NCBI GenBank assembly: GCA_016200005.1
Contig: JACQFP010000047.1
Coordinates: 1-64,000 of the forward strand
Length of the DNA: 64,000 nt
Reading direction: 5' to 3'
Source: Verrucomicrobiota bacterium
GTDB taxonomy: Bacteria > Verrucomicrobiota > Verrucomicrobiia > Limisphaerales > PALSA-1396
Shown here: positions 1 through 64,000 of the stretch, in pieces
How positions within the stretch are numbered: position 1 is the first letter of the stretch
Layout of the letters: the number at the start of each line of letters is the position of its first letter
The notes under the pieces: generated by a model
Seen by the model: only the letters and a program-made list of their open reading frames with translations
Told to the model about the DNA's origin: nothing
The model's database searches: none
Position numbers and translations under genes: made by a program

Positions 1-229
1 CTGCGCCGCCATGATAACTCATGACGATGCGGTCGCTGTTGTCGCCGAGGTACATCTGCCAGGCCAGCATGATCTGCCGGGTGTTGTTCATGCACATGAT
101 GGCTTGAGCCTTGATTTTTGCCTGGGCCAACGCCGGCAGCAACAGCCCCGCGAGAATGGCGATGATGGCGATGACGACCAACAGTTCGATGAGGGTGAAT
201 CCCGCACGAGTGATTTTGTAACGTTTCAT
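1..229 (-). CDS. Type II secretion pseudopilin-like protein, N-terminal part (cut by window edge)
   Basis: The reading frame starts with ATG at 229 and runs off the left edge of the window, so only 76 residues are visible. It shows a classic prepilin N-terminus: a short basic leader ending in Ala-Gly, then Phe-Thr-Leu-Ile-Glu-Leu-Leu with the conserved Glu at mature position 5, and a long hydrophobic helix ending in a Pro-Ala-Leu-Ala-Gln-Ala-Lys stretch. Proteins of this type are cleaved and N-methylated by prepilin peptidase and sit in the inner membrane or a pseudopilus. Verrucomicrobia carry very many of these, often next to secreted repeat proteins, as here. It lies just downstream of the secreted 970-residue protein on the same strand, with a strong hairpin between them. 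Its particular role is unknown. Confidence 0.9.
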
Positions 230-246
230 TTTTTGGTTCATTGAAT

Positions 247-278
247 CGGGAGCCCGTCACTCACCTGACGGGCTCCCG
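247..278 (-). terminator. Perfect 13-bp inverted repeat between two minus-strand genes
   Basis: Arms 247-259 and 266-278 are perfectly complementary and GC-rich (core GGGAGCCCGTCA), with a 6-nt loop. The hairpin lies 17 bases past the stop of the upstream gene and about 18 bases before the pseudopilin ATG. No strong T-run follows on the minus strand, so it may be an attenuating or mRNA-stabilising hairpin rather than a full intrinsic terminator. Confidence 0.6.
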
Positions 279-295
279 CTGCTACCCCATCCCCA

Positions 296-3208
296 TCAAT
301 TCTGCTGGAAAGCCTGCACCCGGTAGAAGGCTTGACCCGCGGGCGAACTGGTATCGGTGTATTGCGTGGTCGCCAGCGTCGGTGAAATGGTCGTATAAGG
401 TCCGACTACATCGGTGCTGCGTTGAACCACGTAATTCACCGCACCACCCGAGGTCCAAGTCAGAGCCACGCTCGAACCGGTTCGCACCGTGCTGGTGATG
501 GTGATCGGAGCAATTACAAACGGCTCGCTGTGGAAGACTAACAAGCGTCCGCCACCCGAGAAGAGGCCTTGATCGCTAACCACGAGAAATTTGCCATCCT
601 GCGAGAACCGCATACCCGGGTCTTTGAAGTTGACGTTGCGATCAGGACGATCGGCAGTCGCATTGCTGTTCGTGAACGACAACTCCTGGATGAAAGCGCC
701 GCTCGTGGGATCGAACGAAACGATCTGCGGCACCGCAAATTCGGACAGCGGGAAGGTGGTGCGCTTGCGATCCGACACCCAGATGCGACCCGTTGTGGGA
801 TCCACGTCGATTCCAGCACCCCAAGTGACACCCGACCCGGCTAGAAAGATATTGCGCGCGGCTCCGGTGGTGGTGTCGAAAGCGACGATGACGCCGTTGT
901 CAGTGGCCCCATCACCTTCCCAGATCGTCACCAATTCACCTGTCGCCCGCAACAAGGCAATCCCGTTGGCATTGCCACCAGCTCCTGCGCCAAAGACGCT
1001 GGTATCGGGGGCGACCAAAGCGGTGTCGTAATTGTATTGATTCAACGTCGTCGTGGCCGGATCCACCACCCAGATGGCGTTCGGGTTGTTGTTCAGATCC
1101 ACGCCCCGATCCAGCACCGCCAATTTCGTAACGCCGTTTGTAACGTAGAAGACCAGATCGCACGGCTGATCCGACCGGTTGGTCGGCGCAAAGCCAAAGT
1201 CCGTGATGACTTCTTCCACCGTGTTCAAGTTCCACGGCGCTTTCAAGCGACGGAGGCCAGAGGCTTGTCCACCTTTGACGCCGTCCATCACGAACCAGAT
1301 GGTCCCGTTGGTTTCGACCGTGAGGCCGTTGGGATTATAAAGGCCGGAGACGACGGGCGTAGGGTCAATCACCCAGTTACCGCTGGCCACTTTGGTGGCT
1401 TTCCGGATTTCACCGATTCGCTCCTCATCAATCGTAAAGAGGATGGTATTGGTGTCCCGCGGATCGACCGCCACGCCGCCGACCGTTTTTCCCGGAACCG
1501 TCAGAACCGTGTAGTTGGTGAACCGGGCGGCCGGCCCCGTGCCCAAGATCGTATAAGGCCGCGGCTCCGGAGTCTGAGTGTTGGTGTAGGGTTCGATCGT
1601 AATATCGTCAACGTAGGCTGGCGGATTGGCACCAGGGACGGAGTTGTTCGAAGTGCTGAACGCCACGGTGTGGAATTTCTTGTTATTGCCCCACGACGAG
1701 ATGTATTGACCGTCTTTCACGACGACTACTGGCGTGCTGCTCGGGTTCTTGATGAGTGTGTAGGAATTATGCCGGACGTCCGTCGTCAGTTGATACTCTT
1801 CCCACGTGTCCGGAGTGAAAGGTCGCAAGGTGTCTCCCCAACTGCCATTATTAAACCATTCATTGAACCAGCGGCTAAAAGTCATGATGGAAGTCGCGCT
1901 GCCCTCGGGGGCGTTACCACGGTGCCCGTAGCCGAACAAGATGGTGTCGGAAGCGGAACTATAGTCAGCCTCCCAAGCATACACGGACACCCGTAAGTAC
2001 AAGCTGAACACCCCGGGGGTAGCGTCTGCCGCCGGCACCTTCGCCCACCAGGTAATCTTGACGTCTTCATTCGTGGCTTGTCCCCAAGAGATGGTAGTGC
2101 CAGCGGTTTGGCCCTGCGAAACCATGAGACACTTGCTGCCGGAATGCGGCGCGGTGACAGTGCTATTCACCACCTGCACCTTCGTCGGGGCAAAGAAGTG
2201 ATTGTTCTCCACGCCATCTACTTCCGCCGTAACCCAGGCGCCTCCTGGATTATTGTCGGCACTGTTGGTGTTCCCCGAGTTCGAGGCAGTATAACCTTCA
2301 AAGCCTTCTGTGAAAGAGCCGCTGGCGAGGTCAATGAATTCGCCATCCACGGTCAACTTGACATTATCAATCAACGTATAGCCGTCGTCTGCCGAGTTGC
2401 CTTCATTGGCAAACCGAATTCCACACACCGACAAATTCTGGGGACGGGACAAGGAATTCCCCACACTCACCGGCGTCACCATGTCGTTGACATAATACTT
2501 GAAGGTCCGGGCGACCGCGTCAGCCTCAATTTTGTAGTGAGTCCATACGTTGTTTGTCACAAAAGCCGGCGTGCCGGCGGCGGTATTGCTGATTGTAACC
2601 CAACTGTTTGGACCCACCGTGCCACTTGCGGCGCTGAAGCCGTTGAACGCTTGAATGATATCGACTCCGTCGGTTCCCGTAACAGTGGCGGTTGTTCCCT
2701 GTCCGGAGCGAAAGATCAAGAAGTCGTGCGCGTTTTGATCAGCACCCTCCTGAAGCAAGGAAATGCGGAAGCCGCGGTCAGCCGTGCCGCTCTTGAAACT
2801 CAACATCCAGAAATCCCAAGTGTAATATGCTCCGCCGCGCGGATCGAGATTGTGACGGAAGGCGGTGTTTGGCCGGAGCAACATGCAGTTCGGAGCGGAA
2901 CCGGGAGCGTAGTCCCAGTTGATCAACTGGACTCCGTTATACCCCAGGCCGCCCGGCGAGTCGCCTTGTGCCAAGCCGTCTTCCACTCTTATGTAATCGG
3001 TGTTTGGTATGGCGACCGTTGTGTCGTTGAGGCTCGTCGCGGCTCCGCTGTACGAGTCGAAGTTCTCATTGACGAGCGTGAGTGTGGCGGCCGACAAATT
3101 CCCCGCTATCAAACAGGCAAGAACCAACTGCCAAAGTTGCTGCCGTGCTGGAGTCTTGCGCCAGGGAGTCTTCGTCTGTCCGATCAATTGTGCTGTTTTT
3201 GCTTTCAT
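296..3208 (-). CDS. Large secreted LamG-like / beta-propeller / FN3-like protein
   Basis: The 970-residue protein starts with a basic N-terminus and a hydrophobic stretch at about residues 25-41 ending in Ser-Ala-Ala, a plausible signal peptide. Residues of about 45-290 and 300-540 look like two concanavalin/LamG-like beta-sandwich regions, each beginning with an Asn-Glu-Asn-Phe-Asp or Glu-Gly-Phe-Glu type strand. Residues of about 555-870 resemble an NHL/SMP-30-type propeller (repeated Gly-Asp-Pro and Asn-Gly turns). The last 85 residues look like a fibronectin-III-like domain. Such proteins are usually exported, possibly sugar-binding. It follows a GntR-type regulator gene and has a promoter-like region with a palindrome just upstream. 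Substrate unknown. Confidence 0.8.
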   Translation of the reverse strand: MKAKTAQLIGQTKTPWRKTPARQQLWQLVLACLIAGNLSAATLTLVNENFDSYSGAATSLNDTTVAIPNTDYIRVEDGLAQGDSPGGLGYNGVQLINWDYAPGSAPNCMLLRPNTAFRHNLDPRGGAYYTWDFWMLSFKSGTADRGFRISLLQEGADQNAHDFLIFRSGQGTTATVTGTDGVDIIQAFNGFSAASGTVGPNSWVTISNTAAGTPAFVTNNVWTHYKIEADAVARTFKYYVNDMVTPVSVGNSLSRPQNLSVCGIRFANEGNSADDGYTLIDNVKLTVDGEFIDLASGSFTEGFEGYTASNSGNTNSADNNPGGAWVTAEVDGVENNHFFAPTKVQVVNSTVTAPHSGSKCLMVSQGQTAGTTISWGQATNEDVKITWWAKVPAADATPGVFSLYLRVSVYAWEADYSSASDTILFGYGHRGNAPEGSATSIMTFSRWFNEWFNNGSWGDTLRPFTPDTWEEYQLTTDVRHNSYTLIKNPSSTPVVVVKDGQYISSWGNNKKFHTVAFSTSNNSVPGANPPAYVDDITIEPYTNTQTPEPRPYTILGTGPAARFTNYTVLTVPGKTVGGVAVDPRDTNTILFTIDEERIGEIRKATKVASGNWVIDPTPVVSGLYNPNGLTVETNGTIWFVMDGVKGGQASGLRRLKAPWNLNTVEEVITDFGFAPTNRSDQPCDLVFYVTNGVTKLAVLDRGVDLNNNPNAIWVVDPATTTLNQYNYDTALVAPDTSVFGAGAGGNANGIALLRATGELVTIWEGDGATDNGVIVAFDTTTGAARNIFLAGSGVTWGAGIDVDPTTGRIWVSDRKRTTFPLSEFAVPQIVSFDPTSGAFIQELSFTNSNATADRPDRNVNFKDPGMRFSQDGKFLVVSDQGLFSGGGRLLVFHSEPFVIAPITITSTVRTGSSVALTWTSGGAVNYVVQRSTDVVGPYTTISPTLATTQYTDTSSPAGQAFYRVQAFQQN

Positions 3209-3350
3209 AGAATTGCTTGGGTTTTATGGTTCATACGGGTCAAAACTTTTGCCGTTATTGATACTATTTCGTTGGTTGCTGCCCTGCCAAAACGACTCCC
3301 AAACGAGCCGCGTCCACGACACGAAAACATGAGATGCCGGATTGGTCATA

Positions 3351-3392
3351 GCGTTAACGCACTAAGTAATGAAAAACGCCCGAAGCTGTCAA
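3351..3392 (-). promoter_or_regulatory. Candidate promoter and GntR/HutC-type operator upstream of the secreted 970-residue protein
   Basis: On the minus strand a perfect -35 hexamer TTGACA (3392-3387) is followed after 17 nt by a weak -10-like TTACTT, then by the perfect 10-bp palindrome GCGTTAACGC (3351-3360). The palindrome contains GT-TA-AC, the half-site arrangement known for HutC-subfamily GntR regulators. It would overlap the predicted transcription start, fitting repression by the GntR/HutC protein encoded immediately upstream. This is inference from motif and position. Confidence 0.4.
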
Positions 3393-3429
3393 TACTTTTT
3401 TTGAAAAAATCTTTAGCTCCTTGAATGAC

Positions 3430-4155
3430 TCAACGAACCGCCTTGGCTGCAAAGCGATACATGTCGCCTCGGTAGATCGAATCTTCCATCTCCACGATCA
3501 AATCTTTGCCGCAGAAAGAGACGCCCTCGACTCGAAACGCCGGGATGGGCTTTTGCAATTCGAACACTTCCAACGCTTCGCCTTCCAGCATGACCGCGCT
3601 CAGCATCTGGTTGATCTCCGTAAGCTGGATGCCGTAGTTCTTTTCGAATACGGTGTAAAGGGATTGCTCCAGGTTGTGCCGCTGGATGTCGGGACAAAGA
3701 TGCAGGGAAAGGTAACGGGTTTCCTTCATCATCGGAATGCCGTCCGCCAGGCGCAGGCGCTCAATCTCGCAGATCGGACCTTTCATCGTGTATTCGCGAC
3801 CGTTGAGCGTTTGCGAGTGGCTGAGTTTTCGCAAATGCATCCCGATCAGCTTGGTGCTGGGATTGCGGCCCGCTTCGATCATGTTCTTGGTGAATCCGAA
3901 AATGCGTGTGATGGCGCGCTCGACGGCGAAGTTGCGCACGAAGGTTCCTTTGCCTTTCACGCGCGTAACCCAACCCGCCTTTTCCAATTCGTGGAGCGCT
4001 TTGCGCGCGGTGGTGTTGCTGACCTTGTAATGCGCGATGATTTCAGTTTCGGATGGCACCGGGGCGCCCACCACGAGTTCGCCATGCTGAATTTTTTCGA
4101 TGATCTCGCGGCTGATCTGGAAATATTTTGGGGGACTAAATTGTGGCTCCGTCAT
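3430..4155 (-). CDS. GntR-family transcriptional regulator (HutC/UTRA type)
   Basis: The 241-residue protein has an N-terminal winged helix-turn-helix at residues 11-73, with the typical core Pro-Ser-Glu-Thr-Glu-Ile, Ser-Asn-Thr-Thr-Ala-Arg-Lys-Ala-Leu and Gly-Lys-Gly-Thr-Phe-Val. A UTRA effector-binding domain follows at about residues 90-235, ending in a characteristic Asp-Ser-Ile-Tyr-Arg-Gly-Asp. The start at 4155 is chosen because homology-like sequence begins there; an upstream extension to 4344 would add 63 unstructured residues overlapping the neighbouring gene. Upstream elements TTGCCG and TATAAC 18 nt apart lie so close to the ATG that the mRNA could be nearly leaderless. UTRA domains commonly bind sugars or amino-acid derivatives; here a sugar-related ligand is likely, given the neighbours. 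Confidence 0.92.
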   Translation of the reverse strand: MTEPQFSPPKYFQISREIIEKIQHGELVVGAPVPSETEIIAHYKVSNTTARKALHELEKAGWVTRVKGKGTFVRNFAVERAITRIFGFTKNMIEAGRNPSTKLIGMHLRKLSHSQTLNGREYTMKGPICEIERLRLADGIPMMKETRYLSLHLCPDIQRHNLEQSLYTVFEKNYGIQLTEINQMLSAVMLEGEALEVFELQKPIPAFRVEGVSFCGKDLIVEMEDSIYRGDMYRFAAKAVR

Positions 4156-4295
4156 GGCTGAGTTATAAATTATGTCAGTGGTGTCCGGCAAGCCAATACC
4201 TGAGCAGGCCGTGGGAAGCCTCGCCGGGAGAACTGGTTGATCTGGCCGGCTCGAAAAGGCGCACGGCACATTGAGAAGTCTCAAAAAAGGCCGGT

Positions 4296-5234
4296 TTAGC
4301 GCGGTGAAAACGCTTTCGTTTGCCGCAGGGCGATGGTTCGCCAAATCAGTGAGGTCTGGTTGGTGATGATGCCATCGACGCCTTCGTCGAGCATTTGGTT
4401 CGCGATGTCCGGATCGTCGATGGTGTAAACCCAGACTTTCATTCCTTGCTGGTGGGCGTGGTCCACGGCCGCGCGCGTGACTTGGTGGTTCCAGACCACC
4501 ACGCGCGCACCGGTTTTCTGAACCTCATCCACCCAGGATTTGTCCAACGTCTTCTCCGCCTCGTTCAATTCCTTGCCCGCCCGCCACGCAAGCGGTCCCA
4601 GAGCCCCCAGCACTTGTCGCGGTTCCTGTTGATGAAAGTCTTTCAGGTAATTCCAATCGAAAGACTGCACGACCACTTTATTCACGAGGTTGCGCTCGCG
4701 CAACAGTTTCAGGCACGCGGCCGCGTCGCCCGCCTCGTGGTGGATGAGCGTCACATTGCCGTCCTGGATCAGGTCGAGGGCCTCCACCAGCGTTGGCAGG
4801 CGTGTGCCAGCGTACGATGGCATGTGCGCGCCCGCGCTTTTTTCACCGAACCATTTGCCCGCATCGAGCGTGAGCAATTCTTCCAGCGTTTTGCTTGCGA
4901 CGTGGATATTCTTTCCGCCCCATTTCGCCACCGCGTCCGTCGTGCGATCAAGCTCCGGGTCATGGATGACGACCAGCTTTCCATCTTTCGCCGGGTGATA
5001 GTCCAGTTCGACCAGATCGGCGCCGGCGGCCTTGGCCAGCTTGAAGGAGGGCAGGGTATTTTCGGGCGCGAACTGTGGATAGCCGCGGTGAGCGATGACC
5101 AATGGGCGGCTCGCGTTGAGCAGTCCTTCGACCGGCGATTCTGGATCGGCTTTAGCTGAAGCAACTGAAATCATGACAATTATGAACAGGCTGGCGAATG
5201 GTCCAGAGCAAGACAATCTTAGTGCGTTAAGCAT
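4296..5234 (-). CDS. Glycerophosphodiester phosphodiesterase, secreted
   Basis: The 312-residue protein has a signal-peptide-like N-terminus (hydrophobic 12-26, ending Ala-Lys-Ala) and a GDPD TIM-barrel. The diagnostic motifs are present: His49-Arg50-Gly, Glu58-Asn59-Thr60, Glu76-x-Asp78 and His91-Asp92. The family hydrolyses glycerophosphodiesters to glycerol-3-phosphate and an alcohol using a divalent metal. The export signal suggests periplasmic scavenging of lipid headgroup diesters. It lies downstream of a type I phosphodiesterase gene on the same strand, so the two may act together in phosphate or carbon scavenging, although the 140-nt gap makes co-transcription uncertain. Confidence 0.9.
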   Translation of the reverse strand: MLNALRLSCSGPFASLFIIVMISVASAKADPESPVEGLLNASRPLVIAHRGYPQFAPENTLPSFKLAKAAGADLVELDYHPAKDGKLVVIHDPELDRTTDAVAKWGGKNIHVASKTLEELLTLDAGKWFGEKSAGAHMPSYAGTRLPTLVEALDLIQDGNVTLIHHEAGDAAACLKLLRERNLVNKVVVQSFDWNYLKDFHQQEPRQVLGALGPLAWRAGKELNEAEKTLDKSWVDEVQKTGARVVVWNHQVTRAAVDHAHQQGMKVWVYTIDDPDIANQMLDEGVDGIITNQTSLIWRTIALRQTKAFSPR

Positions 5235-5375
5235 GGTCGCAAATTGCTTTGATTGCGCGTGGTCGTCAAGCGTGAATTTCCACCAGGTTCAACGCCCTTG
5301 GAAATCCATTCCCTCATTTCGCCGGCAGATTCGTCCGTGCTCTTTCATGCTCACGGTGTGGGTTATGTCGTGTAG

Positions 5376-6947
5376 CTAGTTGTTCCCCCCACCGCCAGCG
5401 TGGATTTCCGTCGCACCGCCGTTGCCTTCGTCGATGTAAGTAACGCCGTTGACCTTCGTGGTTTTCAGGTACTGCTGCCAGACAAACTTGTCGTGAACTT
5501 TTTTGGCCTCCAGCCGGGCGGTCTTGCTCGCTCCAACTTCTGGAGCACTCGACATCAATGCTTCAGTCAACACCCGGCCATCCATCGGCAGGGGGGATTT
5601 GATGCCGAAAATCCAAAGTACCGTCGGCGCCACGTCCACGTTGCCGGAGGGCAACGAGCTTACGAACCCGCGGCGGAAATCAGGACCGGACGCGATGAGT
5701 GTGTTGTGCATGTCAAAACGACTGAGCGTGCCATGGATGCCCTGCTCCGGTTGGCGGCCGGCTTCGTCGCACAACTCCAAACCGGGCGTGCCCGCCGCGT
5801 TCTTGTCCGGCGACCAACGCAGCGCAATGACCACATCGGGAGCATCCGGGCTGTTCAGCCCGACCGTTTCGAGCGCGAACGTACCGGGCAAAGACTTGCG
5901 GGTGAACAGCACGCCGGAGAATGATTGACCTTGCAGAAAGTCCACAACCTTTCGCGTAAGTTTGGAATCGTGCCCGGTGATATACAAAACAACCGAGCCG
6001 CCATTGCCAACGACCAGTATGTCGCCCTTGGCCGGGGGCGATTTGAATTCTCTCGTTGCTTTGAAACCTGCGTTGGTGAGCGCTCCGGCCACATCCACGA
6101 TGCCGGAAATGGTGGAGAACCCATGATCGGAAACGACGAACACGTCGGTCTTGGCGCGCAACCCTTTTGTCTCCAACTCCTGCAGAACGAGAGCCAAGTT
6201 GTTATCTGAGTTTTTGAGCATCGCCACTGAGGTTGCCGAGCCCGGTCCGGTTTCGTGCTGCGAATAATCGGGTTCGCTCAGCCAGAGCAGCGAGAACGGC
6301 GGGACGCCGTCTTCCCAGAGTGGGCCGATCAACGCGCGCGTGGTCCAATCGTCCCGTTTTGCTTTCGTCTTCTCCAATGCGGGAAATGGCCCAAGCAATT
6401 TTCCAATGCGGTCAAGCCAGCCTCTGGGAAGCGTGTTGCCCGCAAACAAATTGATGCCGCTGTAATCGTTGTCCGTTCTTTCGCTGCGATCATGAAGGAG
6501 GACGACTGGTTTGGCGCCGGCGATGACGGTTTTGCGGGCATGGCTTTGCAGAACCTCAGCCAGCGTGGGCCTCCGGAGATAATGGCCGCGGGTCAATTGA
6601 TCACCCCTTTGCATCGCCGCACGCGCTTCCGTCCCAATGGCCTTCAGCGGATCGATCTGCGGGCGGAATTCGTTGTTGGCCACGATGCCACTGTGGGCGG
6701 GATAAGCGCCGGTGGCCAGCGCCGTGCCGTTGACCTCGGTGATGCTGAGATAAACGGCATGATGATTTTGAAAAACGACACCTTCCCGGCCGAGTTGATA
6801 AAGCGTGGGGGTGAATTGTTCCGTGACAAAATCAGACCGCAATCCGTCCCAGACCACGACGACCACGTGTTCCGCCCTTCCGGCCGCAAAGAGAATGGGA
6901 GAAAAAAAGTTGCCGAGCAAACCGAGGCAAAGAATCATGACACGCAT
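5376..6947 (-). CDS. Type I phosphodiesterase / nucleotide pyrophosphatase (alkaline phosphatase superfamily)
   Basis: From the ATG at 6947 the protein has 523 residues with a signal peptide at about 1-22. An upstream TTG at 6983 is in frame but less likely. The family core is visible: Trp-Asp-Gly-Leu-Arg with metal ligand Asp34, a Ser-Ile-Thr-Glu-Val-Asn nucleophile region (Thr70), Thr-Gly-Ala-Tyr-Pro-x-His-Ser-Gly-Ile, a Glu-Pro-Asp-Tyr-x-x-His metal site, Ser-Asp-His-Gly and a C-terminal His. The superfamily hydrolyses phosphodiester or phosphate monoester bonds with two zinc ions. It starts 51 nt after the fuconolactonase-like gene and is probably co-transcribed with it. The exact substrate cannot be read from sequence. 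Confidence 0.88.
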   Translation of the reverse strand: MRVMILCLGLLGNFFSPILFAAGRAEHVVVVVWDGLRSDFVTEQFTPTLYQLGREGVVFQNHHAVYLSITEVNGTALATGAYPAHSGIVANNEFRPQIDPLKAIGTEARAAMQRGDQLTRGHYLRRPTLAEVLQSHARKTVIAGAKPVVLLHDRSERTDNDYSGINLFAGNTLPRGWLDRIGKLLGPFPALEKTKAKRDDWTTRALIGPLWEDGVPPFSLLWLSEPDYSQHETGPGSATSVAMLKNSDNNLALVLQELETKGLRAKTDVFVVSDHGFSTISGIVDVAGALTNAGFKATREFKSPPAKGDILVVGNGGSVVLYITGHDSKLTRKVVDFLQGQSFSGVLFTRKSLPGTFALETVGLNSPDAPDVVIALRWSPDKNAAGTPGLELCDEAGRQPEQGIHGTLSRFDMHNTLIASGPDFRRGFVSSLPSGNVDVAPTVLWIFGIKSPLPMDGRVLTEALMSSAPEVGASKTARLEAKKVHDKFVWQQYLKTTKVNGVTYIDEGNGGATEIHAGGGGNN

Positions 6948-6998
6948 GCGTCTTAGTCTTGAGGCAGGGCAGCCGGCGGTCAAACCAAAAGCGCTCAG

Positions 6999-7856
6999 TT
7001 ATGGAGACGGCGAGTTTTCCGTGGGCGATTTCAGTCGATAGAATTTTGCCGCGTTCGACCCGAAAACGCACTCCCGCTCCTCCGCGGTGAGCTGGGCAAG
7101 GTTGGCTTCCAAGGCTTCCACAACCTGCTCGTAGGACCCCGCCAACAGACACACGGGCCAGTCGCTGCCGAACATGACTCGCTCAGATCCGAAAGCGCCA
7201 AGCACGTGGTCGATATACGGTTTCAAATCGCCCGGCGTCCATGAAGTCCAGTCGCCCTCAGTGATCATGCCGGAGAGCTTGCACCAGACGTTTGGGCATT
7301 TCGCAAGTTCGGCAGTGCCATTCGCCCAATCTTCCCAGCCCCGTTGCGCGATGCGCGGCTTGGCAAGGTGATCGACCACGAGTGGCAGGTTTGGATATTT
7401 CTGCGCGAGTTGAAGCGCGACGGGCAGGTGCGGTGGGCGGATGAGCAGATCGTAAGGCAGACCGCGCCGCGCCAACTCGCCCAAGCCGCGTCGCACGTCC
7501 GGGCGGAGCAGCCAGTTCACGTCCGGCTCGTCATGCACTTGATGCCGGATGCCCATGAGGCCGGGTGAAGCGAGCAATTCATCCAACGTGTCGCCCAAGC
7601 GTGGGTCTATCAAGTCCACCCAGCCCACCACGCCGGCGATGAACGAATGTTGACGCGCGAGGGAGAGAAACCACTTTGTCTCGTCGAGCGAACTGATGGT
7701 CTGCACGAGCACGGTGCGGTCAATGCGATGCCGGGCCAGCAGCGGCGGCAAATCGTCGGGGACGAAGTCGCGGTAGATGGCGTTCAACTGCGGGCCGAGC
7801 CACGGATAATCGTAGCGGCCAAGTTTCCAGAAGTGGTGATGGGCATCAATGCGCAT
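6999..7856 (-). CDS. Amidohydrolase, L-fuconolactonase-like (COG3618)
   Basis: The 285-residue protein begins directly with an Asp-Ala-His-His-His-Phe-Trp motif (residues 4-10), the usual N-terminal metal-binding signature, and keeps Val-Asp-His-Leu-Ala-Lys-Pro at 161-167 and Gly-Ser-Asp-Trp-Pro-Val at 230-235. These match cytosolic sugar-lactonases that open L-fucono- or related lactones in non-phosphorylative sugar breakdown. There is no signal peptide and the length is typical. A 60-bp piece of its 5' end (7801-7860) is repeated at 12186-12245 on the far side of the methyltransferase/HNH island, suggesting the island entered next to this start codon. Confidence 0.9.
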   Translation of the reverse strand: MRIDAHHHFWKLGRYDYPWLGPQLNAIYRDFVPDDLPPLLARHRIDRTVLVQTISSLDETKWFLSLARQHSFIAGVVGWVDLIDPRLGDTLDELLASPGLMGIRHQVHDEPDVNWLLRPDVRRGLGELARRGLPYDLLIRPPHLPVALQLAQKYPNLPLVVDHLAKPRIAQRGWEDWANGTAELAKCPNVWCKLSGMITEGDWTSWTPGDLKPYIDHVLGAFGSERVMFGSDWPVCLLAGSYEQVVEALEANLAQLTAEERECVFGSNAAKFYRLKSPTENSPSP

Positions 7857-7860
7857 GGGT
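7801..7860. repeat. Direct repeat Y, left copy (5' end of intact fuconolactonase-like gene)
   Basis: This 60-bp stretch holds the first codons of the fuconolactonase-like gene. By eye it matches 12186-12245 at 57 of 60 positions in the same orientation. The two copies bracket the methyltransferase/HNH island. Confidence 0.9.
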
Positions 7861-8226
7861 TATCCGCCAGACGGTTTTGTGTCAAAACTCCGGACTGCCC
7901 CGTTCAAGCGTCCACTGATTCCCACGCTGCCGGATGTCGGCCTCGTCAGCGCAAGCAGTGGCGCCCGCCACCAGCAGCGCAGACAGGAAACTCATTGCCC
8001 GGCACAGGCACGCCTCTTTTCGAGACCCGATGGATTGCTTGATCTGTTGCATGTAAGCGTCTTTCAGTTGGCCGGCCTTCGTATCCGGCAGCTCGGTCGC
8101 GGTTAAGGATGTAATACTACCGATTCGGGCGGCGCAAGAAAGCCGCACACGAACACACGAACTTCCAGGGGGTTAGCAGCGGGCAAGAACTAAACTTGTT
8201 GGCAAAAATTGCAAAAACGTTGTTGC
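7857..8226. other. Gene-poor stretch with gene remnants, left border of methyltransferase island
   Basis: No convincing intact gene. An 88-residue minus-strand open frame (7882-8148) contains a hydrophobic signal-like piece but ends abruptly and looks like a remnant. A 33-bp segment X (7874-7906) recurs at 12155-12187 (29 of 33 identical). A short block around 8098-8112 (GGTTAAGGATGTA) recurs near 12357-12370, where the minus-strand translations Thr-Ser-Leu-Thr followed by Asp-x-Lys are also related. The region is therefore assembled from duplicated fragments shared with 12.1-12.4 kb. Confidence 0.6.
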
Positions 8227-8227
8227 A

Positions 8228-8256
8228 AGTAACTACCATAAAATGGTAGTTACTTC
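8228..8256. promoter_or_regulatory. Perfect 13-bp-arm palindrome directly before the double methyltransferase gene
   Basis: Arms AAGTAACTACCAT and ATGGTAGTTACTT are exact reverse complements separated by about three A residues (position accuracy about 1 bp). It ends about 9 nt before the methyltransferase ATG and has no T-run, so an operator or translation-control hairpin is more likely than a terminator. Autoregulatory palindromes upstream of modification genes are known in restriction-modification systems. Confidence 0.6.
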
Positions 8257-8264
8257 GGTGGCGC

Positions 8265-10958
8265 ATGGGTCAACAATTCAAAAATATTTATTTCGCCGAT
8301 TATCCCGCCGAGTCTGCGCGCGAGCGAAATCTGACACTCGCCTTCGGTGACAAGGACGGTGTTCTTTACGAGGGAATTAAATCTCTCACCAGCCACGAGA
8401 TTCGAGAACGTCTTGGTCACGCTAATCATCGTTCGCTCACCGAAGCCGCCCAACGCGAGAGTCTGCCACTAAACACATATTGCTTGCGCCTCCTGCGCGA
8501 TGCACGAGCCCAGCCGCTTCCCAAAACAGATGGCGAACTGTTTAGGCAAAACGGCGCGGCACGTCCACTAATAGACCCAATCCAAGCGACTTTCCGTGGC
8601 GGACAAGCCGAGCCGTTGCACGGCTGGTATCCTTACCTTGAAGGTTATTCTCCCCGGTTCGTAGAGCAGGTATTGCACGAGTTCGCACCTCATGCCGAAA
8701 GAATTCTCGATCCTTTTGGCGGGACAGGGACAACCCCTTTGACAGCGGCCAAGCTGGGGCGCGAAGCGTTCTTTTGCGAACTGAATCCTTTACTGCAATT
8801 TCTCGTCGAGGCAAAAACCCACGCCTCCAACCTCGGCGAGAAGCAGCGGGAAGATATTGCCGGAAGGCTCTTGGAGTTGGCCGACGGTTTAAGCGAACGC
8901 ATTGCCGCGTGCCGGCCTGACACGGAATTGAAAGCCGCCTACGCTGCGACTTTTGGCGACAGTCTGTTCTTTGACGACAGTGTTTACGATGCGGTGTTAC
9001 GAACGAGAGCGGCGATTGATTTGCTGGCGTGCGAAAGCCCGCTGGCGGCGAAGTTTTTCACCATTGCGGTGTTGGCCAGTCTAATTCCGGCTTCCCGGCT
9101 GATTCGGCGTGGAGACGTTCGTTTCAAAACCGGCGCGGAAATGAAGCGATTCAGAACCGGCCTCACTGACGGCATAAGAAAGCAACTTCGGTTGATGGTG
9201 TATGACTTGAAGCTGCTCCAACCACTTCTACAAACACCCAAGCTGGTTTGCGACGACGCAAGGCGGTTGCAACATCTGCTGCCGCTGGACATAGATGCCG
9301 TTGTGACCAGCCCGCCGTATCTGAACGGCACAAACTATTTTCGGAACACCAAGGTTGAGTTGTGGTTCTTGCGCTGCCTGCGGACGGCCGATGACCTGGC
9401 GGATTTTCGACTGAGAACTGTTACGGCGGGCATCAACGATGTCACTAATGCCAAGTTGAATGACGACTTTCCGAAGCAAGCCCGCGCGCTGGTGGCGCAA
9501 TTGGAGGATTCGGCCTACGACGTTCGCATCCCGCGCATGGTCGCCAGTTACTTCAACGACATGCGGACGGTGTTCGCCGCGCTGAAGAAACATCTGACGG
9601 CACAGGCGACGCTGATGCTTGACATCGGCGATTCCGCTTACGGAAACATTCACGTTCCGACGGACAAATTGCTGACGGAGATTTTTTCAGATTTGGGCTT
9701 CTCGCTGCGACGGGAGGTCATTCTCCGCAAGCGGATGTCTCGCGGTGGCTTTGGGCTGCGCCAGGTCTTGCTGGTTTTTGATCTGACCAAGGCGCGAGTG
9801 CAACCGATGCATGACCGAGCGGATTTGCCGTCGCCACGCTGGGAGAAGTCGTGGAACGTGTTCAAACGAGACCTGCCTCACCAAGCGCAAGGTTTTACCA
9901 AGCGCAATTGGGGACATCCGCTGCATTCGCTTTGCTCGTATCAAGGCAAGATGAAGCCGTCGCTGGCTCATCATCTGGTAAAAACATTCGTTCCCGGTGG
10001 CGGGCGGATGCTTGATCCGTTCGGGGGCGTCGGAACAATTCCGTTCGAGGCGGCGTTGGAGGGCATCCAAAGCTGGTCGTTTGACATCAGTCCGGCGGGT
10101 TATCAGATTGCGACGGCCAAAGTTGGATTGCCTCAAGCGGCGGAATGCGCGCGCGCCGAGCGGGAGTTAGAGTCGTTCATCGAAGCGGGAACTGTCGAGA
10201 GTTCGGAGTTGGCTGCTGCCCGCAAAATTCATTTCAACGGCCCGCTGCCGGATTATTTTTCTCCCAAGACCTTCAAAGAAATCCTGCTCGCTCGGCGATT
10301 CTTCTCACAGCGGCCTCCGCGTTCGGCGTCCGAGTCGCTGATATTTGCCAGTCTGCTGCACATCTTGCACGGCAATCGTCCCTATGCGTTGAGCCGCCGT
10401 TCGCATCCGATCACACCTTTTGCGCCGACTGGCCCGGCGGAGTTTCGCGCCTTGATGCCCCGGTTGCGCGAGAAAGTGGCGCGCAGTCTGGAAACTGCCC
10501 GCACCGGACAATTCCGCGCCGGCAAAGTCTTTATTCAAGACGCGACATCCTGGTGGCCGCGAGAAGTCTGCGACCTGGATGCCATTATCACTTCACCGCC
10601 ATTCTTCGACAGCACCCGCTTCTATCTCGCGAACTGGATGCGGCTATGGTTCTGCGGCTGGGAAGCGAACGACTTTCGCGTGCAGCCTTTGGCCTATGTG
10701 GATGAACGACAGAAACGGGGATTCGAGATTTACGAACCTATCTTCCGTCAGGCGCGCGAGCGGCTCAAGGCTGACGGGGTGGTTGTGCTTCACCTGGGCA
10801 AGAGCCGGAAATGCGATATGGCGCGGGAGTTGGTGAAAGTGGCGGTCAGGTGGTTTCGTGTCGCCGATATTTTTACCGAAACAGTGGAGCACTGTGAATC
10901 GCATGGCATCCGCGACAAAGGAACAGTGACGGCGCACCAGTTCTTGATTTTGCGGTAG
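8265..10958 (+). CDS. Double-module DNA methyltransferase (likely N4-cytosine type), restriction-modification
   Basis: The 897-residue protein contains two complete catalytic modules. Module 1 has motif I Asp-Pro-Phe-Gly-Gly-Thr-Gly at residues 149-155 and motif IV Thr-Ser-Pro-Pro-Tyr at 348-352. Module 2 has Asp-Pro-Phe-Gly-Gly-Val-Gly at 584-590 and Thr-Ser-Pro-Pro-Phe at 776-780. The T/S-S-P-P-Y form of motif IV is typical of m4C methyltransferases, while D-P-P-Y is typical of m6A. Fused pairs such as M.FokI modify the two strands of an asymmetric site, which is the likeliest reason for two modules. Residues 56-78 resemble a ribbon-helix-helix segment. It converges tail-to-tail with an HNH nuclease gene (1-nt gap). 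Confidence 0.88.
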   Translation: MGQQFKNIYFADYPAESARERNLTLAFGDKDGVLYEGIKSLTSHEIRERLGHANHRSLTEAAQRESLPLNTYCLRLLRDARAQPLPKTDGELFRQNGAARPLIDPIQATFRGGQAEPLHGWYPYLEGYSPRFVEQVLHEFAPHAERILDPFGGTGTTPLTAAKLGREAFFCELNPLLQFLVEAKTHASNLGEKQREDIAGRLLELADGLSERIAACRPDTELKAAYAATFGDSLFFDDSVYDAVLRTRAAIDLLACESPLAAKFFTIAVLASLIPASRLIRRGDVRFKTGAEMKRFRTGLTDGIRKQLRLMVYDLKLLQPLLQTPKLVCDDARRLQHLLPLDIDAVVTSPPYLNGTNYFRNTKVELWFLRCLRTADDLADFRLRTVTAGINDVTNAKLNDDFPKQARALVAQLEDSAYDVRIPRMVASYFNDMRTVFAALKKHLTAQATLMLDIGDSAYGNIHVPTDKLLTEIFSDLGFSLRREVILRKRMSRGGFGLRQVLLVFDLTKARVQPMHDRADLPSPRWEKSWNVFKRDLPHQAQGFTKRNWGHPLHSLCSYQGKMKPSLAHHLVKTFVPGGGRMLDPFGGVGTIPFEAALEGIQSWSFDISPAGYQIATAKVGLPQAAECARAERELESFIEAGTVESSELAAARKIHFNGPLPDYFSPKTFKEILLARRFFSQRPPRSASESLIFASLLHILHGNRPYALSRRSHPITPFAPTGPAEFRALMPRLREKVARSLETARTGQFRAGKVFIQDATSWWPREVCDLDAIITSPPFFDSTRFYLANWMRLWFCGWEANDFRVQPLAYVDERQKRGFEIYEPIFRQARERLKADGVVVLHLGKSRKCDMARELVKVAVRWFRVADIFTETVEHCESHGIRDKGTVTAHQFLILR

Positions 10959-10959
10959 G

Positions 10960-11937
10960 CTACTTTTGGAAGCCGAGCATCCTCCTGTTGCGGGCTGAAA
11001 GTTTTCCCGCCAGACCGTAATCAGCCAGCAACTTTTTGAGTTCCAACAGTCGCTTTTTCAAATTGGAGTGTTCCCGAACCTTCAGGAAGCGAGAGACGCA
11101 GGCATTCACATCAATGCTCGCGTTCACGATGGGTGTGGAGTTCGCGAGTAAGCTCAAGTCCGCACCCGTAATGCGACTCAATCCGATCAGCTCGTTGTTT
11201 GAATAATACCGACTCGGCCAGCGGTCATGCTTGCCGTTGTTGCAGTCGGTGCAGAGCAAGGCGGCGTTTTCTCGAGTCAACGGATAAAGATATTTTGACG
11301 GCAGGATATGATCCACGGCCCAAGTGCCACGCTTCCCAAAGCCAAGAACTTTTACGCACTTGAAGCATTTCGACTCGAATCGGCGGAACAAATCTTTCAA
11401 ATCAAGCGGCTTGTTCTCTCCTTCAAGCAAAAGGTCGGCAACGCGGCGTTTCGCCGATGCTTCATGCAACTGCTGTTTGGTCCGACGCGGATTCAGGACG
11501 GCGTTGATTGCTCCTTTGCAACTGCGACATTCCATCTGGCGCTCCAACGCTCCCCAACCCGAGTGTTTGCTAAATGCATTGAACGGTAAGACACGGCCAC
11601 AGGTATTGCATTGTTTCCAGTAAGATTCGGGGTGCTCTGTCGCGATCCGAAAAAAGCCAAGCCAGAATCTTTTCGCCCTTCCAGATTCGTGATCGGAGAA
11701 TTCGGACGGCCAATCCTGGAACGGCAGATCAGAATCTTTGGTGTGAACGTAGCTGCATTTCTGGCAAGGCCAACTGACGGTTTCAAAGGCAGTTTGCGGG
11801 TCAATCATCTTCGTTCCGATGTCAATCGTCGTCAGTTCACGGCATTTCAAGCAGACAAAGCCAACCCAAACATTGTGGAATAGAATTCCTTCGATTCGGG
11901 CTAGTCCCGTCCGGTTCTTTGTTTTGCGTCTGGCCAT
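10960..11937 (-). CDS. HNH endonuclease with zinc-finger N-terminus, candidate restriction partner
   Basis: The 325-residue protein has two N-terminal zinc-ribbon-like Cys sets (C29/C32/C58/C61 and C110/C113/C137/C140) and a C-terminal HNH nuclease: C191-x2-C194, Asp209-His210, Glu-Asn224, C229-x2-C232-Asn-Asn-Gly-Lys. HNH nucleases cleave DNA with a single metal ion; the structural cysteines hold the fold. The stop is one base from the stop of the double methyltransferase, convergent, a common restriction-modification arrangement. The zinc ribbons may provide DNA recognition. It could instead be a homing-type or group-II-like nuclease, but the tight pairing favours restriction. A small inverted repeat (ATCCCAA/TTGGGAT, 12001-12017) lies upstream. 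Confidence 0.82.
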   Translation of the reverse strand: MARRKTKNRTGLARIEGILFHNVWVGFVCLKCRELTTIDIGTKMIDPQTAFETVSWPCQKCSYVHTKDSDLPFQDWPSEFSDHESGRAKRFWLGFFRIATEHPESYWKQCNTCGRVLPFNAFSKHSGWGALERQMECRSCKGAINAVLNPRRTKQQLHEASAKRRVADLLLEGENKPLDLKDLFRRFESKCFKCVKVLGFGKRGTWAVDHILPSKYLYPLTRENAALLCTDCNNGKHDRWPSRYYSNNELIGLSRITGADLSLLANSTPIVNASIDVNACVSRFLKVREHSNLKKRLLELKKLLADYGLAGKLSARNRRMLGFQK

Positions 11938-12023
11938 GCTGAATCTCTACACACGATCTTCGACCGAAGCGAGGCGAAATCAAAAACGACATCAAGCACT
12001 ATCCCAAAGCTTGGGATGAGTTT

Positions 12024-12104
12024 CTATTTGTAGCCGATGGATTTCAGTTGCGCCTCGACGTCCGCGGGCAGATCCGCCAGCGGTTGGTTCGCGTCGCGCG
12101 CGGC
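12024..12104. repeat. Direct repeat Z, fragment copy of GH2 gene 3' end
   Basis: These 81 bp match 13124-13204, the last 27 codons and stop of the GH2 gene, at 78 of 81 positions in the same orientation. The two copies bracket the DUF2314 lipoprotein gene and repeat Y. Confidence 0.9.
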
Positions 12105-12185
12105 ATTGATGCCGCTTCATTTCTCGCGCGCGCAAACGTCTCGCACACCATAGAGTTTTGTGTCAATCCTCCGGACAGACCCGTT

Positions 12186-12245
12186 CACGGATAATCGTAG
12201 CGGCTGAGTTTCCAGAAGTGGTGGTGGGCATCAATGCGCATGGGT
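12186..12245. repeat. Direct repeat Y, right fragment copy of fuconolactonase 5' end
   Basis: This is a 60-bp near-identical copy (57 of 60) of 7801-7860. Translated on the minus strand it gives the start of the fuconolactonase-like protein (Met-Arg-Ile-Asp-Ala-His-His-His-Phe-Trp) and then breaks off into repeat X. Confidence 0.9.
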
Positions 12246-12472
12246 CAATGGTGTTGTCGGATTTGAATCCTTAGCGATTGAACAAGGTTTGCTCCGCCAG
12301 GTAAAGTCACCGTGCGGCAAGCGGAGCGCCGGTCTTCGCATCCAGCCGCCCGGCTGTGGTTAAGGATGTAGTTATATCCAACGTCCAGCCATGCAACGCC
12401 GATGACGTGACCCGCGAAAGCGGAACTGCGTGCGCCATCCGGCGTTGGCTGCAGTGATTTTAGGCCGTTCAC

Positions 12473-12949
12473 TCATGGGTCAGTCATGACTTGTTTGAAT
12501 CGTTCAACGACGTCTGCCGGCATATACTTAAACCGAGGCTTCATTGTAGCCATACCGACATACTTCCCGGCGCGCATGTAGCTCCAGTCTGTGATGCCCG
12601 TCTCTGGAATCTCAATCCGGTCGCCTAACTTCACGCTCGCCACGATTTTCGGGTGGTTCTTGATGGTGACCATCGTCTTGCCGTCGCGACGCTCGAAGTC
12701 GGTAGTGTGAAAGTGCTCAATACGTCCTTTGTCTGTAATCCTGACCACGAGCACAAAATTACTCTCACCGTGCTCCCGCTTGTCGAACACCTGCCAGAAC
12801 TGCGGAAGCGTTTGTCTCGCCTTGGCAATGGCTGTCGCCATCTCTGGGTCTGAATCCTCCACGTAGCCTTTGTCGCGCGTCGCGCAGGCGGTGAGCAGTG
12901 TCAGCAGGACTCCGATTAACACCAGTGCGGTTTGGGATGCTCGATTCAT
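12473..12949 (-). CDS. DUF2314-type lipoprotein
   Basis: The 158-residue protein has a lipoprotein signal: a hydrophobic stretch at 8-20, then Leu-Leu-Thr-Ala-Cys with lipidation Cys22. The mature part contains an Ala-Lys-Ala-Arg-Gln-Thr-Leu-Pro-Gln-Phe-Trp motif and the Trp-Ser-Tyr-Met-x-x-Gly-Lys-Tyr-Val-Gly segment typical of DUF2314 (YegJ-like) proteins, whose function is unknown. It stands alone between two copies of repeat Z, so it may have moved as a unit with flanking DNA. The following 174 bp to the GH2 gene hold nothing recognisable. Confidence 0.8.
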   Translation of the reverse strand: MNRASQTALVLIGVLLTLLTACATRDKGYVEDSDPEMATAIAKARQTLPQFWQVFDKREHGESNFVLVVRITDKGRIEHFHTTDFERRDGKTMVTIKNHPKIVASVKLGDRIEIPETGITDWSYMRAGKYVGMATMKPRFKYMPADVVERFKQVMTDP

Positions 12950-13123
12950 GGTGTGGTGTGTTCGAACGGGCTAAAGGGAGTCAACCAAACTTGGGTTTGG
13001 TGAAGCGTGGACCGGTTTGGCCAAGTTCGGTCTTGCATGGCGGCATTTAAGGCCGGCTTCGGACGTGCGGCAAGCGGTTTATTTTGACACGAAGCGTTCT
13101 CGAAAATCAGTTGCGTTGCTGGG

Positions 13124-13204
13124 CTATTTGTAGCCGATGGATTTCAGTTGCGCCTCGAAATCCGCGGGCAGGTCCGCCAGCGGTTGGTTCGCGTCGCGCG
13201 CGGC
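13124..13204. repeat. Direct repeat Z, intact-gene copy
   Basis: The 3' end of the GH2 gene, of which 12024-12104 is a 78-of-81 match in direct orientation. Confidence 0.9.
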
Positions 13205-16126
13205 GAACCGGAGCAGGTTGTTCAGCAGGCGGTCGGCGGCCGGGTGGCTGCCCAGGTTTTCCCGGATGCGGAGCGTATTCAAAATGAACCGGCCCGCCCC
13301 CAACTTGTAAACCGCCACCATCAAACCGGCGGAATAATCCTGCGACGTCCGGATCGCCCCGGCGACGGCTTCGTCCGGCGGGTCCTGTCCCGACCAAACG
13401 GCATCCGGGATGAGTTCGCGGTAAAAGGTGTAGTCCATCAAACCACCCGCTGGCAGGCCATCGAAGATGGCGTGCCGCCTGGCCCATTCATCCTTCAAGT
13501 AGAGCCAGCCTTGAATTGAGTTGAGAGAACCCTTGTTCGCCAGGGGCAACCAGGCGGCTTTGTCGCGGTCTTTCTTGAAAACTTCCGGTGACAGAAAAAC
13601 GGCCGTCGCACCTCTCGCCACGCGGCGGGCCAGTTCACTCCACGCGGCGGAGTCGCCGGCGACCTGGGGTTCTTTAACAGTCAGGATCACCTCGCGCGCC
13701 GTCGGCTCGGCGGAAGAAAATGCGCGCGTGCGGATGCCGTGCGTCTCCAGCCAGTGGCTTAATTCCGCGCCCGACCCCCAGAGCACAATTTCGGCATCCA
13801 CCCGGGGCATCGTCGCCGGGTCGGCAACGTAGAATTCCGCTTCCCCGCCCGCCGGGGCGCCACCGCGCTCCAGCGCGGCCACAAAACGATACTTGCCCGC
13901 CGGCCCGTTGATCACCACGTCGTCGGCAAAAACCGGCAGGGCCAACGGCGGTTCGCTTTTGGTTTTCCGATCTTGGATGACGACGTTGGTCTGGCCCGAC
14001 CAGACGAGTTGGTTGTTCGGATCGAAGACTTGCAGCCGCACCGGGTAGTCGCCGGGCAACAGCGCGTCTTCGTTGGCGAGGACGGCCTCCAGTTTGACCG
14101 GATTGCCGCGATAGAGGTTGAGCGGTTCGACGAACAAACACCAGCGGAGCGACGCGAGGCCGTCGAACAGCGCGTCGGTCGTGCCAGGTTTGAGTTCGCG
14201 CCACGTCGTGAACAGACCTTCGCCGGTCATGCCTTGATCCACCGTGCCAGTCAGGTTGTGACCCACCAGGTTCGGGTTGGAGCGAATCGCATTGAGGCCC
14301 AGCAGCCGTTGGCCGGCCATCTTGCGAACGCACTGTGCAAAGTAATCTTCCGGGCGGCCAAAACATTCAGCGAGTCGCCAGCGTTCCCAGTCGGCGAGGA
14401 AGGCATTGAGTTTGGCGCGATAGAACTGCGCGTCTTCCGTCGATTCCTTGCCGAGGGACTCGTAGTGGCGAACCACCCGCCACAGGTCCACTGCGCTGCC
14501 GATGCCATACTCCGATAGAAACACCGGCTTCGTGCCCTGGCCCAGCGTGCGCAAGAACTGGATGGTCTGCGCGGTGTGCGGCACGCGCGGATAGCCATGC
14601 ACGTCGCCCATCCGTTTGCAGTAGCCGCCCGGGGAACTCATTCTGGACGGCGCCGCGCCGGGTTGTTCGTCGCCGAGCAAATGTTCCCACGTTGTTGACC
14701 CGGGATTGCAGACGGAGCCGATGGCGAGTTGGCCGTCCCAGCGACCGCTGTTCAAAAGAATCGTGCGGCTATCGTCCAGCGAGCGCACCAGCGGGAGGCT
14801 GGCGACGGCATGCCGAAAGACCGGCCCGTCGCTGGTTTCATTGAGCAACCCCCAGATCACCAGGCTCGGATGATTGCGATCGCGCCGGATCATCTCGGTC
14901 GTCGAGCGATCGAACCATTCGGCCATCTTGGGCGAATCTTCGAGCAGCCAGGCGGCGTAGGATTCCTCGTAAACCAGCAAGCCGATTTCGTCGCACAAAT
15001 CGAGTTGGTCGCGGGTCGCCATGCCCGCAATGAACCGAATCAGATTGAACCCCATCACTTTCACGTTGAGGAGGTCGCGCCGCAAGAGGTCGGGGTCATG
15101 CGGCAACTGGAGGCCAATGGGGTAATGATTGCCGGTGTGCGAGCCGCGCAGGAAGACCCGCCGCCCGTTAAGGCGAAAATAGCCATCGGCAAACCGGAAA
15201 TCGCGGAAGCCACAGCGCACCGACTGTTCATCGAACGCGGTGGATTTCTTCACGCGCACCTGCGCGGTGACGCGGTAAAGGTAAGGATCGTTCAGTTCCC
15301 AGAGACGCGGCTGAGCCACGCGCAAGCTCGCCTCGATGACCGTGGCGCCGGACGGCAAGGCGCGCTCCACGGGAACGACGTCCAGCGTTTCGCCGCTGGC
15401 CGCGGGAGCGACCGTGAAGGTCAGTTGGCCACGAAGTGATTTGGCCGTGGCGTTGCGGACGATGGCCCGCAACCGGATCACGCCGGTCTTCGCGTCGGGC
15501 CGAAGGCAGAGGTCTTCGACGCGCACGGCGGGCACCGCGAGCAGTTCGACGGAGTCCATGATGCCGCCGTGGTTGTAGGAGGCGCCGGCGAAAAAGTTCG
15601 TCGCTTTGTTGCGGTGCGGGGTTTGGTTCAACACGATGCCGTCAATCGGTTCGCTGGTCGGATTCAGGACCCGCACGGCCAGCAGGTTCGTGGTGTTGGT
15701 CTTAATGGCGTCCGTCACATCCAAGACGAAGGGCGTTTCGCCGCCTTCGTGTCCGCCGACAGGGATGCCGTTGAGCCAGACATCGGCTTTGTAATCCACA
15801 GCCCAACAGCGCAACAGGTAACGTCCGCCGACGTTGGGATTACGTGGCGCGTTGAACTCGCGCCAGTACCATGCGACGCCGTGGTAGCCAGGAAAGGCGT
15901 CCTGGATTATCCATGGCACTTTGAACGACACAGCTTCAGGCCGCGGAGCCTTGAACCATTGCTGATCCCGGCCCTCGTTTTTTGGGTCCGTTGCCAGTCG
16001 CCATTCACCATTCAGCGACTCGACGAGAGCGGACGCAGGCTGGGCTTGGGCGCCTGCGGAATTTATTGATAGGCAGGCCATAAGGCCCTGAACTGCGACG
16101 GCGACTAAGACAAGTAGCGGCTTCAT
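13124..16126 (-). CDS. Secreted glycoside hydrolase family 2 protein
   Basis: From the ATG at 16126 the protein has 1000 residues with a signal peptide of about 25 residues. The order is jelly-roll sugar-binding domain (about 35-190), immunoglobulin-like domain (190-310), a TIM barrel (310-620), and C-terminal beta domains. The GH2 acid/base is in Gly-Leu-Leu-Asn-Glu (Glu430) and the likely nucleophile in Phe-Leu-Ser-Glu-Tyr-Gly (Glu539). GH2 enzymes are beta-galactosidases, -glucuronidases, -mannosidases and relatives; specificity is not readable here. The last 330 residues add a beta domain and an alpha/beta region like a glutamine-amidotransferase-like fold. It is followed upstream by the beta-helix/GH43-like gene on the same strand. 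Confidence 0.9.
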   Translation of the reverse strand: MKPLLVLVAVAVQGLMACLSINSAGAQAQPASALVESLNGEWRLATDPKNEGRDQQWFKAPRPEAVSFKVPWIIQDAFPGYHGVAWYWREFNAPRNPNVGGRYLLRCWAVDYKADVWLNGIPVGGHEGGETPFVLDVTDAIKTNTTNLLAVRVLNPTSEPIDGIVLNQTPHRNKATNFFAGASYNHGGIMDSVELLAVPAVRVEDLCLRPDAKTGVIRLRAIVRNATAKSLRGQLTFTVAPAASGETLDVVPVERALPSGATVIEASLRVAQPRLWELNDPYLYRVTAQVRVKKSTAFDEQSVRCGFRDFRFADGYFRLNGRRVFLRGSHTGNHYPIGLQLPHDPDLLRRDLLNVKVMGFNLIRFIAGMATRDQLDLCDEIGLLVYEESYAAWLLEDSPKMAEWFDRSTTEMIRRDRNHPSLVIWGLLNETSDGPVFRHAVASLPLVRSLDDSRTILLNSGRWDGQLAIGSVCNPGSTTWEHLLGDEQPGAAPSRMSSPGGYCKRMGDVHGYPRVPHTAQTIQFLRTLGQGTKPVFLSEYGIGSAVDLWRVVRHYESLGKESTEDAQFYRAKLNAFLADWERWRLAECFGRPEDYFAQCVRKMAGQRLLGLNAIRSNPNLVGHNLTGTVDQGMTGEGLFTTWRELKPGTTDALFDGLASLRWCLFVEPLNLYRGNPVKLEAVLANEDALLPGDYPVRLQVFDPNNQLVWSGQTNVVIQDRKTKSEPPLALPVFADDVVINGPAGKYRFVAALERGGAPAGGEAEFYVADPATMPRVDAEIVLWGSGAELSHWLETHGIRTRAFSSAEPTAREVILTVKEPQVAGDSAAWSELARRVARGATAVFLSPEVFKKDRDKAAWLPLANKGSLNSIQGWLYLKDEWARRHAIFDGLPAGGLMDYTFYRELIPDAVWSGQDPPDEAVAGAIRTSQDYSAGLMVAVYKLGAGRFILNTLRIRENLGSHPAADRLLNNLLRFAARDANQPLADLPADFEAQLKSIGYK

Positions 16127-16180
16127 TGGTGCGGTGCGTTCGAAGGTTTGAGTCCACTTCATGAGGGACCAGCGGTCAAG

Positions 16181-18250
16181 TCACTTCCTGACCGCAGTCG
16201 CCTTGATCAACGGCACGCCCTCTGGGAAGTGATTGGCGAAAAATTCTTTCATTGGGCCGGCATATTGCGCCACACGCAATGCGCCCCAGGTCGCTTGATC
16301 GCCAGTAGCGTAATAGAGATAAGTGTTGCCCTCGTACTCCAGGAGATCCACGTCTGAGTTATTGATGCCTTCGCCGTCACCCGCTTCGAGGATCGGATTG
16401 AACGGGCTGAGTTCCCAAGTGGCAAGGTCCTTGGAGCGCGCCAGAAATGAAACCCACCCGGTGTGGCCAGGGATGGCCGCGTGCAGATAGATCACGTAAT
16501 AATACGGCGCGAAGTAACGAATCACCGGACAAGCGCTGTATTCATTGTTCACCCCGGTGAAAACCAGACCTGGAATTTTCTCCCAGCGCGAGAGGTCGCC
16601 GGAGCGCGCGAACTTGAAACAAAACTGCACCGGTTTGTCCGACTCGTAGGCGATGAGATAGCCCCGGTCATCGCGGCAGACGGAGGCATTAAACAGATGT
16701 TCCTTTCCCTCCTGCGGAATCGCCAACTCGCGTTGCCAGTTCGTCAGGTTCGCCGAATGGAAACGATAGAGACTTTGGAACCAATCTCGGTCCGTGCCTT
16801 CGCTGGCAAAGACATTCAGTTCCGCGCCGTTCACGAACGCATTGGCAAACGAATGTCCTTCCCCGAACCGCGCCACTTCCCGGCCGGTCACGAGGTCTTG
16901 AATGTAAAGATACATGCTACGCTTGTAGGCGTCGGTGTTGACCTTGGTATCGTCTCGGTGGTTGAGCACCAGCAACGGGCGGGAATTAAAAATGACGGGC
17001 GAATTCTCCATCGCTTGGCCCATGGCGAAGGGCAGCTTCGTCAGTTTGGGCCGGCCGGAAGCGAACGGTGGCGCTGCCGGAAATCTTTCCGGGACAATTT
17101 CATTAAACATTTCCAAGGGCCAGAAGCGCAATCGCTCGAATCCGGCGGGCACGGGCTGACGATATTGCACGTAGGCGCGCACGTTGCCCTTCACCGAGAA
17201 ACCGACCTCGCCCTTGCCGGCGCCAAAAACCTTGTAACCCATCAAGGTGCAATCCACCAGATCGGTGTGCAGCAGTTTGCCATCGATGGTGCTGTAAATG
17301 ATCCCGGAGGAAGGCGTACCTTGAGGTTGTGAAAAGTTTAGCGAGATCAGCCGGCAACTCGCGAGCTTGACGCGCGTGTAACCGCTGAAGCCGGGATTGC
17401 CCGCTTGCAACGCATTGTCTACACCCACCAGCGTGCAATCTTCGAACGTGACATCGGGTAGAGAGGGCAGGGCGGGATTCTCCGCGCGAATGTAGGCTCC
17501 GGCGGCGTCGCCCCACCAGTCCAGACACCACAGTTTGCATCGACGGAAGACGATCGGCTCCTCGGCGCGTGCTGCGAAGTGCGCCACACCGCCGCCAAAC
17601 GCGCGTCCAATGCCGACGCTGTCTTCGACGATGACGGTGAACGGTTCGATCTTCGGCGGCAGGTCCCAAAACAAACCGGCGTCACTGCCGGTCGCATAAA
17701 TGCGGCGGACAATCCAGCGGTCCCAACCCACGCCGGAGAAATCCGGCGACGCGCGGAACGTGCTCCACCAATCCACGGACTTGAGCCCGGTTTCCTTCTG
17801 CGGATCGCCCGAGTCGAGGATCATGAAAGTTGGATTGCCCGTACCTGCCTTTGGATTCGTGCGCACCACCGCCAGCGGCGCGCCGGAGTCCACCACCACC
17901 CAGCCGTTGGTGTCGGAGCCGAAGCGTCCGTCCCAGTCACCCTCCAGAATGTTGTAGGCGTTCGGCGCTCCTTTGTGCGCGGGGTAGAGATTGGCTTCCG
18001 CGTAAATGTCGGGTCGGATGAGAATGCGATGGCCGCCCCGGTCATCCGGTAAAGCGAGGAGCGCAGCTTGAATGGTGTGAAAGCCTTTTTGCCAACTGCT
18101 GCCGTCGGAGTTGTCGCCGAGCTTGGAGACGTAAAAGGTGCGCCCCAGTCGGTTGGTTTGAGACGACCCCGGCGCGATTTCCGCAGCTCGCGTCGAACCA
18201 AACCACCCGAGCGTGGCGACCAACAGGGCGGGAACGAATCGCGCCAGCAA
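16181..18250 (-). CDS. Secreted beta-helix plus five-bladed-propeller glycosidase-like protein (GH43-like)
   Basis: The 689-residue protein has a signal peptide ending near residue 22. The first half (about 35-370) looks like a right-handed parallel beta-helix: an opening Thr-Phe-Tyr-Val-Ser followed by Asp-Gly-Ser-Ser-Trp, then many short Asn/Asp-rich turns. The second half (400-670) resembles a GH43-type five-bladed propeller, with Asn-Ser-Pro-Val, Arg-Ser-Gly-Asp-Leu-Ser-Arg-Trp-Glu, and Arg-Ser-Lys-Asp-Leu-Ala-Thr-Trp-Glu blade motifs. A polysaccharide-acting role is likely. The start is a TTG; the frame stays open further upstream without an ATG, so the true start is uncertain. It precedes the GH2 gene (54-nt gap) and probably shares its transcript. 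Confidence 0.78.
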   Translation of the reverse strand: MLARFVPALLVATLGWFGSTRAAEIAPGSSQTNRLGRTFYVSKLGDNSDGSSWQKGFHTIQAALLALPDDRGGHRILIRPDIYAEANLYPAHKGAPNAYNILEGDWDGRFGSDTNGWVVVDSGAPLAVVRTNPKAGTGNPTFMILDSGDPQKETGLKSVDWWSTFRASPDFSGVGWDRWIVRRIYATGSDAGLFWDLPPKIEPFTVIVEDSVGIGRAFGGGVAHFAARAEEPIVFRRCKLWCLDWWGDAAGAYIRAENPALPSLPDVTFEDCTLVGVDNALQAGNPGFSGYTRVKLASCRLISLNFSQPQGTPSSGIIYSTIDGKLLHTDLVDCTLMGYKVFGAGKGEVGFSVKGNVRAYVQYRQPVPAGFERLRFWPLEMFNEIVPERFPAAPPFASGRPKLTKLPFAMGQAMENSPVIFNSRPLLVLNHRDDTKVNTDAYKRSMYLYIQDLVTGREVARFGEGHSFANAFVNGAELNVFASEGTDRDWFQSLYRFHSANLTNWQRELAIPQEGKEHLFNASVCRDDRGYLIAYESDKPVQFCFKFARSGDLSRWEKIPGLVFTGVNNEYSACPVIRYFAPYYYVIYLHAAIPGHTGWVSFLARSKDLATWELSPFNPILEAGDGEGINNSDVDLLEYEGNTYLYYATGDQATWGALRVAQYAGPMKEFFANHFPEGVPLIKATAVRK

Positions 18251-18395
18251 GAACTGGCGGACGAATGCGTCGATTGAGGATTGCCACTGCGTAGTCAGAA
18301 TGTTGCGATGCTTTGAATTACGCTCCCACTGGTCAAGCCCTTTTTGTGATCACGATTCCTCACGCAAACCAACAATAAGACTCGGCACTCGCAGT

Positions 18396-19894
18396 TCAGC
18401 CAACCAACGAGACGCCATGAGGAGGATGATCACTTTGGAACGTGAGCGCCCCCGTCGGACATTGTTCCACACACTCTGCGGCGACCTTTTGAAGACCGGC
18501 CTGAATCTCGCCATTGAAAGGCGCGCTTACCTTTACATCAAAGCCGCGCCCGATAAACGTCAGCCCCAAAGGTTCAGCCGCCAGCTCCGTCAACTTCACA
18601 CAAATCCCGCACAGGATGCACTTGCCCGGTTCGAAGATGATGCCGCCGGGCTGGGTGTGTTGTTCGAACTTCTTCCGCTCCGCGCGGAAACGACTCGCGT
18701 CCGCGCCATAGACTTGCGCGTAATGTTGCAGCACGCAGTTGCCGCTCGATCGACAGTCGCAATGCAAACAACGCGAGGATTCCATCGCCGCTTCCTGTTT
18801 CGTGTGTCCGGCGCAGCGATCGCATGGTGACACGCTCGCACTTCCTTTTGCCGACAGGATAAACGCCTTCATCTCGCCCGGGTCGAGCCGGCCCATGATG
18901 CTTGAGAATGGCTTTTCCGGTCGGCGTGCGGATTGGCCGCTCAAAAAGCGATCCACGCACGCGGCTGCGGCGCGGCCTTCGGCCATCGCTTTCACCAGTT
19001 GCTTCTGCGCGCGCACAGCGCCGCCCGCGGCGAAAACATTCGGAATAGGCGTCAGACAAGAATTCGGGTCGGCCTTGAGCGATGTGCCGGCCATCGGCAA
19101 ATTCAGTTTGCTCGCGTCGTCCTTGGTAACCTCACCCACGGTGAGGAGTATGGCATCGAACCCGCGCGACAATCCTTCCAGCGTGACGTGATTTCCCAAC
19201 TCAACGCCCAGCTTGAAAGCGACTCCAAGCCGCGCGAGCAGAGTGAGCTCTGCGTCGAGCAGGCAAGGTAATAGGCCGCCGCCAAACCCGTCGGCCCGGC
19301 ACCAATGATGGCAATCGATTTTCCCGTGGTCGGTTTGCGCGGGGGCACGTGCGGTTCGGGTTGCTTGGAATCCTGATCCGTCGCGAACTTTTCCATGTCA
19401 CGAATGGCCGCCGGATCGTCCCAGTTGCCGCGACGGCAGCCCTGCTCGCAAGGATGATGACAAATCCGCCCCAGCACACCCGCCAGCGGCAGAGCTTGCC
19501 GCACCGTAGCAATGGCATCGTCCAGTTGACCTGCCTCGATTTGCCGGAGCATCACCGGAATGTTCAACATGAGCGGACACAGCCGATGACACGGTGAGAG
19601 GCAATCCCCCACATGATCGCTGAACAAAAGTTCCAGCGCCGTGCGCCGCGCTTCATGGACTTCTTCCGTCTCACTCTCAACCACCATGCCCGGTGCGACC
19701 TTGGTGCCACACGATGGCACGAGCTTGCCATTCAACTTCACGAGGCAAACCTGACAGGTGTTCAGCGGTCCGCATTTTTCGAGAAAGCACAGGGTCGGGA
19801 TGTCGATGGCCAGCTTGCGCGCTGCCGAGAGGACGCTTTCGCCGGGTGAAACCGCGACTGTGCAACCGTCTATCGTGATGGAGAATCGGTTCAT
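18396..19894 (-). pseudogene. Broken 2Fe-2S / GltD-like flavoprotein / 4Fe-4S electron-transfer subunit
   Basis: Reading starts at ATG 19894. The first part encodes a NuoG-like [2Fe-2S] domain (Cys-Gly-Pro-Leu-Asn-Thr-Cys-Gln-Val-Cys, then a fourth Cys), a GltD-type Cys-rich helical region and the FAD-binding Gly-Ala-Gly-Pro-Thr-Gly-Leu-Ala-Ala-Ala. Near 19263 the frame changes: the C-terminal part (18396 to about 19265) continues in another frame with Leu-Asp-Ala-Glu-Leu, an Ala-Ala-Gly-Gly NAD-domain motif and two [4Fe-4S] Cys clusters. Compared with GltD-like proteins, roughly 30-40 residues that contain the Pro-Gly-Gly-Met-Leu segment are missing. One deletion of a length not divisible by 3 explains both facts. 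It could also be an assembly error. Confidence 0.8.
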
Positions 19895-19902
19895 GGTGGC
19901 GT

Positions 19903-20038
19903 GAAATCCGAAATCCGAAATCCGAAATCCGAAAGAAGCGCGAAATCCGAAGCCCGAAACTTGCAATCCCGCAGCCATGTCCGTCGGATTTCGGCCATCT
20001 GATTTCTTTCGGATTTCGGATTTCGGTTCTTCGGATTT
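19903..20038. repeat. Heptamer GAAATCC tandem repeat with inverted second half
   Basis: Four exact tandem copies of GAAATCC (19903-19930) are followed by degenerate copies, and then by inverted copies of the same heptamer (CGGATTTCGGATTTCGG near 20010-20026). The whole block fills the gap between two electron-transfer genes and could fold into a long hairpin. Confidence 0.85.
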
Positions 20039-20039
20039 T

Positions 20040-22673
20040 TCATCTCACCTCCACCGCGTTGTGCGGACAGACCTGTCGGCAGGTGTCGCACCGCGTGCAT
20101 TTCGCGTCATCAATCACGTGCTGGGCATACGGTGTCATCGGAATCGCGTTCACCGGACAATTCTGAGCGCAGATAGTGCAGCCCGTGCAGTCGGTGTTGA
20201 TCATGTAATGAATGAGCGCGGTGCATTTGCGCGCTGGACAGCGCCCCGCGATGTGCGCTTCGTATTCGTCGCGGAAATAGCGGAGGGTCGTCAACACGGG
20301 ATTGGGCGCGGTTTTTCCGAGGCCGCACAGGCTGCCCGCACCGACCTGGACGGCCAGGCGCTCCAGTTCTTCGAGATGTTGCCGTGTTGCTTTGCCGGTG
20401 CACAGACGATCGAGGATATCGAGCATCCGCTTCGTGCCAATGCGGCAGAACGTGCACTTGCCGCACGACTGGTCCTGGGTGAACTGGAGGAAATACCTCG
20501 CGATGTCCACCATGCAGTTCGTGTCGTCGAGCACCACCAGACCGCCGCTGCCCATGATGGCGCCCACATCCCGCAACGATTCATAATCCACCGGCGTGTC
20601 CGCTAGTCGCGCGGGCACACAACCGCCACTCGGCCCGCCGATTTGCACCGCTTTGAAGCGATGTCCCTCGCCGGCACCGCCGCCAATCTCCTCGACGATC
20701 TCGCGGATGGTCGTGCCCATCGGAACTTCGATGAGTCCGCCGCGACGAATCTTTCCCGCCAACGCAAATACCTTTGTGCCTTTGCTCTTTGCCGTGCCGA
20801 TCGCCGCGAACTTCTCCGCGCCGTTGCGAATAATCCAAGGCACGAGCGCCAGCGTCTCAACGTTGTTGATGAGTGTGGGTTTGCTCCACAAACCTTTCTC
20901 CGCGGGAAACGGCGGTCGCAACTTCGGCATCCCGCGTTGACCCTCGACCGACGCAATCAGGGCCGTCTCCTCGCCGCAAACGAACGCGCCAGCGCCTTCA
21001 AAGACGGAGAGCTTCAAGGGAAAGTCGGGGAAGTCCCGCTCACCTTGACCCTCTCCCCCTCGGCGGGGGAGAGGAGACAGCCGTTGCCCGGCTTGTGGTT
21101 TCTCCTCAGTCGTCTGGCCGTCGTCGGTCACAGTTGCGCGGGAAGACAGAGGAAGATTCTCCCTCTCCCCTTCAGCAGGGGAGAGGGCCGGGGTGAGGGG
21201 ATCATTCGGAGTTGAATGTTGGATGTTGGATGTTGGATGTTCCTCATTCCTGAGCCATCCGCGCTTTTCCAATTCCGCAATCGCCGCGCGCACCCGTTTG
21301 ACCGCGAGTGGATACTCGTGACGAATGTAGAAAATACCTTCGTGCGCCCCGACCGCCACCGCCGCAATCGCCAGCCCTTCGATGACGCGGAACGGAAACG
21401 ATTCGAGAATCATCCGGTCCATGAACGCGCCCGGGTCGCCCTCGTCGCCATTGCAAATGACGTATTTCGATTCGCCCGGTTGCTGTGCGACCACGCGCCA
21501 CTTTTGCCCGCTAGGGAATCCCGCCCCGCCGCGCCCGCGCAAGCCGGATCGTTCGATCGTTGAGATGATTTCATCCTGTGAAAAAGCCGGGACAGTTTCA
21601 TGTTGCATATGCAACATAAACTTGTCCCGGTGTTGGAAGCCGGGAGTTGGCACTTTACCCAAACACTTTGCCAGCGCCGCAAATCCGTCGTGCGCGAGGT
21701 ACTCGTCAAGATCCAGTGGATCAAGTTTTCCGAAATGCTCCGTGGCGATGTGAACCTGCTTGTCGAGAAACGCGCGCACGTTCGGGTCACGTTTGCTCAT
21801 CGAGAAACGCTGGACGCCGCGCTGTTCACGCGAATCGTCGAGCAACAAACTGTCGAGCGCGCGAATCCAGACACGGGACGCGCGGCGCAGGAATCCGCGC
21901 GGTTTGAAATGCCGTTGCACCAGCGCGCGCGCTTGCGCCGCAGTGAGGTCCGCGTAAAATGTGCCGGGTTTCCCCGACTCAGCCACTTCGATCATGGGTG
22001 TGCGATGGCACATGCCCACGCAACCGACGCGCTTGACCACCACCTTGCCACCGCAAGCTGACGTGCTTTCGTTCAGGGCATGAAACAACTTGTCGCTGCC
22101 TTTCGCCATGCAACACGAACCCAGCCCGACGTGAATCTCCGCCACACTGCCATTGCGTTCGCGATGGGGAACTGCCTCCGTGGACGGGGTTGCGTTCGAC
22201 CCGGCCTGCAGCGCCAGGAATTCACGCATGGCTTCGGCCACGCTCTCGGCGCTGGTGTGACCCAACGTCGTCCCGCCCACTTTCACCACGGGCGCAAGGG
22301 TGCAGGTGCCGAGACAAGCTACCTGTTCGATTGTAAATTCACGATCGTTGTCCGTGTCTGCGCCGTCGGGAATGCGCAGATGCCGGCGCAGCGCGTCTTC
22401 GACGCGTTCCGCGCCTGAGACGTGACACGCCGTGCCGCGGCAGACGCGCACGATGTGTTTACCGGCGGGCTGCATCCGGAACATGTCGTAGAACGAAGCG
22501 ACGCCGGCAATGGCAGCGGGAGTGATCTCGGTCGCCGCACAAACGCGGCGCAGGGCCTCCTCCGGCAGATAGCCGTAATGCTCCTGCAACGCCTGCAGAA
22601 TCGGTATCACCGCCTCTGGCGTTCGTCCCACGCGCGTCACCACCTCGTCCGTAAATGTCAGTTCAACAGGCAT
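20040..22673 (-). CDS. Fused NuoE-NuoF-type NAD(P)-linked oxidoreductase subunit (HndA/HndC-like)
   Basis: The 877-residue protein joins parts usually encoded separately. Residues 1-150 are a NuoE-like thioredoxin-fold [2Fe-2S] domain (C78, C83, C120, C124). A second thioredoxin-like [2Fe-2S] domain has Cys187/188, C218 and C222. Residues of about 290-810 are NuoF-like, with Gly-Arg-Gly-Gly-Ala-Gly-Phe-Pro for NADH/FMN and Ser-Cys-Gly-Lys-Cys-x2-Cys for the N3-type [4Fe-4S] cluster. The last 55 residues hold two [4Fe-4S] ferredoxin motifs. Such proteins move electrons between NAD(P)H and Fe-S partners in complex I, hydrogenases or formate dehydrogenases. About 73 residues (near 475-547) are translated repeat DNA absent from the usual family, inserted in frame. 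Confidence 0.88.
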   Translation of the reverse strand: MPVELTFTDEVVTRVGRTPEAVIPILQALQEHYGYLPEEALRRVCAATEITPAAIAGVASFYDMFRMQPAGKHIVRVCRGTACHVSGAERVEDALRRHLRIPDGADTDNDREFTIEQVACLGTCTLAPVVKVGGTTLGHTSAESVAEAMREFLALQAGSNATPSTEAVPHRERNGSVAEIHVGLGSCCMAKGSDKLFHALNESTSACGGKVVVKRVGCVGMCHRTPMIEVAESGKPGTFYADLTAAQARALVQRHFKPRGFLRRASRVWIRALDSLLLDDSREQRGVQRFSMSKRDPNVRAFLDKQVHIATEHFGKLDPLDLDEYLAHDGFAALAKCLGKVPTPGFQHRDKFMLHMQHETVPAFSQDEIISTIERSGLRGRGGAGFPSGQKWRVVAQQPGESKYVICNGDEGDPGAFMDRMILESFPFRVIEGLAIAAVAVGAHEGIFYIRHEYPLAVKRVRAAIAELEKRGWLRNEEHPTSNIQHSTPNDPLTPALSPAEGERENLPLSSRATVTDDGQTTEEKPQAGQRLSPLPRRGGEGQGERDFPDFPLKLSVFEGAGAFVCGEETALIASVEGQRGMPKLRPPFPAEKGLWSKPTLINNVETLALVPWIIRNGAEKFAAIGTAKSKGTKVFALAGKIRRGGLIEVPMGTTIREIVEEIGGGAGEGHRFKAVQIGGPSGGCVPARLADTPVDYESLRDVGAIMGSGGLVVLDDTNCMVDIARYFLQFTQDQSCGKCTFCRIGTKRMLDILDRLCTGKATRQHLEELERLAVQVGAGSLCGLGKTAPNPVLTTLRYFRDEYEAHIAGRCPARKCTALIHYMINTDCTGCTICAQNCPVNAIPMTPYAQHVIDDAKCTRCDTCRQVCPHNAVEVR
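21033..21250. repeat. Composite inverted-repeat element inserted in frame within the NuoF coding region
   Basis: The outer ends CTCACCTTGACCCTCTCCCC (21039-21058) and GGGGAGAGGGCCGGGGTGAG (21179-21198) are imperfect inverted repeats (17 of 20). Two inner hairpins also form, CTCTCCCCC/GGGGGAGAG near 21051-21073 and CCCTCTCCCC/GGGGAGAGGG at 21161-21187. Three tandem ATGTTGG heptamers follow at about 21216-21240. The element keeps the reading frame open on the minus strand. Confidence 0.85.
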
Positions 22674-22677
22674 GAAT

Positions 22678-22712
22678 CAAAATCCGAAATCCGAAGTTCA
22701 AAATCCTAAATC
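22678..22712. repeat. Degenerate AAATCCG heptamer repeats before the NuoE-NuoF gene
   Basis: Repeats of the AAATCCG heptamer (the same unit as at 19903) occupy most of the 56-bp gap between the propeller gene and the NuoE-NuoF gene. Confidence 0.75.
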
Positions 22713-22729
22713 GGCATCAGGATTTATCC

Positions 22730-24565
22730 TCATTTCTTTTCTCCCAGGCACCACAGGTTTGTTTTTCCGCGCAAGAAGATGCGTCCCTTTGCAAACGCCG
22801 GGCTGGCCAGGAATTCATCTGCCAGCGTGCTGCGTGCGACCTCCTTGAACTGGCGCCCGGCTTCGACCACCACCGAGACGCCTTTTGTGCCAAGCACCAG
22901 CAACCGATCTCCCACGATACTCGGCGAGGATTGCACTTCCATTTCGAGGTCCTTCTCCCAAACTTTTTTGCCATCCTTCGCGTTGAAGCACATCAACACG
23001 CCACTGCTGGTCACGGTGAAAACCAATTCGCCATTGCTCGCCGGACTCGTGACATCGGGAATGTTGTCCTCAGCGGTCCAGACAATGTGCGACTTCGTAA
23101 CGTCGCCCGCGCCGTCGGGGCGAAGGGCGACGAGCTTCACCGACGGGTTGACGACGATGACGAGTCCGCCCGCGAAGATCGGCGAAGGCGTGACTTCGCC
23201 TTCCAGCAAATCCGCACGCCAGAGTTCGTTGCCGTCTGTCAGCGAATAGCTGATGACGTGCGGCAGCGCGAGGGTGATGATCTGCGTTTTTCCCGCCGCC
23301 TCAATGATGATGGGTGTCGCCCACGAGCCATGCGTCGGTTTGCTCCGTTCCCAAAGCGGACGTCCAGTGGTGCCATCGAACGCGAACAGTTTCGAGCCGC
23401 CGGGCGCGCCTTCGTCCTGATCTAGTTGCACAATAAGGTGGCCCGGCCAGATGGCTAGTGAGGTGGCGTGGCCGTACATGTTTTTGGGCACGCCGATGTT
23501 TTTTGACCAGACGGATGCGCCCTCGAGCGTGAACGCAGCGAGGTCGCCGTTGGCAAAGATGGCGAACACGCGGCGACCGTCGCAGGCCATCGTGGGTGAG
23601 GCGTAGCCGGTCATCTCGGAAATTTCCGGTTGCTTCGCCGGTGTGCCGGGCACATTCGTGACGCCGCGCTGCCAAAGCATCTGCCCGCTTTGCGCATTGT
23701 AACACAAAACAAAGCGCGCAACCTCGTCACCACCCGAAAGAAAAACGCGATTGCCCCATACAATGGGCGATCCGTGGCCGCGGGCGGGGACGGATGATTT
23801 CCATGCAATGCCGGCGCCGAGTTTTTCGTCCCAGCTCACGGGCAGGTTGGTCTGGTCGGAGACACCGCCTGCGGCAGCTCCTCTGAATCGCGGCCAGTTG
23901 GCTTTGAATTCTGCGAGTGAAACACCGCCCCCAACAGCTTCATCGGGTGAGCCGCGCCCTAGCAATTTGTCCAGTTCAAGCTTTGATTCCGGCAACGGCG
24001 AACTCGTCGTGAATGCAAGTGTTGCCAGTCCGGCCACCACCACCGCACTTAAGACCGTCACCGACCAGCGCGAGCGGGTGGATACTTGCCGCGCTTGTGT
24101 CGCGGCGTCGATTTTCAACCTCGGCATCGGCGCCAGTGCCTGGAGTTTTGCGGTTTGTTTGGCCGCCAGCAACATCACTGCCATGCCGCCCACCAGCAAC
24201 CAGCCACCGGTGCGATTGAGCGAAAGCCGGCGCACGTAACGCTGGCGGAATTCCAGATCGAGCCGGCGAATATCCGTTTTAATCGTTTCATCGGCTGGTG
24301 CGGCGCGGAGTTTTTCCTTCAGCGCAAGTAGTTGTGGTGATTTCCACGGATCACGCTCGGCCGCGACGGAGTGTTGATAGAGCAGGTAACCGCAAACGAA
24401 TAGACAGAATACCGCCGCGATCCAGATTGTGCCAACAATGGGGCGAACAACGGCAGAGTTTGGAGTTTCGGCTTTAGCCGGTTCGGTGACCGCTGGCGAA
24501 CGTCCGACCTCCTGATGGCGGCACTCCAAATCGCCGGCGCTCGTTGGTTTCTGCATCGAGACCAT
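22730..24565 (-). CDS. Membrane-anchored PQQ-like beta-propeller protein
   Basis: The 611-residue protein has membrane segments at about residues 46-66, 122-137 and 168-188, then a propeller of PQQ-binding-like repeats (230-610) with blade motifs such as Trp-Pro-Arg-Phe-Arg-Gly, Gly-Gln-Met-Leu-Trp-Gln, Gly-Arg-Pro-Leu-Trp-Glu, Gly-Asn-Glu-Leu-Trp-Arg and Gly-Lys-Lys-Val-Trp-Glu. No quinone-dehydrogenase catalytic residues were recognised, so a scaffold or partner-binding role like BamB is as likely as enzyme activity. Its start is 3 nt from the stop of the NapH-like gene, indicating one operon. Confidence 0.85.
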   Translation of the reverse strand: MVSMQKPTSAGDLECRHQEVGRSPAVTEPAKAETPNSAVVRPIVGTIWIAAVFCLFVCGYLLYQHSVAAERDPWKSPQLLALKEKLRAAPADETIKTDIRRLDLEFRQRYVRRLSLNRTGGWLLVGGMAVMLLAAKQTAKLQALAPMPRLKIDAATQARQVSTRSRWSVTVLSAVVVAGLATLAFTTSSPLPESKLELDKLLGRGSPDEAVGGGVSLAEFKANWPRFRGAAAGGVSDQTNLPVSWDEKLGAGIAWKSSVPARGHGSPIVWGNRVFLSGGDEVARFVLCYNAQSGQMLWQRGVTNVPGTPAKQPEISEMTGYASPTMACDGRRVFAIFANGDLAAFTLEGASVWSKNIGVPKNMYGHATSLAIWPGHLIVQLDQDEGAPGGSKLFAFDGTTGRPLWERSKPTHGSWATPIIIEAAGKTQIITLALPHVISYSLTDGNELWRADLLEGEVTPSPIFAGGLVIVVNPSVKLVALRPDGAGDVTKSHIVWTAEDNIPDVTSPASNGELVFTVTSSGVLMCFNAKDGKKVWEKDLEMEVQSSPSIVGDRLLVLGTKGVSVVVEAGRQFKEVARSTLADEFLASPAFAKGRIFLRGKTNLWCLGEKK

Positions 24566-24568
24566 ACG

Positions 24569-26038
24569 TCATTTCGCGGCAGCAGCGAGCTGCGCGGCAT
24601 TTCGCGCAGGCAGTTCGCTGGCCGGCATCTGGCCAATGCGGACCAACTCCTGTGGACACGAGCGGAAGCAACGCGCGCAGGCGAAGCACGCACCGCGATC
24701 TGGTTCGAAGTCTGTCCGTAACGTCCGCAACGAGAGGCTCACCAGCTTGACGCCGATGACCAATCCAACCCAGCCGCCGAACACCACACACGCGAGCCAG
24801 AAGCGATGACGCAAGTCGGTTGCGGCTTTCAATAACGCCTCCGGGTCGCGCTCGGCGCGTTGGAGCGAGAGCGCTTCGGGCGTCATCACCCCGTAGTTCG
24901 CGGGTGATTTCTGTTGGTTGATGTAGCGCTCGGCGAGTTCAACCGTTGGATTGAGTCTGGCGACGGACACGGAAAGTTCGCCACCAACCCACGCGCCACC
25001 GGCGATGAGCACCGGCACGCACAACAGCAACCAACCAAGGTTGCGGCGATCCGCTTTAAGAAATTTGGGTTCGACTGTGCCGGACGAAGGTTCACGCATC
25101 GCACCGAAGGGACAGGAGTTTTCGCAGAGCTGGCATTGCGTGCAGATGTCGGGGGTGACGCGCACACGCCACTTGGAGGCGAGCGACGTGAGTTTCAACA
25201 ACGCGCCATAGGGACACAGGAAACGGCAATAGGGTCGGCCAACGAACATGCCGAGTACGAGCGTCAGTGCGGCGAGAAAAATCAGCAGGCCAGGCCCGTT
25301 GAGCCGGAAGATCGGCACGATGGGATCGTAGCGGCAGATGGGAAAGCCCGTGCCGGTAGCGGCGAAGGTCAGACCGAAGCCAAGAAAGATGAACGGCAAG
25401 ACGCCCAGCGCGTGCTCAAGCCAGAGAGGAACTTTGATGGGTTTGATCAGCAGCAAATCCTGCAACGCACCGTGCGGACAAACGCCCGCGCAGAATGCCC
25501 GACCAGCAAACAGCGCGACGATGAGCGGCGCGGCGAAAAACGCGATGACCGTCAGCGGCACGGTGTAGCTGGGTTCGAACAGGCCAAGAATTATGTTCTG
25601 CGGCGCACCGATGGCGCAGATGCAGCCTTGTCGCCAAAACCCGAAATAGATCAGCGAAAAAACCGACAGCGCCCAGACTCCACGTCGCGAGCGTTTGCGG
25701 TAGATCAACCAAACCGCCACGCCGAGGCACGCGAACAACACGGCGACATCGAGGTATTGCAGCCATTCGGCACGAGCGGCGGGCGTCGTGGTGATCGGCA
25801 GTTGGTGGTTCGTCTCGGTGAAGTCAGGCGGTGGGAAACGTTGTTCAGCGATGGCGGATATGCTGGTAAGCTGAACGGCGACAAGCGTGACAACAATTTG
25901 GAGCAGCCAAAGTAATTTGCGATTTATGATGTACCATTTACGAGCGAACTGGCGAAAGACGCGTAAATCGTAAATCGTAAATCGCAAATGAGACATTTCC
26001 TCCACACGTCGGCTGATACGATGGAGAAGGCGGCTCAT
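24569..26038 (-). CDS. NapH/RdxA-like membrane-bound 4Fe-4S protein
   Basis: From the ATG at 26038 the protein has 489 residues and about six membrane helices. Two Cys-rich membrane-border motifs, Cys-Ala-Gly-Val-Cys-Pro and Cys-Arg-Phe-Leu-Cys-Pro, match the NapH/polyferredoxin family; a [4Fe-4S] motif (Cys-Thr-Gln-Cys-x2-Cys-x3-Cys-Pro) follows, and a last Cys cluster lies near the C-terminus. Such proteins pass electrons from quinol or reductases to periplasmic ferredoxins. Residues of about 16-45 include a translated CGTAAAT-type heptamer repeat (Ile-Tyr-Asp-Leu-Arg), so the native N-terminus may have been altered. The ATG lies 2 nt after the stop of the ferredoxin-like gene. Confidence 0.88.
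   Translation of the reverse strand: MSRLLHRISRRVEEMSHLRFTIYDLRVFRQFARKWYIINRKLLWLLQIVVTLVAVQLTSISAIAEQRFPPPDFTETNHQLPITTTPAARAEWLQYLDVAVLFACLGVAVWLIYRKRSRRGVWALSVFSLIYFGFWRQGCICAIGAPQNIILGLFEPSYTVPLTVIAFFAAPLIVALFAGRAFCAGVCPHGALQDLLLIKPIKVPLWLEHALGVLPFIFLGFGLTFAATGTGFPICRYDPIVPIFRLNGPGLLIFLAALTLVLGMFVGRPYCRFLCPYGALLKLTSLASKWRVRVTPDICTQCQLCENSCPFGAMREPSSGTVEPKFLKADRRNLGWLLLCVPVLIAGGAWVGGELSVSVARLNPTVELAERYINQQKSPANYGVMTPEALSLQRAERDPEALLKAATDLRHRFWLACVVFGGWVGLVIGVKLVSLSLRTLRTDFEPDRGACFACARCFRSCPQELVRIGQMPASELPARNAAQLAAAAK
25962..25989. repeat. CGTAAAT heptamer tandem repeats inside the N-terminus of the NapH-like gene
   Basis: Three exact tandem CGTAAAT units plus a degenerate fourth (CGCAAAT) lie within the first 25 codons of the NapH-like gene, keeping it in frame. 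Confidence 0.85.
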
Positions 26039-26040
26039 GT

Positions 26041-26610
26041 TCAATGCGTCGTTTTGAGGAGATAGGGTTGACTGACGAGCACGCGACGGAATGCGTCGCC
26101 GGGGCAGGTGCGGGCGATGGCGCATTCGTTACAATGAACGCAGCGGTCGTGGCGGATTTGCAGGAACAGCGAGCCGTTGCCAAAACGATTGCAGCCCTCG
26201 ACGCATTTCGCGCAGCCGATGCAGAGTTTTTCGTCAATGGTGTATTCGTAATACGGGTCTTCAATAAACGTGCGCTTGATGGCGGCGGTGGGGCAAAGCT
26301 GATTTTCGGCGGCGGTGGTCAGCGAATTCGGCTCCGGCTCGAAGTAGCCGGTGCAAAGATTGCAATGGCCGCACATCGCGAACGCGTGAACGCACTTCAC
26401 GGCGGATTGTTCGAGCACGCACTGGGTGGCGCAATTGCTGCAGTGGACGCACTTCGCGGGATCGATCTGCCACACCCAACTCTTCGCTTGACTGCGATTG
26501 GCCAGCACTCCACCGAGGGCGCCCAGCCCGGTCATCGCCGCGATGCGCGCGCCGTTGCGCAGGAACGCGCGTCGCGTCGCCGTCGGCTCGGTTGTTGGTT
26601 TCTCGCTCAT
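26041..26610 (-). CDS. Tat-exported multi-[4Fe-4S] ferredoxin-like protein (NrfC-like)
   Basis: The ATG at 26610 overlaps the stop of the NHL gene (ATGA). The 189-residue protein has a twin-arginine signal (Thr-Arg-Arg-Ala-Phe-Leu-Arg, near residue 13) and four Cys clusters typical of NrfC/HybA-type periplasmic electron carriers, e.g. Cys-Val-His-Cys-x2-Cys-x3-Cys and Cys-Ile-Gly-Cys-x2-Cys-x3-Cys. It would fold with clusters in the cytosol before export and pass electrons between membrane NapH-like protein and an unknown partner. It is part of a run of overlapping genes from 27859 to 24569. Confidence 0.88.
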   Translation of the reverse strand: MSEKPTTEPTATRRAFLRNGARIAAMTGLGALGGVLANRSQAKSWVWQIDPAKCVHCSNCATQCVLEQSAVKCVHAFAMCGHCNLCTGYFEPEPNSLTTAAENQLCPTAAIKRTFIEDPYYEYTIDEKLCIGCAKCVEGCNRFGNGSLFLQIRHDRCVHCNECAIARTCPGDAFRRVLVSQPYLLKTTH

Positions 26611-27620
26611 GCCTTGCGTTTCATCACTCGGATGTCGCCGGTAACGAAATCCAAAATGTAAATCCGCCCTTGCGAATCCACGACGGCGTCCAGTCCCCCC
26701 GCCGTGCAATCGGAAGGACCGCAAGCTTTGCCATTCTCGGCGAACGATTCCACGCCTGCGACGACGGATTCAAACTGGCCATCGGCGCTGTAAATCTTGA
26801 CGCGTGGCAAACCTTTCTCGCAGGTGAGGAACTTGCCATCCGGCAGCAGCGCGAGGTTGATGGGGTTGCAACAGCCGCAGAATCCGGTAATGCCCATGGA
26901 AACCGTGCCCCATGCGCCTTCGAAATCGCCGTCCGTCGTGTAAGTCTCGATGCGGTGGCGGCCCGGATTGTTAACGCGCAACAATCCGTCGCGCGACATT
27001 TCCACATCAAAGAATGGACTGGGAATGATGAAGCCGGGGGTGTTGCGCTCCTTGTCCTTCTCGCCGATGCGGCGGATGAGCTTGCCGGACCTGTCGTAGC
27101 GCAAGATCACGCGATTGCCGGCGTCCGCTACGAACACTTCATTCTCCGTCACCCCGAGACCGGTAAACCACGGTTTCTTTCCGGGCGAATCCCAAGTGGC
27201 TTTGCGTGTGCCCTTCGCGTCGAACACTTCGATATGGTCGCGCAGGCCGATGAAAATCGTTCTGTCGTTCGCCGGCGCGACGCAGCGCGGCGGGTCGGAA
27301 AGCGCAAGCTCACGTCCGCGCTCACCTGAACTGCTCATAAGGGTGACATAATTGCCGGAGCAAACATAAAGCGTGTCGTCAGATCCGATGCCGAGCCGCT
27401 TCGCTTCCGGATGAGGAGACTTCCAGCGCGTGGCTTCCTCATAAACAATCAGCTTGGGATCAGTTTTCTCTAGTCGCGAAAGGTCGTAGGCGAAAGGATT
27501 GCTGGAAGTTTTTTCCGCCGCTTGACCGCGCTGCGAGGCGATGGCGCTAAGGATCGTAATGGTGCCGACGCTTTGACCGAAGAATTCGCGGCGGGAGGAA
27601 AGATGGAATTCGCGTTTCAT
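26607..27620 (-). CDS. Tat-exported NHL-type beta-propeller protein
   Basis: From the ATG at 27620, which overlaps the stop of the preceding small gene (ATGA), the protein has 337 residues. A Ser-Ser-Arg-Arg-Glu-Phe-Phe Tat motif lies near residue 8, and the rest is a six-bladed NHL/SMP-30-like propeller with repeated Gly-Arg-Ile-Tyr-Ile-Leu-Asp-type strands. Enzyme activity is not evident. A Cys-Gly-Cys-Cys near 249-252 could bind metal. Its position inside the Fe-S gene cluster suggests a periplasmic assembly or sensing part of that system. Confidence 0.82.
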   Translation of the reverse strand: MKREFHLSSRREFFGQSVGTITILSAIASQRGQAAEKTSSNPFAYDLSRLEKTDPKLIVYEEATRWKSPHPEAKRLGIGSDDTLYVCSGNYVTLMSSSGERGRELALSDPPRCVAPANDRTIFIGLRDHIEVFDAKGTRKATWDSPGKKPWFTGLGVTENEVFVADAGNRVILRYDRSGKLIRRIGEKDKERNTPGFIIPSPFFDVEMSRDGLLRVNNPGRHRIETYTTDGDFEGAWGTVSMGITGFCGCCNPINLALLPDGKFLTCEKGLPRVKIYSADGQFESVVAGVESFAENGKACGPSDCTAGGLDAVVDSQGRIYILDFVTGDIRVMKRKA

Positions 27621-27859
27621 ATTTGATCTTCGCGAGTGGCCTGTTTGGCCGAGAGTGCTTGCGGCAAACCACAATCCTCAAACGCCCCGCAACCGCGGCA
27701 GATGCCCTGATTGATACAGGTCTGTCCTAAGAGCTTTCCGCCGCTGCGCTGGATGAGAGTTGCCGACACCGTTGCCACGCCCCCGAGCAGTGCGTAGCGG
27801 AATCCGCCCCGCAGGAACTCCCGCCGGTTGGTCACGTTGTCGGACCGTTTTGTCTTCAT
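27617..27859 (-). CDS. Small Tat-signal Cys-rich protein
   Basis: The 80-residue protein starts at ATG 27859 and has a clear Tat motif (Asn-Arg-Arg-Glu-Phe-Leu-Arg-Gly-Gly) and hydrophobic stretch, then a mature part of about 40 residues with Cys-x5-Cys-x2-Cys-x5-Cys spacing, able to hold an Fe-S cluster or zinc. It is the first gene in the overlapping run leading into the NHL, ferredoxin-like and NapH-like genes. No named family was recognised. Confidence 0.75.
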   Translation of the reverse strand: MKTKRSDNVTNRREFLRGGFRYALLGGVATVSATLIQRSGGKLLGQTCINQGICRGCGAFEDCGLPQALSAKQATREDQI

Positions 27860-28079
27860 TGCCGGTGACGGTCTTACAGCCCAAAGCAATCACGCCTCTC
27901 ACCACGCGAGGAGCGTTGGCCCAGACTTCCCCAAGACTTTGCGTCCGGCCAGAACGAACTGCTTGTGCGGTTTTGGCAAAGTCTGACCCTTTTTTGCCAT
28001 CGGGGATTTGACTTTGGTCAACGCCGAGGTCGAAATCGGCTAGGGGTGGGGTGAAAAAGGCCAGAGAAAGACCCTCGCT

Positions 28080-29486
28080 CTATTTTGTCGCCACGTTGAG
28101 GCAAACCAGGCGGGTGAGGTCGCGAAGCAGCAGACGGTCGCCGGCCAGCGCCATTGGTGCCCAGGACTCGCGGCCCTTCAGGACTTGCGCCTGGCCCAGC
28201 AGGTTGAAGCGCGCGGAAGTGGCTTCGATCAAACTCAACTTGCCGTCCCCATTAAGTGCGAAGATCAAATCTCCGACCATGAGGAAAGAACCCAGGCCGA
28301 AAGTTTCTCCCGGACCGCTCGCCCACACGACTTTTCCATCCAGGCCGAGACAGACGAATCGGCCATCCGCGCGAACTCCGTAAAGATGGCCGTCCTTGAA
28401 AAGTGGTGTGTGCTGTGTCGCACCGAAAACGTCGGGTGTGAGTTTGAAAAGTGTCCGCGTCGCGACCTTCCCGCTTTCCTCGACCAACTGAAGCATCAGG
28501 CTGCCGGCGTTGTAGCCGCCGGTGAAAAAGATTTTGCCGTCAGGCAACGGCAAGGGCGAGGGCACCGTGGCGATGCTGATTTTCCAATCGCTGGTCTCAA
28601 ACAGCTTCGAACCATCCTTGGCATCGATGCCGACCACGCCGCCGCTGGCGCAATAGACGTAGAGTTTTCGCCTCGCGAATTCCATTGGCATCACGGACGA
28701 GTGCGTCATTTTCCAAAGCCGCGTATTCGGCGTTCGCCACAACGGCTGGCCGGTTGCGATGTCCAGCGCGAGCAGGAGCGCGTCTTTGCCACCCGGCGCC
28801 AGGATGACTTGCTCGCCGTCCACGAGCGGGCATTGGCCGGCGTACCATTCGGGCACGGTCGCGCCGTAATCGTTGACGAGGCTGGCGCTCCAGCGCAGTT
28901 CGCCGGTCGCGGCATCGAGGCACAGCCCGTTGCACTTGGAGTCGAGCGCGACGACGAATTTGTCCGTGACGACGGGCACGGTGCGCGTCATGCCGTGGTT
29001 GCGTTTGATGGTGAGAGGATAAGCGAAGCGCCAGATTTCCTTGCCATCGTTTAACGAGAGACAACGCAGCGCGCTCTGTTTCGCCTCGCGATCGTAGTCG
29101 AGGAGATAAAGGCGGCCCTTGCGAATAGCGACTCCGGCATAGCCTTCGCCTACGTCCAGCGCCCAGAGTTCGCGCGGCGGAGCACCGGTCCAGTCGCGGG
29201 AGAGATTGGCGAAGTCGGGAGAGATGCCGTCGCGATTCGGCCCGCGAAACTGCGGCCAGGTGCCCGGTTGATCAGAGGATTGGCCGGCACCGGGAATGAG
29301 TTTGCCCGCGAGAACGGGGTTGGCTCCGCCGCGTTCGCCTCCGGGTGCGGCATCCGTGCCCGGAATGCGCAGCTTGAGCGCCGCGCCCGTGTGCGAGTTC
29401 CACCAAAGCGCCAGCGCCATCAACCCGGTCAAGGCGGCCAGCACGGGCAAGAGGGCGATGAATCTCTTGTAATTGCCCTTCATCAA
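28080..29486 (-). CDS. PQQ-like beta-propeller protein with N-terminal membrane anchor
   Basis: The 468-residue protein has one N-terminal membrane helix (about 10-30), a linker, then eight or so PQQ-like repeats beginning with Trp-Pro-Gln-Phe-Arg-Gly-Pro-Asn-Arg-Asp-Gly, a signature seen in many planctomycetal and verrucomicrobial propellers. It probably faces the periplasm. It lies 220 nt upstream of the small Tat gene on the same strand, so it may start the cluster or be a separate unit; the gap holds no recognised gene. Confidence 0.85.
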   Translation of the reverse strand: MMKGNYKRFIALLPVLAALTGLMALALWWNSHTGAALKLRIPGTDAAPGGERGGANPVLAGKLIPGAGQSSDQPGTWPQFRGPNRDGISPDFANLSRDWTGAPPRELWALDVGEGYAGVAIRKGRLYLLDYDREAKQSALRCLSLNDGKEIWRFAYPLTIKRNHGMTRTVPVVTDKFVVALDSKCNGLCLDAATGELRWSASLVNDYGATVPEWYAGQCPLVDGEQVILAPGGKDALLLALDIATGQPLWRTPNTRLWKMTHSSVMPMEFARRKLYVYCASGGVVGIDAKDGSKLFETSDWKISIATVPSPLPLPDGKIFFTGGYNAGSLMLQLVEESGKVATRTLFKLTPDVFGATQHTPLFKDGHLYGVRADGRFVCLGLDGKVVWASGPGETFGLGSFLMVGDLIFALNGDGKLSLIEATSARFNLLGQAQVLKGRESWAPMALAGDRLLLRDLTRLVCLNVATK

Positions 29487-29535
29487 TCACGCAACAACGC
29501 TGGCGCAAATGACGAACCGAGCTGATTTCTCAGGT

Positions 29536-30591
29536 TCATGGTTTGGGCCGGAGCCCGTACCGCTTTTGGAATTCTGCTCTTTGCGCGTCGGTTTGCGGAT
29601 TTTGAATCGCCGGCTGTTGCACGCCCGTTTCCTGAGCCCCGACCAGCGTCGTCGCGGCGTTGAAGACCCCTCCCACGACGGTTTCTTCTTTGTCCGGCAA
29701 GGCCACGTAAATCTTGCCCGGGAGGGTGTTCGACACGGTCAACTGGCCGAACTCGAGTTTGAGGGCGAACCCGGTGAAGAACACTTTCTCCTGTGCCGCA
29801 TATTTTGGATTTGTTTTCCAAATCTTGGTGACCCGGCTGATCGGCGTCCCTCTCATATCCTGGGACACTGTCCAAGTCTGGCCAGTGGGGCTGTCCGTCG
29901 GCTTCAGTTGCAAATTCACGCGCAACCCGCGATCCGGTGTCTGTCCGGCGCCCTGCCGCATGCTCAACACATAACCGCCCGCCACCTGGTCAAGCCGCAC
30001 CATATCCGGCACAAAATTCGTTCCCGCAATGCTGCCATTCACTTTCCCTTCCGAGATTTTGGCTTGAGCGACATCGAGAGTATAAACCGGCGCGGTCATT
30101 GGCACCTCTTTCGGTGGGGGCGGGGGAGCCGCCTCCGGCGGGGCGGCCGCTGCGCTTTTGTCCGTCGCGGGCGGTGCCGCGGCGGCCGACTCATCCGCGG
30201 CTTTGTTCAAGAAGGGGATGTGTGGACGAAGATAAGGCCAGGCCACCCAGCCGGACGCCAGCGCCGCCACGATGACCACTCCGATGATCGCATACCGAAC
30301 GACGGGGTTTTGTCGCTTGGCCTGTGGCTGTTGGAGGTTTCTTATGGGAATTCCCCTGCCACTTGAGGGGCGGGGTACCTGAATGGCACCCGCGGAAAGA
30401 TTGGTGCCACCGGGCACACTCACCAGTTGTTTACCCAAAGATTTCGCGCCGACCTGGGGGGCGGTGCCTTGGGCTTCGGGCACGATCATTGGCGCTTTGC
30501 AAAGGGGACACTCGATTTGCTGGCCGCCCCACGCATCATCCGCTTGCACAGGTTGTTTGCAGGAGGGGCAGTCGAAGATTATGTCAGCCAT
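29536..30591 (-). CDS. Zinc-ribbon single-pass membrane protein
   Basis: The 351-residue protein begins with a zinc ribbon (Cys-Pro-Ser-Cys ... Cys-Pro-Leu-Cys at about 8-34), has a basic proline-rich linker, one membrane helix at about 98-118, an Ala/Pro-rich stalk, and a C-terminal beta-rich domain of about 170 residues. The ribbon would face the cytosol and the beta domain the periplasm. This layout recurs in Planctomycetes/Verrucomicrobia proteins of unknown function. It is 49 nt upstream of the propeller gene on the same strand. Confidence 0.75.
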   Translation of the reverse strand: MADIIFDCPSCKQPVQADDAWGGQQIECPLCKAPMIVPEAQGTAPQVGAKSLGKQLVSVPGGTNLSAGAIQVPRPSSGRGIPIRNLQQPQAKRQNPVVRYAIIGVVIVAALASGWVAWPYLRPHIPFLNKAADESAAAAPPATDKSAAAAPPEAAPPPPPKEVPMTAPVYTLDVAQAKISEGKVNGSIAGTNFVPDMVRLDQVAGGYVLSMRQGAGQTPDRGLRVNLQLKPTDSPTGQTWTVSQDMRGTPISRVTKIWKTNPKYAAQEKVFFTGFALKLEFGQLTVSNTLPGKIYVALPDKEETVVGGVFNAATTLVGAQETGVQQPAIQNPQTDAQRAEFQKRYGLRPKP

Positions 30592-30921
30592 AAAACTTGT
30601 TCTATTTGTCAGTTACGTCCAGTTGCCAGCATAGAGCCTTGAAACTTTTTGCAAAGCCAATCTAGGACATCAACCAAAAACGACGTCAAGCAAAAGCCTT
30701 CTTCGTGGCTCGTGAGCATGGCCCTTTTCCTCGGGGTGGTCAGGAAAAGTTTTCCAGGATTAATTTTCTGATTGGAAAAGGTCATTCTTAATCCGTACGA
30801 TGCGCATTGAGATATCCAGGCATTGAGCCAACGCGGGTAGGCGTGAATGGAAATATAATCTGATCTCAGAGCGAGGCGGCGTGAGCTTCGGGTGCGAACC
30901 CGAAACAAGTCGAACACCACT
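30592..30921. other. Divergent intergenic region between zinc-ribbon gene and aldolase gene
   Basis: No gene is seen. On the plus side a TATAAT hexamer (30854-30859) stands without a well-spaced -35 and could serve the aldolase. On the minus side TTGACG and TAGATT with a 19-nt gap (about 30663-30693) could serve the zinc-ribbon gene. A 16-17-bp sequence there (AAAAACGACGTCAAGCA) closely matches one upstream of the HNH gene (about 11982-11998), meaning unknown. Confidence 0.45.
30887..30904 (+). promoter_or_regulatory. Leader hairpin with GCGA tetraloop upstream of class II aldolase
   Basis: TTCGGGT and ACCCGAA form a perfect 7-bp stem closed by GCGA, a GNRA-type loop that stabilises RNA. It covers the GTG at 30892, making the ATG at 30922 the likelier start. 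Confidence 0.4.
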
Positions 30922-31719
30922 ATGGACACTATGACTAAAGGTAACCCGTTGGGGAACACCAAGGCATCCTCGGCCTTGACGCCTCCGCAATTTGACACCG
31001 TGGAGGCGGAACGGAAACATCGCAAACAGCGGCTGGCGGCGGCCTTTCGGTTGTTTGCACATTTCGGTTATGACGAGGGGTTGGCGGGACACATCACCGT
31101 CAGAGACCCCGAACACACCGACCGGTTCTGGGTCAACCCGCTCGGAGTTCATTTTGCGCACATGACCTCGGCTGAGTTGGTGCTCGTCAGCCACGAGGGG
31201 AAAGTGATGGAGGGCGATCAACCGGTCAATGCCGCCGCCTTCGCCATCCATTCATCCATTCACAAGGCGCGATCTGATGTGATTGCCGCCGCCCACGCCC
31301 ACTCCATTCACGGGAAAACTTGGTCAACGTTCGGACGTCTGCTCGACCCCATCACCCAGGACGCCTGCGCCTTTTATGAAGATCATGCGGTGTTCGATCA
31401 CTACAGCGGCGTGGTCAATGAAACTTCCGACGGCGAGCAGATCGCCAGCGCTCTGGGCGGCAAAAAGGCGGCGATTCTGAAAAACCACGGCTTGCTGACC
31501 GTGGGCAAATCCGTGGACATCGCCGCGTGGTTTTTCATTTCGATGGATCGCTGTTGCCAATCGCAGCTACTGGCGGAGATGGTTGGCAAACCGTCACACA
31601 TTCCCCATGAGGTGGCGATCAAGACCCGCGATTTCATCGCCTCCGACCTGGCGGCGTGGGCTAGTTTTCAGCCGTTGTATCAATTCATCACCCGCAAGCA
31701 TCCCGACCTGCTGGCCTGA
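30922..31719 (+). CDS. Class II aldolase/adducin family protein
   Basis: The 265-residue protein (start at ATG 30922; an upstream GTG lies in a hairpin) has the class II aldolase fold: Gly-Leu-Ala-Gly-His-Ile-Thr-Val-Arg-Asp-Pro, the zinc-binding His-Ala-His-Ser near residues 125-128, and Leu-Lys-Asn-His-Gly-Leu-Leu-Thr-Val-Gly near 187 with the third zinc His. Relatives include L-fuculose-phosphate and L-ribulose-phosphate aldolases/epimerases and several decarboxylases. It is the only cytosolic sugar-cleavage enzyme seen near the exported glycan hydrolases. It is transcribed alone; exact reaction unknown. Confidence 0.88.
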   Translation: MDTMTKGNPLGNTKASSALTPPQFDTVEAERKHRKQRLAAAFRLFAHFGYDEGLAGHITVRDPEHTDRFWVNPLGVHFAHMTSAELVLVSHEGKVMEGDQPVNAAAFAIHSSIHKARSDVIAAAHAHSIHGKTWSTFGRLLDPITQDACAFYEDHAVFDHYSGVVNETSDGEQIASALGGKKAAILKNHGLLTVGKSVDIAAWFFISMDRCCQSQLLAEMVGKPSHIPHEVAIKTRDFIASDLAAWASFQPLYQFITRKHPDLLA

Positions 31720-31824
31720 GCGAAGCAACTGACCTTACCGCTGGCGTTCGCGACGGGTTCGACTCAATCCATCAATAGATGGATGCCGCATAAACCGGCA
31801 GCTTCGCCCGCAGCAGCAGTTGAC

Positions 31825-32520
31825 TCAGCGCAGCTCTTTCACTTTCAAATTACGGAACTCAATGTGGTAGCCTTCCCCTTCCAAGCCGAGGTAGCCTTTC
31901 TCGCGGCCACAATCCTCAAACTGACAAGTGACCGCACCGTTGATCCAAAGAGTCAAAACCTTGCCCCGCGCGGTCAATTCCAGCGTGTTCCATTCGCCGG
32001 CAGGTTTCACACGCATGTCCGTAACCTGCTTGCTCAAGTTGAACGATTTCTTTTGGTCGTTCGTGCCCGGCGTCTGGCCAAACAGGAAGCCGTCTTTGGC
32101 ATCGCCGAATTGAGCCTGATGCCAGATCGCGCCGTCCTTGGAATTGCGGACGTAAGCACCGCTGTTGTAACCCGACTTGCCATCGATCTTGGTGTAGCGA
32201 AACTCGAAATGAAAAATGGCGTCGCCGATTTCGCGGTCGAACAGGAGCATGTCATGACCGCCGTCTCCGTCGCAGATCAAAGCCTTATTGTCGCCATCCA
32301 CATGCCACTGTTCTCGTCCCAGTTGGCCAGTGGGCGGTACGGGCACGCGAAACCAGCCTTTGAGGCCAGCACGCGGAAGAATGTCCAACCAACCCTGCGG
32401 GTCGCTTTCCAGCTTGCTCTTGGTTTCCGCACCTTGGGCCGGAACGACGCAGAGAAGATTCGCCGCCACTACGAAGGTGGTGGTGATTACTTGGAAGGCT
32501 TTGCGCAGTTTGTTGAGCAT
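31825..32520 (-). CDS. DUF1080-family secreted protein (3-keto-disaccharide hydrolase-like)
   Basis: The 231-residue protein starts at ATG 32520 with a signal peptide of about 30 residues and is a single concanavalin-like beta-sandwich typical of DUF1080: Gly-Leu-Lys-Gly-Trp-Phe near the start, Asp-Phe/Phe-Glu-Phe-Arg strands, Ser-Gly-Ala-Tyr-Val-Arg, and a C-terminal Gly-Leu-Glu-Gly-Glu-Gly-Tyr-His-Ile-Glu-Phe-Arg-Asn. The family includes 3-keto-glycoside hydrolases and is very frequent in Verrucomicrobia and Planctomycetes. The open frame continues upstream to 34113, but that part is antisense to the GH99-like gene and is not coding. Confidence 0.88.
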   Translation of the reverse strand: MLNKLRKAFQVITTTFVVAANLLCVVPAQGAETKSKLESDPQGWLDILPRAGLKGWFRVPVPPTGQLGREQWHVDGDNKALICDGDGGHDMLLFDREIGDAIFHFEFRYTKIDGKSGYNSGAYVRNSKDGAIWHQAQFGDAKDGFLFGQTPGTNDQKKSFNLSKQVTDMRVKPAGEWNTLELTARGKVLTLWINGAVTCQFEDCGREKGYLGLEGEGYHIEFRNLKVKELR

Positions 32521-32781
32521 GGATGAAGCTAGGCAATCGATTTCTGAAAAGCAACAGCCGAAAGCCGGCTGGGCAACCGACCTCAGACAACCTTGCCGAC
32601 GACGAGCTTTGAGCGGTGACGGAACCGGAGTTTGATGCGCTCTGCCAAGCATTGCATCAGGCGGACTTGGAGGAATCAGATTTGCTCTGTGGGAAACGGG
32701 TTGTCTGCGGACACCGTGGGCCTTCTTCAAACGAACTGCTTTAAGTTTGCCGGTCGCGAGCATTGATTGTATGCGTTTGTC

Positions 32782-34035
32782 ATGAAGATAGTCCTGGCGT
32801 GTCCCTTGGGCCTCGCGCTCGTTACTGCGTTCAGCGCGGGCGCGATTTCTGTGCGGGCCGCGACACCTGCCACCGACATCACCGTCGCCGCGTACTACTT
32901 TCCAAATTATCATCCCACCGACCCGCGCAACGCCAAGGCGCATGGCCAGGGCTGGAGTGAGTGGGAAATCGTCAAGGCCGCTCGGCCGCGCTTCCCCGGC
33001 CATCAACAGCCCAAGATTCCTCTCTGGGGTTACACCGACGAATCCGATCCGAAGGTCATGGCGCAAAAGATCGCCGCTGCCGCCGACCACGGCATCGACG
33101 TGTTCATCTACGACTGGTATTACTACAACGACGGTTTGTTCCTCGAACGCGGTCTGGAGAAGGGTTTCTTCGGCGCGACGAATCGGAATCGTCTCAAGTT
33201 CTGCCTCATGTGGGCCAACCACGATTACACAGAAATTTTTCCGTTCAAACCGAAACTGGGGAAAGCCCCGCTGCTGTACCCCGGCAAGGTCACGCCCGAG
33301 ACCTTTGACCGGATGACGGATTACATCATCGCCACTTACTTCAAACACCCGGCGCACTGGCTCATTGAGGGTCGGCCGTATTTCTCGATCTACGACGTGG
33401 GCATGTTGATCGGCAGCTTCGGCTCCGTTGGCAACACGCGGGTCGCGCTCGACCGTTTCCGCGCCAAGACCCGCGCGGCTGGTTTCCCCGGCCTGCATCT
33501 CAACGCGGTGGTGTGGGGAACACCCATCCTTCCGGGTGAGTCCGCGCCCGCCGATTGGAAGAAACTGGTGACCGAACTCGGCTTCGACAGCCTGACCTCC
33601 TACGTGTGGACGCATCACGGGGCGCTGCGGGAGTTTCCCGTGTCGCAATACGTCGAAGGCCGCGACCGGTACTTCCAGCACTGGGAGAAAATGCTGCACG
33701 ACTTCCCGCAGCCCTATTTCCCAAACGTGTCCATGGGCTGGGACTCCAGCCCGCGCACGGACCAGAGCGAACCGTTCACAAATGACCATCCTTATCCATT
33801 CACGCCGATCCTCGTCGGCAACACACCGGAACAGTTCCGTGCGGCTTTGCAAATCACAAAGGACCGTCTGCTGGCCGCGTCCACGGCCCCAAAAGTCGTG
33901 ACGATCAATTCGTGGAATGAATGGACCGAAGGCAGTTACCTCGAACCCGACACGGTGAACGGGATGAAATACCTCGATGCCGTCCAGGCGGTCTTCGGCA
34001 CGAACCAGTCGATTCCTGTAAAGCCTGGTCGTTGA
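32782..34035 (+). CDS. GH99-like (WbsX-type) secreted glycoside-acting protein
   Basis: The 417-residue protein begins at ATG 32782 with a signal peptide of about 24 residues. The mature protein starts with Ala-Tyr-Tyr-Phe-Pro-Asn-Tyr-His, and has Trp-Ser-Glu-Trp-Glu, Phe-Ile-Tyr-Asp-Trp-Tyr-Tyr, Trp-Ala-Asn-His-Asp and a C-terminal Asn-Ser-Trp-Asn-Glu-Trp-Thr-Glu-Gly-Ser-Tyr-Leu-Glu-Pro near residue 375, all hallmarks of the WbsX/GH99-like family, related to endo-alpha-mannosidases. A mannan- or heteroglycan-acting role fits the GH92 gene that follows on the same strand. Confidence 0.87.
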   Translation: MKIVLACPLGLALVTAFSAGAISVRAATPATDITVAAYYFPNYHPTDPRNAKAHGQGWSEWEIVKAARPRFPGHQQPKIPLWGYTDESDPKVMAQKIAAAADHGIDVFIYDWYYYNDGLFLERGLEKGFFGATNRNRLKFCLMWANHDYTEIFPFKPKLGKAPLLYPGKVTPETFDRMTDYIIATYFKHPAHWLIEGRPYFSIYDVGMLIGSFGSVGNTRVALDRFRAKTRAAGFPGLHLNAVVWGTPILPGESAPADWKKLVTELGFDSLTSYVWTHHGALREFPVSQYVEGRDRYFQHWEKMLHDFPQPYFPNVSMGWDSSPRTDQSEPFTNDHPYPFTPILVGNTPEQFRAALQITKDRLLAASTAPKVVTINSWNEWTEGSYLEPDTVNGMKYLDAVQAVFGTNQSIPVKPGR

Positions 34036-34367
34036 CTCTGGCCGCGCGGTAAAGCTCTCGTCCGCTATTACTTTATCCCAGACTTCTCCGCGCCGGTTTG
34101 GTCTATTCCTCATCTTTCGTGGTCAAAGGTCGAAGGTGTCTTTGCTTTACGATGACGCGCAGCTTCACCTTCTGTTCGATTTCTGCCTCAACCCAGGAAT
34201 TTGGGCCACGGCTTCCGAGATTCCGCTTGCGCCCGCCCTTCCCTGACCATCATAGTTCGGTGGCTCGCAACAACCCGCGCGGTTCGCCGCATGAACCGAC
34301 CCGAAGGCAGCTTCACCACCGGTGGGCGCGACACGCTGTTGACCAGATTGTCAGCAACCAAACCTCT
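34036..34367. other. Intergenic stretch before the GH92 gene
   Basis: About 330 bp with no recognised gene, repeat or promoter. The GH92 reading frame is open through it, but the sequence lacks domain-like features and the signal peptide begins only at 34368. Confidence 0.6.
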
Positions 34368-37300
34368 ATGAAAACGAAAGCCATCAGCTTCACCCTCGGT
34401 TATCTGCTGGCCGCCTCTCTGGCCTGCCACGCCGCGGAATCGCTTCACCCGCTTTGGCAAATTGGCCAGGCCGATCAACGCGCCGCCGAGTTCGCCCTGT
34501 CGCCCAGCAACTACCCTGCGTTCCTGCAACAATTCGGCAGTCCGGATCACGCCTATTACGTCGGGGTTTCCAAACCGGAAAGCGACTGGCCTTACGTTTT
34601 GCCCGGGCCGTCGGACGGCTGGGGTGGCAGCAGCGGTGGCGGGCGCTGGGATCAGATGAACACGCTGCCGATCGGCTTCGTTCTGGCCCAGGCGGCGACC
34701 GCGGACCACTGCAAGCTCGTCCTCAACATCGCCGACACGCGCCCCGAACGTCCACCACGGCTGCGCATCACGATCAACGGAACGGTTTTTAATCGCGAGC
34801 TGAGTCCGGGAGGCAGCGAAGATTCATTGCGCGGCCACTTGGGGTCGGCGAAGCCGCAGGTTGTGGAGGTGGAGTTTCCCGCCACGCTCCTCAGGCCGGG
34901 CTACAACGAAATCGCACTGCGCAGCACCGGCGGGAGTTGGCTGGTGTTTGATGCGCTGCGATTGGAAGTCCCATCAGAGGTCAGGCTCGCTTCGCCAGCG
35001 AACACTGTTATCCGGTCTGTGACAACGACTGCGTATGCGGTATCCGCTAAAAAGAATATGCCCGCGACCATCCGCTTGGAAGTCTTCCGGGCCAGTTCAC
35101 CGGGCAGGCTAAAGGTTGAAGTTGAAAGCGGAGGTTCGCAGGAATTGGATACACAACCCGGCCTGCAGGTTTTTGAAATTCCGGCACCGACCTCGGCGCC
35201 AGGGAAGGGCACGCATTTCCACGTGAGCGCCGACGGCCAATTGCTGCACGAATCGCAATTGAACTTGCGCGCATCACCGCCCGCCGCACCGGCCGATTAC
35301 GTGGACGTGTTCAAAGGCACGGCCCATTCGCGCTGGATGATTGGCCCCGGCCCATCGCTTCCGTTCAGCATGGTCAAAATCTCTCCCGACAACCAGACCG
35401 CCGGTTGGTGTTCGGGCTACGAGTATTCAATCGAGCAGATTGATTGCTTCAGCCACATCCACGAATGGACGATGGCCGGGTTGGGCATGATGCCGACCCT
35501 CGGCCCGCTACGCACTAAACCGGGCCTTGACGGTACCGGGTACAGCTCACGTTTCAACAAGGTGACGGAGCGCGGCGGCATCGGCTTTTACGAGGTGCTG
35601 CTCAAAGACACGGGCATTCGCGTCGCGTTGACCGCCTCTACGCGCGCCAGCTTGCAGGAGTACACCTTCCCGGCCAGCGATCAGGCGCGGGTGATTTTCG
35701 ATTTCGACATTCCGACCGAATACAAAATCCATGTGCTCGACGCCAAGGTGCGCCGCACCGGGCCGGCGGAGATTGAGGGCACGATTCAGACCGATGTTCC
35801 GGAAGTTCATTACAACGGCGATCAGCGCTATGACCTTCACTTCGTCACCCAATTCAGCCGGCCTTTCGACAGCCTTGGAGGATGGCAAGAGGAGGAGGTC
35901 TTTTCCAACGCCCCGTCGCTCAAGCTCGTGGGCGACTGCGGCGCATTTGTGGAATTCAAAACGCGCGGCGCGGAAAAGGTGCTGGCGCGCACGGGCATCT
36001 CCCTCGTCAGCGTGGCCAACGCGCGCTTGAACCTGGAGCAGGAACTGGCCAAGCCGTTCGGTTGGGACTTCGCGGCCGTGGTTCAGAATCAGCGGCGCGT
36101 TTGGAACCAGATTTTCGACCACGTGGAAATCCAGACGCCCGACGCGCGCGAAAAATGCCGCTTCTATTCGAACCTTTATCGCGCGTTGTCGGGCCGGAAC
36201 ACCTGGAGCGACGTGAACGGCGAGTGGACAGATCCCGACGAACGCACTCAGAAGCTCACGGACCCGGACACAGTCATGCTGGGCTGCGACGCCTTTTGGA
36301 CCACGTTCTGGAATATGAACCAGGTGATGAACCTGCTCGCGCCCGAATGGTCCGCCCGCTGGGTGAAGTCCGAGCTTCAGCTTTATGACAAGTGCGGCTG
36401 GTTATCGAAAGGCCCCGGCGGCTTGGAATACATCAGCGTCATGGTGGCCGAGCACGAAATCCCGCTGATGGTTGCCGCATATCAGCACGGCGTCAAAGGC
36501 GTGGATCGCCAAAAAGTGCTGGAGGCGGCGGTCAAAATGCAGACGACGTTGCCACAATTGTATCCGGGTGGTGGTGCGGTCGGCAACGAGAACCTGGAGA
36601 ATTACCTGAAGCATGGTTACGTGGCGAGCGACGGGCCTGTGGTGCAAGGCAAGACCAAAGGGGAATGGCGAATGGCGTGGGGTTCCAACACCTACGAGTA
36701 TTCCTACGACGACTGGTGCGTGGCGCAACTCGCTCTGGCGCTCGGACGCAAAGACCTCGCCGAGCAGTTCCTGAAACGCTCGCGGAGCTGGCGCAATAGT
36801 TTCGATGTGGAAACCGGTTTTGCGCGACCGCGCAAGGCGAACGGCGAATGGGTGACGCCCTTTGATCCCTATCACACGCCGGGTTTTGTAGAAGGCAACG
36901 CCTGGCAATACACCTGGTTCGTGCCGCAGGACGTGCCGGGTTTGGTGAACGTCATGGGCCGCGACCGTTTTGTTAGCCGGCTGAACGAGGCGTTTGAAAA
37001 ATCAGCTCCGACGCGCTTCAACGCCGCGGGCGAGCGCTTCGCCGACTTCCCAATCAATCAGGGCAACCAAACCACGATGCACGTCGCCTGGCTGTTCAAC
37101 TGGGCCGGACAACCCTGGATGAGCCAGAAGTGGGCGCGGGCAATCCTCGGCGCCTATTACGGCCACAATCCCGCCGACGCCTACCTCGGTGACGAAGACC
37201 AGGGGCAGATGAGCTCCTGGTTTGTAATGTCTTCGCTCGGATTGTTCCAGACCGATGGCGGTTGTCGCGTGAATCCGATTTACGAAATCGGCAGCCCGCT

Positions 37301-37538
37301 TTATCCAAAGGTCGTTCTCCATCTCTCCAAGGAACACTACGGCGGGAAGACCTTCACCATCACTGCCAGGAATGCTTCGAAACAAAACCGCTTCATCCAA
37401 TCCGCCCGGCTCAACGGCAAACCACTGAACCAGTGGTGGCTTCGGCAGAAAGAAATTCTGCAAGGCGGGCGCCTGGAACTTGAACTGGGTCCGGCGCCAA
37501 ACAGGGAATGGGCGAAAGGGTGTCCCTTGCCGGACTGA
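34368..37538 (+). CDS. GH92-family alpha-mannosidase with N-terminal carbohydrate-binding domain
   Basis: From the ATG at 34368 the protein has 1056 residues with a signal peptide ending in His-Ala-Ala. Residues of about 25-210 resemble the beta-sandwich binding domain of rhamnogalacturonan lyases, opening with Leu-Trp-Gln-Ile-Gly. The GH92 part starts near 310 with Val-Asp-Val-Phe-x-Gly-Thr and has Gly-Asn-Ala-Trp-Gln-Tyr-Thr-Trp-Phe-Val-Pro (about 842) and Glu-Asp-Gln-Gly-Gln-Met-Ser-Ser-Trp-Phe (about 943), the conserved calcium/catalytic region. GH92 enzymes are calcium-dependent exo-alpha-mannosidases acting on mannans or N-glycans. Secretion places it in the periplasm or outside. Confidence 0.93.
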   Translation: MKTKAISFTLGYLLAASLACHAAESLHPLWQIGQADQRAAEFALSPSNYPAFLQQFGSPDHAYYVGVSKPESDWPYVLPGPSDGWGGSSGGGRWDQMNTLPIGFVLAQAATADHCKLVLNIADTRPERPPRLRITINGTVFNRELSPGGSEDSLRGHLGSAKPQVVEVEFPATLLRPGYNEIALRSTGGSWLVFDALRLEVPSEVRLASPANTVIRSVTTTAYAVSAKKNMPATIRLEVFRASSPGRLKVEVESGGSQELDTQPGLQVFEIPAPTSAPGKGTHFHVSADGQLLHESQLNLRASPPAAPADYVDVFKGTAHSRWMIGPGPSLPFSMVKISPDNQTAGWCSGYEYSIEQIDCFSHIHEWTMAGLGMMPTLGPLRTKPGLDGTGYSSRFNKVTERGGIGFYEVLLKDTGIRVALTASTRASLQEYTFPASDQARVIFDFDIPTEYKIHVLDAKVRRTGPAEIEGTIQTDVPEVHYNGDQRYDLHFVTQFSRPFDSLGGWQEEEVFSNAPSLKLVGDCGAFVEFKTRGAEKVLARTGISLVSVANARLNLEQELAKPFGWDFAAVVQNQRRVWNQIFDHVEIQTPDAREKCRFYSNLYRALSGRNTWSDVNGEWTDPDERTQKLTDPDTVMLGCDAFWTTFWNMNQVMNLLAPEWSARWVKSELQLYDKCGWLSKGPGGLEYISVMVAEHEIPLMVAAYQHGVKGVDRQKVLEAAVKMQTTLPQLYPGGGAVGNENLENYLKHGYVASDGPVVQGKTKGEWRMAWGSNTYEYSYDDWCVAQLALALGRKDLAEQFLKRSRSWRNSFDVETGFARPRKANGEWVTPFDPYHTPGFVEGNAWQYTWFVPQDVPGLVNVMGRDRFVSRLNEAFEKSAPTRFNAAGERFADFPINQGNQTTMHVAWLFNWAGQPWMSQKWARAILGAYYGHNPADAYLGDEDQGQMSSWFVMSSLGLFQTDGGCRVNPIYEIGSPLYPKVVLHLSKEHYGGKTFTITARNASKQNRFIQSARLNGKPLNQWWLRQKEILQGGRLELELGPAPNREWAKGCPLPD

Positions 37539-37753
37539 TCGGCAAGTAGCGAAGTGTGCTTGGGAAGAGCAAGGCCGTGAGTGGGTTGAACTTGCAAGCT
37601 TGCTCGTAGGCTCAGTCGCTTATACGCGCGGACGCGACTAGTTCGTGGATCATCCCTTTACGCTCGAACTCGCGGGCTTCGGAAACACCGCTCGAATTGC
37701 CTGAGTTGAATTTTCCAGATGCTTTCTCAATCCCAAACCGTTAATCTCCCGCC

Positions 37754-39907
37754 ATGCTGATCCGGCTGATCTTCATCGTCGCGTTGCTTGTCGCAAAGCC
37801 AGGCCCGGCCCGCGGCGATTTCTACGTCGCGCCGGCCGGCACCGATGCAAACCCCGGCACAAGATCAAAACCGTTTGCCACGCTCGAACGCGCCCGGGAT
37901 GCGGTGCGCGTGCGCAAGGTCTCCCAAAGCGCATTTCCGGAAAAGACCACCATCTGGGTGCGCGGCGGCGACTACTTTCGCACCAATGCATTTGAACTCA
38001 CGACCGCGGACTCCGGCACCACCGACGCCCCAATTAGTTGGTGCGCTTACAAGAATGAACGCGTTCGCCTGCTCGGTGGGCGCACCTTGACGGGCTTTGC
38101 GCCCGTCGCTGATGCGAAGGTGCTCGCGCGACTTGACCAGCAGGCGCGCGGTCAGGTGGTCCAACTCGACCTCCGCGCGCTCGGGATCACGAATTTCGGC
38201 GAAATGAAATCGCGCGGCTTTGGCCGGCCCGCGGTGCCGGCGCATTGCGAGCTGTTCTTCGACCACCGGCCAATGACGCTCGCCCGCTGGCCGAACGAGG
38301 GTGAGTTCGCCAAGATCGCGGGTTACCCCGCGGCTTCTGACCGCAAGGATGAACACGGCGGCAAACTCGGCGAATTGCCGGGCGGTTTTCTCTATTCCGG
38401 GGATCGTCCGCGCCGTTGGCGGGACACGAGCGATCTGTGGGTTCACGGTTATTGGGCCTACGACTGGGCGAACTCCCACGAGAAGGTCGCTTCTCTCGAT
38501 GTCGAGCAACGACTCGTCAAGACTGCGCCGCCGCACGGGAATTACGGTTTTCGTAAGGACCAGCGGTTCTATTTCCTCAATGTGCTGGAAGAACTTGATC
38601 AGCCGGGCGAGTGGTTTCTCGATCGCAAAACAGGCGTGCTTTATTTCTGGCCGCCAAAAACCGACGCGGCGCAAATGGGCAAGCGAACCGCTGCCGCCGC
38701 GCGTGAAACCGTCCTCTCTCTGCTCGACCAGCCGCTGCTCAGGCTCACGGACGTTTCGCATGTCAATTTCCAAGGTTTCGCACTCGAAGCGACGCGCGGC
38801 AACGCCGTCGAGATTCACGGCGGGACGAGTAACCGAATTGCGGGTTGTCTCATCCGCAATGTCGGCGACAGCGGCGTGGTGATGGCCGGCGGCACGGGTC
38901 ACGGTGTGGTGAGTTGCGACGTGTTTGACACGGGCGACGGAGGCGTGTCGTTGACGGGTGGCGACCGCCAGACGCTCACACCTGGCGGACACTTCGTCGA
39001 GAACTGCCACTTCCAGCGCCTGGGCCGCTGGTCCAAATGCTATGTGCCGGCGGTGGCGATGACCGGCGTCGGCCTGCGCGCGTCGCACAACCTCATCCAC
39101 GACCATCCGCACTGCGCAATCCTGTACTGGGGCAATGATCACGTGATGGAGTTCAACGAGATTCATCACATCGCGCTGGAGACCGGCGACGTGGGCGCGA
39201 TCTACACCGGCCGCGACTACACGTTTCGGGGGAACAAGGTCCGCTACAATTTCATTCACCACACCGGCGGGGTGGGGATGGGTTCTATGGGTGTTTACAT
39301 GGACGATTGCGTCAGCGGCACGGAAGTTTTCGGAAACGTGTTCTACAAAGTCCACTGGGCCATGTTCATTGGCGGCGGGCGCGATCACCGCGTGGAGAAT
39401 AATTTGTTTGTGGATTGCGATCCGGCGGTGCGCGCCGATGGCCGCGGCCTCGACAAATCGCCCGTGTGGCATGGCATGGTGGACGACACGATGCGCAAGC
39501 GGCTCGCCGAAGTGCCGCTGGCGCTCTATCGCCAGCGCTATCCGGAAATGAAGTCACTCGACCGCTATTACGGCCCGCCCGAAGGCCCGGCGATTACCGG
39601 CGAAGCGTTCAAGGGCGTACCGCCGGACGACAACGTGGTCGTGCGCAACGTCTGCGTCGGCAAATGGCTCGAAGCCGGCTGGCACGCAACGGCGGGGATG
39701 TTGCGACTCGAAAACAATCTCACGAACGCGGCGTCGAGTCTGATTGTGTCACCCAACGAGCAGTCGCGCGCGCCGGACTTCGAGTTGAAGAAGGATTCAC
39801 CAGCCTGGGCGTTGGGGTTCCGGCGCATTCCCGTCGAGCAGATCGGCCTGCGCGAGGATGAATTGCGTCGCGGACTGCAGCGCTTATCTGGTGCGGTCTC
39901 GCCATGA
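37754..39907 (+). CDS. Secreted right-handed parallel beta-helix protein
   Basis: The 717-residue protein has a signal peptide ending near residue 20 and begins with Asp-Phe-Tyr-Val-Ala-Pro-Ala-Gly-Thr-Asp-Ala-Asn-Pro-Gly-Thr, the usual start of PbH1-type proteins from glycan-degrading bacteria. Residues of about 330-560 contain many Asn/Gly-ladder repeats such as Asn-Arg-Ile-Ala-Gly-Cys-Leu-Ile-Arg-Asn and His-Asn-Leu-Ile-His-Asp. Polysaccharide lyase, epimerase or GH120-like activity is possible; GH120-type xylosidases share this fold plan. It follows the GH92 gene after 215 bp without recognised features. Upstream and downstream gaps hold nothing else. Confidence 0.82.
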   Translation: MLIRLIFIVALLVAKPGPARGDFYVAPAGTDANPGTRSKPFATLERARDAVRVRKVSQSAFPEKTTIWVRGGDYFRTNAFELTTADSGTTDAPISWCAYKNERVRLLGGRTLTGFAPVADAKVLARLDQQARGQVVQLDLRALGITNFGEMKSRGFGRPAVPAHCELFFDHRPMTLARWPNEGEFAKIAGYPAASDRKDEHGGKLGELPGGFLYSGDRPRRWRDTSDLWVHGYWAYDWANSHEKVASLDVEQRLVKTAPPHGNYGFRKDQRFYFLNVLEELDQPGEWFLDRKTGVLYFWPPKTDAAQMGKRTAAAARETVLSLLDQPLLRLTDVSHVNFQGFALEATRGNAVEIHGGTSNRIAGCLIRNVGDSGVVMAGGTGHGVVSCDVFDTGDGGVSLTGGDRQTLTPGGHFVENCHFQRLGRWSKCYVPAVAMTGVGLRASHNLIHDHPHCAILYWGNDHVMEFNEIHHIALETGDVGAIYTGRDYTFRGNKVRYNFIHHTGGVGMGSMGVYMDDCVSGTEVFGNVFYKVHWAMFIGGGRDHRVENNLFVDCDPAVRADGRGLDKSPVWHGMVDDTMRKRLAEVPLALYRQRYPEMKSLDRYYGPPEGPAITGEAFKGVPPDDNVVVRNVCVGKWLEAGWHATAGMLRLENNLTNAASSLIVSPNEQSRAPDFELKKDSPAWALGFRRIPVEQIGLREDELRRGLQRLSGAVSP

Positions 39908-40106
39908 GTTTATGAGGCCGCTGCATAACCTACCGAGCGACCGGAACACTCTCGGAGGTTGCAATGCCTTTTCGCTCTTCCCCTCGGCATTGGTATCGAC
40001 TCAAATTTGTAAACGGCTTTGCAAATGGGAATCGGCCAGCGTAAACAACTGACTCCACTTGTTACGGCGACATCTATAGCATTGAACGAAACGCAACTTC
40101 CATCAA

Positions 40107-41054
40107 ATGAAACCAGTCATCCAACGTCATTCCGCCTTCGGGAGAATCTCCAGACGCGGGTTCCTGAGAGCGAGCGGAGCAACGGTGGCAATCATCTCTG
40201 CCGCTGGCGCTTTCTCCGCAGAAGCCCAGCCCACGACGATTTTACCGTCTCCGGCAACCGGCAGTCCAAGCAAGCCAGGCGACACATACGAAACCCAAGC
40301 CAAGGGCATTCGCATTTTGCCCGGACAATGGCGGCCCCATTATCCCTGGGAGCAGATTGCGTGGATCAGCCCGGCGTGGCCCAGCCAGGATTACATCTGG
40401 TTGGATTTTCCCGAAGCGATCTTCACCAGCCAGGGACTCCTTTATTTGAGCCACGTGAATCCGGGGATCGATGCCGTGTTCCCGGATTTGCCGAAAGTGC
40501 CGTGGCGAGAAGTGCCGAATGGAATCGCGTTCGATCGGCAACTGCCCAACGGCGTAAGTTTCGGCGGAAGCGTGACGAAGCAAAACGACACGCGCGTTGC
40601 GCTCGAGTTGCATCTCAAGAACGGCAGCGCCCGGCCCCTAAGAAACATTTCGTTGCAGACTTGCGCGTTTCTGCGCGGCATCCGGGAATTTTCCGACTAC
40701 ACGCGCGACAACAAGTTTGTGCATGTGCCGGAGACGGGCTGGATTCCGTTGAGTCAGGCGGTGACACTGAAAGGCGGGTCGAGTCCTTACCGGGTCGGCT
40801 GGCGCACCAGTGGCAAGCCGGTGGCAGACTGGCCCGTCATGGTCACGCGCTCCAACAAAGTTGAGCGTTGGGTCGGCATGACCTGGCACAAAGACACGCT
40901 CTCACTGATCGGCAATCAAAATCACCCGTGCATGCACGCCGATCCAAAGTTCAAGGATTTGGAGCCGGGCGAAGCGGTGGTCATTCATGGGACAATCTTT
41001 TTCTTCGAAGGCAAGCTGGCGGACTTTGATTTTGCGAAAGAGGCAGGGGTATGA
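40107..41054 (+). CDS. Tat-exported protein of unknown function
   Basis: The 315-residue protein has a twin-arginine signal (Ser-Arg-Arg-Gly-Phe-Leu-Arg near residue 15) and a beta-rich mature part with many Trp residues (Trp-Arg-Pro-His-Tyr-Pro-Trp, Pro-Ser-Gln-Asp-Tyr-Ile-Trp-Leu-Asp-Phe-Pro-Glu) and a C-terminal Asn-His-Pro-Cys-Met-His-Ala-Asp. No family was recognised, but it resembles the beta-sandwich proteins often exported with glycan hydrolases. It is the first of four genes joined by start-stop overlaps (40107-47035), so it is probably co-expressed with the GH172 enzyme. The Tat route suggests a bound cofactor or metal. Confidence 0.7.
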   Translation: MKPVIQRHSAFGRISRRGFLRASGATVAIISAAGAFSAEAQPTTILPSPATGSPSKPGDTYETQAKGIRILPGQWRPHYPWEQIAWISPAWPSQDYIWLDFPEAIFTSQGLLYLSHVNPGIDAVFPDLPKVPWREVPNGIAFDRQLPNGVSFGGSVTKQNDTRVALELHLKNGSARPLRNISLQTCAFLRGIREFSDYTRDNKFVHVPETGWIPLSQAVTLKGGSSPYRVGWRTSGKPVADWPVMVTRSNKVERWVGMTWHKDTLSLIGNQNHPCMHADPKFKDLEPGEAVVIHGTIFFFEGKLADFDFAKEAGV

Positions 41055-42742
41055 ATCGCCTACCGCAGCCGCGCGGCTCGTCCCTGATCAATAAACCAGA
41101 GATGAAAACGAAACCCCCTCCAACCCGTGCGGTTCCGGCAGTAAATCCTACTCAGGCTCCGGTCGGTCCTGTTCCTTTGGAACTTTGGCAACGGGGTTCG
41201 CGTGGTGCAAATCGCGAGCCAGGATGGCGTGGAGCACGCTGGCCGACGGTGCTCGCAGTCACGCTGCTCACGCTTGTCGGTGGGCGCGCACAATCTGTCG
41301 CGACTGGCCCGAACGTCCCAAATCCGGGCGAAAACCCGCTGCGAGCGCTGACGCAATTGACTGATGCCCAAACCCGGCGCGTCTCCAGCACGAATCCTGA
41401 CATAAACAGCAACGGCGATTCCCGTGTCATCAAGGAAGGAGAATCGCTCGTGCTCGCCGAATTGACCGGGCCGGGCGCGATCACGCACCTCTGGAATACG
41501 GTCGCCTCGCAGAACCCGTTCTCCGGCCGTTCACTCGTCCTGCGGATTTACTGGGACGGCATGACGAAGCCGAGCGTTGAAACGCCGCTGGGGGATTTCT
41601 TCGGCGTCGGCCACGGCGCGATTGCCAACTTCCATTCGCTGCCGGTGAGCGTCTCTTCGTACGGGCGTTCGCGGACTTGTTTCTGGCGGATGCCGTTTCG
41701 CAAGAGCGCCAAGATCACCCTGAGCAACGAGGGGAGCGGGTACGGTGACGTGGAGGTGTACTACTACGTGGACTGGGAAAAGCTGCCGAGTCTACCGGAC
41801 GAGTCGCTCTATTTCCACGCGCGGTATCACCAGGCCTTTCCCGCGACGCCCGGCGAATACACCATCCTCGACACGAAAGGCCGCGGGAACTACGTGGGCA
41901 CGGTCTATTCGGTCCACCAGATGAAAACCGGCTGGTTCGGCGAAGGCGACGATCATTTCTACATTGATGGCGAGTCGCGGCCATCGTTGTGCGGCACCGG
42001 CACCGAGGATTATTTCAACGACGCCTGGGGCTTCCGTCCGTTCGCCGCGCCTGCGCATGGCGTGACCTTGTATGAAGGCGTTTTCGCCGGCGACCGGGTC
42101 AGCGCGTATCGCTGGCACTTGTCCGATCCCGTGCGCTTCCGCACCGCGCTCAAGGTTTCCATCGAACACAAAGGCAGCTCGGTCACGGACGCGGGCGTGC
42201 AGACGTCGTCATCCAACGAACGACCGGACTGGGTGAGTTCCGTAGCCTTCTGGTATCAAACGCCGCCGGTGGCGGGCGAAGAACCATTGCCACCGGCCAC
42301 GAACCGCATGGCCCCGTATCGCGTGCTGCCGGCCAAAGTCCTGACCTTCCGCGCCAACCCGTCGGCGCTCGTGACCCAGGAAGAAGAAGGTTTGATCTAC
42401 GCGCCGGGCCAGCCGGACGCGGAGATCGAGTTTGATTTCGAGGTAAAGGAACCGGGTCGCTATCAGGTTGCGGCGGTCATGATCTTATCGCTTTTCAGCG
42501 CGCGTTATCAGCCCTACCTCGACGGCGAGGCCACCGGTCCGGAACTTGACCTGTGCAATGCGGGCGATGATTGGACCTGGTTCAGCTTCGACCTGCACGA
42601 CCTGACGCCGGGCAAACACACGCTCAAGTTCGCCGGCCGCGGCGCCTCGCCAAATCGGCGAACCAAAGCTCCGCCGCGTTTCGCCTTCGGCCTCAACTCG
42701 CTGGTCCTGCTTCGCCTCGAAGACATGGCGGGATACAAATGA
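41051..42742 (+). CDS. GH172 / DUF2961 glycoside hydrolase
   Basis: The 563-residue frame begins at the ATG of an ATGA overlap with the previous gene; an internal ATG at 41102 is an alternative. A hydrophobic segment at about residues 62-80 could be a late signal or membrane anchor. The DUF2961 core is clear: Asp-Gly-Glu-x-Arg-Pro-Ser-Leu-Cys-Gly-Thr-Gly-Thr-Glu-Asp-Tyr-Phe-Asn-Asp-Ala-Trp near residue 310, plus Gly-Pro-Gly-Ala-Ile-Thr-His-Leu-Trp earlier. GH172 members act on fructofuranose or arabinofuranose glycans. A C-terminal beta-sandwich follows at about 440-560. The stop overlaps the next gene (ATGA). Confidence 0.9.
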   Translation: MNRLPQPRGSSLINKPEMKTKPPPTRAVPAVNPTQAPVGPVPLELWQRGSRGANREPGWRGARWPTVLAVTLLTLVGGRAQSVATGPNVPNPGENPLRALTQLTDAQTRRVSSTNPDINSNGDSRVIKEGESLVLAELTGPGAITHLWNTVASQNPFSGRSLVLRIYWDGMTKPSVETPLGDFFGVGHGAIANFHSLPVSVSSYGRSRTCFWRMPFRKSAKITLSNEGSGYGDVEVYYYVDWEKLPSLPDESLYFHARYHQAFPATPGEYTILDTKGRGNYVGTVYSVHQMKTGWFGEGDDHFYIDGESRPSLCGTGTEDYFNDAWGFRPFAAPAHGVTLYEGVFAGDRVSAYRWHLSDPVRFRTALKVSIEHKGSSVTDAGVQTSSSNERPDWVSSVAFWYQTPPVAGEEPLPPATNRMAPYRVLPAKVLTFRANPSALVTQEEEGLIYAPGQPDAEIEFDFEVKEPGRYQVAAVMILSLFSARYQPYLDGEATGPELDLCNAGDDWTWFSFDLHDLTPGKHTLKFAGRGASPNRRTKAPPRFAFGLNSLVLLRLEDMAGYK

Positions 42743-44478
42743 AAGGCAACCCGCAATTTGAATTGTCTTTGCAGAAATCTCTTCCGCTCCTCGTTGTCGG
42801 TTCGCTGCTCGCCGCATCGGCTCACGGCAGAACCGGCCCGGCCACGATCTGTTACTCCGCGCAACCGAACGCGTATTTCAACGACCACGCCGCCGAGATC
42901 AAAAAAATCTACGACGGCTTTTTCTTCACGGTCGGAAGTTGGGAGGATTGCGCCGAGCGGTTTATCGGAGCCGGGGGAAAAGAGCCGAAGGCCAAATCGT
43001 GGCTGGAGACGGCGCGGGCGAATCTGGGGGCGCTGCGCCAAGCCGGCGTTACGGAGAACTTTCTGACGGTTTACTTCTCGGACAGTGGGGAATGGCCTTC
43101 CCCGACCACTCTGCTTACCGAAGCCTATACGCGGAAAATGGCGGCCGAGTTTTCCGCCATCGGCACGGTGGCCCGGCAATTGGGCTTTCGCGGCGTCTGC
43201 GTGGATGTCGAGTATCCCTTTCCTCGTTACTCGATTGACCACAAGATTTACACCTACACCAATTACACAGTCGGCGACTTGTTGGCCGCCGCCCGCCGGC
43301 AGGGTTACGAATGCGCCGCCGCGTTGCTGGATGCCTTTCCCGCCGCGCCAGTCATCATTCTGCCAGGTTACCTGCGGGGCCGGCCCATCGGACGCGCCTA
43401 CATGCTGGGCATGCTCCAAGCGATGGCCGATCGCGATGCTCCGGGTGGTTTCCATCTCGGCACGGAATACACCTACTGTCTGCACGACCCGGTCACCGCG
43501 CTGGCGACGACCCGGTTTGAAGACCCCGGCATACCCAATCTGACCGATGCCAGGACCGCTGACTATTGGCGACGACGTTGCACCATTGCCCCCGGCGTAT
43601 GGCCGACGCACATGATCGAAACCGGCGGGAAGGATTATCCGCCGCAGCCGTGGAAACAGGAGATCGCCGAGTTGCGCGAGCAGATGGCCATTCTGCGCGC
43701 GACTTCCAAGAAGTATGTCTGGTCGTTCTCCGGCCTACCGTCCTGGTATGTTCACACGCCCGAGTTGGAGAAGAAGTACGGGCTGACGAGACAGGACTTG
43801 AAGCGGCCGGACATTGACTTGCGCGACTGGCATCAACTCCTGACGGTTAAACCCGAACTCAAATCCTCGCCGCTCCAACCGCTGTTAAACCAAGTCCGAC
43901 GGTTTGATCGCGGGCGAGTTTCTGGCGAGGAACTTTGCGATGCCTTCGGCACGCCCGGCCGATGGTGGGTGCTGGGTCTGGTCGGCAACCCGCACACGCA
44001 GCCGCAATTTGCAGTGATGGAAGCGTTCCAAGCACCGATCAACCCGCGCACGGCCTACAATGGGAGGGACGGCGCGATCCGTTGGTTCGCTTACGACAAT
44101 CTCGACCCGCGCGGCGTCACCTCATGTGTTGGCGTCTTCGATTACCGGAACACGGACAACTCCGCCGCGCACTTCGTTTCATTTGTGCATAGTCCGTCCG
44201 AGCGGCGCGCGTTTCTGCACACGGGCTGGGACGACGGCATTTTGATCAAGCTCGGCGATCGGATTGTTTTGGACGCGAGCGATTACCCGCCGCGCGGCAA
44301 AGGAATGCTTTACCTCGACAAACACCAGTTCGAGAAGCGCGTCCCGTTCACGCTGCCCAAAGGCCGGTCGCAATTGTCCGTTACGGACCTCAACTCGCAC
44401 GGCGGCTGGGTATTTTCCCTGAGGATCACCGATGAAAAAAACATCCCCTTCCAGGACGTGCGGTTTCGGCTGGATTAA
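42739..44478 (+). CDS. Secreted TIM-barrel-like protein of unknown family
   Basis: Start ATG 42739 overlaps the GH172 stop (ATGA), giving 579 residues; a longer upstream frame runs over the GH172 gene and is not used. A signal peptide (residues 14-30, Ala-Ser-Ala-His-Gly) is followed by about 400 residues with barrel-like alternation: Gly-Phe-Phe-Phe-Thr-Val-Gly-Ser-Trp, Phe-Arg-Gly-Val-Cys-Val-Asp-Val-Glu-Tyr (a possible catalytic Asp/Glu pair), Gly-Gly-Phe-His-Leu-Gly-Thr-Glu-Tyr-Thr-Tyr, then Lys-Tyr-Val-Trp-Ser-Phe-Ser-Gly, and a C-terminal beta domain. A clan-A-like glycoside hydrolase is plausible but the family was not recognised. Confidence 0.75.
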   Translation: MKGNPQFELSLQKSLPLLVVGSLLAASAHGRTGPATICYSAQPNAYFNDHAAEIKKIYDGFFFTVGSWEDCAERFIGAGGKEPKAKSWLETARANLGALRQAGVTENFLTVYFSDSGEWPSPTTLLTEAYTRKMAAEFSAIGTVARQLGFRGVCVDVEYPFPRYSIDHKIYTYTNYTVGDLLAAARRQGYECAAALLDAFPAAPVIILPGYLRGRPIGRAYMLGMLQAMADRDAPGGFHLGTEYTYCLHDPVTALATTRFEDPGIPNLTDARTADYWRRRCTIAPGVWPTHMIETGGKDYPPQPWKQEIAELREQMAILRATSKKYVWSFSGLPSWYVHTPELEKKYGLTRQDLKRPDIDLRDWHQLLTVKPELKSSPLQPLLNQVRRFDRGRVSGEELCDAFGTPGRWWVLGLVGNPHTQPQFAVMEAFQAPINPRTAYNGRDGAIRWFAYDNLDPRGVTSCVGVFDYRNTDNSAAHFVSFVHSPSERRAFLHTGWDDGILIKLGDRIVLDASDYPPRGKGMLYLDKHQFEKRVPFTLPKGRSQLSVTDLNSHGGWVFSLRITDEKNIPFQDVRFRLD

Positions 44479-47035
44479 AATCAAACTCGAACTGTCGCTG
44501 GCCTTGTTGCTTTGGACGTTGGTCGCCGACGCCGATGCCACTGACGCGGTCACTGTGCGCGTCCAACCGACGCGGGGCGGACCGCAGATCCACATCAACG
44601 GCAAACCGGTCCCGCCACGATTCTTTTTTGGCGTGCCGAGCGCCGGCAGCATCACGATTGATGAACAGTGGTCGGACCACGCATTTGAGTTCACGCCGAG
44701 CGCGGATGTCAAAGCCGCCGGCACGCTCCACTTTCGCTTCGGTCAACTTGCGGGTGAAGTTTGGCTGGCCGACGTGCGCATCACGGACGCGGAAACTGGC
44801 AAGGACGTGATGTCGCCAGGCATTTTTGCTGCCGCGCAAGCGTTCAACGAGGTTTGGAACTTGTGGCCGCCGGGAGAAAAAAACACCGTGGGTCAGGTGG
44901 CGGCGACCAATCGGATGCTCCACGTTAAATTGACCAACCCACCGAACGGCACCTGGCCCGACTTCCACCTTAACAGCCATCTGGGTCTGAGTTTCTCCGC
45001 CAACCGGAAATACCGCGTCACGTTCCGCGCCAAGGCGACGCCGAAGCGGCAGCTCCATCCAGCAGTCTATCAGGTCAGCAACGGCGAATACCTTAACATC
45101 GGCGGACCGCCCGGACCGTTGCTCGCGCAAGTGGCGCTGGCGCGGGATGCGGGCGTGAATCTGGTTTCCTTCAGTGCGCCCAATTGCTGGGCGCCGCCGG
45201 AGCAACCCCAGGATTGGCGGGCGCTCGATGATCTCTGCCGGCAAATTATTGCGGTCAATCCCAAGGTCCTGCTCGTGCCGCGCGTCAGCGCCTACGCCCC
45301 GGATTGGTGGCTGCGGCAGCATCCCGAGGCGCTGATGATTTACGACACCAACCAGCCCGGCCACTTCGCTTCAGTTTCCCATCGCGGTTATCGGACCGAC
45401 GCCGCGGCGCACTTGGAAAAATTGTGCCGGCATCTCACGATAACTTTTCCCGATCACTTCGCGGGCGTTCACCCGTGCGGTCAAAACACGGGCGAGTGGT
45501 TCTATGAAGGCTCGTGGGAACGACCGTTGAGCGGCTACGACCCGGCCACGCGCGAAGCATTCCGCGCCTGGCTGAAGGCGGGCGGCGACGCGGACTTCGC
45601 CACCGCCGAACCGCCGACCGCCGACGAGCGCCGCGCCCATCCCAACGGCTTCCTGCGCGATCCGGCCCGCGAGCGGCGGCTGATTGAGTTCGCGCGCTTT
45701 CAACAACGCGAGATGGCCGACATGGTGCTAACCCTCGCCGCCGCCGCCCGACGCGGCAGCGACGGAAAGAAGCTGGTCGTTTTCTTTTACGGCTATCAAT
45801 TTGAATTCCCGCCGCTCGCCAACGGTGCACCTACCAGCGGGCACTACGCCCTCGCGCCAGTGCTGAAGTCCAAGGACATTGATATCCTCTGCTCGCCAAT
45901 TTCCTATTTCGACCGCGAGTGGCTCGGCACCGCGCCGTGCATGAGCCCCGCCGAGAGCGTCCGCAACGCCGGTATCCTCTGGCTCAACGAAGACGACTCG
46001 CGCACGCACCTCGACAAGCGCACTGTTGAACACGCGCAGGAAGGCGGCTTGGTCAACCTGCGACAGACTCAACAAGTGATGCTGCGGAACACGGCACAGG
46101 CGGCTCTGCGCGGCTTCGGAACGTGGTGGATGGACCTGCCCGGTGCAGGCTGGTTCAACGATGCCGCAATTTGGGAGGAACAGAAACACCTGATGCCCGT
46201 CGAGCGAGCGTTGCTCAAGCGCGCCCGTCCGTTCACGCCGGAGATTGCGGCGATTGTGGGCGAGGACAGCTTTTGTCACCTGACGGGCGGTTCGAGCATT
46301 GCCGCGAAACCGCTGATCTACGATGCCCGCGCTGCCTTGGGACGCTGCGGCGCACCTTACGGGCAGTTCACACTGACGGACGCGCTGGCCGGCAAAGTGC
46401 CCGCGAAACTCCAAATCTTTCTCGCCGTTTGGTCGCTCACATCGGATGAGAGGTGTGCGCTCACCGCCCACCGTCCGCCGAACACGACGCGCGTCTGGTG
46501 CTACGCGCCCGGCTACCTGCTGCCCGACCGCGCTGACATTGCCGCCATGAACGAAGTCACTGGATTCAAACATCGCGCAGTTTCACCCGGCTCGGCGGAA
46601 GCCACGCCAACCGAAGCGGGACGAAAAGTGGGATTGACGAAACCGTGGGGACCGAAGGAACCAATCCTACCGCTGTTCACCGTCGAGGCCGATTCCGCCG
46701 AGACGCTGGCCGTTTACAAGGACGGTTCGCCCGCCGTTGCCATGCGCCGCCGCCTGCGCGGTTTGGACATCTTTCTCGGTGTGCCCGCGCTAACGCCCGA
46801 ACTGGTGCGCGCCTTCGCCCGTATGTCGGACGTGCATCTCTTCACTGAAGAAAACGCCGCCGTCTGGGCGGCGGAGGAATTCCTTTCGATTCAGGCGCAC
46901 AAGACCGGTCCGCTCGTGATTCAAACCGGGCGCACAAGCGCGGTGTCGGACGCCCTCACCGGCGCAAAGCTGGGTCGCGGCCCGTGCCTCACGCTGCCGA
47001 TGGAAACCGGCGAGGTGCGCGTGTTGCGGTATTAA
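44432..47035 (+). CDS. Large secreted GH42-like protein of uncertain family
   Basis: The 867-residue protein overlaps the previous gene by 47 nt. It has a signal-like segment (about 17-36), a beta-sandwich binding domain (40-210), and a TIM barrel from about 215 (Ala-Arg-Asp-Ala-Gly-Val-Asn-Leu-Val-Ser-Phe) with Gly-Val-His-Pro-Cys-Gly-Gln-Asn-Thr-Gly-Glu-Trp, where Glu may be the acid/base. A later part (600-760) looks like the trimerisation-like flavodoxin-type domain of GH42 beta-galactosidases. It ends the overlapped run that began at 40107. GH42-like is the best guess, not certain. Confidence 0.72.
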   Translation: MKKTSPSRTCGFGWIKIKLELSLALLLWTLVADADATDAVTVRVQPTRGGPQIHINGKPVPPRFFFGVPSAGSITIDEQWSDHAFEFTPSADVKAAGTLHFRFGQLAGEVWLADVRITDAETGKDVMSPGIFAAAQAFNEVWNLWPPGEKNTVGQVAATNRMLHVKLTNPPNGTWPDFHLNSHLGLSFSANRKYRVTFRAKATPKRQLHPAVYQVSNGEYLNIGGPPGPLLAQVALARDAGVNLVSFSAPNCWAPPEQPQDWRALDDLCRQIIAVNPKVLLVPRVSAYAPDWWLRQHPEALMIYDTNQPGHFASVSHRGYRTDAAAHLEKLCRHLTITFPDHFAGVHPCGQNTGEWFYEGSWERPLSGYDPATREAFRAWLKAGGDADFATAEPPTADERRAHPNGFLRDPARERRLIEFARFQQREMADMVLTLAAAARRGSDGKKLVVFFYGYQFEFPPLANGAPTSGHYALAPVLKSKDIDILCSPISYFDREWLGTAPCMSPAESVRNAGILWLNEDDSRTHLDKRTVEHAQEGGLVNLRQTQQVMLRNTAQAALRGFGTWWMDLPGAGWFNDAAIWEEQKHLMPVERALLKRARPFTPEIAAIVGEDSFCHLTGGSSIAAKPLIYDARAALGRCGAPYGQFTLTDALAGKVPAKLQIFLAVWSLTSDERCALTAHRPPNTTRVWCYAPGYLLPDRADIAAMNEVTGFKHRAVSPGSAEATPTEAGRKVGLTKPWGPKEPILPLFTVEADSAETLAVYKDGSPAVAMRRRLRGLDIFLGVPALTPELVRAFARMSDVHLFTEENAAVWAAEEFLSIQAHKTGPLVIQTGRTSAVSDALTGAKLGRGPCLTLPMETGEVRVLRY

Positions 47036-47218
47036 CTGCAGGAATACCTGAAGAAGGGAACGCTGGCCTCCAGACACGGCGCCTTGCCAGCGGCGATCTT
47101 GAAACGCGCCGGGCGCGGAGGCCGGCGCTCCGCTGGAGTGGAGTCAAGGTCACCGGCCCGCGACGACAGGCTCAATTGCAGAGAATCAACACGCCGGACA
47201 AAACCATCCTGTTTATTG

Positions 47219-49183
47219 CTATTGTCCCGAGGAATCGAAGTTAAACTCCCACCGGCGGCTCTCCAGCCAACGGGTCAGGCCGGACTCGCTGGCAACCGCC
47301 TTCCATTTGGCGTCTGCTTCCGCAGCCGGAAGCGAGTGGTGCAGTTCTGTCCAACGCGCCTCGGCTGCCACTCGGAGCGGAACTTTGAACCACCCCCAGC
47401 ACTTGCCGTCGAACCGCGATCCTCGCTCGTAATAGGAGTGAACATACGCCGGCTCAGTCACGAGCCATTCGTAAGCAGTCTCGACCGCGTCCGCAGTTGA
47501 GACCAGCCGCTTCAAGCCGTCGGGGGAATCCGCCGCGGTCTTCTTCGCCTCGAACGCATCGGCAACCGCCGTCGTGAAGTCGAAGCCTTTCTTCAGCCAG
47601 ACGATGCGGCTGCGCACACGCGCGTCCTGCGTCTCGGCCAGCGCCTTCTCCAAGTGGCCGCGCGCCTCGCGGAGGATCGCCGTGTCCGCCATGAACTCCT
47701 CCGGTGTGAGGCGGTCCAGGCCCTCGAACCACTTGCCCTTCCGGGGCCGTGTCCAGTAGCGCTCGCACGCGTCGTGAAACGCCCGCATGGGGGCGGCCAC
47801 GTCGCCGAAGCAGTCGCGGTGGAACTCGTCGAGGACGCGATCAACATCGGTGCTGGCATCCCATTGAAGCCGCGCGGCCACATAGTGCATCGGCCCGCAC
47901 CAGGCCCAGAGCGGAAACGACTCACAGTAGATCGCCCGCACGCCGTTCCGGGCGGCGAACCGTAAATCCTCGGCGGCCAGGTGCGGCGACGTCCGCGGCG
48001 TGTACCAACCGAGACCATAGTAAACGTACGTGTGCAAGTTCTTCGTGGAGCCGTTCCAGGCGCGGATCAGCGCGCGATCCTTGTCGAGGTAGGCCGGGTC
48101 GTAGTGTTGCAGGATGTCGAGTGTCAGGGCGACCAGCACATTGTCCGGCAGGCGCGTGCGGTTGCGCGGCGGTTGCTCGACGTTCCAGTAGGCAAAGACG
48201 CCGAGGTAGCGGCCGGGGTGCGACTGCGCGACGGCCTCGGCGACCTTCGCGACATAGCCAAAGTAGCTTTCGGAGTACTGCCGCCCGACGGGCAAGTTGC
48301 GGTAGGGCTTGTCCAGAGCGGCACACGTGTCGCACTCGCAATACCGCGAGTTGTCATTGACGCAAAGCGAAAACGTGTCCAACGACGGGTTCTCGTCGAA
48401 GTAGCGGCGTGCGGCCTCAATGCTCAACCGGACGACGTCAGGGTTGGTAAAGCAGGGCTGCGGAGTGTCGCCGGAGTGGCTGCCGCGAACCTGCCGAACG
48501 CCGCTCCGGAGAGCGAAATACTCGGGGTGCTCCTGGCCGTGCTTGGCGACCGAGATGATCGAGGCGAGGTTGTGGCCGAAACCGTGGTGGCGGATTGGAA
48601 TTCGGGCGTCGGTGAGCCGATTTCGCCGGACATAGGCGGCTGCGTCGCGCCCGACGAGGCCGGACCAAAGCCGGTAGGCGAATTGCGGGGCAACGGTTCG
48701 TGTCCGAATCCGCAGGCTCTTCGACTTCGGCACGATCGTGAATTGCGCCTCGGGGTAGTACATGCGGACGCCGAAGTCCTCCAGGAGGATCGTCGCGACA
48801 GCGTTAGCCACCCCGGCAGGTGTCGCCCCCAAGATCTCGATCCCACCTCCGCCGGAGCGCACGTCACCAGCGTCATACGGTGTGCCCGATAGAAGGCTCA
48901 CTTTTGATCCGATTCGGATTGGCGCGCGTTCGCCGGCGGGCGGCGCTTCGGGCACGAGCTCGAGTGCCACGCCGGTCGCCTCTTGCACCGCCCATCGGAG
49001 GTCGTCGGCCGCCTCCTGCTCCATGGCGTGTGCGCCGGGCTTCAGGACGATGACCGCGAGCGAGCGTCCGTCGCGGACGATCTCGATCTCGTCCGCGTTG
49101 GCGGACGACACAGTCGCGCCGCACAGGAGCAGCGCACACGCAACAATCTGACGCGACGAGATACGCACCCCGGACTTCGCCAT
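47219..49183 (-). CDS. DUF4838-family secreted protein
   Basis: From ATG 49183 (an upstream frame start at 49228 runs into a pseudogene) the protein has 654 residues with a signal peptide ending in Ala-Asn-Ala. An alpha-glucuronidase/GH20-like N-terminal domain (Ala-Ala-Asp-Asp-Leu-Arg, then Leu-Leu-Glu-Asp-Phe-Gly-Val-Arg-Met-Tyr-Tyr-Pro) is followed by the DUF4838 core with Ser-Leu-Cys-Val-Asn-Asp-Asn-Ser-Arg-Tyr-Cys-Glu-Cys-Asp-Thr-Cys-Ala-Ala-Leu. This family is common in glycan-degrading Bacteroidetes, Planctomycetes and Verrucomicrobia; activity is not established. It begins directly at the truncation point of the isomerase pseudogene, which suggests arrival by recombination. Confidence 0.87.
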   Translation of the reverse strand: MAKSGVRISSRQIVACALLLCGATVSSANADEIEIVRDGRSLAVIVLKPGAHAMEQEAADDLRWAVQEATGVALELVPEAPPAGERAPIRIGSKVSLLSGTPYDAGDVRSGGGGIEILGATPAGVANAVATILLEDFGVRMYYPEAQFTIVPKSKSLRIRTRTVAPQFAYRLWSGLVGRDAAAYVRRNRLTDARIPIRHHGFGHNLASIISVAKHGQEHPEYFALRSGVRQVRGSHSGDTPQPCFTNPDVVRLSIEAARRYFDENPSLDTFSLCVNDNSRYCECDTCAALDKPYRNLPVGRQYSESYFGYVAKVAEAVAQSHPGRYLGVFAYWNVEQPPRNRTRLPDNVLVALTLDILQHYDPAYLDKDRALIRAWNGSTKNLHTYVYYGLGWYTPRTSPHLAAEDLRFAARNGVRAIYCESFPLWAWCGPMHYVAARLQWDASTDVDRVLDEFHRDCFGDVAAPMRAFHDACERYWTRPRKGKWFEGLDRLTPEEFMADTAILREARGHLEKALAETQDARVRSRIVWLKKGFDFTTAVADAFEAKKTAADSPDGLKRLVSTADAVETAYEWLVTEPAYVHSYYERGSRFDGKCWGWFKVPLRVAAEARWTELHHSLPAAEADAKWKAVASESGLTRWLESRRWEFNFDSSGQ

Positions 49184-49199
49184 GTCGCGTCTCCTCCGA

Positions 49200-49623
49200 T
49201 TACCGATGGGAGTTTGTTTTTCCCGCATGAACGGTTGGATACTCGGTCAGAAGCCTGGCGACAAGAAGAATGCTTCCAACTCTCCACGGAATGACGGAGG
49301 CGCCAAGTTGCGCCGCGAGGCGCGCGAGCGACTCGACGTAGGCGATTTGAAATTCCATGACGGGCACCTCGGCAGCGCCACCCGGCGCGAGGTGCGTGTA
49401 GCCGGCCACGATGTCGCAACGCACCCGCGCCGCGGCCAGCGCGTCCCGCAGCGATTGCAAGAAAGCCGGCGTCGCGTCCAGCGGCGAGAGATGTGGCCGC
49501 TTGCCGGCGAGCATGACCGAGGGGAAGCCCAGCCGGCCGGCGCGCGCAATGAAATCAGGCAGGCTCAAGGTTGCCTGGCCCCCAGAAGCCGGCGTAACTG
49601 ACAGAGAAGAGACTCGGTTTCAT
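49200..49623 (-). pseudogene. Truncated, frameshifted sugar-phosphate isomerase/epimerase
   Basis: ATG 49623 starts Met-Lys-Pro-Ser-Leu-Phe-Ser-Val-Ser-Tyr-Ala-Gly-Phe-Trp-Gly, then one extra G in a G-run (about 49580) shifts the frame. In the corrected frame it continues as Gln-Ala-Thr-Leu-Ser-Leu-Pro-Asp-Phe-Ile-Ala-Arg-Ala and Lys-Arg-Pro-His-Leu-Ser-Pro-Leu-Asp-Ala-Thr, matching xylose-isomerase-like TIM-barrel sugar isomerases. Only about the first 110 residues remain: similarity stops after Leu-Gly-Ala-Ser-Val and the frame ends at 49200, 17 bases from the DUF4838 start. Family members have about 280 residues. Confidence 0.82.
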
Positions 49624-49649
49624 GTGCTCTTTGAAGTGTCAAGGGTTGG

Positions 49650-52178
49650 TTACGGAGTCGCGACCTCCACGAATCGCTTGCAGCCAAGGACACCCGGGCC
49701 ATCCAGGATCACCGGAAAAACGCCGGCCCTGCAATCCGCCGGGATGTCCAGGATCACCTCACTCGGGATGCGCACTTCACGATTCACATTCAGACCGGGC
49801 GCACGGAGAGTGGCGGTCGCCTCGCGCACGGCACTATTGCTCGCGGCCACAAGCTGGAAATCCAAACGCAGTTTCTGCCCGGGTCGCACAGCGGGCGGTT
49901 CGTTGAAGGTCACTACGGGATGACAACCGCTCTTTCGCAGGACGGCCACAAACCATCGCGAGTCCAGCGTCAGCAGCAGATCGTTAGTCGCCACCTCCAG
50001 CGAAGGGGCGCGAGAGGGACGGGTGTGGTTGACCGCGATGGATTGCGCCTTCAGAGTCTCGACATCGAACACAACGGCGGATTCCACGAGCGGCGCCAGC
50101 CCCGGAATGCGCACCTGCACCGGTCCCAGATGTTCATCCAAGCCGAGGGCCGGCTCACCATCCAGCCCGCTGGGGAACAGCCACGGCTTGTCCGAGTCAA
50201 CGCGCGCGCCCACCAAGGCCCAGTGGTCCGAGCCGCGAAATAGCCGGCAGACGACGCGTTGCGGAGTTGCGGTCGGGTGCTCCTCGACCTCACCCTCAAG
50301 AACGGTCTCTTCCACCGGAAACCGCGCGCACCGCCACTGGCGTTCCCCCTTGCCCGTGCCACCAGCTAGGCCGCTCAACGATCCCCACACCGGACCCAAC
50401 GGGCCATACAGGAACGGACGGTAGTTGGGTAGAGCCACGCGCATGAGCGGAATCTCTCTCGGGCAAAAGCTCTGGAGCGCGCCCTGGGTGTAAGGCGCGT
50501 AGAAATCCACGGGTGCTTCCGTCGTGAGCACTGCCTCCGGGTTCGCCTCCCGCACGGCCCGGCTCACCTTGCTCAGAAGCTGCCGCATGCCGTCATTGTA
50601 AACAAACGGATGCGGATGCTTGTGGGCGGGGTTGTAACACGGCAGGTAATAGAAACCCAGCGAGTCCAGCCGAACACCATCGGCACCGGTCTCGCGAACC
50701 AATTGGCCGCAACGGGCGGCCAGGTGGTCCTGCCATTCGACGCTCGCCGGGCATATATGGTAGAAACCGTGGTCCGTGTAGTTGCCCGTGAGGGATCCAT
50801 TTTTGTTCATGATGGACCAGCGTCGGGCGCGACCATCCTTGGCCAGATCGCTCGTCTCATGGACAATGTATCCCTCGACATAGAACGTGAAATGAAATCC
50901 CTGCTGATGCACGCGGGCGACGCCTTCACGCAGGGCCGGTGCTCCGCCCAAGTCCTCGCGGAGCACGTTGTCACCAGTGGTGTGAATATAACTGAGCACG
51001 CCCTGCGAGTTGGTGGACACCGGAAACTGGCAGCCGCGGTCATGAAAGGCGAACTCCTGATTGTCAACCTGGTCCCGCAAGTAGGCCTCCCACAAATCGC
51101 GAAAACTGTCCATGGGCACCGCGCCCGGCATGAGGGCGCCGCCGCGTTTGCCGAACCACTTGCCGGTCCAACCGTCGGAATGGCGAAACCATTCTGGGAG
51201 CGGCGGCGGGGCGAAAGCCTGAGCGAACCAACTCCGGTATTCCCGCGCCACGGGCCGCCAGTCACCCCGGTAGATTTTGATCCACGCCGGCGGCAGCACC
51301 AGGCTCTGTCCCGGCTGCAATTCTTGCGCTGGAAATGATGTCACCCGCAACAACGCCGAACCGGCCCAGAAACGTTTATTGAGGACGTCCGGGTCCTGGA
51401 TGATCAGCCCGAGGGCGCCGCCCGAATCCGGATCAAACACGGCATGCCATTGCATGGACCATTCATGCGAGTTGCCATAAACGCCGCCTTTGTAATCTTG
51501 GGCCAGGCCAATGTATCCCGCCTGATCCTGCACCGTGGCCAGATTCTTCCGCCGATTTTTTCCCGGCCAAACCCGGTTCAGAAACGGAAAGTCCACCATG
51601 ACCTTCGCCGGCGCGGACCCGACATTGACCACTTCCAACGTCCATGCAGCGCTGCTGGCATTTGTGGCCACGACCTCGAGTCGGGTCTCCCAACGGTTGG
51701 CGGCATCGCGCGAAACCAGCCGGATTCCCCGACCCATGCCGCGTTCCACGCGCGACGCCGACACCACGCGACAGAACCGCGGGTCGCTGATGGTGGCGGC
51801 AATGTCGGCGGGGTCATCTTCCAACTCGAAAGGCCGGATGAAATCTGAATACAACCGGAAAGGGTTCCCGCGATTTGCGTGTTCCTTCAGGTAATCATCC
51901 TGGGTCGTCTGATTTCGCAACGAAGACAGGCAACCGCTGTGCCGATCGAAGACGATCCGCATTTCCGCGCTCTCGATTCCGATCTGATCGGCAGTGTCAA
52001 TGAATTCAATTTGTCGCGCGTTTCCATTTCGATCCGCCGAACTTGCTGCCGCCGGGTTTGCCGAGGCCACCCAAGCTGCCAGGAGTGAAACCAGGGCCAG
52101 CCCGTGGGCCAGAATCCTCGCCAGGCGGTTATCTTTGCCCAAGCGGCTCCCTGCCCCGCTTGGATGCCGCCGGTTCAT
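49650..52178 (-). CDS. Large secreted DUF6259-like / TIM-barrel glycoside-hydrolase-like protein
   Basis: From ATG 52178 the protein has 842 residues with a signal peptide (hydrophobic about 22-40, ending Ala-Ala-Ala). A beta-sandwich (50-300) precedes a barrel (330-600) with Phe-His-Asp-Arg-Gly-Cys-Gln-Phe, Phe-His-Phe-Thr-Phe-Tyr-Val-Glu-Gly-Tyr, Gly-Ala-Asp-Gly-Val-Arg-Leu-Asp-Ser-Leu-Gly (candidate catalytic Asp) and Glu-Ala-Val-Leu-Thr-Thr-Glu-Ala-Pro (candidate acid/base). This plan is like DUF6259 or GH36-related families. The C-terminal 200 residues are beta-rich. It lies 27 nt from the isomerase remnant on the same strand. Confidence 0.72.
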   Translation of the reverse strand: MNRRHPSGAGSRLGKDNRLARILAHGLALVSLLAAWVASANPAAASSADRNGNARQIEFIDTADQIGIESAEMRIVFDRHSGCLSSLRNQTTQDDYLKEHANRGNPFRLYSDFIRPFELEDDPADIAATISDPRFCRVVSASRVERGMGRGIRLVSRDAANRWETRLEVVATNASSAAWTLEVVNVGSAPAKVMVDFPFLNRVWPGKNRRKNLATVQDQAGYIGLAQDYKGGVYGNSHEWSMQWHAVFDPDSGGALGLIIQDPDVLNKRFWAGSALLRVTSFPAQELQPGQSLVLPPAWIKIYRGDWRPVAREYRSWFAQAFAPPPLPEWFRHSDGWTGKWFGKRGGALMPGAVPMDSFRDLWEAYLRDQVDNQEFAFHDRGCQFPVSTNSQGVLSYIHTTGDNVLREDLGGAPALREGVARVHQQGFHFTFYVEGYIVHETSDLAKDGRARRWSIMNKNGSLTGNYTDHGFYHICPASVEWQDHLAARCGQLVRETGADGVRLDSLGFYYLPCYNPAHKHPHPFVYNDGMRQLLSKVSRAVREANPEAVLTTEAPVDFYAPYTQGALQSFCPREIPLMRVALPNYRPFLYGPLGPVWGSLSGLAGGTGKGERQWRCARFPVEETVLEGEVEEHPTATPQRVVCRLFRGSDHWALVGARVDSDKPWLFPSGLDGEPALGLDEHLGPVQVRIPGLAPLVESAVVFDVETLKAQSIAVNHTRPSRAPSLEVATNDLLLTLDSRWFVAVLRKSGCHPVVTFNEPPAVRPGQKLRLDFQLVAASNSAVREATATLRAPGLNVNREVRIPSEVILDIPADCRAGVFPVILDGPGVLGCKRFVEVATP

Positions 52179-52371
52179 CGCATCGGCAAACCCAATGGTT
52201 TTGTCTTGGGCAACTTCCGACGACGAGTCGGCTGAGTGGTATTGGGCAATCATTTGGTCTGCCAAAGCGTAAGCGTTTAGTTTCCGGACACGAAAAGCAG
52301 GCTCTTCCCGCGCCCAAACCAGGTCAAGGCCGAACGCGGAGCGCGGCCAGTGCCGCCCGCGAGCTCAGTTG

Positions 52372-52425
52372 GAGTCCACGCTTTAGCGTGTCCCCTTCCG
52401 CGCGGACAAGCTAAAGCTTGGACTC
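52372..52425. repeat. Inverted repeat with 22-bp arms (REP/MITE-like)
   Basis: Arm 52372-52393 (GAGTCCACGCTTTAGC...) and arm 52404-52425 (GGACAAGCTAAAGC...) pair at 20 of 22 positions across a 10-nt loop. No transposase gene is near. Confidence 0.8.
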
Positions 52426-52502
52426 TAACGTGTCCGGCTGCACCGGCACGCTGATCTGGAAATACCGCGCGTCATCCCCCGCGCCGGACAACGCCTGATT
52501 TT

Positions 52503-52530
52503 CTCTCAACTCTCAACCCTCAACTCTCAA
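52503..52530. repeat. CTCTCAA heptamer tandem repeat
   Basis: Four consecutive 7-bp units, three exact CTCTCAA and one CCCTCAA. Confidence 0.85.
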
Positions 52531-52685
52531 CTTCGCCTGAAACCCACCGTGGCCAGCGTGCGTCATGCCGCTAAAGCAGCAGGCAAAACTGGCAAACAGT
52601 GCCGAGGCTGGTGAAGCGAACTCACAACGGCGGTGGAGGCGAAAGCTTCCGTCCGCGCCCTTTTCTGAGTCTGAAAACGAAGAAT

Positions 52686-54710
52686 TTACTTGGCTTTCCA
52701 ATCCGATTCACTGAAGCCAGCCGCGACCATGACATTTCGGCAGAAGTTGCGAATATTGTCGGCGGAGAGGTTCGTGTTCACCCACCAGCCGTTTGGCAGC
52801 TGCCTTGAACGGCGGGGGAATTCCTTTGAAGAAAGGTGGGCCTGAAAGCGCCGGCTGATGGATGGAAACTGGGTCGTTTTCTCAGAAACAAACTTCACTG
52901 TTTCATATGCAACTTCACCCCAGGTTTTGACTTCGAAGGACGTGCCGCAGAGGGTTAGAGCCGTTGGCCGCACACCTGGTTGGTATGCGGGTGGTTGTCC
53001 AAGGGCAGGCCAGATTTCAAGAATTCTGTCCGTCAAATACTTTGCCCTGTCCTTGATTGCGGATTCGTTCCACTTGGGTATTTCCGCGGAAAAATAATCC
53101 GCGTTCAATCTGAGAGCGTGTGAAGCGAGTTTTTCCTTCTTTGTCGGAAATGCGCCATTTGAAAGTGACGAGTTCCACTCTTGCGTAACGAGAGTCAAAT
53201 TCCCGAGCGTGTGCAGAAGGCCCCGCTGCATTGAATCAAGTTCTTGTCCGAGTTCCTTTTGCCACCAGTCATCGGGCGAGCGCGGCAGGATGTGTTCGAT
53301 GGTTGGCGAGCCGTCAAGTTGAGTAAACCCGCCAGACCCCGAGGAAAGGTGGCGGTTAATTAAACCCAAAACCAGAGCAGTTTTTCTGTTGGTAACCGGG
53401 CTCCCGTACAGCTCCTCTGTCATCGCGACGCTGCGAATGCGGTCATCATCAGGATAATTCCTGTTGACCAATATTTCCCGAAATGAATCAACAAAGCGAA
53501 CACGGTCAACTTCCTTCCAAAGTGTTGGGAACATCTTATTGAGGTAGTTGCTGGGCTCTCCGGTCAAGAACCGCCGAACCATGTAATTCTCGAGCGCTTC
53601 GAGCGCCGCTGCGAGTTCGTGCTCCTTGAGTTCTTTGGATTCGTGTGCATCTAGGAGGGCCAGCAGCAGCGGATAAGCCGAGGAACTATCCATCTTGTTC
53701 AGTCGCACAAGCTGTTCAGCGATTCCTGAGTCTGGCTTTGGTCTTAAGATGCCATCGTAATGCCGGGCGAATTTTCTCAGATTCTCCATTTCGGCGGAAA
53801 AAGCCGTCCGACTTGAATGTGTGGTTTCCATTCGATCTCGGAAGCGCGCATACACGTGGCGGACATCGCAGAGCACGCGTGTGTGCATTGCGAGGTAATT
53901 CCGCAGAAACGAAGTCATTTCGCCCAGACGTCCCACGCTTCTTTTTTCGTCGAGAAGCGACTCGATCGGAGTCCAGTGTTTCGTGAACAGCTCCTCTTGG
54001 TCAGTTGAGGAAACCTTCATCGCGATGTAATTCCGAATCAGGTCAGGCTGTGTGAGCGCCTTGCCCTTCGCGTTGAGGCTCTCAAATATTTTGTACGGTT
54101 TTTCGTCGTTCAAGAGATTGATGAACACCACTTGGAGACAGTTAACAAGAACGCTGAAAAATCGCTCCGGTTCGATATTTTCACCCTCGACTTCCAATTT
54201 GATTTTGGTGTGAAGATAGATGAAAGCCTTTGGAATATTTGACCGCGCGTTTACTATCTCATCCTCTTTCATTTCCAAGACGGCGACAAAGCACTGCCGG
54301 TCTTCGCATTTCGTCGTTGGGAGTACTTTGTATCTCAGGTCTCCTGTCTCGTCTGGATTCAACAGCATTTTCGAGATTTTGTTGGCGAGTCCTGGATTCG
54401 CCCCCTGCACTATCCGCTGCAACGACGAAAGCATCAGGGAGATCGTGATCAGCCGTTGCTGGCCATCTACAAGTTTGAGTGCGGGGATCGTCCCATTTCG
54501 TAGCCCGTCCTCAATTACGACCAGCGATCCCATGAAGTGCTCCGGCGGGTTGGCGTCTTGGTATTCGTCGTAAATTGCGAAACAGTCGTCGAGCAAAGTC
54601 TGCCACTCTTCTTTGCCCCATACGTACTCGCGCTGAAAGTGAGGAAGAACGTAGTGGATGTCTCCGCCACCACTGAAAACTCTGGAGACTTTGAGGCTGT
54701 CAGCTTTCAT
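52686..54710 (-). CDS. DUF262/DUF1524 protein, GmrSD-like type IV restriction candidate
   Basis: The 674-residue protein starts with a DUF262 domain: Pro-His-Phe-Gln-Arg-Glu-Tyr-Val-Trp (residues 23-31) and the ParB-like/nucleotide-site motif Leu-Val-Asp-Gly-Gln-Gln-Arg (80-86). The C-terminal DUF1524 has an HNH-type Ile-Glu-His-Ile-Leu-Pro-Arg-Ser near residue 473 and Leu-Gly-Asn-Leu-Thr-Leu-Val. GmrS and GmrD fused in one chain form nucleotide-dependent nucleases that cut modified (often glucosylated) phage DNA. It is divergent from the fragmentary Tat gene and the solitary methyltransferase that follow, so the area may be a small defence island. Confidence 0.9.
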   Translation of the reverse strand: MKADSLKVSRVFSGGGDIHYVLPHFQREYVWGKEEWQTLLDDCFAIYDEYQDANPPEHFMGSLVVIEDGLRNGTIPALKLVDGQQRLITISLMLSSLQRIVQGANPGLANKISKMLLNPDETGDLRYKVLPTTKCEDRQCFVAVLEMKEDEIVNARSNIPKAFIYLHTKIKLEVEGENIEPERFFSVLVNCLQVVFINLLNDEKPYKIFESLNAKGKALTQPDLIRNYIAMKVSSTDQEELFTKHWTPIESLLDEKRSVGRLGEMTSFLRNYLAMHTRVLCDVRHVYARFRDRMETTHSSRTAFSAEMENLRKFARHYDGILRPKPDSGIAEQLVRLNKMDSSSAYPLLLALLDAHESKELKEHELAAALEALENYMVRRFLTGEPSNYLNKMFPTLWKEVDRVRFVDSFREILVNRNYPDDDRIRSVAMTEELYGSPVTNRKTALVLGLINRHLSSGSGGFTQLDGSPTIEHILPRSPDDWWQKELGQELDSMQRGLLHTLGNLTLVTQEWNSSLSNGAFPTKKEKLASHALRLNADYFSAEIPKWNESAIKDRAKYLTDRILEIWPALGQPPAYQPGVRPTALTLCGTSFEVKTWGEVAYETVKFVSEKTTQFPSISRRFQAHLSSKEFPRRSRQLPNGWWVNTNLSADNIRNFCRNVMVAAGFSESDWKAK

Positions 54711-55081
54711 TCAAAGCAGTTTCGCAAGGCGAGTCTCCAATGGCAATCGTAAATGACGCAGCACGACCATTGCATCCGGCCACAACAAAATCACAAGCTC
54801 GGTAGGAGCGACATCGGCCAATATGTCGCTCCTGACGGAGCTTTGGAAAACTGGCTGCGCGAGCTACAAAGATTTCGCACCGACGGCGCTGCTCGCTTCA
54901 CGCCCCGCCCGCGACAAATGATAACGCCAGGTCGCCATCCGCCTCCGTCCGACTTCGGCGAGACAAGCGGCGCGGAGAGGCAAAGCGCTTTCCAATTTTC
55001 CCTGCGCCTTTGCCTTGAAGCAGAAACACAGTCTCCACTCGGTACTTGAAGCCATTCGGCTTCTCTCCAACCATCCGCTTC
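54711..55081. other. Intergenic stretch holding a small inverted repeat and the start of repeat R1
   Basis: No gene is seen. An 11-bp-arm inverted repeat (AGGAGCGACAT / ATGTCGCTCCT, 8-nt loop) lies at 54804-54833. The last part (from about 54957) begins the long direct repeat shared with the region before the intact Tat gene at 57060. Confidence 0.65.
54804..54833. repeat. Small inverted repeat AGGAGCGACAT (REP-like)
   Basis: Perfect 11-bp arms with an 8-nt loop; no T-run on either side, so a repeat-type element rather than a clear terminator. Confidence 0.75.
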
Positions 55082-55356
55082 ATGCCGACACGACGAACGT
55101 TCTTGATCCAAGTGGCGGCCACAAGCGCCGCGCTCACGACGGGAGTTGCCGCCACGTCCAAGTCGCCGCGTCCCGCCAACGCCGTGGGCGAAAGCCGCCG
55201 CCGGCTGCTAGCGAGCATTGACTGCACGCAAGATCTCCCGCCGGAAAAGTACTTCGCCAACGGCGTGACGCGCGTCGTCGAGACTTCCGCCGGACGCTAT
55301 CGCGAAGCGGACGGCAAGACCTCCGCGCGCTTCGGCTACCGGTTTGCCATCGAACA
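54957..55356. repeat. Long direct repeat R, left copy (truncated 5' end of Tat gene)
   Basis: About 400 bp match 57060-57466 in the same orientation, from upstream non-coding sequence through the first 92 codons of the Tat-signal gene. The encoded 92 residues are identical at 81 positions. Similarity stops sharply after Phe-Ala-Ile-Glu-His, where the tail of another gene begins. Confidence 0.9.
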
Positions 55357-55429
55357 TGATTTTTGCAATCCACCGGATCATGTGGACAGCATCGAACTTT
55401 CGACGCTCGCAAACTATCTTCGCAATTAA
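55082..55429 (+). pseudogene. Truncated Tat-gene copy joined in frame to the tail of another gene
   Basis: ATG 55082 gives 92 residues almost the same as the start of the large Tat protein at 57191 (Tat motif Thr-Arg-Arg-Thr-Phe-Leu), then switches at 55357 to 23 unrelated residues ending Leu-Ala-Asn-Tyr-Leu-Arg-Asn and a TAA whose last base is followed directly by the methyltransferase ATG. That stop-start contact is typical of an operon partner, so the 23 residues look like the C-terminal scrap of a gene formerly upstream of the methyltransferase. The chimera is probably a side-product of insertion, but it could now drive translation of the methyltransferase. Confidence 0.75.
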
Positions 55430-57001
55430 ATGACCCGCGCCGGCATCCAGCCAATTCTTGAAGCCATTCCCGCCGCCCGGCAGGAAGACGCCCGGCATTA
55501 CGGCGTGCATCCCTACTTTACCCGTCGTCCCGCCAATGTGGTGCGCGAATATGTCGAACGCTATTCGCAAGCAGGCGACACCGTGCTGGATCCGTTCGGC
55601 GGTACGGGTGTGACGGCCATTGAGGCGTTTTTGCTGGGCCGCAACGCCATTCAAAACGACCTGAATCCGTTTGCCAATTTTATCGCCCGCAATATCGCCG
55701 ACACTTCTTTGCCTTCGACCGCCCCGCTCAAGCAGGCTTTTGAAAAGATTGAAAAAGCCTGTGCCAATGATTTGGCGGAAATTGCGAAGGATGAGACGGC
55801 TGCCCAGAAGTTTTTGAAGGAACTACCGCTACCGGAAAACATCCCCCTGCCAAAAAACTCCGACGCTGAATTCTTTTACGAAATGTTCACGCCACGCCAA
55901 CTGGCTGGACTGGCCTTGATTAAACGGGAGATTGAAAAGCACTCCGAAGGTGCAGTGCGTGATTTATTGTTGCTGGCATGGTCGGCTTCCGTTGCCAAAC
56001 TTAACAAAACTTTTCTTTCCGCCAAGGGCCGGGCGGCCAGCCGGGGCGGTTCAAGCATCTTCAGCATCTACCGCTACAAACTCGCCTCGCAATCTGTGGA
56101 GCTTCCCATTTGGGAAACTTTCCAAGGGCGGTTTACTAATATTCTTGCAGCCAAGAAAGAAGTCCTACACCTGCGCGATTACCACCGGAAACAATCCGAC
56201 GGCAAGCTCAAGCTGAACAGCGATAAAAGTTTTCGCGTGCTTTCCCATGATGCCGCAACTTTGGACAAAGCTATCCGACCTGGCTCCGTGGATTACATTT
56301 TCACCGACCCGCCCTACGGAGCTTTCATCAGTTACCTCGACCTTTCGATTCTCTGGAATCACTGGCTCGGCTTTCCCGTAACCGACGAAACCCGCGAACA
56401 GGAAACCATCGTCGGTGGCGAACAGAAACATTCGGAAGACCATTACAAGCAAAGCCTCGCCCGCAGCATTGAAACCGCGTTCCACCTGCTGAAACCCGAC
56501 CGCTGGCTCTCCATCGTCTTTCAACATTGGGACATCAGCTATTTCGCCACGATTCTAGAAACTGCCAGCGAGTGCGGCGGCGAACTCAAGGCCGCCATCA
56601 CGCAGACCGGCGATGTCATCTGGTCCATGCACAAAAAGAAAAATTCTGCGAGCGTGCTGGCTGGTGAACTCATTTTGACGTTCTACAAACCGGCCAAGGT
56701 TTCCAAGTCTGGGCACAAAACAAAATCTCCCGAGATTGAAAATCCAAGTGCGGTGCTTTCCGAAGCCTTTGATGCCTGCCTGAATCACGGCACGAGCAGT
56801 TTTACCAACGAAGCTTTGTTCAATCAACTGGTGATGGAACTCTGGGAGCGGCGGGCGCTCGGCTGCCTGAACCTTGACCGTAATGAATTCATCGGCCAAT
56901 TGGAAAAGCGCGGGTGGATTTACAACACGCGCACACACCTTTGGTCAAAACTCGGCCAAGGCAAGAGCGTCATTGGAGAAATGATGCTCTTCGAGGATTG
57001 A
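55430..57001 (+). CDS. Solitary DNA methyltransferase (DPPY type)
   Basis: The 523-residue protein has motif I Asp-Pro-Phe-Gly-Gly-Thr-Gly at residues 54-60 and motif IV Thr-Asp-Pro-Pro-Tyr-Gly at 292-297, an N6-adenine-like signature, with the AdoMet site before the catalytic site. An N-terminal His-Pro-Tyr-Phe-Thr-Arg-Arg-Pro region resembles the start of both modules of the double methyltransferase at 8265. No partner nuclease follows; the GmrSD-like gene lies 700 bp upstream on the other strand. The ATG touches the stop of the upstream fragment (TAAATG), suggesting translational coupling. It is bracketed by direct repeat R. Confidence 0.88.
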   Translation: MTRAGIQPILEAIPAARQEDARHYGVHPYFTRRPANVVREYVERYSQAGDTVLDPFGGTGVTAIEAFLLGRNAIQNDLNPFANFIARNIADTSLPSTAPLKQAFEKIEKACANDLAEIAKDETAAQKFLKELPLPENIPLPKNSDAEFFYEMFTPRQLAGLALIKREIEKHSEGAVRDLLLLAWSASVAKLNKTFLSAKGRAASRGGSSIFSIYRYKLASQSVELPIWETFQGRFTNILAAKKEVLHLRDYHRKQSDGKLKLNSDKSFRVLSHDAATLDKAIRPGSVDYIFTDPPYGAFISYLDLSILWNHWLGFPVTDETREQETIVGGEQKHSEDHYKQSLARSIETAFHLLKPDRWLSIVFQHWDISYFATILETASECGGELKAAITQTGDVIWSMHKKKNSASVLAGELILTFYKPAKVSKSGHKTKSPEIENPSAVLSEAFDACLNHGTSSFTNEALFNQLVMELWERRALGCLNLDRNEFIGQLEKRGWIYNTRTHLWSKLGQGKSVIGEMMLFED

Positions 57002-57059
57002 AATGCGCTCTCGCATTTCAACAATCACAAAATCACTTTTGCCCATCCGCGACAAGGTT

Positions 57060-57466
57060 TGGCGACAACTCGCGGAGACGCAAAGAAGCTCTCCAGTTTT
57101 CCCTGCGCCTTGGCGGCTTTGCGTTGAAGCAGAAACACAGGTTCCAGTCGGTACTTGAAGCCGTCCGGCTTCTCTCCAACCATCCTCTTTATGCCGACAC
57201 GACGAACGTTCTTGATTCAAATGGCGGCCACCAGCGCCGCGCTCACGACGGGCGTTGCCGCCACGTCCAGGTCGCCGCGTCCGGCAAACGCCGTGGGCGA
57301 ACGCCGCCGCCGGCTGATCGCGAGCATTGACTGCACGAAAGATTTCCCGCCGGAAAAGTTCTTCGCCAACGGCCTGACGCGAGTCGTCGAGACTTCCGCC
57401 GGACGTTATCGCGAGGCGGGCGACAAGAACTCCGCGCGTTTCGGCTATCGGTTTGCCATCGAACAC
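57060..57466. repeat. Long direct repeat R, right copy (start of intact Tat gene)
   Basis: The counterpart of 54957-55356. This copy continues without break into the complete Tat-signal gene. Confidence 0.9.
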
Positions 57467-59806
57467 ATCGGCCGACCGCACGTCGCCGTGATTCGCTATC
57501 CCGACGACAAGCGCCGCTACATGTGCATCATGGATGGCACGTGCTACGATCTTTCGACCGGCGTCTTCACCGGCTGGGCGCAGCCGATCAGCGGGCGGAT
57601 GTTGGAACTGCGCCAGGTCTTTTGGCCGCGCTGGAAGGATTGCAGCATCTCGTTTCTGACCTGGGGCGAGGGCGAACCCGCCGCCGTCGCGGGCATCGAG
57701 ATTTACGAGCTGGACGAACTGTCGCCGCTACGCGTGCCCGGCGATCCGGGCGATGGCTCGCGTCGTGAGCTGGGCATTCAATACGAAGACCCGTGCGGCA
57801 CGGGCGCGAGCGAAGGCGCGATGAACCGGTCCGAGTGGATCGAGCATCTCGTCAGCTACGCGCGGCACTCCGGCCAAAACCTGCTCGTCTATCCGCTCGC
57901 CTGGTATCACGGGCCGCAATTTCCCTCCGCTCGCGAGCCGGCCGATGGCTTCGATGTGATCGTCGGCGCCGACCGCAAACAATACATCCGCTGGACCACG
58001 CAACCGGCGGACTGGTATGCGCAACTGCTGGAGCGCTTCGGTCGGGAAGGCCTGGCCTTCCAGGGTTCACTCACGCTGCTGCGACTGGGCAGTCTCTTGA
58101 AAAAGATGAACGTGGACCTCGACGCGATCAAATCCGGCGCGGACACGTTCAACAACATGCTTTGGAACAATCAGGTCCAGGCCAGTCCACAAGACTGGAC
58201 GCTGGAATACAACGTGCGGAACTTTTCGTCGAAGATCGCGGGCACGCTCAAGTCCACCGGCTGGGCTTACGGCGAGAAGCCCGGCGGCCCTTATCACGCG
58301 GGGCCAATGTTCAATCCGCTGCACCCCACGGTGCAGGAGGCGGTCATCGGGCTGGCGAAGGAAATCGCCGAACGCTACGCGCGCTTTCCCGCGTTCAAAG
58401 GCATCTCGTTCAACTTCTGGCACGCCACCATCCTGTGGTACGCCTCACTCCACTCCGGTTACGACGATTACACGGTGGCCCTTTTCCAAAAGGAAACCGG
58501 TATCGCCGTGCATGTGGACGCGAAATCGCCGGAGCGATTCGCCAAACGCTATGAGTTCCTCAACTTTTACTGTCAGCCTGCCTGGATCGAGTGGCGCTGC
58601 CAGAAAATCCGCGACCTGATCCGCCGCATCCGCGACGTGGTGGTGGCCGCGCGTCCGGACCTGCGCGTGACGCTCACCTTGTGGGACGAGACGACGATTC
58701 CGCAGTTGCGCGGCTTTGCGAGCGCGGCGACCCAACTCCACGCCCGGCCGAGCACGGCGGAGATTTATCGCGAGGGCGGCCTGGACTTCCGGCTCTACGA
58801 AAACGAACCGGGCATCGAGCTGGACCTGGGTTGCGGGAACCCACGCGACCGCGGCGGCCATCCGCCCCACTCGGCAGACGGGATCAACACGCCCATCGAG
58901 TCCGGTTGCATGTATCGCGACCACGATTTTCTGGACGCGGAGACGCTGGGCGCGATCTCAGCGCAGGCGCGGCCCGGCGCGTTCATCTTCAACTGCTGGG
59001 TCGAATCGTGGGGCGAGCACAAGTGGTTCGCCGCCGACCCGGACGACGCGCAGGCGAAGGCACTGGCGGTCATGGACGGCAAACCCGCCGAGGGCATTTT
59101 CCGCATCAACTCGCTCTATCCGCCGGACGGCTTCTGGTGGGATTCGCAGTTGCGCATCACGCCCGCGTTTCCCGGCGGCGTGCATTTCCTCGAACCCTAC
59201 GCCCACGCCGTCGCCGAACTCGACGCCCTGCGCGTCACGCGCGGCGGCCTGTTCCTCGACAAGGCGCACAGCGAGGAACTCCGGCGCTTCGCCGCCGCCT
59301 ATCGCGCGCTGCCACGGAAGAAATTTGAAACCGTCGGCGGCACGACTGATCCCGTCGCGGTCCGCACGCTGGTCCAGGATGGCAAACGCTACTTCTACCT
59401 GGTCAATCGCGATTACTATCCGGTGCACGTGGAAATCTCCTTCGACCGCTCGCCCGGGAAGTTGCAGGACCTGGCCACGGGCGAAAACTTGCACGCCCCG
59501 CGCCACTGGGAAATCACGCTGGCCCCGTATGAACTGCGTTCGTTCGCGGTCGCCCACGACGTTTGCATCACGGGGTTCACGCCGAAACCGCCGCCGGCCA
59601 TTGCCGCCGCCCTGTTGGCGGACGCCCGCCAAGCCTTGCGCGACCTGGACGGCGCGCGCACCGCGGGCCGAGTCATTCCCGGCCTCGACGAGATGCGCCG
59701 CGAAATCGAGCACGCGACCGCCGTGCAGCGTCTGGCGTGGTTGCGCCGGGCGCTGACCAGCTACATCGTCCGCAAGTGCCGCGAAACCACGGCCGGAAAG
59801 AATTGA
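57191..59806 (+). CDS. Large Tat-exported TIM-barrel-like protein of unknown family
   Basis: From ATG 57191 the protein has 871 residues with a Tat signal (Thr-Arg-Arg-Thr-Phe-Leu-Ile). An N-terminal beta region (45-220) precedes a barrel-like region (220-600): Asn-Leu-Leu-Val-Tyr-Pro-Leu-Ala-Trp-Tyr-His-Gly, Ala-Phe-Lys-Gly-Ile-Ser-Phe-Asn-Phe-Trp, Leu-Arg-Val-Thr-Leu-Thr-Leu-Trp-Asp-Glu-Thr (possible catalytic Asp/Glu) and Asn-Cys-Trp-Val-Glu-Ser-Trp-Gly-Glu. The end is a beta domain plus a short helical tail. A glycoside-hydrolase-like role fits, but the family was not recognised. Its 5' end is duplicated upstream of the methyltransferase. Confidence 0.75.
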   Translation: MPTRRTFLIQMAATSAALTTGVAATSRSPRPANAVGERRRRLIASIDCTKDFPPEKFFANGLTRVVETSAGRYREAGDKNSARFGYRFAIEHIGRPHVAVIRYPDDKRRYMCIMDGTCYDLSTGVFTGWAQPISGRMLELRQVFWPRWKDCSISFLTWGEGEPAAVAGIEIYELDELSPLRVPGDPGDGSRRELGIQYEDPCGTGASEGAMNRSEWIEHLVSYARHSGQNLLVYPLAWYHGPQFPSAREPADGFDVIVGADRKQYIRWTTQPADWYAQLLERFGREGLAFQGSLTLLRLGSLLKKMNVDLDAIKSGADTFNNMLWNNQVQASPQDWTLEYNVRNFSSKIAGTLKSTGWAYGEKPGGPYHAGPMFNPLHPTVQEAVIGLAKEIAERYARFPAFKGISFNFWHATILWYASLHSGYDDYTVALFQKETGIAVHVDAKSPERFAKRYEFLNFYCQPAWIEWRCQKIRDLIRRIRDVVVAARPDLRVTLTLWDETTIPQLRGFASAATQLHARPSTAEIYREGGLDFRLYENEPGIELDLGCGNPRDRGGHPPHSADGINTPIESGCMYRDHDFLDAETLGAISAQARPGAFIFNCWVESWGEHKWFAADPDDAQAKALAVMDGKPAEGIFRINSLYPPDGFWWDSQLRITPAFPGGVHFLEPYAHAVAELDALRVTRGGLFLDKAHSEELRRFAAAYRALPRKKFETVGGTTDPVAVRTLVQDGKRYFYLVNRDYYPVHVEISFDRSPGKLQDLATGENLHAPRHWEITLAPYELRSFAVAHDVCITGFTPKPPPAIAAALLADARQALRDLDGARTAGRVIPGLDEMRREIEHATAVQRLAWLRRALTSYIVRKCRETTAGKN

Positions 59807-59834
59807 GATTCGTTCATCTTCCCACACGGACTGG

Positions 59835-60086
59835 GTGCTGAACGAAAGTCCGGAGGCTGCTTGGCTCGACTGGCTGCGGGCGCGCGTCGGACCCGAAACG
59901 CTGATCGTCCAGAACCTGTGCGGCTGGGAACGCCACGACGCCAACCTCTGGCGCCAGATTGACGCGCAGGTGTTCGGCCTCTACGGCTTCGCCAAGGCCG
60001 ACGCGCAGACGACGTTGCCTACCGACAAGGTTCCGACGAATATCAAAAACATCGAACTGCTGCGCGAGGCTTACCACAGTCTTTGA
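59835..60086 (+). pseudogene. C-terminal remnant of an unrecognised protein
   Basis: An 83-residue frame with a GTG start but no start-like context (the frame is open further upstream into the Tat gene in another phase). It begins abruptly with Asn-Glu-Ser-Pro-Glu-Ala-Ala-Trp-Leu-Asp-Trp-Leu and ends Glu-Leu-Leu-Arg-Glu-Ala-Tyr-His-Ser-Leu. The composition looks like the C-terminal tail of a larger carbohydrate-related protein whose front part was lost. Confidence 0.5.
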
Positions 60087-60096
60087 GGTGCGAACC

Positions 60097-60429
60097 TCAA
60101 TGCCGATGTCCTCGGCTCGATGCGACGGCAATCTCCTCTCCGAGCCTGTAAGCAGTGTCTCGAAGTTCCTCTGCACGGTGCTTGAGGATGGCGACCCTCT
60201 TGGCAAGCAACTCTGCTTTCTTCTCGGCCTCGGCATCCAAGAGGGTGAGCTTCAGGCTGGCGTCAAATGCGTCCATCTGCACCCGCTCATACTGCCGGAG
60301 AGCAAGGGACAAATCAGTTCCCCGAAAGCGCTGCTCAACGCTCACGGTTTTGCTCTCGCTGTCGCCGGCCCAGAGTGGGAGGACCGACAGCGCCGTAATA
60401 CACCCAAGGATGTGGAGTTTGTTTTTCAT
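60097..60429 (-). CDS. Small secreted helical protein of unknown function
   Basis: From ATG 60429 the protein has 110 residues: a signal peptide (about 1-21, ending Trp-Ala-Gly) and a mostly helical, charged mature part with coiled-coil-like heptads (Leu-Leu-Asp-Ala-Glu-Ala-Glu-Lys-Lys-Ala-Glu-Leu-Leu). A longer frame to 60522 would overlap the next gene and is not used. No family was recognised. Confidence 0.6.
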   Translation of the reverse strand: MKNKLHILGCITALSVLPLWAGDSESKTVSVEQRFRGTDLSLALRQYERVQMDAFDASLKLTLLDAEAEKKAELLAKRVAILKHRAEELRDTAYRLGEEIAVASSRGHRH

Positions 60430-60496
60430 GATTTTGGGTTTCTCGTTGTTTGTTTGTGGCGGTGCAAGTGGCCTAACGTCAGAATTCGGCGGCATG

Positions 60497-60919
60497 TCAA
60501 CGGGATTTCTCCAGCTCAACAAAATCCTTCACCCGGAGTTCGTAGCCGGTCATGTCCATAGGGCGGCCTACAACCACGCTCAGGGTGATCTTATCCAAGT
60601 AGGCACGGTTAGCCAAAAAACTGACGACGACGCTCCCTGAACCTGACGGCTTCTCCCGCAATGGCGCGTAACCCAACAGGAACTTCTTTCCCTGTCTGAT
60701 TTCCAGGCTCACGTGAATGAAGTCCTTCAACTTGCCCTCGGGCTTGAACTCAAGCTCCACCCAGACCTCGTTCGGGCCGTTTGCCTTTGATCGGATTTCC
60801 ATGCCCAGTTCTTTTGCCCGCGCCTTGGAAACCTGCGCAATCTCCATCATGGCGAAGCACGGGCTGGTGGCGACTGCGAGGAGAACAGCCAAGACTGAGA
60901 TTTTGAATATCGTTTTCAT
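60497..60919 (-). CDS. Small secreted beta-rich protein of unknown function
   Basis: From ATG 60919 the protein has 140 residues: a clear signal peptide (about 1-23, ending Cys-Phe-Ala) and a beta-rich mature part with Asn-Glu-Val-Trp-Val-Glu-Leu-Glu-Phe-Lys-Pro-Glu-Gly and Ser-Leu-Glu-Ile-Arg-Gln-Gly. It may sit in the periplasm. It is followed by the other small secreted protein on the same strand. Function unknown. Confidence 0.65.
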   Translation of the reverse strand: MKTIFKISVLAVLLAVATSPCFAMMEIAQVSKARAKELGMEIRSKANGPNEVWVELEFKPEGKLKDFIHVSLEIRQGKKFLLGYAPLREKPSGSGSVVVSFLANRAYLDKITLSVVVGRPMDMTGYELRVKDFVELEKSR

Positions 60920-60983
60920 ATAGACCTGACACCTAACGCAGACGTTTCTTAGAAACTTTCGCGCAACAGCGCCGCCTGACCAG

Positions 60984-61211
60984 TTAGGCGTCTCGATTCC
61001 TATGGCGATAAACAATCTCAATGATGTGGGCGACCCCCACGAAACCAAAGAAGCCAAAGAAACCAGTGAATCCGAACAGACGCTGCCAACCAGGAATGAA
61101 GCCGAGCGCGCCGAAAAAGCCGAGAACCCCCAGAAGGGCAATGGGGGCGACCCTCGGAGCGAGGGGTGACTTGAAGCTACGAAGGCCAGCGATGTCAATG
61201 TTCTGTTTCAT
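60984..61211 (-). CDS. Small Gly-Phe-rich membrane protein
   Basis: From ATG 61211 the protein has 75 residues, with two membrane helices: Ile-Ala-Leu-Leu-Gly-Val-Leu-Gly-Phe-Phe-Gly-Ala-Leu-Gly-Phe and Leu-Phe-Gly-Phe-Thr-Gly-Phe-Phe-Gly-Phe-Phe-Gly-Phe, a run of Gly-Phe repeats spaced as if on one helix face. Such Gly-Phe helices resemble DUF3796-type small membrane proteins. Function unknown. Confidence 0.6.
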   Translation of the reverse strand: MKQNIDIAGLRSFKSPLAPRVAPIALLGVLGFFGALGFIPGWQRLFGFTGFFGFFGFVGVAHIIEIVYRHRNRDA

Positions 61212-61249
61212 AGTGGCGTGTGGATTATTTCGGGCCGCCAGCGCCGTGA

Positions 61250-62704
61250 TCACGGTCCGTAGGTCTGAATCTGGCCATCGCGTTCCCAGTCCTCCTGGTA
61301 TTTCAGGCCGGAGGAGCCTGCTTTCCATTCGCTTCCAACTTTGACCATGGGCTGGACAATAAATAGCGGCGTTCCGCCCCGGCCGTCCTGCAGGGAATCG
61401 ACATCCAGCCTCACCTTCAGTTCCGCCTTGTCATCGGCCAACACTTTCTTTGCCACGATTTGCATCCCCTTGAGAGAGGCCCACTTCGTTTTCTTGTCAT
61501 GTTCAAAGTCTTCGCGTTGTTTCTTTGGATCCCCTAAGTCTTCTGGACTGGTTGGACTGGCGGACGCTTGGGCTGCTTCAAACGTGCCGTTAATCGCAAC
61601 CCAAGTCACTGACTGAAGGGCAGCTTCCGGCGTGGCGTAACCTACAAAAGCCAATTGCTCTTTTGAAATATAAGCGCCGACATTGCCTTCGGGTTGGGCA
61701 GCGTTCGGTGTACTCGCGGATTGCTGGCTGACACGCTGCTTCTCGGCGTCACGCTGGCGGCGCAACTGACCGACCTCGTTTCGCAAACGTAATAGTTCGG
61801 TGGTGTTTTTCTGCAAACGTTCGAGTTCGTCCTTGTTGGCTTGTGCCGCCGCCACGGCTGCTTCGAGATCGGTCGTCAATGTTTGCTTCTGCGCAACCAG
61901 TCTTTGGTTGTCAGCGCGCAGGTTGTTGGTTTGTGATTGCTGAACAAAATATGTCCCAGTTCCGGCGAGGACCGCCGCGCTGACAATGGCGGCGACGGCT
62001 TTGGCATTGATCCAGTTCATGGTGGAGATGGTTGCAACAGTTGTGGCAGAAACCGTGCCCGCAAGAACGGCGGCGGTTGAAATCGAGGCAACAAGTCCAA
62101 CCGGCGCGGCTTGGACGGCGTTGGCGGAAACCGCGCCCGCGATGGCCGCGCCCGTCAGCGTCACGCCGCGTTTGGCGAAGAGGCCGCGCAGCCGTTCCAG
62201 CGCGCGACTGACCCGTTTCTGCGCGGTATCGTCACTCACACCGAGAGACAGGCCAATTGTGCGGAACTCCTGATTCTTGAAGAAGCGCAGCAACAGCGCG
62301 TCGCGGTCGGCTTCGACCAACTCGCCCAGGGCGGCATCAAGGTGTGGGGCGATGTGTTCCCAGACGGCATCGGGTTCGGCGGAAAGCAACTCGTTCATGG
62401 TGGCGGCCTCCTGTTCGCGGGCGCAACGGCGCACCTCGCTGCGGACAACCTTGGTCGCGAGGTTTTGTGCGGTGCGATGCAGCCAGCCGGTCAAGACCGG
62501 ATGATCCGTGAGTTGCCGGGCTTTCTGCGCCAGCGCCACGAACACGCCTTGGGTGACGTCCTCGGCCAGGGGCGCGTCGCGAACCAAGCGCAACGCGGCG
62601 GAATAGACGAGGTCAATATGCCGCCGCACGAGTTCCGCAAACGCCGCCTCCGACCGGCGCCCGGCGTAATCGCGCAATAGTTGTTGGTCGGTCAGCCTGT
62701 TCAC
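61250..62704 (-). CDS. ECF-type sigma factor fused to membrane segments and a coiled-coil domain
   Basis: The 484-residue protein has sigma region 2 (about 10-80, Asp-Val-Thr-Gln-Gly-Val-Phe-Val-Ala-Leu-Ala) and region 4 (about 125-175, Leu-Gly-Val-Ser-Asp-Asp-Thr-Ala-Gln-Lys-Arg-Val-Ser-Arg-Ala), then two hydrophobic segments (about 185-225 and 232-250), a coiled coil (250-325) and a beta-rich C-terminal domain. The N-terminus would be cytosolic and the C-terminal domain periplasmic, so the protein may be a self-contained sigma/sensor. No anti-sigma gene is adjacent. A close relative begins upstream at the window edge. Confidence 0.88.
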   Translation of the reverse strand: MNRLTDQQLLRDYAGRRSEAAFAELVRRHIDLVYSAALRLVRDAPLAEDVTQGVFVALAQKARQLTDHPVLTGWLHRTAQNLATKVVRSEVRRCAREQEAATMNELLSAEPDAVWEHIAPHLDAALGELVEADRDALLLRFFKNQEFRTIGLSLGVSDDTAQKRVSRALERLRGLFAKRGVTLTGAAIAGAVSANAVQAAPVGLVASISTAAVLAGTVSATTVATISTMNWINAKAVAAIVSAAVLAGTGTYFVQQSQTNNLRADNQRLVAQKQTLTTDLEAAVAAAQANKDELERLQKNTTELLRLRNEVGQLRRQRDAEKQRVSQQSASTPNAAQPEGNVGAYISKEQLAFVGYATPEAALQSVTWVAINGTFEAAQASASPTSPEDLGDPKKQREDFEHDKKTKWASLKGMQIVAKKVLADDKAELKVRLDVDSLQDGRGGTPLFIVQPMVKVGSEWKAGSSGLKYQEDWERDGQIQTYGP

Positions 62705-62869
62705 TCATTGAATAGTACCCGCCACCGCTCAAATCCGACAGGGAAAGGAGAAAATCCATTTCGACGGCGCGCACTTCCGCCGCGACATCGCGGCCAAAGC
62801 TTTTGACGAGTTGAAGTGACGAGGCTCAAATTGTTTGACCGCGAACCACGCGAATCTTGGTTCTTTGGA

Positions 62870-64000
62870 TTACTTCGGGCCGCCAGCGCCTTGCATCTTG
62901 TTCATGATGTCCTTCACAACTTTGGCCTGAAGAGCTTGCTGCTGGCGGTAGTTTTTTAACTGGGTTTCTGTCAAGAGAGGCTCCAGTGCCTTGGCTTTCT
63001 GGTCCATAGCCCACTGCATGGATTCAGCCTCTGCCGCTACGGGGTCGCCGGGGGCTTGTGGATTGGTCGAGGGTGGCCTTGTGCTGCCGATGAATTGGTT
63101 GTAGTTCGCCTCATATAACGCGGCATAAACCCGGTCCAATTGTTCCGCGGTCAAGCCGAGGGTGGACTGCATTTGCAGCAGTTCTTGGTTCGCCACCAGA
63201 CTTGCATTGTGTGCGGCTTCTTCCCGTTGGTAGGCGGGATAAGACGCTTGCTGGTCGGGCGTCAACAGCCCCTTGATTAGCTCCTCCGTATTGCCTGTTT
63301 CCTTGGCCAATCTGGCCAGCTCTTCCTTGTTAAATTTTCCGGAAACGCCCTGCTGCATCCCCGCCACCATTGCCTGCGTTTGTCGCATCAGGATTTCACG
63401 AACTGCTTGGGTTTGCTCTGGAGTCAGATGCAGGCTGGCAGCCATTCGCGACAAGCGGCCTTCCATCTGTTGCTCCGCCCTCTGTTTCATGGCGTCAGCC
63501 ATCGCGCCGCTGACCGGGTTGTTGGTGGCCTCGCTGGCCTGTTGTGCAAGTTGGGATCGTAATTGCTCTGCCTCTCCAATTGCCCGCCGGGCCACCCCGG
63601 CCATGCCGCGTAGCCGCATCAATTCGGCGGTATTCTCGGGCAATCGTTCCTTTTCTCCTCGAATCGAGGCGAGTTGGTTCCTGGCTTCGTCGCGCTCGCG
63701 TTGCAACTGCTGGATTTGTTCGGCCAATGGCGCTTGCTGTTGCTGAAGCGTCTGGATTTGCTCGCGCAAACGTGAGACCCGATGCGTTTCGTATATTACA
63801 AGGGCGACGGTCAGGGCGGTTCCAATGATGGTCTTTTGCAGTGTAGTCATAGCGATGGTTTTGATGGCGGTTGCAGTTGCGGTGGCGGCGAGGGTTGTTC
63901 CGGCAAGGGCGGCGGCGGTTGAAATCGTGACGGCCAATCCGGCCGGCGCCGCGTGGATGGCGTTGGCCGTGAGCACCACGCCGAGGCTGGCGGCGCTCGT
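62870..64000 (-). CDS. Second sigma-factor-type fusion, C-terminal part (cut by window edge)
   Basis: The frame enters from the right edge and is 377 residues long here. It shows the same Ala-rich membrane segments (Ala-Ala-Pro-Ala-Gly-Leu-Ala-Val-Thr-Ile-Ser-Thr-Ala-Ala) as the gene at 61250, then a long coiled coil with Gln-Leu-Gln-Arg-Glu-Arg and a Spy/CpxP-like Leu-Thr-Pro-Glu-Gln-Thr-Gln-Ala-Val region. Sigma regions 2 and 4 would lie beyond 64000 and are inferred from the paralog only. The 165 bp between the two genes hold nothing recognisable. Confidence 0.75.
   Translation of the reverse strand, partial: TSAASLGVVLTANAIHAAPAGLAVTISTAAALAGTTLAATATATAIKTIAMTTLQKTIIGTALTVALVIYETHRVSRLREQIQTLQQQQAPLAEQIQQLQRERDEARNQLASIRGEKERLPENTAELMRLRGMAGVARRAIGEAEQLRSQLAQQASEATNNPVSGAMADAMKQRAEQQMEGRLSRMAASLHLTPEQTQAVREILMRQTQAMVAGMQQGVSGKFNKEELARLAKETGNTEELIKGLLTPDQQASYPAYQREEAAHNASLVANQELLQMQSTLGLTAEQLDRVYAALYEANYNQFIGSTRPPSTNPQAPGDPVAAEAESMQWAMDQKAKALEPLLTETQLKNYRQQQALQAKVVKDIMNKMQGAGGPK

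Follow-up and report, generated by a model that had tools for sequence, protein, structure and literature searches.

The closest described counterparts of the locus reported here are the GH172 enzymes (difructose dianhydride I synthase/hydrolase and exo-alpha-D-arabinofuranosidases), the GH42 beta-galactosidases and, for a predicted barrel protein encoded between the two, the families GHL10, GH18 and GH25. Clan GH-A enzymes carry their acid/base glutamate in an Asn-Glu (NE) motif, and GH18 and GH25 are marked by an Asp-x-Glu directly after strand 4. The GH172 enzyme alphaFFase1 employs the catalytic glutamate pair E270/E291 and has W267, D292 and W298 in its -1 subsite (PMC8605356), and in Cwp19, the GHL10 protein of Clostridioides difficile, a Gly replaces one catalytic Glu, on strand 7 (PMC5765458).

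The window (the whole analysed stretch of 64,000 nucleotides from a Verrucomicrobiota genome) contains four overlapping genes, g1 to g4 (Table 1), whose three overlaps were confirmed as originally described. The third-position G+C (0.70-0.75 across g1-g4) fits real genes, and the dN/dS values (0.14-0.24 over six gene pairs tested) point to purifying selection on all four. We read the locus, with a probability of roughly 55%, as a patchwork glycan-degradation operon built around a GH172 gene and a GH42-related gene, to which g1 and g3 would have come from elsewhere.

Table 1. Coordinates of genes, overlaps, homologous stretches and conserved residues within the window.
Feature	Position	Strand	Remarks
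g1	40107-41054	+	315 aa, Tat-signal protein
Twin-arginine motif of g1 (SRRGFLR)	40149-40169	+	seen in the sequence; TIGR01409 match
g1 stretch homologous to the contig 17 g1 copy	40269-41058	+	79.5% DNA identity
ATGA start/stop overlap g1/g2	41051-41054	+	true g2 start not certain
g2	41051-42742	+	563 aa, GH172 (DUF2961) protein
E298 of g2	41942-41944
E319 of g2	42005-42007
ATGA start/stop overlap g2/g3	42739-42742	+	ATGA at the same place in L210 (G260) joins g2 and g4
g3	42739-44478	+	579 aa: leader, predicted TIM barrel of uncurated family, C-terminal module
g3 start and leader	42739-42789	+	resembles the L210 g4 leader; not the L208 g4 leader or the contig 17 g3 leader
Probable inserted stretch of g3, homologous to the contig 17 g3 copy	42825-44477	+	87.8% DNA identity
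D156-V-E158 of g3	43204-43212	+	at and just after barrel strand 4; identical in 68/68 A5 rows
E243 of g3	43465-43467	+	end of strand 6; identical in 68/68 A5 rows
g3 C-terminal module	43939-44475	+	also ends a GH172 protein (L004); weakly like PA14/GH2 sugar-binding beta-sandwiches
47-nt overlap g3/g4	44432-44478	+	g4 start codon inside the g3 tail
g4	44432-47035	+	867 aa, GH42-related protein
E355 of g4	45494-45496
D522 of g4	45995-45997

The GH172 call for g2 was borne out, as PF11175 was matched far above its cut-off (3e-81, 272.8 bits against 27) along nearly the whole 235-position profile (2-235), and an ungapped alignment places E298 and E319 on an intact catalytic pair of alphaFFase1, with W295, D320 and W326 kept as its W267, D292 and W298. 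The protein, which is the only GH172 match of this genome, departs from the described enzymes in an N-terminal extension of ~63 aa and ~160 aa beyond the profile match, and its specificity is a predicted one. Since the first ~63 residues are unmatched in the two closest relatives (where matches begin at residue 64 or 69), the other two joints are more certain than the start of g2 and, with it, the ATGA joint of g1 and g2.

Likewise, g4 was rightly described as GH42-like: PF02449 is matched above cut-off by g4 itself (2.6e-5, 24.2 bits against 21, over 101 residues only) and by 10 of the 11 rows in an alignment of its relatives (A9), and the g4 profile retrieves GH42-type beta-galactosidases of known structure (best match 1.9e-9, at profile positions 207-375). 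The likeness to GH42 is confined to the first part of the barrel, the only one that aligns. E355 and D522 are identical in all 11 rows; the residue preceding E355 is G (7 rows), E (3) or S (1) and not Asn, so that, the Asn-Glu motif being absent, we call g4 GH42-related rather than a member of GH42.

The third gene, g3, had been presented as a secreted, barrel-like unknown. Its N-terminal part is predicted as an eight-stranded TIM barrel in a model of limited quality (whole-model pLDDT 63.3, with barrel parts of low confidence and an unreliable C-terminal part), which favours the barrel, and the protein would be secreted. We detected 286 relatives and fetched 80 of them, from Verrucomicrobiota, Planctomycetota, Armatimonadota and others (by record title); g3-type relatives also occur in Sumerlaeota and PVC phyla, and some genomes carry 7 or more of them. 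The curated families gave no match to g3 itself, and a scan of 68 family members returned none in Pfam at E 0.01 (hence none to GHL10, GH18 or GH25) and a single member matching one weak, unrelated model in NCBIfam. Profiles built without g3 nevertheless retrieve it (E 1e-16 for alignment A4, 1.4e-8 for A5 minus g3), and because it also keeps D156, E158 and E243 we assign it to the uncurated barrel family of these alignments. A single-sequence search with g3 for related loci yielded 32 pattern stretches and 0 relatives, and a limited open-access literature search (titles and abstracts) returned no description of the family.

The three acids are kept in every A5 row, as is Y246, and among 31 further rows found by profile D156 and E158 are present in 31/31 and E243 in 30/31. 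Two acids that most relatives keep are missing from g3, the strand-7 Asp (here T290) and the strand-8 Glu (here G332), and they are lost in both g3 copies of this genome. As the strand-8 Glu and the preceding Tyr-Val-Trp served as the scan pattern and are thus over-represented in A5, we relied on the profile-found rows for that position. The loss could mean a changed or a lost activity, and a barrel kept for carbohydrate binding (as a binding protein or a decayed enzyme) would also fit a C-terminal module that weakly resembles sugar-binding domains; we nonetheless hold such a non-catalytic g3 to be unlikely, given that g3 retains D156, E158 and E243 as well as two tryptophans (W328 and W336), that dN/dS between the two copies is 0.24, and that another family member (L061) likewise has Gly at the strand-8 position. 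The idea that g3 is an unrecognised glycosidase, with a predicted activity and substrate, thus survives the test of conserved acids, though two other common acids are lost here.

Structural comparison brings forward a further reading, namely that g3 is a member of some established glycoside hydrolase family or clan (e.g., GHL10, GH18, GH25 or clan GH-A) and has diverged beyond sequence detection. In VIA the first match of the g3 model was Cwp19 (Z 15.1, 258 residues, 4.0 A), followed by GH5, GH42, GH1 and others (Z 13.3-14.8), and nearly all of the matches listed carry glycoside hydrolase names; a family missing from that list (e.g., GH18 or GH25) is not thereby excluded. The predicted g3 barrel resembles the TIM barrel of Cwp19 in having Gly at one catalytic position, but this Gly sits on strand 8 in g3 and on strand 7 in Cwp19, and many other barrels score within 1-2 Z units of Cwp19. 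The Asp-x-Glu after strand 4, invariant in all rows, recalls the arrangement in GH18 and GH25, from which g3 differs in a strand-6 Glu with a Tyr three residues on. We regard membership of a known family as doubtful, since no family stands clear in the structure list, the family-wide Pfam and NCBIfam scans were as good as empty, and PDB searches with g3 (phmmer and profile) returned no match or chance-level chains only (profile E 0.73 and 0.93). The top of the Foldseek list was taken up mainly by ene-reductases with low TM-scores (query ~0.3, target ~0.4); this ranking was set aside in favour of VIA on account of a suspected effect of the poorly modelled tail.

For the C-terminal module of g3 we obtained weak profile matches to RsgI3 (0.0037) and GH2-type enzymes (0.036 and weaker), which lie at or below the significance limit and are mixed with unrelated chromodomain matches; in this weak sense the module is likened to PA14 and GH2 N-terminal sugar-binding beta-sandwiches. 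In the case of g1, Tat export agrees with a TIGR01409 match (18.2 bits against a cut-off of 16.7), beyond which the curated families yielded nothing. Eight of its residues (D100, E103, H116, R144, C186, C275, H277 and D279) are kept in 16/16 aligned members (A8), which makes D100, E103 and D279 its invariant acids, with D284 in 15/16. The domain is common in the order (matched in 73/196 genomes, a count that takes in 12 genomes with a short best match weaker than 1e-10, maybe unrelated) and is elsewhere fused to hydrolase-type proteins. The original prediction that both unknowns may be new hydrolase families finds backing in g3, an uncurated barrel with conserved acids at its strand ends, and none in g1: its single-sequence model has a pLDDT of 34, no clear acid pair was seen, and PDB searches (phmmer and profile) gave no match or chance-level ones. 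An accessory role for g1 is a guess.

The two closest related loci found, L208 (from the same-genus genome G264) and L210 (from G260), hold adjacent GH172 and GH42-like genes without g1 or g3; the two genes are joined by ATGA in L210 and lie 73 nt apart in L208. Paralogs of g3 and g1, in turn, are neighbours on contig 17 of the same genome, next to a GH78 gene and without GH172. DNA homology to L210 ends at position 42789, and the leader (42743-42800) aligns with the L210 g4 leader better than any of 500 shuffles (0/500 as good), whereas its likeness to the contig 17 g3 leader is no better than chance (132/500) and that to the L208 g4 leader is poorer still (470/500); capture of the leader therefore rests on one relative. 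The g3 copies (dS 0.39) are less diverged than g2 is from its counterpart in G264 (0.64), and the g1 copies are at dS 1.06, so that g1 and g3 diverged separately and a single joint insertion of both is not shown. The pattern suggests that g3 was spliced in behind the old start of g4, which would now restart inside the g3 tail; loss of g1 and g3 from both relatives instead is conceivable in principle. Because the homology breaks suggest insertion, the couplings among the four genes are probably recent and give no evidence of a shared substrate. It is a tentative proposition, to which we give somewhat less than even odds, that g3 and its hundreds of relatives make up a glycoside hydrolase family of their own, marked by a strand-4 Asp-x-Glu and a strand-6 Glu, and that g3 was spliced into a foreign operon, where it took over the start codon and leader of the adjoining gene.

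The coupling with GH172 had been taken to imply action on the same fructo- or arabinofuranosyl glycan, a conclusion that the gene neighbourhoods do not support. No g1- or g3-family gene turned up in 19 GH172 loci that we selected in further genomes of the order (within the fetched stretch) or in 12 loci of g4 relatives, and of 80 g3-relative loci L176 alone includes, in its fetched flanks, a protein that a search with g2 retrieves. Usable gene models were absent from 10 of these 80 loci; the other 70 gave 130 neighbours (107 of 200-1299 aa), and among the 47 scanned (same strand, gap <200 nt) the GH2 barrel occurred in 7 and GH42 in 2, and none of the 25 families listed (out of 65) stood out as the main partner. 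That all four genes form one dedicated pathway for such a glycan, with g1 and g3 as new hydrolase families serving it, would agree with the tight overlaps, the purifying selection and the g3-type module on the GH172 protein L004, but is improbable in view of these counts and of the contig 17 pair.

In the patchwork operon that we prefer, the original start codon and leader of g4 most likely came to lie in front of g3 when the latter entered in frame, so that g4 would now begin within the 3' end of g3; g1 would have been placed upstream of GH172. Most likely the g3 product is secreted and works as a TIM-barrel glycosidase whose pocket, at the C-terminal strand ends, carries D156-x-E158 (strand 4) and E243 (strand 6); E158 would be the likely proton donor and D156 a positioning or stabilising residue, with E243 as the second acid. 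Carbohydrate binding would be aided by the C-terminal module of g3 and perhaps also by g1. GH172 and g4 would remove terminal residues of furanosyl type and of galactosyl or arabinosyl type. The substrate may be a glycan of the plant-wall type, perhaps pectic, the only guide to it being the GH78, GH127, rhamnogalacturonase-like and GH92 genes in the vicinity.

The locus cautions against deducing a shared substrate from gene overlap, since the ATGA and 47-nt overlaps seem here to be made by insertion, and such overlaps need not mark an old partnership between genes. Should the g3-type barrels prove active, a single round of expression tests would assign a function to several hundred unnamed proteins from gut, rumen and water (by record titles), carried by bacteria that probably live on complex glycans.

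The four genes of the window's operon (g1 to g4) and their overlaps (ATGA at g1/g2 and g2/g3, 47 nt at g3/g4) were confirmed as originally predicted, on contig 47 of a 6.54 Mb genome in 87 contigs, whose gene families suggest a verrucomicrobial lineage of Limisphaerales type. In g2, the five active-site residues compared by alignment with alphaFFase1 are kept, Glu pair included (residue roles as given in PMC8605356), while in g4 E355 and D522 are identical in 11 of 11 aligned rows. In a 2022 paper (PMC8812541), DUF2961 (GH172) proteins are reported to be connected with viral capsid proteins of the double jelly-roll type. Neither Pfam nor NCBIfam yielded a match for g3, nor any for g1 besides its Tat signal.

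Features of the window and of related loci in the same genome
Feature	Contig	Coordinates	Strand	Observation
N6/N4 DNA methylase	47	8265-10958		
Redox cluster	47	20040-26125		Consecutive NuoF-like flavoprotein, PQQ-type propeller and 4Fe-4S protein genes
GH92 gene, then beta-helix protein	47	34200-39907		Upstream of operon; beta-helix protein has sub-threshold match to GH141 insertion domain
g1	47	40107-41054	+	Twin-arginine signal
g2	47	41051-42742	+	GH172
g2 N-terminus	47	41051-41245	+	~190 nt; 63 aa, Pro/Arg-rich, unmatched in two closest relatives
g3	47	42739-44478	+	Predicted TIM barrel, C-terminal module
g4	47	44432-47035	+	GH42-related
DUF4838 and DUF6259 (GH66-like) genes	47	47219-49228; 49650-52265	-	Straight after operon; candidate uncharacterised glycosidases
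GmrSD-type restriction endonuclease	47	52686-54710		
Open frame (L035)	17	3216-3575	-	120 aa; g1-copy N-terminus (residues 12-71) joined to g3-copy N-terminus (22-57); remnant of another g1/g3 unit
g3-family gene (L230)	41	8189-9451		Typical type with strand-8 Glu; adjoins hydrolase-like gene amid housekeeping genes

The operon's members recur elsewhere as two separate gene pairs. On contig 17 a g3 copy is followed after 93 nt by a g1 copy and then by a GH78 gene, in the vicinity of GH127, carboxylesterase and rhamnogalacturonase-like genes, while the genome's single GH172 match lies in the window. By contrast, at loci L208 (same-genus genome G264; ~1.9 kb upstream of GH172 covered) and L210 (genome G260) the GH172 gene is followed by a g4 relative, and neither g1 nor g3 was found; the two genes join by ATGA in L210 and are 73 nt apart in L208, where the g4 frame is interrupted by undetermined bases. 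Of 86 other genomes that have a GH172 match, 19 GH172 loci were selected: g4 relatives adjoin GH172 in two, and g1- or g3-family genes were found in none within the stretch covered. In 10 further loci with g4 relatives, no GH172 relative of g2 was found. A fructo- or arabinofuranosyl substrate shared by all four products, which had been deduced from gene coupling, was not supported.

DNA homology to L210 extends across g2 and 51 nt past the g3 ATG (to 42789) and picks up again inside g4 at 44555; the stretch from 42825 to 44477 is homologous to the g3 copy of contig 17. The g3 leader (42743-42800) resembles the L210 g4 leader (MKGN..KSLPL vs MKPN..KSLPL; 0 of 500 shuffles as good). It shows no such likeness to the leader of the g3 copy on contig 17 (132 of 500) or to that of g4 in L208 (470 of 500), so that the leader step is backed by one of the two relatives only. 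Taken together, these homology limits and the leader likeness suggest that g3 was spliced in behind the old start of g4, which appears to restart at an ATG within the 3' end of g3; that the L208 and L210 lineages instead lost g1 and g3 is less likely. Estimates of dS were 0.39 for the g3 copies, 1.06 and 1.73 for the g1 copies and 0.64 for g2 against its G264 counterpart (dN/dS 0.14-0.24 across the six pairs compared). These values mean that the g3 copy is either young or gene-converted, and that a single copy event for both g1 and g3 would require gene conversion to have acted.

The g1 domain was detected at E 0.001 in 73 of the order's 196 genomes (12 by weak short matches alone), typical members having a different N-terminal stretch. 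Sixteen aligned members share D100, E103, H116, R144, C186, C275, H277 and D279; no curated family was found for them, nor any g1 relative of solved structure. Because the domain shares an open frame in L075 with a PhoPQ-related domain, in L087 with alpha/beta-hydrolase domains and, in a weaker case (L015), with a propeller protein whose GH32 match is sub-threshold, our guess is that g1 plays an accessory, perhaps carbohydrate-binding, role; its proposal as an enzyme found no support.

With the g3 sequence alone as query, the only close relatives were an 85% copy and a short remnant, both on contig 17 of this genome. The remaining matches, partial and weak, fell in 8 other genomes among 240 in the phylum and in 13 among 196 in the order, with none in the only other genome of its family. 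A profile made from the weak matches (A1) revealed a wide family, with matches in 29 of the phylum's 288 genomes, two having at least seven matches each (up to seven candidates were scored per genome). Scanning genome contigs with a profile that excludes g3 (A4) gave 296 pattern stretches and from them 286 relatives (80 retained), with record titles naming Verrucomicrobia, Kiritimatiellae, Lentisphaerae, Planctomycetota, Armatimonadetes, Sumerlaeia and Zipacnadia. Profiles built without g3 recovered it at 1e-16 (A4) and 1.4e-8 (A5 minus g3). None of 68 members matched Pfam at E 0.01, and a single one had an NCBIfam match, weak and unrelated.

The alignment behind the g3 model had 68 rows, 67 taken from the 80 loci and one being g3 itself. 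The model (mean pLDDT 63.3, pTM 0.63) places eight strands with intervening helices in model residues 13-308 (many ten-residue blocks at pLDDT 80-97, some at 46-70), residues 382-518 falling below 50. The C-terminal module (residues 401-579) recurs in other proteins, one a GH172 protein, and is weakly similar to sugar-binding domains. In structure comparison by VIA, Cwp19 ranked top (Z 15.1), followed by GH5, GH42 and GH1 barrels, and no family stands clear. D156 and E158, modelled at and past the end of strand 4, E243, at the end of strand 6, and Y246 are identical in all 68 rows. Both D156 and E158 are kept throughout another 31 rows, found by profile, and E243 in 30 of these (the exception, L021, being short and odd); a strand-7 Asp occurs in 26 and a strand-8 Glu in 27, at positions held in g3 by T290 and G332. 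The suggestion that g3 may represent a new glycoside hydrolase family is alive and strengthened by conserved acids and predicted fold.
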